Shown here: piece after piece, positions 1 to 64,000 of the stretch
Numbering within the stretch: the first letter of the stretch is position 1
Layout: each line of letters starts with the position of its first letter
NCBI RefSeq assembly: GCF_003751225.1
Contig: NZ_RJKE01000001.1
Location: forward strand, 4,960,001-5,024,000
Length of the DNA stretch: 64,000 bases
DNA from: Actinocorallia herbida
GTDB lineage: Bacteria; Actinomycetota; Actinomycetes; Streptosporangiales; Streptosporangiaceae
Reading direction: 5' to 3'
Notes under the pieces: generated by a model
What the model saw: only the letters and a program-made list of their open reading frames with translations
What the model was told of the DNA's origin: nothing
Database searches by the model: none
Position numbers and translations under genes: made by a program

Positions 1-1
1 C

Positions 2-5899
<5,898 letters not shown>

Positions 5900-5915
5900 C
5901 CAAGGGAGAACAACC

Positions 5916-7388
5916 ATGAACGACCATGTCGTGATCGTCGGAGCCGGTCCCGGCGGGCTCATGCTCGCGTGCGAGCTGGCCCTCGCCGGGGTCCGCACCA
6001 CCGTGCTGGACCGGCGGACGGGACGCTCCCACGAATCGGGCGGGGCCCTGCTGCACGCCCGCTGCGTGGAGACGCTGCGGCAGCGGGGCATCGCGGAGCG
6101 GTTCGGCGACGCGGCCACCCCGCGCTGGAACCGGACCCATTTCGGGCTGCTGTACATCGAGTTCGACGACGAGCTCGGCGAGACCGAGTACGACTGGCTC
6201 ATCCCGCAGGTCCGCACCGAGGAACTGCTGGAGGAGCGGGCGCTGGAGCTCGGCGTCGAGGTGCTGCACGGGCAGGAGGTGACCGGGGTCGCCCAGGACG
6301 TCGACGGCGTCACCGTGACCGCGGTGTCGGCGGAGGGCGAACGGACCGTACGCGGCGCCTTCCTCGTAGGCGCGGACGGGGTGCACAGCACGGTCGCCCG
6401 CCTCTGCGGGTTCTCCTACGAGGACTTCGCCCCGGCCTACTACGGGGTGACGGCCGACGTCGGCGACTTCGCCGGCAACCGCGACCAGTTCGTCAACGGC
6501 CTGTACCCGGGCGGGCAGCTCGGCATCCTGCCGCTCCAGCCGGGCCGCATCCGGATCATGACGGTCGAGTGGGAGGGACGCGCCGTCCCTGCGGACGTCC
6601 CGGTGACCCGTGAGGAGGTCCTGGACAGCGTCCGCAGGCTCGTCGGCCACGCCCCCGACATCGCGGAGCCGACCTGGATGGAGCGGAACGGCCACCCCAC
6701 CCGGCTCGCGCGCGCCTACCGGGACGGCCGCGTGCTGCTCGTCGGCGACGCCGCCCACTCCCACCCGCCGTCCTCCGGCAACGGCATGGTCACCACCGTC
6801 CACGACGCCGTCAACCTGGGCTGGAAACTCGCCGCCGAGGTCCAAGGACGGGCGCCGAAAGGGCTGCTCGACAGCTACCACGCCGAACGCCACCCGGTGG
6901 GGCGGCGGGCGTGCGTGCGGGCCGCGGCGCAGATCGCGATCCAGCACCCGCTGGAGCGGCTCGGGCCACTGCGGGAGGTCCTGGCCGGGCTCGTCGAGAT
7001 GCGGGAGGTGCAGCGGTACCTCGTCCAGTACGTCACCGAGGTGTCCTACGTCTTCGACTACCCGGACGTGCCCGGCGAGCGGCACGAGCTGATCGGAACC
7101 CGTTTCCCCGAGGTGCCCGTGACGCGCCCCGACGGCGCCTCGCTCACGACCTACGAGCCCCTGGCGGGCGGCCGCGGGCTCCTGCTCGACCTCACGGGCA
7201 AGCCAGGGGCCCTGCCCGACCTTCCGGCCGGCGTCGCCGACCTGGTCGAGGTGGTGACGGTCGAGCCGGTCGCCGCGCTCGACGCCCGCGCCGTGCTGGT
7301 CCGCCCCGACGGCTTCGTCGCCTGGGCCGACCGCGGTCCGGACGGCGACGCCGGACTTCTCCACGCGCTCCGCGAGTGGTTCGGCTGA
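5916..7388 (+). CDS. FAD-dependent monooxygenase (aromatic hydroxylase / PheA-TfdB type)
   Basis: A 490-residue flavoprotein hydroxylase. It has the N-terminal dinucleotide motif GAGPGG (residues 9-14), the DG motif GADGVHS (about 150-157) and the GD motif VGDAAHSHPPSSGNG (about 275-289) that binds the FAD ribityl chain. The C-terminal thioredoxin-like extension is typical of this length class. The start ATG follows an AGGGAGA ribosome site 17 bases after the PKS stop, so it is probably co-transcribed with the PKS. These enzymes use NAD(P)H and O2 to hydroxylate electron-rich aromatic or enolic rings. In this cluster the likely job is oxidative tailoring of the polyketide or of the enolised heterocycle; that role is inferred from position only. 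Confidence 0.9.
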   Translation: MNDHVVIVGAGPGGLMLACELALAGVRTTVLDRRTGRSHESGGALLHARCVETLRQRGIAERFGDAATPRWNRTHFGLLYIEFDDELGETEYDWLIPQVRTEELLEERALELGVEVLHGQEVTGVAQDVDGVTVTAVSAEGERTVRGAFLVGADGVHSTVARLCGFSYEDFAPAYYGVTADVGDFAGNRDQFVNGLYPGGQLGILPLQPGRIRIMTVEWEGRAVPADVPVTREEVLDSVRRLVGHAPDIAEPTWMERNGHPTRLARAYRDGRVLLVGDAAHSHPPSSGNGMVTTVHDAVNLGWKLAAEVQGRAPKGLLDSYHAERHPVGRRACVRAAAQIAIQHPLERLGPLREVLAGLVEMREVQRYLVQYVTEVSYVFDYPDVPGERHELIGTRFPEVPVTRPDGASLTTYEPLAGGRGLLLDLTGKPGALPDLPAGVADLVEVVTVEPVAALDARAVLVRPDGFVAWADRGPDGDAGLLHALREWFG

Positions 7389-7437
7389 GACGGCTTAAGC
7401 GCCGGTTGAGGGGGATTTTACGGGGCTCGGCGAGAAT

Positions 7438-7467
7438 GGCCGTGGCAATTCTGGAATTGTCACGGCC
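7438..7467. terminator. Hairpin between monooxygenase and methyltransferase genes
   Basis: Thirteen-base arms starting GGCCGTGG and ending TCACGGCC pair around the loop CTGG, with one G-T wobble. No T-tract follows, so it may be a terminator, a processing signal or a protein-binding palindrome. It lies 30 bases upstream of the methyltransferase start. Confidence 0.5.
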
Positions 7468-7496
7468 CTCCCGTCCTCTCGAAAAGGGGTACCCAC

Positions 7497-8351
7497 ATGT
7501 CCGACGGCCTCCGCGTTCTCGGAACCGCCGCGCACGTCGCCCGTCTGCTCGGCGGCGACTCCAGCATCCACAGCCTGTACGGCCCCGAGGGCTCGCCCGT
7601 CTACCATTTCCTCACCCGCTACGACGAGGCCGACGCCGAGGCGATGCTGGCCGTCGCCGAAGGCCGCAAGGGCACCCTGCTCGAACTCGCGTGCGGCTCG
7701 GGAAGGCTCACCTTCCCGTTCCTGGAGGAGGGGTTCGACGCGGTCGGCCTCGACATGTCGCCGTACATGCTCGGCCTGTTCGCGGCGCGGCTCGAGGAGG
7801 AGAAGGAGGACGGCGCCGACTACACCGGCCGCGTCTCCACCATCGAGGGCGACATGACCTCGTTCTCCCTCGATCGCACCTTCGACTTCATCACGCTCGG
7901 CGCCAACGCGATCAGCTACCTGGAGAGCGACCAGCGCGCGTCGCTGTTCGACTCCGTGCGCCGCCACCTCAGCGCCGACGGGCGCTTCCTGATGACCCTC
8001 ATCGAGTTCCCCGGCATCGAGGAGCGCGCGGAGTCGTTCGAGACCCAGGCGATCGTCGCGACCGGCGCCGACGCCGACATCCCGATGCTGCTGACCCTGC
8101 TCGACTACGTGGACCCGGTCGAGATGCTGCGGTCCAGCAACTTCCTGGCCCACCGGGTCGAGGACGGCGACATCATCGACACCAAGATCTTCACGGCGCT
8201 GTCCCACGTGCTCCCGGCCGCCCCGCTCCGTGCGGAGATCGAGGCGGCCGGGCTGCGGGTGCTACAGCAGCATGAGGTGGTCAGCCAGTTCCAGATCCAG
8301 GCGTCCTTCGCCATCACGCCGAAGATCTACCTGCTCGAAGCGGCCCTGTAG
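7497..8351 (+). CDS. Class I SAM-dependent methyltransferase
   Basis: A 284-residue Rossmann-fold methyltransferase. Motif I is LLELACGSGRL (about residues 61-71), the acidic end of beta-2 is VGLDMS, and the post-motif region EGDMTSFSL with DFITLGANAISYL is typical of small-molecule N- or O-methyltransferases. The ATG is preceded by AAAAGGGG. It lies 108 bases downstream of the monooxygenase, past a 13-bp hairpin, so it may be read through or have its own promoter. It is convergent with the NTF2-like gene 22 bases later. Substrate unknown; an oxygen or ring nitrogen of the cluster product is a reasonable guess. Confidence 0.85.
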   Translation: MSDGLRVLGTAAHVARLLGGDSSIHSLYGPEGSPVYHFLTRYDEADAEAMLAVAEGRKGTLLELACGSGRLTFPFLEEGFDAVGLDMSPYMLGLFAARLEEEKEDGADYTGRVSTIEGDMTSFSLDRTFDFITLGANAISYLESDQRASLFDSVRRHLSADGRFLMTLIEFPGIEERAESFETQAIVATGADADIPMLLTLLDYVDPVEMLRSSNFLAHRVEDGDIIDTKIFTALSHVLPAAPLRAEIEAAGLRVLQQHEVVSQFQIQASFAITPKIYLLEAAL

Positions 8352-8373
8352 CCACCGCGACCGGCCCCGGGGC

Positions 8374-8853
8374 TCAGCCGGCCCCGGGGGAGGTCCGGCC
8401 GAGCCGGCTGAAGGATTGACCGCCGTGCTCGCCCCACAGATGGGTGATGGCCTCGATCGTGCAGTAGTCGCGGAACAGGACGATCCGGCCATCGCGGACG
8501 CGGAGGACCTGGATGTAGGGCGCCTGGAACCGCTCGCCGGTGCCGATGTCCTCGGTGCGGGAGATGAACTCCGCGACGACGACCTCGGGGTCGTCGGTCT
8601 CGTAGACGGTCTCCTCGAGGTGGTCGAGCAGGCGGCGGGTGCCCCGGGTCGCGTGCTCCAGGGCGGCCGAGATGATCAGGCGGATGGTCTCCCTGCCCTC
8701 GAACCGCCGCGGCATGCCGTCCGCCGAGAACGGGACCTCCAGCACCCCGTCCTCGGCGAACAGGTCGGCCTGGCCGTCGGCGTCGAGCCGGGAAATGCGC
8801 TCCTGTTTGAGCAGGAAGACCTCTTTGGGCGTCAAGAGCCTGTCGTGGTCCAT
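8374..8853 (-). CDS. NTF2/SnoaL-like fold protein
   Basis: A 159-residue protein with the length and pattern of the cone-shaped NTF2-like superfamily: an N-terminal helix (LTPKEVFLLKQERISRLD), FAEDGVLEVPF on strand 1, then LFRDYCTIEAITHLWGE near the C-terminus, resembling SnoaL/PhzA-type members. Such proteins act as cyclases, isomerases or non-catalytic ligand binders in antibiotic clusters. It is transcribed divergently from the giant PKS at 9036 and shares its 182-base control region. A cyclisation or binding role is inferred from fold and context; no catalytic residues can be named with confidence. Confidence 0.75.
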   Translation of the reverse strand: MDHDRLLTPKEVFLLKQERISRLDADGQADLFAEDGVLEVPFSADGMPRRFEGRETIRLIISAALEHATRGTRRLLDHLEETVYETDDPEVVVAEFISRTEDIGTGERFQAPYIQVLRVRDGRIVLFRDYCTIEAITHLWGEHGGQSFSRLGRTSPGAG

Positions 8854-8928
8854 AAAGAACGGCCTTTCTTTCGTCCATACGCGCGGCGTACGGCGTGGAT
8901 TCTTGTCGGACCATCGAACATCAGCCCA

Positions 8929-9020
8929 CTAAACGGACCCTTTCAGCGACCTAAACCGATCTTGCCGGTGCCCGACGGATCTGGTATCGAAAAGGGCACT
9001 GAATTATTAAGACGCCTTAA
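8929..9020 (+). promoter_or_regulatory. Promoter of giant PKS with SARP-like direct repeats and a TTAAG/CTTAA palindrome
   Basis: CTAAACGGACC (8929-8939) and CTAAACCGATC (8951-8961) are near-identical 11-mers whose starts are 22 bases apart; the 11 bases between them are a degenerate third copy. This 11/22-bp phasing is the hallmark of SARP operators. Directly after the repeats lies TTGCCG (8962-8967), then 17 bases, then TATCGA (8985-8990), a plausible -35/-10 pair. In the leader TTAAG-acgc-CTTAA (9007-9020) forms a short palindrome. The SARP at 28434-29201 is the natural candidate regulator. Confidence 0.5.
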
Positions 9021-9035
9021 CTCGAGGGATCAACG

Positions 9036-28310
<19,275 letters not shown>

Positions 28311-28314
28311 CCGT

Positions 28315-28346
28315 CCGTCCGGGCCCGGGAGACCGGGCCCGGACGG
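28315..28346. terminator. Hairpin after the giant PKS
   Basis: Fourteen-base perfect arms (CCGTCCGGGCCCGG and its complement) flank the loop GAGA, starting 5 bases after the PKS stop. It stands in tandem with the stronger hairpin at 28383-28424. Confidence 0.7.
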
Positions 28347-28382
28347 CCGAACCCGGAACACCCTGAGCACCGGAACACGGAA

Positions 28383-28424
28383 AAGGCCGCGGGCCCAGGG
28401 ATCGCTCCCTGGGCCCGCGGCCTT
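28383..28424. terminator. Bidirectional terminator between PKS and SARP genes
   Basis: A perfect 19-base stem begins AAGGCCGCGGG and ends CCCGCGGCCTT around the loop TCGC. With A residues on the left and T residues on the right it can serve both converging transcripts: the PKS from the left, and the SARP, whose stop is only 10 bases away, from the right. Confidence 0.8.
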
Positions 28425-28433
28425 CGGTCGGGT

Positions 28434-29201
28434 TCAGCCGGCGACGCGGACCCGGTCGGCGTCGCGGGCGAGGATGGTCCGCTGCGCCTCGCGGAGCCTG
28501 GCCCCCGGTTCGAGGCCGAGCTCCCGGTCGAGGGTCTCCCACGCGGTCCGGTAGACGCGCAGCGCGTCGGCGCGCCGCCCGGAGCTGTACAGCGCGCGCA
28601 TCAGCTGCTCGTAGAAGACCTCGTTGAGCGGGTGCTCGTTGATCAGCCCGTAGAGCGAGCTGACCAGCTCCCGGTGGCGGCCCAGCATCAGCTTCGTCTC
28701 CACGAGCCGCTCCAGGCACTCCACCCGGATCTCCTCGATCCGGGTCACCAGGCCCCGGCCCATCGGCCCGATCGGCAGGCCGCTGAGCATCGGACCGCAC
28801 CACAGGCCGAGGGCCTGCTCGAACGCCGCGAGCGCCTCCTCGCCGCGGCCCCGCATCAGATGGCCGCGGCCCGTCCTGACGAGCTCCTGGAACACCAGGT
28901 AGTCGATGTCCTCCGGGTCGACCTTCAGCAGGTATCCCGGCGCCTGCGTGACGATCGGGCTGTCCTCGTCGCCGGGCCGGGACAGGAGCTTGCGGAGCTG
29001 GGAGATGTAGACGTGCAGCGCGGGGACGGCGCGCAGCGGCGGATCCTCGTCCCAGATCTCCCCGATGAGCTGCTTGGTCGAGACGACCTGGTTCGCGTGC
29101 ACCACGAGCACCGCGAGCGCGGTGCCCATCTTCTGGGCCTGGATCACCTGCGCGGTGTCCCCGTCGACCAGCTTGATCGGTCCCAGCACCTGGTACTTCA
29201 C
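28434..29201 (-). CDS. SARP-family transcriptional activator (AfsR/DnrI type, short form)
   Basis: A 255-residue two-domain SARP. The winged-helix trans_reg_C domain covers about residues 20-95 (TKQLIGEIWDEDPP, then VPALHVYISQLRKLL), and the bacterial transcriptional activation domain about 98-245 (the DYLVFQELV, RRADALRVYRTAWETL and ELGLEPGARLREAQ pattern). There is no ATPase extension. The GTG start overlaps the NRPS stop as GTGA, so translation is coupled to the NRPS. SARPs bind 11-bp-phased direct repeats near the -35 box; such repeats lie before the giant PKS at 8929-8961. Likely pathway-specific activator. Confidence 0.93.
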   Translation of the reverse strand: MKYQVLGPIKLVDGDTAQVIQAQKMGTALAVLVVHANQVVSTKQLIGEIWDEDPPLRAVPALHVYISQLRKLLSRPGDEDSPIVTQAPGYLLKVDPEDIDYLVFQELVRTGRGHLMRGRGEEALAAFEQALGLWCGPMLSGLPIGPMGRGLVTRIEEIRVECLERLVETKLMLGRHRELVSSLYGLINEHPLNEVFYEQLMRALYSSGRRADALRVYRTAWETLDRELGLEPGARLREAQRTILARDADRVRVAG

Positions 29202-32200
29202 AGGCCGCCTCCTCTCCGGATCCTGGCGGCCAGCGCCAGCGGCGTCGGATGTTCGAATATCTCGGCGAGCGGCACGACCACCGAGGTGAGCTCCTCCACC
29301 CGCTGGCCCAGCAGCGCGCCCTGGAGCGAGTTCCCGCCGCTGAGGAAGAAGTTGGTGTCGCCGTCGGCCCCCGGGACGCCGAGCAGATCGCGCCAGATCC
29401 CGAGGAGGGCCGTCACGAGCTCGTCGTCGACGGGTGCGGCGTCACCGGAACCGGCCGGTCCGGTGCGCTCGGCCGCGAGCCGGGTGAGCGCCGGGTAGTC
29501 GACCTTGTCGTTGGCGGTCTTGGGGAACTCCGCCAGCTCCGCGAACTCCGCCGGGACCATGGACCTCGGCAGCCGTTCGCCCGCCCAGCGCCACAGCTCG
29601 TCGGCCGGCGGCGCCGTGCCCGCCGGGGCGACGAACGCGACGAGCCGGCCGTCCGCGGTGGGGTCGCCGTCGAGGACGACGGCCACCGACCGCAGCGCGG
29701 GGTGCTCGGCCAGGACCGCCTCGATCTCGCCCAGCTCGATCCGGTTGCCGCGCAGCTTGATCTGCCGGTCCCCGCGGCCGAGCAGGACGAGGCTGCCGTC
29801 GGCCTGCCAGTAGGCGGCGTCACCGGTCCGGTAGTACCGGCCGAGCCCCGGCGCTTCGGGGAACCGCTCCGCGGTCAGGTCCGGACGGCCGTGGTAGCCG
29901 TCGGCCAGACCGCCTCCGGCGATGCACAGCTCGCCCCGCACCCCGATCGGCAGCGGCCTGCCGCGCGGATCCAGGACGTGCGCCCGGGTGTCGCGAATGG
30001 GCCGCCCGACGTCCATCCTGCGCCCGACCGGCCCCGGCACGACCGCCGAGGTCGACCAGATCGTCGTCTCGGTCGGCCCGTAGACGTGGTGGAGTTCGCA
30101 TCCGGTCTCCAGCAGCCGCCTGGCCAGCTCGGGCGCGAGCGGTTCGCCGCCGCTGAGCACCTGGCGGCCGCCCAGCGCCGACCCCGCCTCGTCCAGGACG
30201 GCCCGCCAGGTGGTGGGCGTCGCCTGGACCGCGTGGGCGCCGTGCCGCTCGATCAGCTCGGCGAGGACCCGGCCGTCGACCCTGGCCCGGTCGGGGGCGA
30301 CGACGACCAGGCCGCCCGAGGCCAGTGGGACGAAGAGCTCCAGGCCCGAGATGTCGAAGGCGAACGTGGTCAGCCATACCGTCGCGTGGCCGGCGTCCGC
30401 GCCGAGCTCGTCGGTGAAGTGGGCGACGAGGTTGGCCAGCGCGGCCCGCCCCACGAGGGTGCCCTTCGGCTTGCCGGTGGAACCCGAGGTGTACATCAGG
30501 TAGGCGAGCGCGGCCCGGTCGTCGTCCGGACCCCGATCCCGGGGGACGTCCGCGGTGTCCGGCGCCTCCGGGATCTCCAGGATCGCCGGGGCGTCGGCCG
30601 CGGGCCTGCGACCGTGCCACAGGAGCGTGCGGGCGCCGGAGTCGGTCAGCTGGTGGGCGACGCGCGGCGCCGGATGGTCGGGGTCGATCGGGAGGTAGGC
30701 GGCGCCGGTCAGCCACACGCCGAGGACGGCGGCGGCCAGTTCCGGTCCGCGGGGGGCGGCGATCGCCACGATGTCCCCGGGTCCCGTGCCGGCCAGCAGG
30801 TCGCGGACGGCGAGCGCGCCCGCCCACAGGCCACCGCGGGTGACGACGCGGTCGCCGTCGAGGACGGCGGGGGCCGCGGGGTTCTCGACGGCGCGGGCGT
30901 GCACGGCGGTGAGCACGCCGGGCGCGGGCCCTGCCTCGGTCGCGTTGGCGGCGTCGATGACGGCGTGGTCGCGGTCGCCCCACGCCCGCAGCGCGCCGAC
31001 GGGCGCGTCCGGGTTCTCGTCGAGCGCGCGGAGCAGCCGCTCATAGCGGTCGAGCAGCAGCTCGACGTCGTCCCGGTCGAACAGCTCGGTCCGGTACACC
31101 GCCCGGATCCGGACGGCGTCCGGCGCGGACATCACGAACAGCTCGATGTCGAACTTGGCGGCGCCGTTCTCCAGGTGCAGCGGCTCGGCCTTGACCCCGT
31201 CGAGCGCGAACGGCGGGATGCCGAAGCCCTCGACGTAGTTGAAGGCGTGCTGGAACAGCATGGTCCGCCAGGAGTCGCCGGACCGGTCCGCGCGGCGCGT
31301 CAGCTCGTCCACCGGGACGTCGGCGTGCAGCAGGGCGTCGAAGTAGAGGTCGCGGACGCGCCGGACGAAGTCCCGGCCGCTCTCGGCGTGGTCGATCGCG
31401 GTCCGCAGCGGCAGCACGTTGACGTGGTAGCCGATGGCCCGGGGCGCGGACCGCGGCCTGGTGTTCACCGGGACGCCCACGACGAGGTCGGGGCCCGCGC
31501 CGTGCGCGTCGAGCAGCAGCAGGTGGGCGGCGAGCAGGACGACCGTCTCCGGGGCGCGCACCGCCCGCTGGATCCGCCGCACGGCCGCGATGACCGGGTC
31601 CGGCAGCGCGCGCAGCAGATGGTCGCCCGCCAGGGTCGGCGCGGACACGTCCGGCCGGCCGCACCACAGGTCGGCGGGGCGCGCGACCAGGCCGGTCAGC
31701 CGCCCGCGCCAGTGCGCCTCGCTCTCGGCCGTGACGGGCGGGTCGGGCAGCGCGGGCACCGTCCCGGTGAGCGTCGCGGGCAGCGGCCCGCCCGCGGCGA
31801 GCGCGGTGTAGGCGGCCGCGAACTCCTCGACGAACACCGGGATCGACGTGGCGTCGAAGACGAGATGGTGGACGACGAAGCAGAGGCCGTCCGCGCGTTC
31901 ACCGGCCAGGACGGCGGCGCGGACCAGGGGTTCGTCCGCGAACGCGAAGGGCATGGCGACGAACGGGGCGAGGTCCTCCTCGGGGACTCCGCCGGAGGCG
32001 GACAGCAGGGTCACGTCCGGGGCTTCGGCCGAGGCGGGCAGGACCGTCCGGACGAGCGCCACGCCGTCCGCCCGGAACACGGTGCGCAGGGACTCGTGCC
32101 GTCGTATCAGGGCGGTCAGCGCGGCCCGGACCGCGGGGACCGAGAGCCGGCCGTCGGTGCGGAAGCCGAAGGCGAGATTGTTCGGGACCCGGTCCGGGGT

Positions 32201-32272
32201 CATCCGGTCGAGCAGCCAGAGCGCCTCCTCCTTGACCGAGGCCGTCTCCGCGGTCGGCGTCGCGTCGTTCAT
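29198..32272 (-). CDS. Single-module NRPS, C-A(Gly)-PCP
   Basis: A 1024-residue single module. The condensation domain has HHLVFDATS (about residues 131-139; HHxxxD kept, usual Gly replaced by Ala). The adenylation domain has YTSGSTGKPKG (near 592-602), FAFDISGLELF, YGPTETTIW, YRTGD and NDKVDY. Reading the ten pocket positions by alignment gives D-I-L-Q-L-G-V-I-W-K, one change from the glycine code DILQLGLIWK. The PCP has GGNSL (Ser near residue 979). There is no TE or epimerase. The ATG overlaps the upstream cyclase stop as ATGA, and its own stop overlaps the SARP start. It should accept the beta-ketoacyl chain from the last PKS ACP, amidate it with glycine and present a beta-ketoacyl-glycyl thioester to the cyclase. 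The architecture matches TrdD of tirandamycin. Confidence 0.93.
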   Translation of the reverse strand: MNDATPTAETASVKEEALWLLDRMTPDRVPNNLAFGFRTDGRLSVPAVRAALTALIRRHESLRTVFRADGVALVRTVLPASAEAPDVTLLSASGGVPEEDLAPFVAMPFAFADEPLVRAAVLAGERADGLCFVVHHLVFDATSIPVFVEEFAAAYTALAAGGPLPATLTGTVPALPDPPVTAESEAHWRGRLTGLVARPADLWCGRPDVSAPTLAGDHLLRALPDPVIAAVRRIQRAVRAPETVVLLAAHLLLLDAHGAGPDLVVGVPVNTRPRSAPRAIGYHVNVLPLRTAIDHAESGRDFVRRVRDLYFDALLHADVPVDELTRRADRSGDSWRTMLFQHAFNYVEGFGIPPFALDGVKAEPLHLENGAAKFDIELFVMSAPDAVRIRAVYRTELFDRDDVELLLDRYERLLRALDENPDAPVGALRAWGDRDHAVIDAANATEAGPAPGVLTAVHARAVENPAAPAVLDGDRVVTRGGLWAGALAVRDLLAGTGPGDIVAIAAPRGPELAAAVLGVWLTGAAYLPIDPDHPAPRVAHQLTDSGARTLLWHGRRPAADAPAILEIPEAPDTADVPRDRGPDDDRAALAYLMYTSGSTGKPKGTLVGRAALANLVAHFTDELGADAGHATVWLTTFAFDISGLELFVPLASGGLVVVAPDRARVDGRVLAELIERHGAHAVQATPTTWRAVLDEAGSALGGRQVLSGGEPLAPELARRLLETGCELHHVYGPTETTIWSTSAVVPGPVGRRMDVGRPIRDTRAHVLDPRGRPLPIGVRGELCIAGGGLADGYHGRPDLTAERFPEAPGLGRYYRTGDAAYWQADGSLVLLGRGDRQIKLRGNRIELGEIEAVLAEHPALRSVAVVLDGDPTADGRLVAFVAPAGTAPPADELWRWAGERLPRSMVPAEFAELAEFPKTANDKVDYPALTRLAAERTGPAGSGDAAPVDDELVTALLGIWRDLLGVPGADGDTNFFLSGGNSLQGALLGQRVEELTSVVVPLAEIFEHPTPLALAARIRRGGGL

Positions 32273-33087
32273 CGCGCCCCCTCGATGAGCAGGTCGTGGA
32301 CCGCGGCGGCGACCTCCGGAGCGCGCAACAGCTCGGCGTGCGGGAGGTCGAACCGGATCTCCCGCGCGACGACGCCCTCGCGCCGGCCGGCGGGCAGCGT
32401 GTTGAGGCCGTTGTGCTCGCTCGCCGAGGTGATCGCGGTCGCCGCGGCCCAGCCTCGGCCCGGGTCCAGCTCGGCCGCCGACACCAGGTAGGACAGGAAC
32501 GCGCGGAAGCCGCCGAGCAGCTCGGCGGAGCGGTCGGCCGCCAGGCCGATCCTGGTGAGGGCGGGTTCTCCGTGCGCCACGACGAGGTCGCTCAGCACTT
32601 TGGCCAGTTCCGGCATCGCGGTGCGCTCGGCCAGTGCGGCGTCCCCGTCGGTGCGGGCCGCCGTGGCCTGGTCGGCGGTCAGGAAGCCGGTGAGCGCGCC
32701 GATGGCGTCGAGGTAGTGGCGGTGCAGCAGGGCGGGGTGCGGCGCCTCGGGGTCGAAGACGATCAGTGCGGGCGGCTCCTGCCAGGCCGAGATCCGCTCG
32801 ACCAGACCGGCGCCGAACACACTGCCGACGCAGTAGCCGAGAACGCACCGGACCGTCATTCCGGAGGCTCGGGCCTCCGCGGCCCAACGGTCGAGATGAT
32901 CGTCGGCGGACCGGTCCCCGGGGGCCGGCGGCCTGGTCTCCCAGACGGCCTCGGAGGTCGGCACCTTCGGGATCAGGTCACTGAAGGAACCGACGGTCCG
33001 CCCCGTGGCGGCGGCGAAATCCGAAGCGAGTATCAGGTCCGCGGTCGAAGAACCGCGAAGGACATTGAACGCGACCGGCTGTGCCAT
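32269..33087 (-). CDS. Discrete Dieckmann cyclase (TrdC/SlgL/KirHI type), alpha/beta-hydrolase fold
   Basis: A 272-residue alpha/beta-hydrolase resembling a type II thioesterase, but with Cys in the nucleophile elbow: LGYCVGS, Cys86. Asp112 (LIVFDPEAPH) and His251 (FDLPHAELL) complete a Cys-Asp-His triad at nearly the spacing known for TrdC (Cys88, Asp115, His253). That family releases NRPS-bound beta-ketoacyl-aminoacyl thioesters by Dieckmann condensation, giving tetramic acids or pyridones. With the adjacent glycine NRPS, a 3-acyl tetramic acid is the expected product. The stop overlaps the NRPS start (ATGA). It is divergent from the 33305 gene across a 217-base promoter region with TAGGGG boxes. 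An editing thioesterase is the alternative; the Cys, the spacing and the neighbours argue against it. Confidence 0.85.
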   Translation of the reverse strand: MAQPVAFNVLRGSSTADLILASDFAAATGRTVGSFSDLIPKVPTSEAVWETRPPAPGDRSADDHLDRWAAEARASGMTVRCVLGYCVGSVFGAGLVERISAWQEPPALIVFDPEAPHPALLHRHYLDAIGALTGFLTADQATAARTDGDAALAERTAMPELAKVLSDLVVAHGEPALTRIGLAADRSAELLGGFRAFLSYLVSAAELDPGRGWAAATAITSASEHNGLNTLPAGRREGVVAREIRFDLPHAELLRAPEVAAAVHDLLIEGAR

Positions 33088-33160
33088 TTCGCCTCTCGCT
33101 CTGCATAGGTATCAAAGCTCTGAACCGGGACAACATTCGCACCCGCCCTCCTCGCGCAGG

Positions 33161-33247
33161 AACCCCTAGCCGCCCCGGCTATTTATGGCCTTTGTCCGCT
33201 CTAGGGGTCGATAGGGGCTGCTGTGGCACCGGCCCCCGACCTACGCT
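33161..33247. promoter_or_regulatory. Divergent promoter region with TAGGGG activator-like boxes
   Basis: Rightward, CTAGGGGTC (33201-33209) and TAGGGG (33212-33217) lie just upstream of a weak -35 position, and TACGCT (33242-33247) can serve as -10 for the 33305 gene. Leftward, CCCCTAG (33163-33169, that is CTAGGGG on the minus strand) stands 25 bases before AATGTT (33137-33132, minus strand), a possible -10 for the cyclase-NRPS-SARP operon. The same TAGGGG pair precedes the luciferase-like gene at 36748-36765. Confidence 0.4.
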
Positions 33248-33304
33248 CCTGCCCGAACGGAATGCCGAAATCGAGCCGGAATTTCCCGCAGAACTGGAGT
33301 GGGC

Positions 33305-33607
33305 ATGAGCATCGACGGAACCTGGCATCTGACTCTCGACAGCGCCATGGGGCGGCAGGAATTCGACTTCGATCTGAAGGCCGCCGGAGCCGAGCTGATC
33401 GGCACCGGATCCGCCGAGGGGCGCGAGGTCGTCCCGGAGATCATCGCGGGCACGCTGGACGGCGCGCACGCGTCCTGGAAGCTCAAGATCCGCAAGCCGA
33501 TGAAGCTCACCATGACGTTCACCGTCGAGGTCGACGGCGATCACATGACCGGCAAGACCAAGGCCGGGATCTTCGGCAGCTTCCCGGTGCAGGGCCGGCG
33601 GACCTGA
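33305..33607 (+). CDS. Small predicted beta-barrel (calycin-like) protein of unknown function
   Basis: A 100-residue protein with no recognised motif. Its alternating pattern suggests about eight beta strands: GTWHLTLDS, QEFDFDLKAAG, AELIGTGSAEG, GTLDGAHASWKLKI, PMKLTMTFTVEVDGD, HMTGKTKAGIFGSFPVQG. This strand-turn rhythm with an N-terminal GTW recalls small calycin or lipocalin-like barrels. The ATG at 33305 is chosen over an in-frame GTG six bases upstream because GGAG lies at the right distance. Its stop overlaps the SDR start (TGATG), so the two are made together. Some small barrels in polyketide pathways act as pericyclases or spirocyclases; here that is only a hypothesis. Confidence 0.75.
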   Translation: MSIDGTWHLTLDSAMGRQEFDFDLKAAGAELIGTGSAEGREVVPEIIAGTLDGAHASWKLKIRKPMKLTMTFTVEVDGDHMTGKTKAGIFGSFPVQGRRT

Positions 33608-34401
33608 TGGGGCCGGTGACCCGGCCGCGGACCGACCCCGCGGGGCCCTTCGCCGGCGCCACCGCCCTGGTGACGGGCGGCGGTTCCGGGATCGGCCTGG
33701 CGACGGCCCGCATGCTCGCCGCCCGCGGCGCCGCCGTCGCCTGCGTCGACCTGGACCCGTCCGCCGTCGACGGCCCGCTGACCGGGCTGCGGGGCGACAT
33801 CGCCGACGACGGCGTCGCCGAGGTCGTCGCGGAGGCCGCCGAGCTCCTCGGCGGGCTCGACATCCTGGTCAACCATGCCGGGCTGCTGGCCCGCGGCTCC
33901 TTCGAGGGCAACCCGCTGGACGAGTGGCGCAGGGTGTTCGAGGTGAACGTCCTCGGGACGGTCCGGGTGAGCCGGGCGGCGATGCCGTGGCTGCGCGCGT
34001 CCGCCCGGTCGGGCCGGGATCCGGCGATCGTGAACACCTGCTCGATCACCGCGCTGGTCGGGATGCCCGGTGGGGCCGTCTACGGCGCGTCCAAGGGCGC
34101 GGTGTACTCGCTGACCCTGTCGATGGCGGCCGACCTGCTCGACGAAGGCGTACGGGTCAACTGCGTGGCGCCGGGGCCGGTCGACACCCCGTGGGTGCGC
34201 AGGGAACTCGCCGCCGCGCCCGACCCGGAGGCGGCCCTCAAGGCGGTCCACGCGCGGCAGCCCAACGGTCGGCTGATCACCGCGGACGAGGTGGCCGAGG
34301 CGATCTGCCACCTGGCGGGGCCCCTCTCGGCGGCCACGACCGGGACCGTGCACGTCATCGACGGCGGCCTGCTGGGGCTCCGCGTGCCCCAGCGGCCCTA
34401 A
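33607..34401 (+). CDS. Short-chain dehydrogenase/reductase (classical SDR)
   Basis: A 264-residue classical SDR. The cofactor motif is TGGGSGIG (residues 23-30) and Asp48 at the end of beta-2 (CVDLD) favours NAD(H). The active site is Ser146, Tyr159 and Lys163 (YGASK), with the structural motif NHAG (89-92) in place of the usual NNAG. PGPVDTPW and the C-terminal VHVIDGGL are standard. The start overlaps the stop of the preceding small protein. It probably reduces or oxidises a keto or hydroxyl group on the cluster product; substrate unknown. Confidence 0.9.
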   Translation: MGPVTRPRTDPAGPFAGATALVTGGGSGIGLATARMLAARGAAVACVDLDPSAVDGPLTGLRGDIADDGVAEVVAEAAELLGGLDILVNHAGLLARGSFEGNPLDEWRRVFEVNVLGTVRVSRAAMPWLRASARSGRDPAIVNTCSITALVGMPGGAVYGASKGAVYSLTLSMAADLLDEGVRVNCVAPGPVDTPWVRRELAAAPDPEAALKAVHARQPNGRLITADEVAEAICHLAGPLSAATTGTVHVIDGGLLGLRVPQRP

Positions 34402-34406
34402 CTGGA

Positions 34407-34441
34407 TTGACATTCTGACATCCTGACGTCAGAGTGTCAGC
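34407..34441 (+). promoter_or_regulatory. TetR promoter with overlapping palindromic operator; leaderless-type
   Basis: TTGACA (34407-34412) is followed after 17 bases by CAGAGT (34430-34435), placing transcription start at or next to the ATG at 34442. Across it lies a 26-base near-perfect palindrome (34415-34440) with outer arms CTGACA and TGTCAG around the core CTGACGTCAG; only two pairs mismatch. An operator covering the promoter of a tetR gene strongly suggests autorepression. Confidence 0.6.
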
Positions 34442-35044
34442 ATGACAACGAGGAGGACGCCCGAGGATCGGCGTGACGAGATCCTCACCGCGGCCATGAG
34501 CGTCTTCGGCCGCTACGGCTACCGCAGGACCTCCATGGAGCTGATCGCGAAGGCCGCGGGGATCTCGCGTCCTGCGCTGTACCAGCACTTCAGTGGACGC
34601 GAGGACGTCTTCCGCGCGATGGGGACCCGGATGCTCGACGGGGTGCTGAGCACCGCGCGGGACGCCGCGAGCGCGCCCGGCTCCCTGGTCGACAGGCTGT
34701 ACGCGGCCCTGTCGGTCAAGCTCGAACTCGTGCTGGGCTCGGTCGACGCCGAGCACCGGGGCGAGCTGCTCAATGAGGCCGGCACCGTCGCGGCGGACCT
34801 GCTGGTCTCCTTCAAGAAGAAGTTCGCGGACCTGATCGAGGATCTGCTCGCGGCATCGTCCGGTGAGCTCTCCCTCGGGACGGTCATCTCGGCGCGCGAC
34901 TGCGCAGAACTCCTGCTCGACACCGTCGTCGGCATCAGCCAGGCCGATGCCCCGCCCGAGTCGCTGCACCGCAGGCTGCACCAGATGGTGGAGCTGACGG
35001 TGCTCGGACTGAGTCCCGGACCGATGGCGACGACGGCACCCTGA
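34442..35044 (+). CDS. TetR-family repressor
   Basis: A 200-residue TetR regulator. The DNA-binding HTH spans about residues 12-58 (ILTAAMSVFGRYGYRRTSMELIAKAAGISRPALYQHFSGRED), followed by a helical ligand domain with no recognisable signature. It precedes an MFS exporter gene by 35 bases and is probably co-transcribed with it, the usual arrangement for ligand-responsive self-resistance. A 26-base palindrome overlaps its own promoter. Confidence 0.92.
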   Translation: MTTRRTPEDRRDEILTAAMSVFGRYGYRRTSMELIAKAAGISRPALYQHFSGREDVFRAMGTRMLDGVLSTARDAASAPGSLVDRLYAALSVKLELVLGSVDAEHRGELLNEAGTVAADLLVSFKKKFADLIEDLLAASSGELSLGTVISARDCAELLLDTVVGISQADAPPESLHRRLHQMVELTVLGLSPGPMATTAP

Positions 35045-35079
35045 ACCCGGCGCTTCCCCTGTCTAGGAGACCCCACGCC

Positions 35080-36636
35080 ATGGATGCCGCTCGAATTCAC
35101 AGCCGACGCTGGCTGATCCTCTCCGTTCTGAGTCTCTGCCTGGTGATCAGCGGCCTCGACGCGCTGGTCATCGCGATGGCGGTGCCCAAGATCCAGATGG
35201 ATCTCGGCGCCACCGTCGGCGAGATGCAGTGGTCGGTCGACGCCTACACGCTGGCGTTCGGCGGGCTGCTCCTGCTCGCCGGAACGCTCGGCGACCGCTA
35301 CGGCCACAAGCTCATGCTGGTCGGCGGGCTCGTCCTCATCCTCGCCTTCTCCGTCGCCGCGGCGTTCGCCGGAGGCCCCGGCACGCTCATCGCGTTCCGG
35401 GCGGGCATGGGGATCGGCTCGGCGATGGTCATGCCCGCCACCCTCGCGATCATCAAGCACGTCTTCCCGCCCGAGGAGCAGGCCAAGGCGATCGGCGTGT
35501 GGTCGGGCGCCGCCGGCATCGGCATCCCGCTCGGCCCGGTGGTCGGCGGCCTGCTGCTCGACCACTACTGGTGGGGCTCGATCTTCCTGATCAACATCCC
35601 GGTCGTCGCGATCGCGCTGCTGGGCGCCGTCCTGCTCATCCCCAGCTGGCGTTCGGCGAAGGTCATCAAGCTGGACCTCGTCGGCGCTTTCCTGTCGGTC
35701 GCCGGCCTGGTGACGCTCGTCTACGGCCTCATCGAGGCGTCCTCGCGCGGCTGGGGCAGCGGGGCCACGCTGGCCTCCCTGCTCGGCGGAGCCGTGCTCC
35801 TCGGCGCCTTCATCACCTGGGAGGCCCGGTCGGCGAACCCGATGCTGCCGCTGTCGCTGTTCGCGAACCGGCGGTTCAGCGGATCCGCCGCCGCCCTGGC
35901 CTGCCAGGCGTTCGCGCTCTTCGGCAGCCTCTTCGTGCTCACCCAGTACTTCCAGATCGCCAGGGCCCACGACCCGCTCGCCTCGGGCGTGCGCATCCTG
36001 GCCATCTGCACGCTGATCATCTCCTCGCCGCTGGCGCCGAGCCTCGTGAAGATCATCGGTGACAAGCTCACCATCATCGTCGGGATGGTGCTCATCGGGG
36101 TCGGCGCGTTCGCGCTGTCGACCGCCGCCGTCGACGCCGAGACGACGGTCCTCATCAGCCTCGCCGTCATGGGCTTCGGCATCGGCCTGTCGATCCCGCC
36201 GTCGGTCGACGGCATCCTCGCGAACGCTCCCGACCACCAGGCCGGCACCGCGTCCGCGGTCAACGACACCGCGCTCCAGGTCGGCGGCGCGATCGGCGTG
36301 GCGGTCCTCGGCACGGCCATGACCTCGGCCTACCAGAACGCGCTGCCGTCCCTCGACGGGCTGAGCGAGGCCGACCGGTCCGCCGTCCAGGACTCGCTCG
36401 GCAGCGCCCTCGCCGCCACCGCGCGGCTCGGCGGCGACGCGGCACGGATCGCCGCCGAGGCCACCGAGGCCTTCGGCTCCGGCCTCCAGGCCGCGGCGAT
36501 CACCAGCGGGTGCGTCGCGCTCGTGGGCGCCGCGGTCACGGCCTTCCTCATGCCGCGCGGCCTGAAGGAGCCCGCCAAGCCCCACGCCGCCCCCGACCCC
36601 GTCCCGCAGGAGAAGCCACTGGGCGTCACCGACTAG
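35080..36636 (+). CDS. MFS drug exporter, DHA2 (14-TM) type
   Basis: A 518-residue hydrophobic protein of the length and pattern of 14-helix DHA2 drug:H+ antiporters. The first helix holds LILSVLSLCLVISGLDALVIAMA, followed by VDAYTLAFGGLLLLAGTLGDRYGHK (motif A between TM2 and TM3) and GAAGIGIPLGPVVGG (motif C, the antiporter signature). A TAGGAG ribosome site precedes the ATG. It follows the TetR gene and ends at a strong hairpin. Likely exporter of, and self-resistance determinant for, the cluster product. Confidence 0.92.
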   Translation: MDAARIHSRRWLILSVLSLCLVISGLDALVIAMAVPKIQMDLGATVGEMQWSVDAYTLAFGGLLLLAGTLGDRYGHKLMLVGGLVLILAFSVAAAFAGGPGTLIAFRAGMGIGSAMVMPATLAIIKHVFPPEEQAKAIGVWSGAAGIGIPLGPVVGGLLLDHYWWGSIFLINIPVVAIALLGAVLLIPSWRSAKVIKLDLVGAFLSVAGLVTLVYGLIEASSRGWGSGATLASLLGGAVLLGAFITWEARSANPMLPLSLFANRRFSGSAAALACQAFALFGSLFVLTQYFQIARAHDPLASGVRILAICTLIISSPLAPSLVKIIGDKLTIIVGMVLIGVGAFALSTAAVDAETTVLISLAVMGFGIGLSIPPSVDGILANAPDHQAGTASAVNDTALQVGGAIGVAVLGTAMTSAYQNALPSLDGLSEADRSAVQDSLGSALAATARLGGDAARIAAEATEAFGSGLQAAAITSGCVALVGAAVTAFLMPRGLKEPAKPHAAPDPVPQEKPLGVTD

Positions 36637-36646
36637 CACCGACCGC

Positions 36647-36684
36647 CTTCGGCCGGACCACCCCTGCGGGCGGTCCGGCCGAAG
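36647..36684 (+). terminator. Rho-independent terminator after the MFS gene
   Basis: Thirteen-base arms (CTTCGGCCGGACC and its complement) enclose a 12-base loop, followed by TGCTTTT. The hairpin begins 11 bases past the MFS stop and should end the tetR-MFS transcript. Confidence 0.75.
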
Positions 36685-36747
36685 TGCTTTTCGGCCACGC
36701 GCCCACCCCGCAACCCCTACCGCACGGGCCGCGGGAGGGTCCTGGAA

Positions 36748-36793
36748 TAGGGGCCCGGTTAGGGGTCATGGCCCGGACCGCAGCCATTATTGT
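36748..36793 (+). promoter_or_regulatory. Promoter of luciferase-like gene with paired TAGGGG boxes
   Basis: TAGGGG at 36748-36753 and TAGGGGTC at 36760-36767 lie 22 bases before TATTGT (36788-36793), a reasonable -10; the -35 position has no good match, as expected for an activator-dependent promoter. An inverted copy, AACCCCTA, lies at 36712-36719. The layout resembles the 33201-33247 promoter. Confidence 0.4.
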
Positions 36794-36862
36794 GCGATTC
36801 GGCCGAGGACATGAACGGCACCGCCATTCGCCATCATGATTGTGCTGACAGGGAGTGCTCCC

Positions 36863-37897
36863 GTGGATTTCAGTCTGTTCTACTTCGCCGACACCGGTAT
36901 CGCGGCACAGCACAGATACCAACTCCTGATCGAGGGCGCCAAGTTCGCCGACACCCACGGTTTCTCCGCGGTGTGGACCCCGGAACGCCATTTCCATTCC
37001 TTCGGCGGCCTCTATCCCAATCCATCGGTGACCTCCGCCGCCGTCGCCGCCGTCACCGAGCGCGTCGGCGTCCGGGCGGGCAGCGTGGTCGCGCCGCTGC
37101 ACCATCCCGTCCGGATCGCCGAGGAGTGGTCGGTCGTGGACAACCTCTCCGGAGGCCGCGCCGGGATCGCCTTCGCCTCCGGCTGGAACGCGGTGGACTT
37201 CGCGCTGCGGCCGGAGAACTTCAGCGACAGCAAGCGCGTGCTCGGCGAGACCGTCGAGGCGGTCCGGCGGCTGTGGCGCCAGGAGGAACTCGAGTTCGTC
37301 GACGGCGCGGGCGGCACCTCCGCGGTGCGGATCTTCCCGCCGCCCATCCAGCCCGAACTCCCGGTCTGGCTGACCAGCGCGGGCTCGATCGAGACCTTCC
37401 GCAAAGCCGGCGAGCTGGGCGTCGGCGTCCTCACCCACCTGCTCGGCCAGGACCTCGACGACCTGGCCGGCAAGATCGGGGTCTATCGGGAGACCCACGC
37501 CGAGCACCACGGCGGGCCCGGCCACGTCGCGCTCATGCTGCACACCTACATCGGGACCGACCGGGACGAGGTCAGGGAGCTGGTCCGCGCTCCTTTCAGC
37601 ACCTACCTCCGCAGTTCCCTCGGCCTGTTCAAGCGGGCCATCGGCGCGGACATGCCCGGAATCGACCTGGAGCGGCTGACCCCGGCCGACCTCGATTTCC
37701 TCGTGGCCCGCGCCTTCGACCGCTATTTCGACACCGGCGGCCTGTTCGGCACCGTGTCGGATGCGCTGAAGACGGTCAAGACGCTCAAGGACATCGGCGT
37801 CGACGATCTCGCCTGCCTCGTCGACTTCGGCATCGACACCGAGACCGCGCTGGACGGGCTCGGCCGCCTCGATGAGGTGCGGCGAATCCAGCACTGA
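36863..37897 (+). CDS. LLM-class (luciferase-like) flavin-dependent monooxygenase, MupA/Atu3671 type
   Basis: A 344-residue TIM-barrel flavoprotein of the bacterial luciferase superfamily. The N-terminus VDFSLFYFADT is characteristic of the MupA/Atu3671 group found in PKS and NRPS clusters. Further features are FSAVWTPERHFHSFGGLYPNPSV, VAPLHHPVRIAEEWSVVDNLSGGR and FASGWN. The GTG at 36863 is preferred over an ATG 27 bases upstream because AGGGAG lies 7 bases before it and family members begin at this point. These enzymes use reduced FMN and O2 for hydroxylation or Baeyer-Villiger-type oxidation. Its exact step is unknown; tailoring of the acyl tetramate or its glycine carbon is possible. Confidence 0.88.
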   Translation: MDFSLFYFADTGIAAQHRYQLLIEGAKFADTHGFSAVWTPERHFHSFGGLYPNPSVTSAAVAAVTERVGVRAGSVVAPLHHPVRIAEEWSVVDNLSGGRAGIAFASGWNAVDFALRPENFSDSKRVLGETVEAVRRLWRQEELEFVDGAGGTSAVRIFPPPIQPELPVWLTSAGSIETFRKAGELGVGVLTHLLGQDLDDLAGKIGVYRETHAEHHGGPGHVALMLHTYIGTDRDEVRELVRAPFSTYLRSSLGLFKRAIGADMPGIDLERLTPADLDFLVARAFDRYFDTGGLFGTVSDALKTVKTLKDIGVDDLACLVDFGIDTETALDGLGRLDEVRRIQH

Positions 37898-38072
37898 TCT
37901 TGGTCGGCCGAACAGTGTAGCCGGGCCGAAACTCGGCCGGTCACGCGGGTATAAAGCAATCGTGACCTTGCTTCTTGCCCGGTGCGCCGAACGGATGAGA
38001 GAGTCGGATCGGTCCCGGGAACCATCGCACAATCCATCCATTGCCTAGCGCCTCTGGGGTGTGCGTGTCACG

Positions 38073-40808
38073 ATGGAACGCATAGCTGAGTTCGAGATCC
38101 TCTCCTCGCTTCTGTCCGATGTCCTCCAAGGGAAAGGAGGCGCGGCCCTCGTTACCGGTCTCGTCGGTTATGGCAGAACCAGTTTGCTGCGGTCTCTCGG
38201 CAACGAAGCCGTGGCCCGTGGCGCCATTTTCCTCAGTGCGACCGCGCCCCGCGCCGACGACGACGCCGTCGAGCTTTTCGGCCAACTCCTGCTGCATCCG
38301 CGGATTCCGTCGTCGACGGTCGGCAACCTGTCCGAACTCTGGGGCGACAGGGCCCGCCCACCGTCCGCCGCCCAGCTGTACCGGGTGTGGCGGCCGGTCC
38401 AGGAGTTCGCCGAGCGGACCCCCGTGGTCATCGGCATCGACGACGCCCACCACGCCGGCACCGATGTGCTGCGGGCCTTGCTGTACCTCACGCGGCGGCT
38501 GGAGACGGTGCCGATCCTCGTCGTGGTGACGCTGTCGTCCTGCCCGCTCGACGAGCGTCCCCAGTTCGCCGCCGAGATGAGCAGCCAGCCGCACGTCCGG
38601 CACGTCCGGCTCGACCCGCTGCCGCCGACGGCGGTGGCCGCCGCGATCCGGCGCGATCTCGGCCCCGCCGCGGCGGAGTCCGACCACAGCAGCTTCCTCC
38701 GGCTCAGCGCCGGCAACCCGCTGCTGCTGTCCGCGCTGATCGCCGACGCCCGCGACCACCGGCCCCCGGCCGAGGCGGCGGTGGCGGGAGGCCACTACGT
38801 ACGCGCGGTGTGGCGCTTCCTGCACCGCAGCGACCCGGTGATCACCCAGCTCGCGCAGGCCATCGCGGTCCTCGACGGGGAGGCCACGCCCGGCCTGCTC
38901 GCCGAGATCCTCGCCATGGACCCGACCGTCGCCGCCCAAGGGCTGCACGCCCTTGAGGCGTCCGGCCTGCTCTGCGGCCAGACGTTCCGGGCCGCGGCCG
39001 CCCGCGACAGCATCCGGTCCAAGATCCCCGCCAAACGCCAGGCCGAACTGCTGCGGCGCGCGGCGGCCGTCCTGCGGGACGACGGGGAACCACCGATCCG
39101 CCTCGCCAGGCTGCTGGCGGAGGCGGGCGACGTCGACGAGCCGTGGATGGTCGACGTCCTGCGGGACGCCGCCGACCAGGAGGAGCGCAGCGGGGACTTC
39201 CCGCGCGCCGTCCGCTACCTGCGGCTGGCCCGCCACGCCTCGGTGCGGGGCGGGCCGGAGCACGCCCAGATCACCTCGGATCTGGCCGCCGCGGAATGGC
39301 AGATCGACCCGCTCTCGGTCGTCCGCCTCCTGCCCGACCTCGACACCGCGGCCCGGGAGGGCAGGCTCAACGCCTCCCAGGCCGAGAACCTCGTCACCTA
39401 TCTGCTCTGGCACGGGCAGCGGGAGAACGCCGAGGCGCTCCTGACGGGCGGCACCGCCATCGCCGCCCCGGACGGCTGGGCGGAGCGCTTCCGCTCCTGG
39501 CTCTACCCGTCGCTGATCCCGGAGATCCTTCCGGCGGACGGCGACCGTTCGGTCGAGGACGCGGTGATCCCCGGCATCGAGATCGACGACGACATGCTCA
39601 TCGCGGCCGAGCAGGCACTGCTGAAGACCCGGCTCGACGACTCCGCCCTGGTCCCGGCCCTGAACGCCCTCGCCGTCCTCGTCTACACCGAGCGCTTGGA
39701 ACGTGCCGGAACCTGGATCGACATCCTGCTGCGGGCCGCCGACCGGCGCGGCTCGGTGACGTGGCAGGCGCTGCTGTCCACGGCGCTGTCCATCATCGAC
39801 CTGCGCCGCGGCGACCTGTGCTCCGCCGACGCAGACGCGCGGCGGGCGCTGTCCCTGCTGTCCAACCGGAGCTGGGGGATGGCGATCGGACTTCCGCTGT
39901 CGAGCGCGATGAACGCCCTGACCGACCGGTGCCGCCACGACGAGACGGAGGCGCTGCTCGCGGTCCCGCTGCCCGACGGCATGTTCCAGACCCTGCCGGG
40001 CCTCTACTACATGCACGCGCGGGCGCGTCACCACACCGCGATCGGGCACCATCCGACGGCGCTCGCCGACTACAACTCCTGCGGTGACCTGATGCGCTCC
40101 TGGGGGATCGACCAGCCGGGACTGATCCCGTGGCGGAGCGGCGCCGCGCTGGCCGGGCTGCAGCTCGGCCGCACCGCCTACGCCCGGTCGCTGCTGGCCG
40201 AGGAGCTGGAGCTGACCGAGCCCTGGGACCTGCGGACCCGCGGCGGGACGCTGGGCGTGCTGGCCCTGCTCATGGACGGCGCCGACCGGATCAAGGTGCT
40301 CACCGAGGCGGCGGCGGCGCTCGAGCAGACCTCCGACCTCGTCGGGCTGGCGCACGTCCTCACCGAGCTCAGCAGATCCCTGCAGGCGGTGGACGAGCCG
40401 ACCGCCGCGCAGGCCACCTGGCAGCGGGCGAGCGCGCTGATCGCCAGAACCGGGATGGAGTCCCCGTTCGAGGGCCCGGCCCCGGCGCAGTCCCCGACCG
40501 AGCCCGGCCCCTCGGCGACGGAGTTGAGCGACGCCGAGCAGCGGGTGGCCTCGCTGGCCGCGGCGGGCCTGTCCAACCGGGAGATCGCGACCAGGCTGTT
40601 CATCACGGTCAGCACGGTCGAGCAGCATCTCACCCGGGTCTACCGGAAGCTGAACGTGAGCCGCCGCCCGCACCTCGCCAAGGCCCTCGGCGGCCTGGCC
40701 TTACCGGGCCGACGTGCACGACCCGCGGGGGCGTCGGCGCCTACTCGGCGCCCCCGGGCAGGCCCGCCCGCCCGAACCCTGCCTCGACGATCTCCCGCCA
40801 CGCCCTGA
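38073..40808 (+). CDS. LAL-type LuxR-family transcriptional regulator with a TTA codon
   Basis: A 911-residue protein of LAL layout: N-terminal P-loop ATPase, a long TPR-like helical middle and a C-terminal LuxR HTH (about residues 817-875: LSDAEQRVASLAAAGLSNRE, then STVEQHLTRVYRKL). Walker A reads GLVGYGRT (29-36), with Arg35 where Lys is normal; Walker B is VVIGIDDAHHA. A TTA leucine codon at 40701-40703 sits just after the HTH, so complete translation may depend on the rare leucyl-tRNA (BldA) known in related actinomycetes. ATG 38073 is preferred; an in-frame GTG lies 12 bases upstream. The last 30 or so residues are Arg/Pro-rich and overlap a convergent small gene. Probably a cluster activator; the TAGGGG boxes are possible targets. 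Confidence 0.9.
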   Translation: MERIAEFEILSSLLSDVLQGKGGAALVTGLVGYGRTSLLRSLGNEAVARGAIFLSATAPRADDDAVELFGQLLLHPRIPSSTVGNLSELWGDRARPPSAAQLYRVWRPVQEFAERTPVVIGIDDAHHAGTDVLRALLYLTRRLETVPILVVVTLSSCPLDERPQFAAEMSSQPHVRHVRLDPLPPTAVAAAIRRDLGPAAAESDHSSFLRLSAGNPLLLSALIADARDHRPPAEAAVAGGHYVRAVWRFLHRSDPVITQLAQAIAVLDGEATPGLLAEILAMDPTVAAQGLHALEASGLLCGQTFRAAAARDSIRSKIPAKRQAELLRRAAAVLRDDGEPPIRLARLLAEAGDVDEPWMVDVLRDAADQEERSGDFPRAVRYLRLARHASVRGGPEHAQITSDLAAAEWQIDPLSVVRLLPDLDTAAREGRLNASQAENLVTYLLWHGQRENAEALLTGGTAIAAPDGWAERFRSWLYPSLIPEILPADGDRSVEDAVIPGIEIDDDMLIAAEQALLKTRLDDSALVPALNALAVLVYTERLERAGTWIDILLRAADRRGSVTWQALLSTALSIIDLRRGDLCSADADARRALSLLSNRSWGMAIGLPLSSAMNALTDRCRHDETEALLAVPLPDGMFQTLPGLYYMHARARHHTAIGHHPTALADYNSCGDLMRSWGIDQPGLIPWRSGAALAGLQLGRTAYARSLLAEELELTEPWDLRTRGGTLGVLALLMDGADRIKVLTEAAAALEQTSDLVGLAHVLTELSRSLQAVDEPTAAQATWQRASALIARTGMESPFEGPAPAQSPTEPGPSATELSDAEQRVASLAAAGLSNREIATRLFITVSTVEQHLTRVYRKLNVSRRPHLAKALGGLALPGRRARPAGASAPTRRPRAGPPARTLPRRSPATP

Positions 40809-40983
40809 GTTCCCGGTCCGTCAACGCCGCCGCCGCCTGCACATCGGGATGCGACGCCGGCGGATTTCCCGCCTCCGCGTCGGGACTCACGAACGGCACG
40901 TTGACCGCGACCAGCGCGCAGTATCTGCAATGCAGGAGAACGTCGAAGACGACCCTGCCCAGCACCCGAAGAAATGAGCTCAT
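40741..40983 (-). CDS. Small hypothetical protein
   Basis: An 80-residue frame with very high G/C at third codon positions, as in neighbouring real genes, and GGAG a few bases before the ATG. The N-terminal half is hydrophobic with a CRYC pair (FDVLLHCRYCALVAVNVPF); the C-terminal half is helical (DRELRAWREIVEAGFG). It overlaps the 3' end of the LuxR gene by 68 bases in convergent orientation. Function unknown. Confidence 0.5.
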   Translation of the reverse strand: MSSFLRVLGRVVFDVLLHCRYCALVAVNVPFVSPDAEAGNPPASHPDVQAAAALTDRELRAWREIVEAGFGRAGLPGGAE

Positions 40984-41253
40984 CGGCTCCGCCCCGCCAT
41001 CCCAGCGATCATCCCGTCAGATTACCGACACCTCCTAAAGCGCCCCCAAATCCCTGCCGAGGAGCACCATCGCCGGCCATTCCCCAAGAACAGCACACGG
41101 ACAATCCACTATATTTACCTAAATTCCTCCAAGAACCGCCGCACCCGATCGGCATCAGGCCGCCCGCCGGGCGACCGGGACGTCCCGGGCGGGCCCTCGT
41201 GCACCGCCTGACGGGCATGCCCCTCGCCTGCCGGCCGGGGACGTGGCCGGTGA
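40984..41253. other. Intergenic region at the right end of the cluster
   Basis: A 270-base stretch, locally AT-rich (ACTATATTTACCTAAATTCC near 41109), with no convincing gene. It separates the LuxR/small-protein pair from the unrelated GH5 gene and is a reasonable right border for the biosynthetic cluster. Confidence 0.4.
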
Positions 41254-42675
41254 TCACGGCGTGACGGTGACGGTGTGGGCGGCCGTGCCGGGGTCGGCCC
41301 AGACGGACAGGACATGGCGGGTCTCGTCCCAGGCCGACGTCCAGGTGCCGGCCGGATCGGTGGAGGTGATCCGCGGCGCCGACGGGAACCAGATCTCCGT
41401 CGGGCCGCCGACGCCGGGCACGGTCCGCCACGAGACCGTCAGGGTGCCGGCGGAGTACGACATCGCGGTGAGCGGGCCGGCGATCGCGCGGGCGTAGGGA
41501 CGGGCCAGGAGCCCGGTGAAGATCGTCGGCCCTCCCCCGCCGTCGATGACCCCGGACGATCCCGGGTCGTTGGACCAGTAGGACCAGCCGATGCCGAGGT
41601 CGTCGGCCATGGCGAGCCAGTCGCGGGTGAAGTCGGCCGCGCCTGACGCGCCCTGCCCCATGCCGCCGACCTCCCCGAGCCACATCGGGGTGCCCAGGCG
41701 CCGCGCCGCGGCCGGCATGTTCCGTTTCCACAGGGCGAACTGCGCACGCACGAGCGCCTTCGCGACGCCGTCGTAGGAACCGCCGAGATCGACCCCGCCC
41801 GGGTAGAAGTGCGGCGCGAAGACGATCCGGGGCGTCCCCGGGCGCGGGTCCGCGACGACACCGAGCGACGACGGGGCGCCCTGGTTGGCGTTGAGCGACT
41901 CCGGCTCCACGAAGATCCAGCCGTTGGCGTCGACCTCGCGGATCGCGTCGACGACCTGCTGGTAGAAGGGCGTGAGAACCGGACCCTCGAAGAAGCCGAA
42001 GTGCCGGGTCCCGCCGAACGGCTCGTTCATCAGGTCATAGCCCAGGACGGCGGGCTCGTCGGCGAAGCGCTCCGCCACGTGCCGCCACATCGCCGCGTAC
42101 CGCTGCCTCAGCTCCGGATGCGTCCCGCGGTGGTTCCAGAAGTTGTCGAAGGCGCGCAGCACGGCGGGCTGGACATAGGTCAGCACCCACGGATCCTGCG
42201 GCGTGCACGGCAGACCGTCGGTCACCGTGGCCCACGCGGGTGCGCCGTTGCCCGCGCCGTCGCACGCGGCGGGGCCGTAGACGTCCTGATGCATGTCCAG
42301 GATGACGTGCATGCCCTGTTCCCGATACCAGGCCACCCGCTCGGCGACGGCGTCCAGATACGCGTCGTCGTACCGGCCGGGTTCCGGCTCGACGTTCTTC
42401 CACTGGATCAGGTACCGCACGGAGTTCGTGCCCATGTCGCGGGCCTCGCGGGCGACGTCGTCGCGGTCGATCCACGGCAGCCCGCTCGGGCCTTTGGCGC
42501 TGCTCGCGGTGTTGAGGCCGTGCAGGATCAGGGTCCGGCCGAGGTCGTCGGTGATGGCGGGCGGCGGCGCGCCGTCCGCGTAGGCGGGACCGGCCTCCAC
42601 CACGGGTGCCGCGATCCCCGCGAGGACCAGCGCACCGCCCAGGCCGATCCGGCCCAAAGCCTGACGAACGGGCAT
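41254..42675 (-). CDS. Secreted glycoside hydrolase family 5 (endoglycoceramidase-like)
   Basis: A 473-residue protein with a signal peptide (hydrophobic IGLGGALVLAGIAAPVVEA, likely cleavage after AYA near residue 33). A GH5 barrel follows: LGYDLMNEPFGG carries the acid/base Glu (near residue 215) and MWLGEVGGMG the nucleophile Glu (near 333). A C-terminal beta domain completes it, the layout of endoglycoceramidases and related GH5 enzymes. The ATG at 42675 is chosen because GGGAGG precedes it and the signal peptide starts there; the frame stays open further upstream. Exported; probably cleaves a glycolipid or glycoside. No link to the cluster is evident. Confidence 0.9.
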   Translation of the reverse strand: MPVRQALGRIGLGGALVLAGIAAPVVEAGPAYADGAPPPAITDDLGRTLILHGLNTASSAKGPSGLPWIDRDDVAREARDMGTNSVRYLIQWKNVEPEPGRYDDAYLDAVAERVAWYREQGMHVILDMHQDVYGPAACDGAGNGAPAWATVTDGLPCTPQDPWVLTYVQPAVLRAFDNFWNHRGTHPELRQRYAAMWRHVAERFADEPAVLGYDLMNEPFGGTRHFGFFEGPVLTPFYQQVVDAIREVDANGWIFVEPESLNANQGAPSSLGVVADPRPGTPRIVFAPHFYPGGVDLGGSYDGVAKALVRAQFALWKRNMPAAARRLGTPMWLGEVGGMGQGASGAADFTRDWLAMADDLGIGWSYWSNDPGSSGVIDGGGGPTIFTGLLARPYARAIAGPLTAMSYSAGTLTVSWRTVPGVGGPTEIWFPSAPRITSTDPAGTWTSAWDETRHVLSVWADPGTAAHTVTVTP

Positions 42676-42788
42676 GCCGCCTCCCAAACGTGAGAACTTT
42701 TCACACACATCCTCACCCACCCGCCCCCCGCAAACCACTTTTGTCCCTATGTGGCCCCTGCCTCCAGGATTTCTGGGATGTGACGGAT

Positions 42789-42824
42789 GTGACACGACCG
42801 TGTGGTACGTCTAGGCTTCCGGGG
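42789..42824 (+). promoter_or_regulatory. Leaderless-type promoter of the DUF574 methyltransferase
   Basis: GTGACA (42789-42794), a 17-base spacer and TAGGCT (42812-42817) place the transcription start within a base or two of the ATG at 42825, so the mRNA is probably leaderless. Confidence 0.55.
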
Positions 42825-43652
42825 ATGAGTGAGCCTCTGCACCGGATCGATGGGAGAGTCCCCAACTTCGCGCGCGTGATGGACTACCTCGAAGGCGGAA
42901 AGGACCACTTCGCGGTCGATCGGAAGGTGGGCGACGAACTCCTCGGGATCGCCCCCGACCTGCCGGTCATCGTCGCCGAGCAGCGCAGGTTCCTGCGCCG
43001 GGCGATCGCCCGCCTCGCCGAGGAGGGGATCCGCCAGTACGTCGACATCGGCTGCGGGCTGCCCACCTGCGGCAGCCCCCACGAGATCCTCCAGGACCTC
43101 GGCGTCGACGCCCGCGTCGCCTACGTCGACGAGGATCCGGTCGTCGTGGTGCACGGGCGCGCGATCCTCGACAACAGCGGCAAGGTCGTCACGCCGGGCC
43201 GCCCGCTCGTCCGGGTACTGCAGGGCGACCCCCGGGACCCCGACGGCATCCTCGACCACCCGGAACTGACCGGGTTCCTCGACCCCGCGAAGCCGACCGC
43301 GGTCCTGGTGCGCAACATCCTCGCCGTCATGGACGACGCCACGGCCGCGACCGTGGCCGGGCGCCTCGTCGACCGGCTCTCCCCCGGCGACCGCTTCCTG
43401 CTCATCCACGTCGTCCGCGACTCCGCCGAACGCAAATCCGCGGACATGACCAGGCTCTTCACCGACGAGGGCCTGCTCGACGAAGGCCGCGGCCAGGTCC
43501 GCACCCTCGCCCAGATCCAGGCCCTCCTGGACGGCCTCGACCTCCTGCCCCCCGGCCTGGTCCCCCTCCCCGCCTGGCACCCCGAGCCCGCCCCGCACGC
43601 CGTCGCCCCGGACGCCTTCTGGAGCGTCGGCGCGGTCGGCCGCAAACCCTAA
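42825..43652 (+). CDS. SAM-dependent methyltransferase, DUF574 (SAV2177-like) family
   Basis: A 275-residue member of an actinomycete-specific methyltransferase family. It has the typical N-terminal PNFARVMDYLEGGKDHFAVDR, motif I YVDIGCGLPT (about residues 72-81) and VAYVDEDPVVVVHGRAIL. Genomes of this group often carry many copies near regulatory genes; the substrate is not established. It is divergent from the GH5 gene and has its own leaderless-type promoter. Confidence 0.92.
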   Translation: MSEPLHRIDGRVPNFARVMDYLEGGKDHFAVDRKVGDELLGIAPDLPVIVAEQRRFLRRAIARLAEEGIRQYVDIGCGLPTCGSPHEILQDLGVDARVAYVDEDPVVVVHGRAILDNSGKVVTPGRPLVRVLQGDPRDPDGILDHPELTGFLDPAKPTAVLVRNILAVMDDATAATVAGRLVDRLSPGDRFLLIHVVRDSAERKSADMTRLFTDEGLLDEGRGQVRTLAQIQALLDGLDLLPPGLVPLPAWHPEPAPHAVAPDAFWSVGAVGRKP

Positions 43653-43729
43653 CGATCCACCCGCGTACCCCTTCCACGGACGACCGCACCACCACAGCGC
43701 CCGGTGGGCGTGGGCGATGTCGGCGCGGG

Positions 43730-43759
43730 TTGACGGCGGGAGGGGGAGGGGGCTAAGTG
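43730..43759 (+). promoter_or_regulatory. Possible promoter of the enoyl-CoA hydratase gene
   Basis: TTGACG (43730-43735) and TAAGTG (43754-43759) are separated by 18 bases, some 40 bases before the ATG, which is itself preceded by GGAGAGGA. Consensus fit only. Confidence 0.35.
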
Positions 43760-43797
43760 ACTAGGGCTGAGATCGCTGGGCCAGGAGAGGAACGCGC

Positions 43798-44610
43798 ATG
43801 GTGGATTCGTCCGAGAGGGTCACCGTCTCGGTGACCGATGGGGTCGCCGACGTCCGGTTGAACCGGCCTGAGAAGCGCAACGCGCTCGACCTGGAGACGT
43901 TCGCGGCGCTAGCGCTGGCCGGAGAGCGGTTGAAGACCGAGCCTGGCGTGCGCGTGGTGGTGCTCTCGGGAGAGGGCCCGGACTTCTGCGCGGGGCTGGA
44001 CTTCACCGCCTTCCAGGCCATGCGGGACGGGCAGCCGTTCTCCGCGCCCGCGAAGCTCCCGCCCTCGACCGGGCCCGCGCGGGCCGTCGCCCAGCGCGCG
44101 GTGTACGTGTGGACCGAACTGCCCGTGCCGGTGATCGCCGCGGTGCGCGGCAACGCGCTCGGCGGGGGCCTGCAGATCACCCTCGGCGCCGACATCAGGA
44201 TCGTGAGCCCGGACGCCCGGCTCAGCGTCTTCGAGGCGGCCTGGGGCCTCATCCCGGACATGACCGGCACGCAACTGCTCCCCGAACTCGTCGGCCGGGA
44301 CGTCGCGAAGGAACTGACCTTCACCGCGCGCGTCGTCAGCGGCGAGGAGGCCGCCCGCATCGGGCTGGCCACCCGCACCGACCCCGACCCGCTCGCGGCG
44401 GCGTTCACCATGGCCGGCGAGATCGCCCGGCACAACCCGGACGCCATCCGCGCGGCGAAGCGGCTGCTCGAACTGGCCGGCCGCACCGACCTCGCCTCCG
44501 GATTCGCCGCCGAGCAGAAGGAGATCGCCGCCCTGATCGGCAGCCCGAACCAGGTAGAGGCCGTCGCCGCCAGATTCGAAAAGCGCCCACCGCGCTTCAA
44601 GGACATCTGA
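43798..44610 (+). CDS. Enoyl-CoA hydratase/isomerase (crotonase superfamily)
   Basis: A 270-residue crotonase-fold protein. LNRPEKRNALD near the N-terminus and FCAGLDF form half of the CoA oxyanion hole; RGNALGGGLQITLGADIRI forms the second half. Where rat-type hydratases have two Glu, here FEAAWGLIPDMTGTQLL has Asp near the second position, the pattern of dienoyl-CoA isomerase-like members, so hydratase activity is uncertain. Monocistronic by spacing. General acyl-CoA metabolism; no evident tie to the cluster. Confidence 0.88.
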   Translation: MVDSSERVTVSVTDGVADVRLNRPEKRNALDLETFAALALAGERLKTEPGVRVVVLSGEGPDFCAGLDFTAFQAMRDGQPFSAPAKLPPSTGPARAVAQRAVYVWTELPVPVIAAVRGNALGGGLQITLGADIRIVSPDARLSVFEAAWGLIPDMTGTQLLPELVGRDVAKELTFTARVVSGEEAARIGLATRTDPDPLAAAFTMAGEIARHNPDAIRAAKRLLELAGRTDLASGFAAEQKEIAALIGSPNQVEAVAARFEKRPPRFKDI

Positions 44611-44706
44611 GCCCTCTTCCGGGTCCGCGGATCGCCGGCCCGTCCGACCTCGCTCGACCGAATCGACCGTAAGGTCGAAATTCATCGGTCTCCGGTGTTG
44701 AAATTG

Positions 44707-44717
44707 AGTTGAACTCG
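44707..44717. promoter_or_regulatory. Short palindrome before the TetR remnant
   Basis: GAGTT-g-AACTC is a perfect inverted repeat, extendable with one mismatch to TTGAGTT-g-AACTCGA. It could be the surviving operator of the degraded tetR gene. Confidence 0.3.
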
Positions 44718-44924
44718 ACTCAGCGTGGGCAGCGGGAGGGCGACCTGCCCGCGGACCGGGATCCCGAACTGCTGGCGGCGGCCGTGCTGGGCGGCGTGCA
44801 GCAGGCCGTGGTGCTGGCGCTCGGCCGGACGCCCCGGCCGGCGCGGGCCGGGGTCGCGCCGGAGCTGTGGGCGTTCGTCACCGGAGCCGTCGGCGCTCCC
44901 GAGGAGAGAGGGCACGCGTCATGA
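44709..44924 (+). pseudogene. C-terminal remnant of a TetR-family regulator
   Basis: The 71-codon frame has no HTH but reads like the last helices of a TetR C-terminal domain (DPELLAAAVLGGVQQAVVLALGRTPRP, then LWAFVTGAVG). No ATG or GTG with a ribosome site supports an intact gene; the frame begins at a TTG. Its stop overlaps the ATG of the dioxygenase gene (ATGA), the typical coupling of a regulator to its target, so a full tetR was probably once present and lost its 5' part. The alternative is a tiny independent protein. Confidence 0.5.
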
Positions 44925-45778
44925 CCGATCCGCAGGTGCACCGGCTGGAGGACCTCGCCACCGACCTGGCCAGGACGCACCGTTCCGACCACGGCGGCGA
45001 TCGCGGCGTGGACGCCGGAAGGCTGGAGTCCGAGCTGACGGCGTTGCGCCGCGACGGCTACGTGGTACTGCCCGACCTGCTGTCGAGCGCGGAGCTGGAC
45101 GGGCTGCGCGCCGCCGTGACGCCGCTCCTCGGGCCGCGCGGCCGCAACGCGTTCGAGGGACATCGCACCCGGCGGGTGTACAGCGTGCTCGCCAAGACCC
45201 GCGCCGCCGACCGCCTCGTCGACCATCCGCACGTGCTGGCCCTGCTGGACCGGCTGCTCCGGCCCAACTACCTGCTCTCCCAACTCCAGATCATCAGCAT
45301 CGGACCCGGCGAGGACGCCCAGCTCCCGCACCCCGACGACGGCTTCTATCCGGTGCCGAGGCCCCGCAAGGCGCTGTCCGTGGCGACCATCTGGGCGCTC
45401 GACGACTTCACCGAGGAGAACGGCGCCACCGTCGTCGTGCCCGGCAGCCACCGCTGGCCCGACGGACGGCAACCCGTCGACGCCGACCCGCGTACCGCCG
45501 CCGTCATGCCCGCCGGATCCTGCATCCTGTTCCTCGGCACCCTCTGGCACGGCGGCGGCGCCAACCGCACCGGCCGTCCCAGGCTGGCCGCCACCGCCCA
45601 GTACTGCGAGCCATGGCTGCGCACCCAGGAGGCGTTCGCCCTGTCCACCCCGCGCGACACCGCCCGCGCCGTCTCCCCCGACATCCGCCGCATGCTCGGC
45701 TACAGCATCCACCCCCCGTTCATCGGCGCCGTGGACGGCCTCCACCCCTCCCGCCTCCTGGACCCGCAGACCCCGTAG
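44921..45778 (+). CDS. Phytanoyl-CoA dioxygenase (PhyH) family Fe(II)/2-oxoglutarate oxygenase
   Basis: A 285-residue cupin-fold oxygenase. The metal-binding pair is LPHPDDGFYP (His-x-Asp) and the distal His is in LWHGGGANRT, with a downstream Arg for 2-oxoglutarate (NRTGRPR). GRRGYVV-type DGYVVLPDLLS and VVVPGSHRWPDG are standard for PhyH proteins. GAGGAGAGAG precedes the ATG, which overlaps the stop of the TetR remnant. The family hydroxylates lipids, antibiotics and small acids; substrate unknown. Confidence 0.88.
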   Translation: MTDPQVHRLEDLATDLARTHRSDHGGDRGVDAGRLESELTALRRDGYVVLPDLLSSAELDGLRAAVTPLLGPRGRNAFEGHRTRRVYSVLAKTRAADRLVDHPHVLALLDRLLRPNYLLSQLQIISIGPGEDAQLPHPDDGFYPVPRPRKALSVATIWALDDFTEENGATVVVPGSHRWPDGRQPVDADPRTAAVMPAGSCILFLGTLWHGGGANRTGRPRLAATAQYCEPWLRTQEAFALSTPRDTARAVSPDIRRMLGYSIHPPFIGAVDGLHPSRLLDPQTP

Positions 45779-45839
45779 ACGACGACCCTGACTCGGGCCG
45801 GCGTGACGCGGCGGGCGCGTCCGCAGCGCGTGTCCCGCC

Positions 45840-46424
45840 TCAGCGGGTGGCCGCCCCCAGCAGGGCCAGGGCCGCCGCCTTCGCGTCGGCGGCGGCGCCC
45901 GGCGAGCCCTGGTGTGCGGCCACGACCGTGGCCCCTTCGACCAGCATGAGGAGCTGGCGGCCCAGCGTCGCGGGGGCCGCCGCTCCGGCGCGGACCGCCA
46001 GGTCGGTGAGCAGCGCGAGATAGCGGTCCAGGTGCCGTGCGGTGAGGGCGCGGACGTCCTCGGCGTGGTGCTGGGCCGCCGCGTTCACCATCGCGCAGCC
46101 CCGGAAGACCGGCTCGGCGTACCAGCGGCCGAGCGCGTCGAACACCGCGCCGAGCCGGGCCGCCGGATCGTCGCCCGCCGCCTCCGCGGCCTCGGCCAGC
46201 CACCCCACGACGTGGTCGCTGCGCCGCTCCAGCACCGCGCGGACCAGGCCGTCCTTCGTCCCGAAGTGGCGGTAAAGGGTCTCCTTGGACACGCCGAGCT
46301 CGGCGCACAGCTCCGCGACGCCGATGCCGTCGAGGCCGCGCGCGTAGAGCACGGGCGTCGCCGCGGCGAGGATGGCGGCCCGGGTGCGGGCCGGGTCGAT
46401 CGTGGATCCCTTGGGAACGGGCAT
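45840..46424 (-). CDS. TetR-family repressor, divergent to MFS/hydrolase genes
   Basis: A 194-residue TetR protein: HTH at about residues 14-60 (VAELCAELGVSKETLYRHFGTKDGL), and a C-terminal domain with CAMVNAAAQHH, common in regulators of small-molecule efflux. It is divergent from an MFS gene with a 13-base palindrome between them, so it probably represses the MFS-hydrolase operon and itself. TACCAT (46437-46432, minus strand) 7 bases before the ATG suggests a leaderless message. Confidence 0.92.
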   Translation of the reverse strand: MPVPKGSTIDPARTRAAILAAATPVLYARGLDGIGVAELCAELGVSKETLYRHFGTKDGLVRAVLERRSDHVVGWLAEAAEAAGDDPAARLGAVFDALGRWYAEPVFRGCAMVNAAAQHHAEDVRALTARHLDRYLALLTDLAVRAGAAAPATLGRQLLMLVEGATVVAAHQGSPGAAADAKAAALALLGAATR

Positions 46425-46468
46425 GACGAAGATGGTACCGCCCGGTTCGATGAGCTGCTAGCGTCCGA

Positions 46469-46481
46469 GATCGTAACGATC
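46469..46481. promoter_or_regulatory. Palindromic operator between tetR and MFS genes
   Basis: GATCGT-a-ACGATC is a perfect inverted repeat around a single central base, placed midway in the 135-base divergent region. It is the likely binding site of the adjacent TetR protein. Confidence 0.5.
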
Positions 46482-46559
46482 GGTTCGATCTTGGGGAGTT
46501 CCTGTGCACGTGCTCTCGCGCGGTGCGCCCGCGCCGTCCCGTCCCGCCCGGAGCCGTCG

Positions 46560-47750
46560 ATGAGGTCGCCCATCGCGCAGGCGGTCCGGCTGGCCTTCGG
46601 GACCGCCTCGGCGCTCGGCCTCGCCCGGTTCGCCTACGGGCTGCTGCTGCCCGCCATGCGCGAAGACCTGGGGTGGAGCCTCGCGCAGGCGGGGGCGCTC
46701 AGCGCCGCCAACGGATTCGGCTACCTCCTCGGCGCGCTGCTCACCCCCCTCGCCGTGCGGCGCGCGGGCGACGCCGCCGCCTTCCGCTGGAGCATCCTCC
46801 TCACCGCCGCGGCACTCGCGGCCACCGCCGCCACCGGCTCCTACCCCGTGCTGCTCGCCCTCCGAGCGGCGGCGGGCCTGACGGGAGCCGTCGTCTTCAT
46901 CACCGGCGGCGTCATCGCCGCGCGCCTCGCCGCACGGGTCGCCTCCGGCGCGCCGCTCACCCTGTACTTCGCCGGAACCGGCCTCGGCATCGCGCTCAGC
47001 GGCGCGGTCGTCCCCGCGCTGGGCGGGCACTGGCGCACGGCCTGGCTCGTCCTCGGCGCGGCGGGGGCCGCGGCGGCCGCGGTGAGCTGGTCGGCCGCCC
47101 CCGCGGGGGCGGCGCCGCCCTCCGCGGCGGCCGGACGGGCCCGGGTCCGTCCGCTGTGGCGCGTCGCCGTCGCGTACCTGCTGTTCGCCACCGGATACAT
47201 CACCTACATCACCTTCCTGTCGGCCTACCTCGCCGACCGGCACGCCTCGGTCGCCCAGGTGACGCTCATCTGGACCGTCCTCGGCCTCGCCGTCGTGGCC
47301 GCGCCCGTCCTCTGGAGCGGGCCCCTCACCACCTGGCCGGGCGGGCGCGCCCTCGCCGTCCTGCTCGCCCTCCTCGGCGGCGGCGCCGCCTTGGCACTCG
47401 TCTCCCCCGCGCTCCCGGTCGTGCTCGCGTCCGCGCTCGTCTACGGGGCCACCTTCATGTGCGTGCCCGCCGCGGTCACCGCGCTCATCCGCGGCCGCAC
47501 CGAGCCCGGCGACTGGACGGCCACTCTGGCGGCCTTCACGATGCTGTTCGCCCTCGGCCAGACGGCCGGCCCCTGGCTCGCCGGAGTCCTGGCCGACCGC
47601 ACCTCGACCGACGCGACCCTCGCGTGGACCGCGGCCCTGTGCACCGCCGCGGCCCTCGTCGCCGCCGCCGTCCGGCCCCCTCCGGGCCCGGCGTCCCTTC
47701 TTCCGGTCCCCGCGGGCCGGACCGCACCCGAACAAGGAGAACACCAGTGA
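46560..47750 (+). CDS. MFS transporter, YbfB/YjiJ-like (12 TM)
   Basis: A 396-residue, strongly hydrophobic protein with about 12 predicted helices. The start VRLAFGTASALGLARFAYGLLLPAMREDLGWS is typical of the YbfB/YjiJ group of major facilitators. GGAG lies 7 bases before the ATG. The stop overlaps the GTG start of the hydrolase gene (GTGA), so the pair forms an operon under the divergent TetR. Substrate unknown. Confidence 0.9.
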   Translation: MRSPIAQAVRLAFGTASALGLARFAYGLLLPAMREDLGWSLAQAGALSAANGFGYLLGALLTPLAVRRAGDAAAFRWSILLTAAALAATAATGSYPVLLALRAAAGLTGAVVFITGGVIAARLAARVASGAPLTLYFAGTGLGIALSGAVVPALGGHWRTAWLVLGAAGAAAAAVSWSAAPAGAAPPSAAAGRARVRPLWRVAVAYLLFATGYITYITFLSAYLADRHASVAQVTLIWTVLGLAVVAAPVLWSGPLTTWPGGRALAVLLALLGGGAALALVSPALPVVLASALVYGATFMCVPAAVTALIRGRTEPGDWTATLAAFTMLFALGQTAGPWLAGVLADRTSTDATLAWTAALCTAAALVAAAVRPPPGPASLLPVPAGRTAPEQGEHQ

Positions 47751-48424
47751 CCACCTTCGTCCTCGTCCCCGGCATGTGCCACGGCGGATGGTGCTACCGC
47801 GAGCTCACCGAGAGCCTGCGCGAGCAGGGGCACCGCGTCCTGCCGGTGACGCTGACCGGCGTCGGCGAGCGGAGCCATCTCCGGCACGCCGGCGTCAACC
47901 TGGAGACGCACCTCCAGGACGTGACGGCCCTTCTGGAGGCCGAACAGGTCGAGGACGCGGTGCTCGTCGGGCACAGCTACGGCGGGATGGTCATCACCGG
48001 CGCGGCCGACCGCGCGCCGTCCCGGGTGCGCTCACTCGTCTACGTCGACGCGGTCGTGCCCGGGAACGGCGACACCATGTGGGCTCTGGTCTCCGACCGG
48101 GAGCGGCACTGGTACCTGGACGTCGTGGACACCGGCGACGCCGTCCGCCCGCTGCCGTTCTTCGATCCGCGAGCCACCCCGCACCCCCTCGCGTCCCTGC
48201 TCCAACCGCTGCGCACGACCGGCGACCTCGCGCACGTCCGGCGCAGCGTCTACGTGTACGCGGCCGGCTGGCCCGGCCCGTCGCCCTTCACCGCGACCTA
48301 CGAGCGGCTGCGCGCCGACCCGTCCTGGACCGTCCACGCCCTCGACGGCGGCCACAACCTCATGCGCGACGCTCCCGACGCCCTCTTGAAGGCCGTGCTG
48401 GACGCCGCCCCCGACGTTCGCTGA
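47747..48424 (+). CDS. Alpha/beta-fold hydrolase (esterase-like)
   Basis: A 225-residue alpha/beta hydrolase. The oxyanion region VPGMCHGGWCY, the nucleophile elbow LVGHSYGGMVI (Ser near residue 84) and the C-terminal DGGHNLMRDAP (catalytic His) match the plant salicylate/methyl-ester esterase-like group common in actinomycetes. It starts at a GTG with AAGGAGA upstream, translationally coupled to the MFS gene. Probably cleaves a small ester or amide handled by the transporter. Confidence 0.88.
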   Translation: MTTFVLVPGMCHGGWCYRELTESLREQGHRVLPVTLTGVGERSHLRHAGVNLETHLQDVTALLEAEQVEDAVLVGHSYGGMVITGAADRAPSRVRSLVYVDAVVPGNGDTMWALVSDRERHWYLDVVDTGDAVRPLPFFDPRATPHPLASLLQPLRTTGDLAHVRRSVYVYAAGWPGPSPFTATYERLRADPSWTVHALDGGHNLMRDAPDALLKAVLDAAPDVR

Positions 48425-48448
48425 TCGCGATGGGGCCCGACGCCCCGA

Positions 48449-48479
48449 CGCCCGCCCCGGGCGGATGCCGGGGCGGGCG
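48449..48479. terminator. Hairpin between the hydrolase and secreted-protein genes
   Basis: Perfect 10-base arms (CGCCCGCCCC and complement) around an 11-base loop lie between two convergent genes, 25 bases from either stop. No T-tract. Confidence 0.55.
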
Positions 48480-48504
48480 CGTCGACGGGGCGGGCCGGTA
48501 CGGG

Positions 48505-49152
48505 TCAGGAGGTGACGGCGGTGATCTTGATGGCGGGGGTCACCTTGAACGACGCGGTGTGGGTGAGGGTCGCGCCGTCGGTGACCTGGCCCACGCAGTT
48601 GGGCACGCCGTTGGCGGTCGGGGGGACGTAGACCTTGGCGGTCGTCGTCTTCAGGACGGAGGTGGCGTTGGTGTAGGTCGCCGCGACCGACGTCGCGATG
48701 AACCAGCACGTGCCGTCGGAGTCGGTCCTGACCCACGTCCAGACCGGGAACGAAGCCGGCGCGGAGTGATTGAGCGTGGTCACCCCGGTCGAGGCGTTAT
48801 AGGCACTGGCCCTGAAAGTGTTCGGCCCCGCGGAAACGCTCAGGATCCCGGCCCACGTGCTGCCGTCCGCTCCCGTGCACTCGGGCGTCCACCCCACGGT
48901 CCCGCCGCCCAGCGCGACATCGCTGTTCGACTTACTCGCGATACTCCCCTGAATGGTCACGGAGCCGGCGCAGGTGAAAAGGGTGCGACTCCCGCTCTGC
49001 ACCGTCAGACCAGGGGCGGTGGCGGTGAAACCGCCATTGGCGTCGGGGTTGACGACGGTCCAGGTGGTGGTCGCCGCCGCCGCGGGCGCGGCCTGCGCCC
49101 CCAGCGCGACGACCGAGGCCAGCACCAGCGTCGACGTGGTCTTCTTGCGCAT
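48505..49152 (-). CDS. Secreted protein of unknown function
   Basis: A 215-residue protein with a clear signal peptide (MRKKTTSTLVLASVVALGA, cleavage near AAPAAA). The mature part is rich in Thr, Ser, Val and Gly with strand-like alternation and four Cys (TCAGS, PECTG, TCWFI, NCVGQ), suggesting an exported beta-sandwich with two disulfides. ATG 49152 is chosen over a GTG nine bases upstream, which would sit on top of the GGAGGAG ribosome site. No catalytic motif recognised. Its upstream region is unusually AT-rich. Confidence 0.75.
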   Translation of the reverse strand: MRKKTTSTLVLASVVALGAQAAPAAAATTTWTVVNPDANGGFTATAPGLTVQSGSRTLFTCAGSVTIQGSIASKSNSDVALGGGTVGWTPECTGADGSTWAGILSVSAGPNTFRASAYNASTGVTTLNHSAPASFPVWTWVRTDSDGTCWFIATSVAATYTNATSVLKTTTAKVYVPPTANGVPNCVGQVTDGATLTHTASFKVTPAIKITAVTS

Positions 49153-49492
49153 TCCGATCACTCCTCCGCCCCTTCGGGCGTTCGACGATCAAGCCCTGCT
49201 CGAAAGACAACATAGATCACGGATCAAGAAAAAGAAAGTAGTCACTTTCTGTTCGCTCCTTACCTCGTCGCGTTATATCTAACAGATCTCGGCAGGCCCG
49301 TGATTAAAATTTCAATTGTCCAATAGAGAGACATCAACATCGTCGACCATCGGGAAAAACGCTTTTCCGGAGCGGGCGGCAATTCTCAGATCGCACCGTG
49401 CGGCGGTGTCGGCGGGCCCGTCGCCGGGCGAGGCGGGCTGCGCGCCTGCCATCATGGGTGCCCTTCGGAAAGCATCAGAAGGTGAGACTCCC
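49153..49492. promoter_or_regulatory. AT-rich intergenic region with hairpin, no gene seen
   Basis: 340 bases between divergent genes. AGAAAGT and ACTTTCT pair around AGTC (49233-49250); nearby GTTATATCTAAC and ATTAAAATTTCAATT make this the most AT-rich stretch of the window. It probably holds the promoters of the secreted protein and the cyclophilin. An open frame across 49316-49490 lacks coding bias and is not called. Confidence 0.45.
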
Positions 49493-49993
49493 GTGTCCAA
49501 GGTCAAGCTGAGCACCAGCCTCGGCGACATCGTCATCCGGCTCGACGCGCAGAACGCGCCGAAGACGGTCGAGAACTTCCTCGGCTACGTCGCCGACGGC
49601 TTCTACGACGGGACGATCTTCCACCGCGTCATCAACGGCTTCATGGTGCAGGGCGGCGGTCTGGAGCCCGGCCTGACGCCGAAGGCGACCGGCGCGCCCA
49701 TCGAGAACGAGGCGGACAACGGGCTCAAGAACATCGCCTACAGCGTCGCCATGGCCCGCAAGAACGAGCCCCACTCGGCCACGGCGCAGTTCTTCATCAA
49801 CGTGGCCGACAACGCGGCCCTCGACCACACCTCCACCACGCCCCGGGGCTGGGGCTACGCCGTCTTCGGCGAGGTCGTCGAGGGCCGCGACGTGGTCGAC
49901 TCCCTCAAGGCGGTCCCCACCGGCCCTCGCGGCGGCCACGGCGACGTCCCCCTGCACGACATCGTCATCGACCGCGCCGAAGCCATCGACTAG
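49493..49993 (+). CDS. Cyclophilin-type peptidyl-prolyl cis-trans isomerase
   Basis: A 166-residue single-domain cyclophilin without a signal peptide, so cytoplasmic. Catalytic [13 protein letters not shown] (Arg and Phe), the binding region [12 protein letters not shown] and the end region [18 protein letters not shown] are intact. The GTG start follows AGAAGGTGAG and matches the family N-terminus ([15 protein letters not shown]). Followed by a strong terminator. A general protein-folding catalyst. Confidence 0.95.
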
Positions 49994-50000
49994 AACCCAC

Positions 50001-50027
50001 GGACGAGGGACCCTCGGTCCCTCGTCC
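50001..50027 (+). terminator. Terminator after the cyclophilin gene
   Basis: Perfect 12-base arms (GGACGAGGGACC and complement) around the loop CTC, starting 8 bases after the stop and followed by TTC. Confidence 0.75.
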
Positions 50028-50193
50028 TTCCCGCCCCTCGATCGGACACCCGCGGGAACCGGGTGGGGTATAGCGCACAGGGTTCGTGCCCGGCAAGGTG
50101 CCGCCGCGGCGACAACATTGAGGCCTTGTGGTGGTCCGCCGGTGGCGGCATCGTCGTCGTCGTGGGACTGGATCATGCGATGGGCGGGCCGGT

Positions 50194-50925
50194 GTGACGG
50201 GGCCGCTGCTCTCGTTCAGCGAGGTGACCCGTCGATTCGGGACGGTGCGGGCGCTCGACCCCGTGACGCTGACGGTCGGGCGGGGCGAGTTCGTCTCGGT
50301 CATCGGGCCGTCGGGGTGCGGGAAGTCCACGCTGCTGCGGCTCGCGTCCGGGCTGGACGAGGCGTCCTCCGGCGTGGTGGAGACCGCGACGGACGAGGTG
50401 GCCTATGTCTTCCAGGACGCCACCCTGATGCCGTGGCGGACGGTCCGGCGCAATGTGGAACTGCTCGGTGAGCTGTCCGGGGCCGACCGCGAGGACGTGC
50501 GGGTGCGCGCGCAGGCGGCGCTGGAGTCGGTGGGGCTCGCCGACGTCGCCGGGCGGCTGCCCCGGCAGCTGTCCGGCGGGATGCGGATGCGGGCCAGTCT
50601 CGCGCGGGCCCTCGTCATGTCGCCCGCTCTGTTCCTGTTCGACGAGCCGTTCGGCGCGCTGGACGAGATCACGCGGACCCGGCTGAACGTCCAGCTCATG
50701 GACCTGTTCGTGGCACGCGGCTTCGGCGCGCTGTTCGTCACCCACTCCGTCGAGGAGTCGGTGTTCCTGTCGAACCGGGTCGTCGTGATGTCGGCCGGAC
50801 CGGGCCGGATCACCGCCGAGTTCACCGTTCCGTTCGCCTTCCCGCGCCCGGCGGAACTGCGCTACACGGCGGAGTTCACCGGCCTCGCGGGGAAGGTGGC
50901 GCGGGCGCTGGAGGACGCGTCATGA
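50194..50925 (+). CDS. ABC transporter ATPase, NitT/TauT (nitrate/sulfonate/taurine) type
   Basis: A 243-residue ABC ATPase: Walker A GPSGCGKST, Q-loop VFQDATLMPWRT (the PW after the Q-loop is typical of SsuB/TauB-like proteins), signature LSGGMRMRA, Walker B LFLFDEPFGALD and H-loop VTHSVEES. The GTG at 50194 is chosen because it gives the family N-terminus; no strong ribosome site is visible. The stop overlaps the permease ATG (ATGA). First gene of an importer-amidohydrolase operon. Confidence 0.92.
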   Translation: MTGPLLSFSEVTRRFGTVRALDPVTLTVGRGEFVSVIGPSGCGKSTLLRLASGLDEASSGVVETATDEVAYVFQDATLMPWRTVRRNVELLGELSGADREDVRVRAQAALESVGLADVAGRLPRQLSGGMRMRASLARALVMSPALFLFDEPFGALDEITRTRLNVQLMDLFVARGFGALFVTHSVEESVFLSNRVVVMSAGPGRITAEFTVPFAFPRPAELRYTAEFTGLAGKVARALEDAS

Positions 50926-51743
50926 GCGGGCGCCTCGTGGCCGCGCTGGGCCGGGCCCTGCCCCCGCTCGGGGTGTTCGCCCTGATCATCGCCGGCTGGT
51001 ACGCCGTCACCTACGGGGCGCTGGCCGAGGACCGCAGGTTCCTGCTGCCGCCTCCCGACGAGGTCGTCACCGAAGGGTTCCTCGACGAGCGCGTCCGCGA
51101 GGACATCCTGCTGGCGGGCTGGGAGACGCTGAAGGCGGCGCTCATCGGCCTGGCCATCGCGTTCGTCCTCGGCTTCCTGCTCGCGGTGCTCATGGCGCAG
51201 GCGCGCTGGATCGAGCGGTCCCTCTACCCGTGGGTGGTGTTCCTGCAGACGGTCCCGATCCTGGCGATCGTGCCGGTCATCGGCTTCTGGTTCGGCTACG
51301 AGCTGACGGCCCGGGTCGTCGTCTGCGTCATCATCTCGATCTTCCCGCTGGTCATCAACCCGCTCCAAGGCCTGCTCGGCACCGACCGGGGCCTGCACGA
51401 CCTGCTCACCCTCGCGCGCGCCACACCCCTGACCCGGCTGCTGAAGCTCCAGATCCCGGCGGCGCTCCCGCAGGTGTTCGTCGGGCTCCAGACGGCGGCG
51501 GGGCTGTCGATCGTGGGCGCGGTCGTCGGCGACTTCTTCTTCGGCAGGGGCGCCATCGGGCTCGGGCTACTGCTGTCCCGCTACAGCGGGCGGCTCCAGT
51601 CGGCCGAGATGCTGGCGACGGTCTTCGCCGCGGCCTTCCTCGGGGTCGTCGTCTTCTGGGTCTTCGGCGCCCTGGGCCGCGGGGTCGTGGGCGGCTGGTC
51701 GGAGGCCTGGGGCGCGGGCGACCGGGCGGCCCGTGGGTCCTGA
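50922..51743 (+). CDS. ABC transporter permease, NitT/TauT type
   Basis: A 273-residue inner-membrane permease with about six helices and the BPD_transp_1 EAA-like loop LTLARATPLTRLLKLQIPAALPQVFVGLQTAAGLS. Overlaps the ATPase gene by four bases. Works with the ATPase and the lipoprotein at 51803; homodimer expected. Confidence 0.93.
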   Translation: MSGRLVAALGRALPPLGVFALIIAGWYAVTYGALAEDRRFLLPPPDEVVTEGFLDERVREDILLAGWETLKAALIGLAIAFVLGFLLAVLMAQARWIERSLYPWVVFLQTVPILAIVPVIGFWFGYELTARVVVCVIISIFPLVINPLQGLLGTDRGLHDLLTLARATPLTRLLKLQIPAALPQVFVGLQTAAGLSIVGAVVGDFFFGRGAIGLGLLLSRYSGRLQSAEMLATVFAAAFLGVVVFWVFGALGRGVVGGWSEAWGAGDRAARGS

Positions 51744-51802
51744 CCGGCGGCTCTCCCTTCAGCTCTCTCGGCATCTCCCCATCCCCTTGAAAAGGACGAG
51801 CC

Positions 51803-52951
51803 ATGTCCAGCCTCCCCTCCCATCGCGTCCTGGGCGCCACGGCCCTCGCCGCCTCCCTCACCCTCCTCGCCGCGTGCGGTGGCGAGCAGGCCACCGAGTC
51901 GGCGCCCCGCTCCGGCGTCCTGTCCGGCGTGTGCCCCGCGACCGTCGTCATCCAGACGGACTGGGAACCGGAGGCCGAGCACGGCGGGCTCTACCGGCTT
52001 CTCGGCGACGACCACACCGCCGATGTGGAGGCCAAGTCCGTCAGGGGGCCGCTTCTGGCGTCCGGGGCGGACACCGGGGTGGACGTCGAGCTCCGCATCG
52101 GCGGCGCCCCGGTCGGCTACCAGACGGCCCAGCCCCTGCTCTACCAGGACAAGGACATCCTTCTCGGGTACGGCCGGGTGTCGGAACACCTGGTGACCCA
52201 GAAGGACACCCCCGTCGTCTCGGTCTTCGCCCAGTTGGAGAAGAGCCCGTACGCCGTCTACTGGGATCCGGCCACCTACCCCGCCGCCAAGACGATCGCC
52301 GACCTCAAGAAGGACAAGGTCAAGATCCTCTTCGGCGCGGAGGCCACCGTCTGGCAGGAGTACCTCGTCGGCGCCGGCCTCGTCGACAAGGCGCAGGTCG
52401 ACCAGAGCGACTCGCCCAAGCCCGCGACGTTCGTCGCGGAGGGGGGCAAGGTCGCGGAGACGGGCTTCATCACCGCCGAGCCCTACATGTACGAGGTCGA
52501 GACGGAGGCCTGGGGCAAGCCCGTCGTCGGCCAGCTCATCCACGACACCGGCTTCCCCGAGTACTTCCAGTCGGTGGTCGTGCGCGAGGAGGACGTCACC
52601 AAGGAGAAGGACTGCCTCACGAAGCTGGTCCCGATCCTCCAGCAGGCCCAGGTCGACTACATCACCGACCCGGCCGCCACCAACGAGCTGATCACCGAGC
52701 TCGTCGAGGAGTACCGGACGAGCTGGACCTACACTTCGGGCCAGGCCGAGGCCGCGGTCAAGGCCCAGGTCGACCTCGGCCTCGTCGGCAACGGCGACGA
52801 CGCCACGCTCGGAAACTACGACCTCGAGCGCGTGCAGACCCTCATCGATCTGATCGGCGAGTACGCGCCCGACGCCGACATCACGGGCATCACCCCCGAC
52901 GACCTCGTCACCAACGAGTTCATCGACCCCGCGATCGGCCTCAAGCCCTGA
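51803..52951 (+). CDS. ABC transporter substrate-binding lipoprotein (NMT1/SsuA-like)
   Basis: A 382-residue periplasmic-type binding protein anchored as a lipoprotein: lipobox LLAAC with lipidated Cys near residue 25. The mature start VVIQTDWEPEAEHGGLYRLLG is the hallmark of NMT1/THI5-like binding proteins, which carry pyrimidines, sulfonates and related heterocycles. AAAAGGACGAG precedes the ATG. It completes the importer encoded just upstream. Confidence 0.92.
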   Translation: MSSLPSHRVLGATALAASLTLLAACGGEQATESAPRSGVLSGVCPATVVIQTDWEPEAEHGGLYRLLGDDHTADVEAKSVRGPLLASGADTGVDVELRIGGAPVGYQTAQPLLYQDKDILLGYGRVSEHLVTQKDTPVVSVFAQLEKSPYAVYWDPATYPAAKTIADLKKDKVKILFGAEATVWQEYLVGAGLVDKAQVDQSDSPKPATFVAEGGKVAETGFITAEPYMYEVETEAWGKPVVGQLIHDTGFPEYFQSVVVREEDVTKEKDCLTKLVPILQQAQVDYITDPAATNELITELVEEYRTSWTYTSGQAEAAVKAQVDLGLVGNGDDATLGNYDLERVQTLIDLIGEYAPDADITGITPDDLVTNEFIDPAIGLKP

Positions 52952-53009
52952 TCCGGCCAGGCGCGGAACCCCCTCCGCGCCCGCGAAGCCGACCCACCGG
53001 GAGGAACCC

Positions 53010-54419
53010 TTGCCGAACGCCCGCACCGCCGCCGACCGTGTGCCGCGTGAGGAGGTCCTGGTCCGGGCCGCGTGGGTCCTGACGGTCGGGCCCGGCGGCG
53101 AGATCGAAGACGGCGCCGTCCATGTACGCGACGGCCGGATCGTCGAGGTGGGCGGGTACCGGGAGCTGCGCGGGCGGCTGCCCGGCCTGCCGGTCGAGGG
53201 CGACGGGACGGGCCTGCTGATCCCCGGCCTGGTCAACACGCACACGCATCTGTCGGAGGCGCTGGCGACCGGGATGGGGTCGGAACTGACGCTGTTCGAG
53301 TGGGGCGAGCGGATCGTCGGGCCGCTCGGGTCGGTGCTGACCGCAGAGGACGCCCGCGAGGGCACCCGGCTGCGCGCGGTCGAGATGCTGCTGTCCGGGG
53401 TGACGACGGTCAACGACATGTTCGTCCACGGCAATCCCGACGACCTGGCGAGTGTCGGGGTCGTCGCGGGGCTGGAGGAGGCGAGCCTGCGCGGCGTCGT
53501 GTCGTTCGGCGCCGAGGACGCCGCGATCCCCGGCGCCCCGCCCTGGGCGGACGTCGACCGGGTCATGGCCGAGCAGGACGCCCTCGCGCAAGCGTGCGCG
53601 GCCGCCGAACTCGTCTCCTTCCGGTACGGGATCGGCACCCTGCTCGGGCAGAGCGACGCGCTGCTGGAGGCGGGCGCCGACGTCTGCCGGGACCGCGGCT
53701 GGGCCGTGCACACCCACCTGGCCGAGGTGCGCGAGGAACTTGTGGCCGCCGCGCAGCGGTGGGGCCGCCGGACGATCCCGCACGCCCTCGCCCTCGGCCT
53801 GTTCGACCGGCCGCTGATCGCCGGGCACGGGGTGTGGGTCACCGAGGCCGACATCGAGATCCTCGCCGCGCACGAGGTCGCGATCGCACACAACCCCGTC
53901 GCCAACATGATCCTCGGCTCGGGCGTCTGTCCCGTGCCGCGGCTGCGCTCCGCCGGGATCTCGGTCGGCATCGGCACCGACGGCGCGGCCTCCAACGACG
54001 GCCAGGACATGCTCCAGGCCGTCAAGGCCGCGGCGCTCCTGCAGAAGGTCCACGCGCTGGACCCTTCAGTCATCGACGCCCCGACGGTCCTGCGGATGGC
54101 CACCCTGGACGGCGCCCGCGCGCTCGGCCTCGACCACCTCGTCGGGTCCCTGGAACCCGGCAAACGCGCCGACCTCGTGCTGCTCCAGGACTCCGTGTGC
54201 GTCTCGGTCCTGCACGATCCGTGCGGCCAGCTCGTCTACGGCGCGTCCCCCCGCGCGGTCCGCTCGGTGTGGGTGGACGGCCGCCGCGTCGTGGCCGACC
54301 ACGCGTGCACCACCGTGGACGAGGCGGAACAGATCGCGCGGAGCCGCGCCCTCGCCGCCCGCCTCGCCCAGGCCTCCGGCCTGCACGAGTCGGGCTTCTC
54401 CCGACTGGGCTCCACCTGA
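53010..54419 (+). CDS. Metal-dependent amidohydrolase (TrzN/AtzA/SAH-deaminase group)
   Basis: A 469-residue amidohydrolase. Metal ligands are HxH in NTHTHLSE (about residues 75-82), His in HTHLAEVRE (near 234) and AGHGVW (near 271), and Asp in GTDGAASND (near 323). The TTG start is supported by GGGAGGA six bases upstream. The group deaminates or dechlorinates N-heterocycles such as S-adenosylhomocysteine, guanine, cytosine or triazines. Placement behind an NMT1-type importer suggests the imported compound is its substrate, so the operon probably scavenges a heterocycle for nitrogen; identity unknown. Confidence 0.9.
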   Translation: MPNARTAADRVPREEVLVRAAWVLTVGPGGEIEDGAVHVRDGRIVEVGGYRELRGRLPGLPVEGDGTGLLIPGLVNTHTHLSEALATGMGSELTLFEWGERIVGPLGSVLTAEDAREGTRLRAVEMLLSGVTTVNDMFVHGNPDDLASVGVVAGLEEASLRGVVSFGAEDAAIPGAPPWADVDRVMAEQDALAQACAAAELVSFRYGIGTLLGQSDALLEAGADVCRDRGWAVHTHLAEVREELVAAAQRWGRRTIPHALALGLFDRPLIAGHGVWVTEADIEILAAHEVAIAHNPVANMILGSGVCPVPRLRSAGISVGIGTDGAASNDGQDMLQAVKAAALLQKVHALDPSVIDAPTVLRMATLDGARALGLDHLVGSLEPGKRADLVLLQDSVCVSVLHDPCGQLVYGASPRAVRSVWVDGRRVVADHACTTVDEAEQIARSRALAARLAQASGLHESGFSRLGST

Positions 54420-54468
54420 CGAGCGCCACGCGCGACTTGCCCCGTGACGGTGCGGCCGCCGCGCGGTC

Positions 54469-56004
<1,536 letters not shown>

Positions 56005-56050
56005 GGATCGGCCTTTCTTCGCTAGGGTGGGAGGGCGGGCGGCGCGGCGC

Positions 56051-56437
56051 TCAGTCGGCGAGGGCCTCGCGGAAGCGGCTGATGTGGGCGCGCTGGGCGG
56101 AGTCCAGGTACTCCTCGATCCGGGTGACGCGGCCGTCCTTGACCTGCACGTAGATGGCGACGTTGAGCCCGAAGTCCCGTCCGTCCGGAAGGCCCACGTG
56201 CAGGATGTGCTGCTGGAGGACGCCGTCACCGGTGTCGGCCTGGCGGAGGATCTCGTAGCGGAGGTGCCGGGCGATCCGCTGGAGCCCGCCGAGCACCATG
56301 AGGTTCTCCTCGACGGTCTGCTCGACGAGGTCGTCGTTGTGCCAGATGACCGCGTCGGGGGCGTACAGCGCGCGCACGGCGTCGATGTCCCCGGACTCGA
56401 TCGCCGCGAAGAACGCGGCGGCGGTGGCTCGGCTCAT
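56051..56437 (-). CDS. NTF2-like (SnoaL-type) small protein
   Basis: A 128-residue NTF2-fold protein: helical start ATAAAFFAAIESGDIDAVRALY, APDAVIWHNDD and GRVTRIEEYLDSAQ are typical. AGAAAGGA precedes the ATG. It sits between hydrolase and ligase genes in the catabolic operon and may act as an isomerase or dehydratase there; no family-specific catalytic residues identified. Confidence 0.85.
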   Translation of the reverse strand: MSRATAAAFFAAIESGDIDAVRALYAPDAVIWHNDDLVEQTVEENLMVLGGLQRIARHLRYEILRQADTGDGVLQQHILHVGLPDGRDFGLNVAIYVQVKDGRVTRIEEYLDSAQRAHISRFREALAD

Positions 56438-56507
56438 GGGGTTCCTTTCTGCGGGGGTCCCGCCGCCCGGTGGACGCCGAGGGGCGTCCACCGGGATGAC
56501 GGACGGA

Positions 56508-57689
56508 TCAGGCCGTGCTCTCGGGCGCCCAGCCGCGTTCGGCGAGCCACCGGCCGATCACCGAGACGGCTTCCCTGAGCTGCGGCCGCTGGTCCGGGCC
56601 GAGGTAGTAGTGGGTGGCGCCGGCGACCTCGTGGAAGGTCTTGTCGGCCTGGGTGAACCCGTCGAAGAGGCGGCGGGTGTGGCTGGGGGTGCAGGCGTCG
56701 TCGGCGGAGTTGCCGATGACCAGGACCGGCACGGTGACGTCGGCGGCGGCCTTCGGCGCGTCGCCGCGGGCGTCGTCGTAGCTCCACTGCGACAGCCAGC
56801 TGCGCAGGCTGGTGTAGCGGGCGAGCCCGACGGTGCTGTTGTTCACCACCTGCGGGTCGCCGAGGTAGCAGGTGCCGGGCTCGCGGTCGTTGGGGTCGAC
56901 GGCCGGATCGAGCCAGCGCGGGTCGGCCATCGTGCCGTGGACGACGAACGCGTGCTCGTCCAGCGGCCGCCCGGCCTCCCGGAGCGCGGCGAGCTCGGCC
57001 TTGACCCAGGCGGTGATCCTGCGGTTGCGGGCGATCTGCGCCTCCCGGTACCGCTGGAGGAACTCCTCGGTGTACGGCGGCTGGTTGGGGTTCTCCGGGT
57101 CGTAGAGGTCGAGTTCCCGGTCCCGCTTGGACGGGTCGGCCTCATCCAGGATGGAGGGGTCGATCCACTCGGTGAGGGTGCCGTGGCGGGAGACGTGGGC
57201 GGCCAGCAGCATCAGCCCGTCGGCCGGGGTGAGGCCGAGGGCCGTCAGGTCGGGGAGGTCCCCGGCGGGGGTGGCGGTGATGGTCGGCTTCTCGGCCTGC
57301 TGCTGGTAGAAGACCGACAGGGAACCGCCGCCGCTCCAGCCCGCGAGGACCACGTTGCGGTAGCCGAGTTCCTTCTTGGCGTGCGCGACGCAGGCGCCGA
57401 GGTCCTCGACGACCTTCTCCATGATGAGCGCCGAGTCGACGCCGCGGTAGCGGCTGTTGCAGTAGATGACGTGGTGCCCCGCCCGCGCCAGGGCGGGGGT
57501 GATCGGGAGGTAGGCGCCGCCGCCGATCGGGTGCATGAACACCACGACGGTGTCCGACTCGGTCTCGGGCTTCAGGAGCTGGGCCTCCAGGACGACGTTC
57601 GCGCCGCCGCCTCCGTAGGTGTCGCGGGCCGAAGAGGAGTCGGGGAAGACGACGATGAAGGGGGTGCGCTGGTAGGGCACTGAAGTCAC
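56508..57689 (-). CDS. Alpha/beta hydrolase
   Basis: A 393-residue alpha/beta hydrolase: VFMHPIGGG oxyanion loop, VLAGWSGGGSLSVF elbow (Ser near residue 124), the acid in GNSADDACTP, and the His in GATHYYLGP. The GTG start overlaps the stop of the cupin gene upstream (GTGA), so the two are coupled. Next to a ring-cleavage-type dioxygenase it could hydrolyse the opened product or an ester precursor. Confidence 0.85.
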   Translation of the reverse strand: MTSVPYQRTPFIVVFPDSSSARDTYGGGGANVVLEAQLLKPETESDTVVVFMHPIGGGAYLPITPALARAGHHVIYCNSRYRGVDSALIMEKVVEDLGACVAHAKKELGYRNVVLAGWSGGGSLSVFYQQQAEKPTITATPAGDLPDLTALGLTPADGLMLLAAHVSRHGTLTEWIDPSILDEADPSKRDRELDLYDPENPNQPPYTEEFLQRYREAQIARNRRITAWVKAELAALREAGRPLDEHAFVVHGTMADPRWLDPAVDPNDREPGTCYLGDPQVVNNSTVGLARYTSLRSWLSQWSYDDARGDAPKAAADVTVPVLVIGNSADDACTPSHTRRLFDGFTQADKTFHEVAGATHYYLGPDQRPQLREAVSVIGRWLAERGWAPESTA

Positions 57690-58783
57690 GCGGGGCCTCC
57701 GGCGGCGTGGGAGAAGGCGGGGTGGACGGTGAGGGGGCGGCGCACGTCGATCGACATGACCTCCCACTCGATGCGGTCGTAGTCGGGGAACTTGCGGCGG
57801 GCGCGCTCGCGGGCCCGCTCCGGGGGACCGTGGTGGATGCCCTGCGGGGCGTGGCTGATCAGGCCGGGCGGCATGTCGATGCCGAAGAGCGAGCCGCCGT
57901 GGAACAGGGCGACCTCGTCGTAGTCGACGTTGCGGTGGTACCAGGGCATCCGCTCGGCGCCGGGCCTCATCTCGGCGCCGCGCGGCAGGAAGTTCAGCAC
58001 GACGACGCCCTCGGCCTGCAGGAACAGGTGGACGGTCGGGGGCAGGTGGATCGATTCCGAGGTGATCGGGTTGTAGTCGCGGATGTTGAGCTTGAAGGGG
58101 AAGTAGTCGCCCTTCCAGCCCTCGACGTCGCACGGGTTGTGGTCGTAGACCAGCCAGCCGGTCTGCTCGCCGGAGGTCAGCCGCACACGCCACTCGGGGC
58201 CGCCGTCGGTCAGGACCTCCGGCTCCGGCACGAAGACCGTGGACGGGTCGAACGGGAAGTGCCGACCGAGGACGCCCGGTTTGGGGACGGTCAGCTCGTC
58301 CCTGGTCTCGACGATGAGGAACGCGCCGGCGGTGCTGTCGGCGTCGGGGATCTGACGGTAGGTGACGGCCTTGGGCAGCAGGACCCAGTCACCGGGCTCG
58401 TAGGGGATGGCGCCGAACTCGGTCTGGAACACGCCGGTGCCGCGGTGCACGAAGAACAGTTCGTCGCCGGAGACGTTGCGCGCGAAGAACGGCATGGGGG
58501 CGCTGCGGCGGCTCAGCAGGAAGCGGACGTCGGCGTTGGACAGCAACGGCACCGGGGCGCCTTCGGGGTCCGTCAGGTCGGTGGGCTCCAGGTCGCCGAC
58601 CAGGGCGTCGGTCGGGCGGATCGGCCCCTCGTACCGGTAGGCGGTGGGGTCGTTGCGCCGGTAGAGCTGCGCCTGACGGCCCACGAAGCCCATCCGGCCG
58701 AGCTCGTCGTCCTTGAGCCCGTCGAGGTCCCGGTGGACATGGCGCGGGGTGGTCCCCTTGCGGAACTGGATGAAGGATTCCAC
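57686..58783 (-). CDS. Homogentisate 1,2-dioxygenase-like bicupin
   Basis: A 365-residue protein of the homogentisate dioxygenase fold. It has the characteristic N-terminus (FIQFRKG, then HVHRDLDG), DELFFVHRGTG in the first cupin, and PWYHRNVDYDEVALFHGG and GIHHGPPE in the second. These correspond to the His, acidic and His iron ligands, although Glu lies one position further from the first His than in true HmgA. It is also shorter than HmgA (about 430-445 residues). Probably an Fe(II) ring-cleavage enzyme for a related dihydroxy-aromatic acid; coupled to the hydrolase downstream. Confidence 0.85.
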   Translation of the reverse strand: MESFIQFRKGTTPRHVHRDLDGLKDDELGRMGFVGRQAQLYRRNDPTAYRYEGPIRPTDALVGDLEPTDLTDPEGAPVPLLSNADVRFLLSRRSAPMPFFARNVSGDELFFVHRGTGVFQTEFGAIPYEPGDWVLLPKAVTYRQIPDADSTAGAFLIVETRDELTVPKPGVLGRHFPFDPSTVFVPEPEVLTDGGPEWRVRLTSGEQTGWLVYDHNPCDVEGWKGDYFPFKLNIRDYNPITSESIHLPPTVHLFLQAEGVVVLNFLPRGAEMRPGAERMPWYHRNVDYDEVALFHGGSLFGIDMPPGLISHAPQGIHHGPPERARERARRKFPDYDRIEWEVMSIDVRRPLTVHPAFSHAAGGPA

Positions 58784-58815
58784 GTGATCTCCTCGAGAAG
58801 CGGGTGGAGGGAGGT

Positions 58816-60336
58816 TCAGGAACGGGCCGCGGGGTCGGCCAGGGCGCGTTCCCGCAGGGCGGGTTTGATCACCTTTCCGGACATGGTCCGGGGCAGGGTG
58901 TCACGTTCCACCACGACGGCGCGCGGGACCTTGTAGTCCGACAGCTCGGCGCGGACGGCGGCGAGCACGTCCTCGGCGGTGATCCGGTCGGGGTCCGCGT
59001 CGACGAACGCGACGCCGACCTCGCCCCAGCGCGGGTCGGGGCGGGCCACGACCGCGGCCGCGGCGACGCCGGGGATGCCGCCGATGACGCGTTCGACCTC
59101 GGCGGGGTAGACGTTGAGCCCTCCGGAGACGAACATGTCCTTCTTGCGGTCGACGATGCGCAGGTAGCCGTCGGCGTCGCGGGCGGCCAGGTCGCCGGTG
59201 TGCAGCCAGCCGCCGGCCAGGGCCCTGCGGGTCTCGGCCTCGTCGCGCCAGTACCCGGCCATCACCTCGGGGCCGCGGATGAGCAGTTCGCCCACCTCGT
59301 CGGTCTCGCAGTCCCGGCCGTCGTCGGCGACGATCCTGACCCGGGTGCCCATCAGCGGACGTCCGATGGAGCCGCTCCGGGTGATGGCGTCCGCGGGCGG
59401 CAGCATGATGCCCGAGCCGCTGGACTCGGTGCAGCCGTATCCCTGGCCGAGGGTGATCCCGCGCGCCTGCCAGGCCCTCAGCTGGCCGGGCGGCACGGGG
59501 CCCGCGCCGGCGCGGGCGAGGCGCAGCCCGCCGAAGTCGCGGTCGTCGATGCCGGGGACCTCGGCCATGGCCGCCCAGAGCGGCACCGGGCCGTAGAACA
59601 CGGTGATGTCCGTACTGAGCCTTTCGACGGTCTCGACGGGGTCGAACTGGGGGGCCAGCACGAGGGTGCCGCCCGCGTGCGCGATCGGCGCCCAGACGGT
59701 GAGGACGCTCCCGGTGAACGACAGGGAGGTCGGCAGGTAGGACCGGTCGTCCCAGGTGAGCCCGTCGGCGAGGCCGTTCTTCATCGCCAGGGCCGACACG
59801 TTCCCGTGCGTGATCATGGCGGCCTTGGGGCGTCCGGTGGTGCCGGAGGTGAAGCAGAGGTAGGCGATCTCCTCCTCCCCCGGCACCTGTTCGGGGTCCG
59901 GGGCGCCGGCCGCCACCAGGTCCGCGAACGGGCGGAACCCCTCCCGGACTTCGCCCACCGTGACGACGGTCAGGTCCGGAAGGCCCTCGGCCGCGGTCGC
60001 CGCGCGCTCGGCGTGGGCGTCGTCGACGACGAGGAGACGGCATCCGGAGTGCTCCAGCGTGAAGCGCAGTTCCGCCGCCGTCATCCGCACGTTCAGCGGA
60101 ACGGCCACCGCGCGGATCTTCCCGGCGGCGATCGCCGTCTGGCACCATTCCGGGCGGTTGTCGGAGAAGATTCCGACGCGCTCCCCTGCGGTGATGCCCG
60201 CACGGGCCAGGCCTTCGGCGATCTCGTTGGTGGCCCGGTCGAGCTCGCGCCAGGTCCAGCTCTCCTCGCCGCATCGGAGCGCGATTCCGTCGGGCCGCCA
60301 GACGGCCCAGAACCGCACGGCTGCGGGCATGCTCAT
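58816..60336 (-). CDS. AMP-forming acyl-CoA ligase (second copy)
   Basis: A 506-residue ANL ligase: FTSGTTGRPKAAMITHGN, YGCTESSGSG, WLHTGDLAARD, DRKKDMFVSGGLNVYPAEVE and the C-terminal Lys in RTMSGKVIKPAL. It lies 32 bases downstream of the cupin gene's start and 40 bases after the acyl-CoA dehydrogenase stop, within the same operon. It differs clearly from the 54469 ligase, so the two probably activate different acids. Confidence 0.93.
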   Translation of the reverse strand: MSMPAAVRFWAVWRPDGIALRCGEESWTWRELDRATNEIAEGLARAGITAGERVGIFSDNRPEWCQTAIAAGKIRAVAVPLNVRMTAAELRFTLEHSGCRLLVVDDAHAERAATAAEGLPDLTVVTVGEVREGFRPFADLVAAGAPDPEQVPGEEEIAYLCFTSGTTGRPKAAMITHGNVSALAMKNGLADGLTWDDRSYLPTSLSFTGSVLTVWAPIAHAGGTLVLAPQFDPVETVERLSTDITVFYGPVPLWAAMAEVPGIDDRDFGGLRLARAGAGPVPPGQLRAWQARGITLGQGYGCTESSGSGIMLPPADAITRSGSIGRPLMGTRVRIVADDGRDCETDEVGELLIRGPEVMAGYWRDEAETRRALAGGWLHTGDLAARDADGYLRIVDRKKDMFVSGGLNVYPAEVERVIGGIPGVAAAAVVARPDPRWGEVGVAFVDADPDRITAEDVLAAVRAELSDYKVPRAVVVERDTLPRTMSGKVIKPALRERALADPAARS

Positions 60337-60376
60337 TGCGCACTCCAGGGGTGGTCGTGAGGAAGCGCGATCGGGG

Positions 60377-61564
60377 TCATCGCGCGGTCTTCTCTGCGTC
60401 TCGGCCGGCCGCGCCGCCGCGGACCAGCGATGTGCCGATGATCTCTTTCATGATCTCGGTGGTCCCGCCGTAAATCGTGGTGATCCGGGCGTCCTGATAG
60501 GCGCGCGCAATAGGGTATTCGAGCATGTAGCCGTATCCGCCGTGCAATTGCAGGCACTGGTCGACGAGCCGCTTCTGCAGTTCCGTGCACCACCACTTCG
60601 CCTTGGCCGCGCGCTCGGCGGTCAGCGTGCCCGCATTGAGCTCGAGCACGAGCCGGTCCACGAACGTCTGCCCTATCTCCAGCTCGGTGGCCAGTTCCGC
60701 CAGCACGAACCGGGTGTGCTGGAAGTCCGCGATCGGCTTGCCGAAGGCGGACCGCTCCTTCACGTAGGCCAGCGTCCAGCCGAAGGCGGCCTCGCAGGCG
60801 GCGATCGCCGTCATCGCGATCGACAGCCGCTCCTGGGCGAGGTTGGCCATCATGTACGTGAACCCGCGGCCCTCCTCACCCAGGAGGTTGGCGACCGGCA
60901 CCCGCACGTCGGTGAAGTGCAGTTCCGCGGTGTCCTGGGCGTGCTGGCCGATCTTGGCGAGCTTGCGGCCCCGCTCGAAGCCCGGCATGCCGCGCTCCAG
61001 CACCAGCAGGCTGACGCCGTCGTGCCTGCGGGACGGGTCGGTCTTCACCGCGGTGATGACGAGATCGCCGTTGAGCCCGTTGGTGATGAAGGTCTTGGCG
61101 CCGTTGACGAGGTAGTGGTCGCCGTCGCGGATCGCGGTGGTGGTGAGGGAGGCGAGGTCGCTGCCCGCGCCCGGCTCGGTCAGCGCGAGCGCGCAGATCA
61201 GGTCGCCGGAGCAGACCCCGGGCAGCCACCTGCCGAGCTGGGCGGCGTCGGCCAGGTCCAGCAGGTAGGGCAGGGCGACGTCGTTGTGCAGGGTGATCGC
61301 CATGCCCGCGCCGGCCAGGCCGCGCCGCTGGATCTCCTCGGTGATGACGAGGTTGTAGCGGAAGTCGGCGACCCCGCCGCCGCCGTACTCGGCGGGGGCG
61401 GCGAAGCCGAGCAGGCCGGCGCGGCCCGCGGCCGTCATCGCCGCGCGGTCGATGACGCCTTCGCGCGCCCACCGCTCGGCGTGCGGGACCATCTCGCGGT
61501 CCAGGTAGGCCGCGACGGTCTCGCGGAAGGCCTCGTGATCGTCGTCGAAGAGCGCGCGCTTCAC
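60377..61564 (-). CDS. Acyl-CoA dehydrogenase
   Basis: A 395-residue FAD enzyme of the acyl-CoA dehydrogenase family: ALTEPGAGSDLASL and FITNGLNGDLVITAVKT near the FAD site, HGGYGYMLEYPIARAYQDARI and IYGGTTEIMKEIIG, the usual place of the catalytic Glu. Introduces an alpha-beta double bond into an acyl-CoA. Second gene after the TetR regulator in the catabolic operon. Confidence 0.95.
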   Translation of the reverse strand: MKRALFDDDHEAFRETVAAYLDREMVPHAERWAREGVIDRAAMTAAGRAGLLGFAAPAEYGGGGVADFRYNLVITEEIQRRGLAGAGMAITLHNDVALPYLLDLADAAQLGRWLPGVCSGDLICALALTEPGAGSDLASLTTTAIRDGDHYLVNGAKTFITNGLNGDLVITAVKTDPSRRHDGVSLLVLERGMPGFERGRKLAKIGQHAQDTAELHFTDVRVPVANLLGEEGRGFTYMMANLAQERLSIAMTAIAACEAAFGWTLAYVKERSAFGKPIADFQHTRFVLAELATELEIGQTFVDRLVLELNAGTLTAERAAKAKWWCTELQKRLVDQCLQLHGGYGYMLEYPIARAYQDARITTIYGGTTEIMKEIIGTSLVRGGAAGRDAEKTAR

Positions 61565-61610
61565 CGGACGGCCCGCCCTTCGAGGGCGCCGGGCCGGACC
61601 GCGTCGCGGA

Positions 61611-62216
61611 TCAGGCGGAGGAGCCGCCCACCGCCTGCGGAGGCCGGATGCCGGAGAGGATGATGTCGCAGAACATGTCCGCGATCGTGTCGGTGGAGAC
61701 CCTGCCGCTCTGGTCCATCCACACGTACGAGTAGTTGAACATGCCCAGGATGCCCTTGAAGGCCACGTCGTCGGCCATGGACCGGAACAGCCCCTTGGCG
61801 GTGCCGGTGTGGAAGGCGTCCAGCCAGGCCCGCTCGTACTGCGCGCGCAGGTCCAGGACGTCCCGCAGCCTTTCGCCGGTGAGCGCGTTGAAATCGCGGT
61901 AGTGCACCGTCCATTCCAGCCGGTGCTCGGCGATGTTCCGCAGGATGGCCCGCGCCAGCGCCCGGATGCGCTCCTCCTCGTCGGAGAACGCGGCCGAGAT
62001 CTTCTGTGCGGACTCGACCATCACCCTCAACTGGGAGACGCTGATCTCGTAGAGCAGCGCCTCTTTGTTGCCGATGTGGTGGTAGAGGGCGCCGCGTTGC
62101 AGACCGACCGCCTTCTCCAGCTGCGACATGCCCACCCCGTGGTAGCCATGCCGGGCGAACAGTTCCGCCGCAGCGTGCAGAATTCGCTCTTTCTGCGATG
62201 TCTCTCGCAGCACCAT
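61611..62216 (-). CDS. TetR-family regulator of the catabolic operon
   Basis: A 201-residue TetR protein with its HTH at about residues 12-58 (MSQLEKAVGLQRGALYHHIGNKEALL) and a C-terminal domain of the KstR2/FadR-like kind (FNYSYVWMDQSGRVSTDTIADMFCDIILSG), which usually senses acyl-CoA thioesters. It lies 46 bases upstream of the acyl-CoA dehydrogenase gene. It probably controls the adjoining degradation genes; the palindrome at 63886-63895 is a candidate site. Confidence 0.92.
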   Translation of the reverse strand: MVLRETSQKERILHAAAELFARHGYHGVGMSQLEKAVGLQRGALYHHIGNKEALLYEISVSQLRVMVESAQKISAAFSDEEERIRALARAILRNIAEHRLEWTVHYRDFNALTGERLRDVLDLRAQYERAWLDAFHTGTAKGLFRSMADDVAFKGILGMFNYSYVWMDQSGRVSTDTIADMFCDIILSGIRPPQAVGGSSA

Positions 62217-62288
62217 AACCGCCGTTCTCTGGGTCGACTGGCCTCATGATAGATGGTTCTCCCAATCGTGCCGGGCGCATGGGGTGGA

Positions 62289-63824
62289 TCACGCGGAGAC
62301 TCCCGCCGGTCCGTAGACGAGGTGGGCGAGCGCGGAGGGATCGATGCCCGGCCCCTGGAGCACGGTCTCGATCCGGCCGTCCACGAGGACGAGCACCCGG
62401 TCGCACAGGTCGGCCAGTTCGGTGAAGTCGGAGCTCACGACCAGGGCCGACGTGCCGCCCTCGGCGGCGTCGCGGATGATGCGGTGGAGGTCGAGACGGG
62501 CTCCCACGTCGACGCCCTGGGAGGGCTCGTCGAGGAGCAGGAGCCGAGGGGCGCGGCGCAGGCTGCGGGCGATGACGACCTTCTGCTGGTTGCCGCCGGA
62601 GAGCGCGGTGACGGGCGCGTCCGGCCCTGGCGCGACGACGCCGAACTCGGCGATGGAGGCCACCGCGTCGGCGCGCTCGGCCCGGTGCCGCAGCCGCCCC
62701 CGGCCCCAGTACCGGCCGACGTCGGTGACCGACAGGTTGTGCGACACGGACTGCTCGGCGAACAGGGCGTCCTCGACCCGGTTCTCCGGTACGTAGCCGA
62801 CGCCCCGGCCCAGGGCCTCGGCCGGGCCGGCGAAGCGGCCGGGCTCCCCGTCGAGGGTGATCGTGCCCGAGCCGCGCTCCAGGCCGAACAGGGCGCGCAG
62901 CACGCGGGACCGTCCCGAGCCCAGCAGCCCCGCGATGCCGACGATCTCCCCGGCGGCGACGTCGAAGGAGACGTCGCGCAGCCCTCCGGTGGACAGGCCG
63001 CGCACCTCCAGACGGGCCCGGCCGGAGGCGGACCGGAGGCGCGGGGCGGCCTCAGGGACCTCCGCGCCCATGATCAACCGGGCGAGGTCGGCGGGAGCGA
63101 GGCCGTCGTTCTCGACGGTGGCGACGCGCCGCCCGTCGCGCAGCACGGTCACCTCGTCGCTCACCGCGCAGATCTCGTCGAGGCGGTGGCTGATGAACAG
63201 GATCGACTGGCCGCGCTCGGCGTAGCGGCGCAGGCTCTTCAGGAGCAGGTCGACCTCCGACGCGGACAGGGCCGCGGTCGGCTCGTCGAGGATGAGGACA
63301 CCGGAGTGGGCGCCCTCCTGGTCCTGCAGGGCGCGGGCGATCGCGACGACCATCTGCTCGGCCGGGCGCAGGTCGCCGATGGGCAGCGCGGGGTCGACGT
63401 CGAGGTCGAACCTGTCCAGGACGCGCCGGGCCCGCTCGCGCAGTCGCCGCCACCGGATGCGGCCGCCCGGGGCGAGCTCGAATCCGCGGCCGATGGCCAG
63501 GTTCTCGGCGATGCTCAGGTCGGGGAAGATCCCGATGTCCTGGTGGACGATGTGCAGGCCCATGGCCTTGGCGTCGGCGGGGCCGAGGCGGTGCGCGTCC
63601 TGGCGGCGGCCGTCGATGACGACGCTGCCCCCGGGATCGGCGTGCAGGACCCCGGCAAGGATCTTGACGGTCGTCGACTTCCCCGACCCGTTGCCGCCGA
63701 TGAGGGCGTGGACGGTGCCCCGCCGCACGCGCAGGCCGACCCCGTCCAGGGCCTTCTGGCCCGCGTAGGTCTTCGACAGGTCGTCGGCGATCAGGGCGAA
63801 TTCCGCCTGGTCATGGCCGCTCAT
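62289..63824 (-). CDS. Sugar-type ABC transporter ATPase with two nucleotide-binding domains (RbsA/MglA-like)
   Basis: A 511-residue tandem ABC protein. Domain 1: Walker A GGNGSGKST, Walker B VLILDEPTAALS and, in place of the usual LSGG signature, LRPAEQMVVAIARAL. Domain 2: a degenerate P-loop GLLGSGRSR, signature ALSGGNQQKVVIARSL and LLLDEPSQGVD. This asymmetry is normal for the CUT2 family. ATG 63824 is chosen after GGGGTGAGG. Permease and binding-protein genes are not in the window; the partner set may lie elsewhere. Confidence 0.92.
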   Translation of the reverse strand: MSGHDQAEFALIADDLSKTYAGQKALDGVGLRVRRGTVHALIGGNGSGKSTTVKILAGVLHADPGGSVVIDGRRQDAHRLGPADAKAMGLHIVHQDIGIFPDLSIAENLAIGRGFELAPGGRIRWRRLRERARRVLDRFDLDVDPALPIGDLRPAEQMVVAIARALQDQEGAHSGVLILDEPTAALSASEVDLLLKSLRRYAERGQSILFISHRLDEICAVSDEVTVLRDGRRVATVENDGLAPADLARLIMGAEVPEAAPRLRSASGRARLEVRGLSTGGLRDVSFDVAAGEIVGIAGLLGSGRSRVLRALFGLERGSGTITLDGEPGRFAGPAEALGRGVGYVPENRVEDALFAEQSVSHNLSVTDVGRYWGRGRLRHRAERADAVASIAEFGVVAPGPDAPVTALSGGNQQKVVIARSLRRAPRLLLLDEPSQGVDVGARLDLHRIIRDAAEGGTSALVVSSDFTELADLCDRVLVLVDGRIETVLQGPGIDPSALAHLVYGPAGVSA

Positions 63825-63885
63825 CGACCTCACCCCTTCCGAACGTGGAGCCGGGCGCGGAGTGCTCCAGGTCACTTGCGTACCG

Positions 63886-63895
63886 ACTGATCAGT
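63886..63895. promoter_or_regulatory. Palindrome in the divergent ABC/thiolase promoter region
   Basis: ACTGATCAGT is a perfect inverted repeat inside TACCGACTGATCAGTAC. It resembles TetR-family operators and is the best candidate site for the regulator at 61611-62216 in this 149-base region. Confidence 0.4.
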
Positions 63896-63973
63896 ACAGT
63901 AGAACCACTCTTCGGTAGGCGTCAACGGGTCCGGGCCGATCTGGGCCGGACCTCCTTCCCCCGAGGAGCTGCA

Positions 63974-64000
63974 TTGACCCGAGCTGTGATCGTCGACGCC
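63974..64000 (+). CDS. Probable acetyl-CoA acetyltransferase (thiolase), first nine codons only
   Basis: From a TTG start the frame reads M-T-R-A-V-I-V-D-A, the usual opening of thiolases (normally followed by VRTP), with GAGGAG five bases upstream. The gene runs off the window. A thiolase would fit the acyl-CoA ligase and dehydrogenase genes on the other side of this promoter. Confidence 0.5.

Follow-up and report, generated by a model that had tools for sequence, protein, structure and literature searches.

A ~57-kb gene cluster in Actinocorallia herbida probably makes a 3-decalinoyl glycyl tetramate (we put the probability at about 0.7), the NRPS and discrete cyclase treated here being the release end of its modular PKS-NRPS line. 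The window, meaning the whole 64 000-nucleotide stretch analyzed (contig NZ_RJKE01000001.1, positions 4,960,001 to 5,024,000), holds the features of Table 1. The predicted product of the assembly line, from sequence, is a glycine-derived tetramic acid (a ring of antibiotic-like type) with a fused two-ring carbon skeleton, and the cluster is best read as a bacterial equivalent of the equisetin pathway of fungi.

A sequence-only reading had proposed a tetramate pathway built on a glycine NRPS and a Cys-Asp-His Dieckmann cyclase. Our results support that pathway, but the reading was incomplete: it had missed PKS modules lying outside the window as well as a flavoenzyme from the clade of PyrE3-type [4+2] cyclases, and these point to a tetramate that bears a decalin, not to a simple acyl tetramate. 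The suggestion that the product may be new could still hold for the exact compound, though not for the class, since actinomycetes are already known to make 3-decalinoyl tetramates; each of the parts comes from a known family.

Table 1. Features of the window (mal, malonyl; mm, methylmalonyl; XYL, Streptomyces xylophagus; G numbers, other genomes with related clusters)
Feature	Coordinates	Strand	Evidence
PKS2 end, last PKS of the line: module 5 mm DH-ER-KR; module 6 mm DH-KR; module 7 mal with dead KR	1..5899	+	Domains, motifs
FAD enzyme, PyrE3/ChlE3/TedJ/Tmn9 [4+2] cyclase clade; proposed decalin-forming Diels-Alderase	5916..7388	+	Trees, linkage
Class I SAM methyltransferase, conserved tailoring gene	7497..8351	+	Pfam; 43-90% homologs in related clusters
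SnoaL-like protein	8374..8853	-	Pfam SnoaL_2; conserved in XYL, G626
PKS3: KSQ-AT(mal)-ACP loading; module 1 mm DH-ER-KR; module 2 mal DH-KR; module 3 mal DH-KR	9036..28310	+	Domains; KS motif TVDTGQSS
SARP-type regulator, GTGA overlap with NRPS	28434..29201	-	Pfam BTAD, Trans_reg_C
NRPS C-A-PCP, 1024 aa, predicted glycine, no TE	29198..32272	-	Pfam; code DILQLGVIWK
Discrete Dieckmann cyclase, 272 aa, Cys86-Asp112-His250	32269..33087	-	NcmC phmmer, AF2 model, triad
Small protein, 102 aa, predicted 8-stranded barrel	33299..33607	+	AF2, pLDDT only 69.5
Short-chain dehydrogenase/reductase, start approximate	33610..34401	+	Pfam; 60-89% homologs in XYL, G626, G598, G018, G937
TetR-type regulator	34442..35044	+	Profile match; conserved in related clusters
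MFS drug-efflux-type transporter	35080..36636	+	Profile match; conserved in related clusters
MupA-family luciferase-like monooxygenase	36836..37897	+	TIGR04020 473 bits (cut-off 244); 66-83% homologs in related clusters
Large LuxR-type regulator, right edge of conserved cluster	38061..40808	+	Profile match; present in XYL, G626, G598

The cyclase and its NRPS

By sequence and modeled fold, the discrete protein is an NcmC/TrdC-type Dieckmann cyclase. NcmC, which served as the reference in place of TrdC, SlgL, KirHI and FacHI, is matched by phmmer over residues 3-267, nearly the full length, at E 1.1e-42; this match and the orthologous clusters present in other genomes put the resemblance beyond chance. 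Identity in the model overlay alignment is only 38%. Cys86 (GYCVGS), Asp112 (VFDPEAP) and His250 (DLPHAELL) align with NcmC positions; the first two had been named correctly beforehand, while the third had been given as His251. The triad is kept (Cys86 in 32/32, Asp112 in 31/32 and His250 in 31/32) in an alignment of 32 of the 77 distinct cyclase loci, hand-picked and mostly better-scoring.

The AF2 model (pLDDT 92.3) has an alpha/beta hydrolase core and a four-helix subdomain (helices 118-135, 138-154, 158-179 and 184-204), the combination given as the definition of NcmC/TrdC-type cyclases in the cited part of PMC10956176. Four NcmC chains top its Foldseek ranking (TM 0.88-0.91, rmsd 1.7-2.0). 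Thioesterases follow next in the structural ranking and share the hydrolase core, but it is most improbable that the protein is an ordinary type II (editing) thioesterase: RifR, an enzyme of that kind, scores TM 0.55/0.60 (rmsd 7.1-7.9), Cys86 replaces the Ser nucleophile, the NcmC helical subdomain is present, and no Pfam family, thioesterases included, is matched even at E 10. The grouping with type II thioesterases, named by the sequence-only reading as one of three outcomes that would count against it, was thus absent. Profile searches gave the cyclase family no Pfam or NCBIfam match, and six of its seven plasmid homologs are labeled 'hypothetical protein', the seventh being unannotated, so pathways of this kind are easily overlooked.

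Pfam confirmed the C-A-PCP order of the NRPS, and reading the pocket by motif returned the code already proposed for it. Its first eight residues are identical to the DILQLGVI reported for NcmB, the glycine NRPS of nocamycin (PMC5466765, part of the text), and all ten recur in 7 of 14 aligned NRPS stretches (window counted). The A domain is accordingly predicted to activate glycine; a different specificity, another of the outcomes named as refuting, is not what the pocket indicates. The top PDB match, LgrA of linear gramicidin synthetase, was dropped as support for glycine, its two A domains scoring alike (229 and 235 bits); this leaves the pocket code to carry the glycine claim by itself. The cyclase stop and NRPS start share four nucleotides, ATGA, and the NRPS stop and SARP-type regulator start share GTGA, overlaps that fit the translational coupling suggested earlier for NRPS and cyclase.

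The cyclase is a discrete protein beside a terminal NRPS lacking a TE and is predicted to cyclize a beta-ketoacyl-aminoacyl thioester. It is very unlikely that it instead hydrolyzes the thioester or forms another ring, for example a 4-hydroxy-2-pyridone as in kirromycin (KirHI). A pyridone requires a beta-amino acid; the pocket code is of the glycine type, and the nucleophile is Cys in every aligned homolog, even though the same family is reported from both tetramic acid and pyridone pathways (PMC5466765, part of the text).

Assembly line and predicted chain

Counting the PKS sequence beyond the window, the line consists of a KSQ loading module and seven modules, with a beta-keto end and no TE. 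PKS1, upstream of the window, is module 4, and the complete PKS2 gene runs from -9883 to 5899 in the window frame, its start lying outside. The AT, KSQ, KR and DH assignments follow diagnostic motifs from the literature. The earlier statement that the left PKS ends beta-keto without a TE was borne out: the last module is KS-AT-KR-ACP, no catalytic Tyr motif is present in its KR, and only 13 residues of protein follow the ACP match. PKS3 starts with KSQ and has no N-terminal docking stretch. The KSQ start of PKS3, the ACP end of PKS2 with its dead KR, and collinear genes in two other genomes (G018 and G937) suggest the order PKS3, PKS1, PKS2. The start unit, which the sequence-only reading had counted among the distinguishing features, appears to be ordinary acetyl (KSQ plus a malonyl-type AT), with methylmalonyl as the first elongation.

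The reactions that we infer would run as follows. The KSQ of PKS3 would decarboxylate malonyl to acetyl, modules 1-3 on the same protein, module 4 on PKS1 and modules 5-7 on PKS2 would extend it, and module 7 would leave a beta-keto unit to which the NRPS would append glycine. The PCP would hand the trienoyl-beta-ketoacyl-glycyl chain over to Cys86 of the cyclase. There the alpha-carbon, activated by its position between the amide and beta-keto carbonyls, would attack the thioester, closing the tetramic acid ring and setting the chain free. The predicted chain is a 2,4,12-trimethyltetradeca-2,8,10-trienoyl tetramate, C21H31NO3. In this motif-based prediction from module logic, the dienophile adjoins the acyl tetramate and is four sp3 carbons away from the diene, a spacing that makes an intramolecular Diels-Alder reaction to a decalin feasible.

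The FAD enzyme would then steer a [4+2] cycloaddition of the 8,10-diene with the 2-ene beside the acyl tetramate, forming the C3-C8 and C2-C11 bonds; we infer this timing, like the complete stereochemistry. In the resulting decalin, C2 and C4 would each bear a methyl and C11 a sec-butyl group, the formula staying C21H31NO3 (calculated [M+H]+ 346.2377). Later decoration may involve the luciferase-like monooxygenase, the short-chain dehydrogenase/reductase and the methyltransferase, roles that are guesses; an extra O-methyl would give [M+H]+ 376.2482.

The candidate decalin-forming enzyme

Trees were built for the FAD enzyme because bit scores fail to separate oxygenases (FlsO1 300, PgaE 291) from cyclases (ChlE3 296, PyrE3 278). 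In a 40-row tree, which omits two matches of genome G920 (L108 and L112, scoring the same as L097 and L111), its clade takes in 17 rows with support 100/99 and holds all four solved [4+2] cyclases (PyrE3, ChlE3, TedJ and Tmn9) and none of the three known monooxygenases. The window group does not fall among the known cyclases but forms their sister branch. A separate tree also placed the enzyme with the cyclases (99/99). In the cited parts of PMC12380092 and PMC7489565, TedJ, PyrE3 and ChlE3 figure as enzymes that form decalins or as homologs of such enzymes.

With one FAD match for each genome, the best or else the nearest, entered by hand, the FAD gene lies no more than 32 kb from the cyclase gene in 9 of 11 genomes with an in-clade best match (the other two have them on separate contigs) versus 0 of 9 with a best match outside the clade; for G920 the match at 21.8 kb was taken and a higher-scoring one at 53 kb left aside. 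Pairing with an FAD enzyme is thus no general feature of Dieckmann cyclases, since of 40 genomes that carry a cyclase gene 26 gave no FAD match at E 1e-85.

The enzyme could be an ordinary monooxygenase, the glycyl tetramate staying a linear trienoyl compound or cyclizing by itself with no enzymatic decalin. Its near-equal scores fit this, as does one Arg that all four cyclases lost: of two Arg columns lost in the four cyclases and kept in the three monooxygenases, it has lost one and kept one, the correspondence to the four positions meant in PMC7489565, which in its cited part suggests loss of NADPH-related arginines as a test for [4+2] cyclases, being uncertain. We nevertheless judge it unlikely, as both trees place the enzyme with the cyclases, it has GNG as its flavin-side motif where the three monooxygenases have GQG, and a decalin agrees with both the PKS spacing and the gene linkage. 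We therefore propose that the FAD enzyme is a decalin-forming Diels-Alderase.

Known systems and related clusters

The fungal equisetin-type system is a fungal PKS-NRPS with a lipocalin-like Diels-Alderase. Like the proposed pathway it leads from a polyenoyl tetramate to a decalin (PMC9701702, part of the text), whereas the window has a modular bacterial PKS and an FAD enzyme and is not of the fungal type. Nocamycin shares the discrete Cys-Asp-His cyclase (NcmC) beside a C-A-PCP NRPS (NcmB) with the same pocket start and no TE proposed, but its product has a bicyclic ketal, and the cited part of PMC5466765 describes no PyrE3-type cyclase or decalin. Lydicamycin is an octalin with a glycine tetramate and has a TrdC-like discrete cyclase, TPA0598_03_00810; its cluster differs in 17 PKS modules, a guanidinobutyryl starter and a P450 (PMC4572681 and PMC10956176, in part), and its gene table (Table 5 of PMC4572681, as cited) has no FAD monooxygenase-like enzyme. 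The alchivemycin pathway has AvmQ, of TrdC type, and one of its intermediates bears both a cis-decalin and a tetramate-type ring, but the product is macrocyclic, with a jelly-roll AvmM, and the cited part of PMC9349299 does not name its decalin-forming enzyme. PyrE3, ChlE3, TedJ and Tmn9, whose clade includes the window FAD enzyme, serve spirotetramate, spirotetronate, tetronate or polyether-tetronate pathways (PMC12380092 and PMC7489565, in part), and the window group is a separate branch.

Also of this product type are the actinomycete decalin acyl tetramates BE-54476-A/B and signermycin B, the latter an antibacterial 3-decalinoyl tetramate found via an assay on the histidine kinase WalK. 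BE-54476-A has the unsubstituted C5 methylene expected from glycine but is C20H29NO5, with ethyl, OH and OMe groups, and no gene cluster is given in the cited parts (PMC10771470 and PMC12056922). In the portions of the open-licence literature cited here, bacterial decalin tetramates thus come either with the decalin-forming enzyme unnamed (lydicamycin, alchivemycin) or with no cluster (BE-54476). The window cluster supplies concrete candidate genes for each of the two rings and an exact mass by which the product could be recognized, and it could show whether pathways to simple acyl tetramates took up flavin [4+2] cyclases, in parallel to the fungal lipocalin-like enzymes.

Among the related clusters, a genome contig scan gave a single one, in XYL, and that of G626 has a PKS module set identical to the window's. 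A second type, with genes in collinear order, is represented by G018 and G937, close relatives counted as one type (G018 and G707 are one record by coordinates and were counted once). Its last six modules repeat the window's reductive pattern (DH-KR, DH-KR, DH-ER-KR, DH-ER-KR, DH-KR, keto), the ER of module 4 in G018 being a partial match only; their extender units are m m mm m mm m, versus m m m mm mm m in the window (m, malonyl). The 102-aa barrel protein occurs only in window-type clusters among those examined, and its fold matches all lie above E 0.001.

A broader proposal is tentative, and we hold it rather doubtful: that an actinomycete cluster family combines a Dieckmann cyclase of TrdC type with flavin [4+2] cyclases from a PyrE3-type branch of its own to make small glycyl decalin tetramates, reaching the equisetin scaffold independently of fungi, with the window product a new sec-butyl decalin compound and the barrel protein, in this subtype only, a second, stereochemistry-setting cyclase.

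The six genes past the LuxR-type regulator have no match in G626. Homologs (52-82%) of the SARP-type regulator adjoin the cyclase gene in related clusters. G626 also has a second member of the FAD clade (L110), far from its cyclase gene.

Probable Dieckmann cyclase and glycine NRPS

A sequence-only reading had assigned a discrete 272-aa protein as a tetramate-forming Dieckmann cyclase fed by a C-A-PCP NRPS, and the NcmC match, Cys-Asp-His triad, fold and glycine-type pocket suggest that its enzymology was right. The cyclase and NRPS genes meet at ATGA, and the NRPS and SARP genes at GTGA. A Pfam search of the discrete protein returned no domain matches. In a sequence search of the PDB, the only significant matches were two sequences of NcmC, its nocamycin counterpart (E 1.1e-42 and 3.8e-41), the third row being a chance match (E 0.52). 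Cys86 corresponds to the position altered in the C89S variant 6e6u; the catalytic His, earlier placed at 251, is residue 250. Among 32 homologues Cys86 is conserved in all, and Asp112 and His250 in 31 each, both being missing from the same sequence (L063).

An AlphaFold2 model of the cyclase, built on the same 32 sequences with NcmC excluded, has a mean pLDDT of 92.3. Four NcmC chains head the Foldseek ranking (TM 0.88-0.91 by query, rmsd 1.7-2.0, 37-38% identity), and the remaining 46 of the matches listed have TM by query of at most 0.60. NcmC-type enzymes are described as alpha/beta hydrolases in their core, with a Cys-Asp-His triad and a subdomain of four helices (PMC10956176); four long helices are predicted at 118-204 in our model.

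The NRPS has HHLVFDA in its condensation domain and GGNSL in its carrier. Its A-domain pocket code, with residues chosen by motif, is DILQLGVIWK. Seven of 14 aligned NRPS stretches from the compared genomes (G-numbers) share this code, window counted; the G598 stretch ends after DILQLGV, variants occur in G965 (DILELGVIWK) and G920 (DILQIGMIYK), and four stretches from G277 and G285 have unrelated codes. For NcmB, the nocamycin NRPS, the pocket DILQLGVI was reported with glycine predicted (PMC5466765).

Features of the cluster and its right flank, in window coordinates (negative values lie left of the window)
Feature	Position	Strand	Basis
PKS1	-16346 to -9900		gene finding with upstream sequence
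PKS2	-9883 to 5899		gene finding with upstream sequence
Flavoenzyme	5916-7388	+	
PKS3	9036 to 28310		gene finding with upstream sequence
NRPS	29198-32272	-	ORF calling; Pfam Condensation, AMP-binding, AMP-binding_C, PP-binding
Discrete cyclase	32269-33087	-	ORF calling
102-aa protein	33299-33607	+	
Right flank	41254-64000		

PKS line and predicted product

The window spans 4960001-5024000 of a single 9.8-Mb contig, and the PKS reading was extended with 80 kb upstream. Profiles built up from the domains of the window itself, with Pfam coordinates as seeds, found 8 KS, 8 AT, 6 DH, 3 ER, 7 KR and 8 ACP over the three PKS genes. The first KS of PKS3 has TVDTGQSS and the other seven have Cys; KR7 is without the Tyr motif. 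By the HAFH/YASH rule, which tells the extender type, AT-load, 2, 3, 4 and 7 are malonyl-type and AT 1, 5 and 6 methylmalonyl-type. PKS3 opens straight at its KS and has a long C-terminal tail, PKS1 has docking-like N-terminal helices and a long tail, and PKS2 has such helices and no tail, which points to the order PKS3, PKS1, PKS2, then NRPS.

The predicted chain is CH3CH2CH(CH3)-CH=CH-CH=CH-(CH2)3-CH(CH3)-CH=C(CH3)-CO-, which with malonyl and glycine would give a tetramate C21H31NO3. The acyl tetramate would activate the 2-ene, and the four sp3 carbons (C4-C7) connecting it to the 8,10-diene would be a tether suited to a decalin. The likely product is richer than the beta-ketoacyl-glycine tetramate of the earlier reading.

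Comparison of related clusters supports the decalin reading. G626 matches the window cluster in gene order and module types throughout, and Streptomyces xylophagus contig 53 matches it up to the contig end. In G018 and G937, which are closely related, the line is shorter, with KSQ-type loading (AVDTAQSS in G018) and collinear genes, followed by modules DH-KR, DH-KR, DH-ER-KR, DH-ER-KR, DH-KR and keto, where the module-4 ER of G018 is a partial match only. The window's line ends in six modules with these same reductive patterns but other extender units; the predicted G018 core is C18H25NO3. By sequence, all parts of the cluster are of known families, and decalin tetramates are already known in actinomycetes (lydicamycin, signermycin B, BE-54476; PMC4572681, PMC10956176, PMC10771470, PMC12056922), which makes this a known kind of pathway with a specific, testable predicted product.

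Flavoenzyme as candidate [4+2] cyclase

TedJ is reported to build a trans-decalin onto a tetronate, and PyrE3 to do the same in pyrroindomycin formation; PyrE3 homologues are described as a group separate from true monooxygenases (PMC12380092, PMC7489565). Because the PDB matches of the cluster's flavoenzyme, among them FlsO1, ChlE3, Tmn9 (6ui5), PgaE and PyrE3, score nearly equally, trees were built. In a 23-row tree it joins PyrE3, ChlE3, Tmn9 and TedJ (support 99/99). With 40 rows it falls in a 17-row clade (100/99) that includes all four of these known cyclases, while PgaE, FlsO1, OxyS and 20 other homologues lie outside; within the clade, six enzymes of window-type and G018-type clusters and one G920 row form their own branch (100/100), sister to the rest. 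Gene linkage, counted with one entered FAD match per genome, agrees with this placement: in nine of the 11 genomes with a match inside the clade it lies 4-32 kb from the cyclase on the same contig (in the other two, on separate contigs), and in none of the nine with a match outside is it within 32 kb. One further genome, G413, is absent from the tree. Two findings count against the cyclase reading, namely a mixed arginine pattern and the absence of an FAD match at 1e-85 from 26 of 40 cyclase-bearing genomes.

The branch has GNG (PPSSGNG) beside the flavin, where known monooxygenases have GQG, and may be a new [4+2] cyclase subgroup.

Cluster limits, tailoring and distribution

Every gene between PKS1 and the LuxR gene is matched in the G626 region, which has no match to the five genes left of PKS1 or the six right of the LuxR gene; these limits place the cluster at ~4943654 to 5000808 (~57 kb), partly left of the window. 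The tailoring genes that are conserved encode a SAM methyltransferase, an SDR and a MupA-type luciferase-like monooxygenase, the last being present in every related locus of sufficient length except that of G920. The decalin of BE-54476-A bears OH and OMe (PMC10771470, PMC12056922), a pattern that at most hints at hydroxylation and O-methylation by genes of this kind.

The 102-aa protein has no significant Pfam match, is 74-80% conserved across window-type clusters and is absent from the G018, G937, G965 and G413 genomes. A low-confidence model folds it into a barrel of eight strands, whose fatty-acid-binding-like matches stay above E 0.001; the protein may act as a second cyclase or as a binding protein. 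The right flank encodes a glycosyl hydrolase family 5 protein (endoglycoceramidase-like), an S-adenosyl methyltransferase, an enoyl-CoA hydratase, a PhyH dioxygenase, ABC transporters, and acyl-CoA ligases and dehydrogenase; no pathway link was seen for these genes.

Cyclase homologues occur in 6 of 394 genomes of the class (E 1e-5), 25 of 341 of the family (E 1e-10) and 39 of 392 of the S. xylophagus genus (E 1e-10). Most, at 30-45% identity, probably act in other tetramate pathways.

A third, more diverged cluster on a 24-kb contig (L122, G965:C415) has a luciferase-like monooxygenase, a cyclase-clade flavoenzyme, a methyltransferase, SnoaL, the DILELGVIWK NRPS and a Dieckmann cyclase, and may make another decalin tetramate. 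A TedJ-like flavoenzyme lies 21 kb from a Dieckmann cyclase homologue at ~7.0 Mb of G865:C1, and a PyrE3-like one 32 kb from another at ~1.2 Mb of G534:C1. The linear-looking contig G920:C1 has FAD match pairs of equal score (L097/L108 and L111/L112) near its two ends, and likewise two cyclase matches that score the same, the pattern that terminal repeats would give. Seven Streptomyces plasmid records (H1-H7) also have cyclase homologues (34-39% identity), six of them labelled hypothetical protein.
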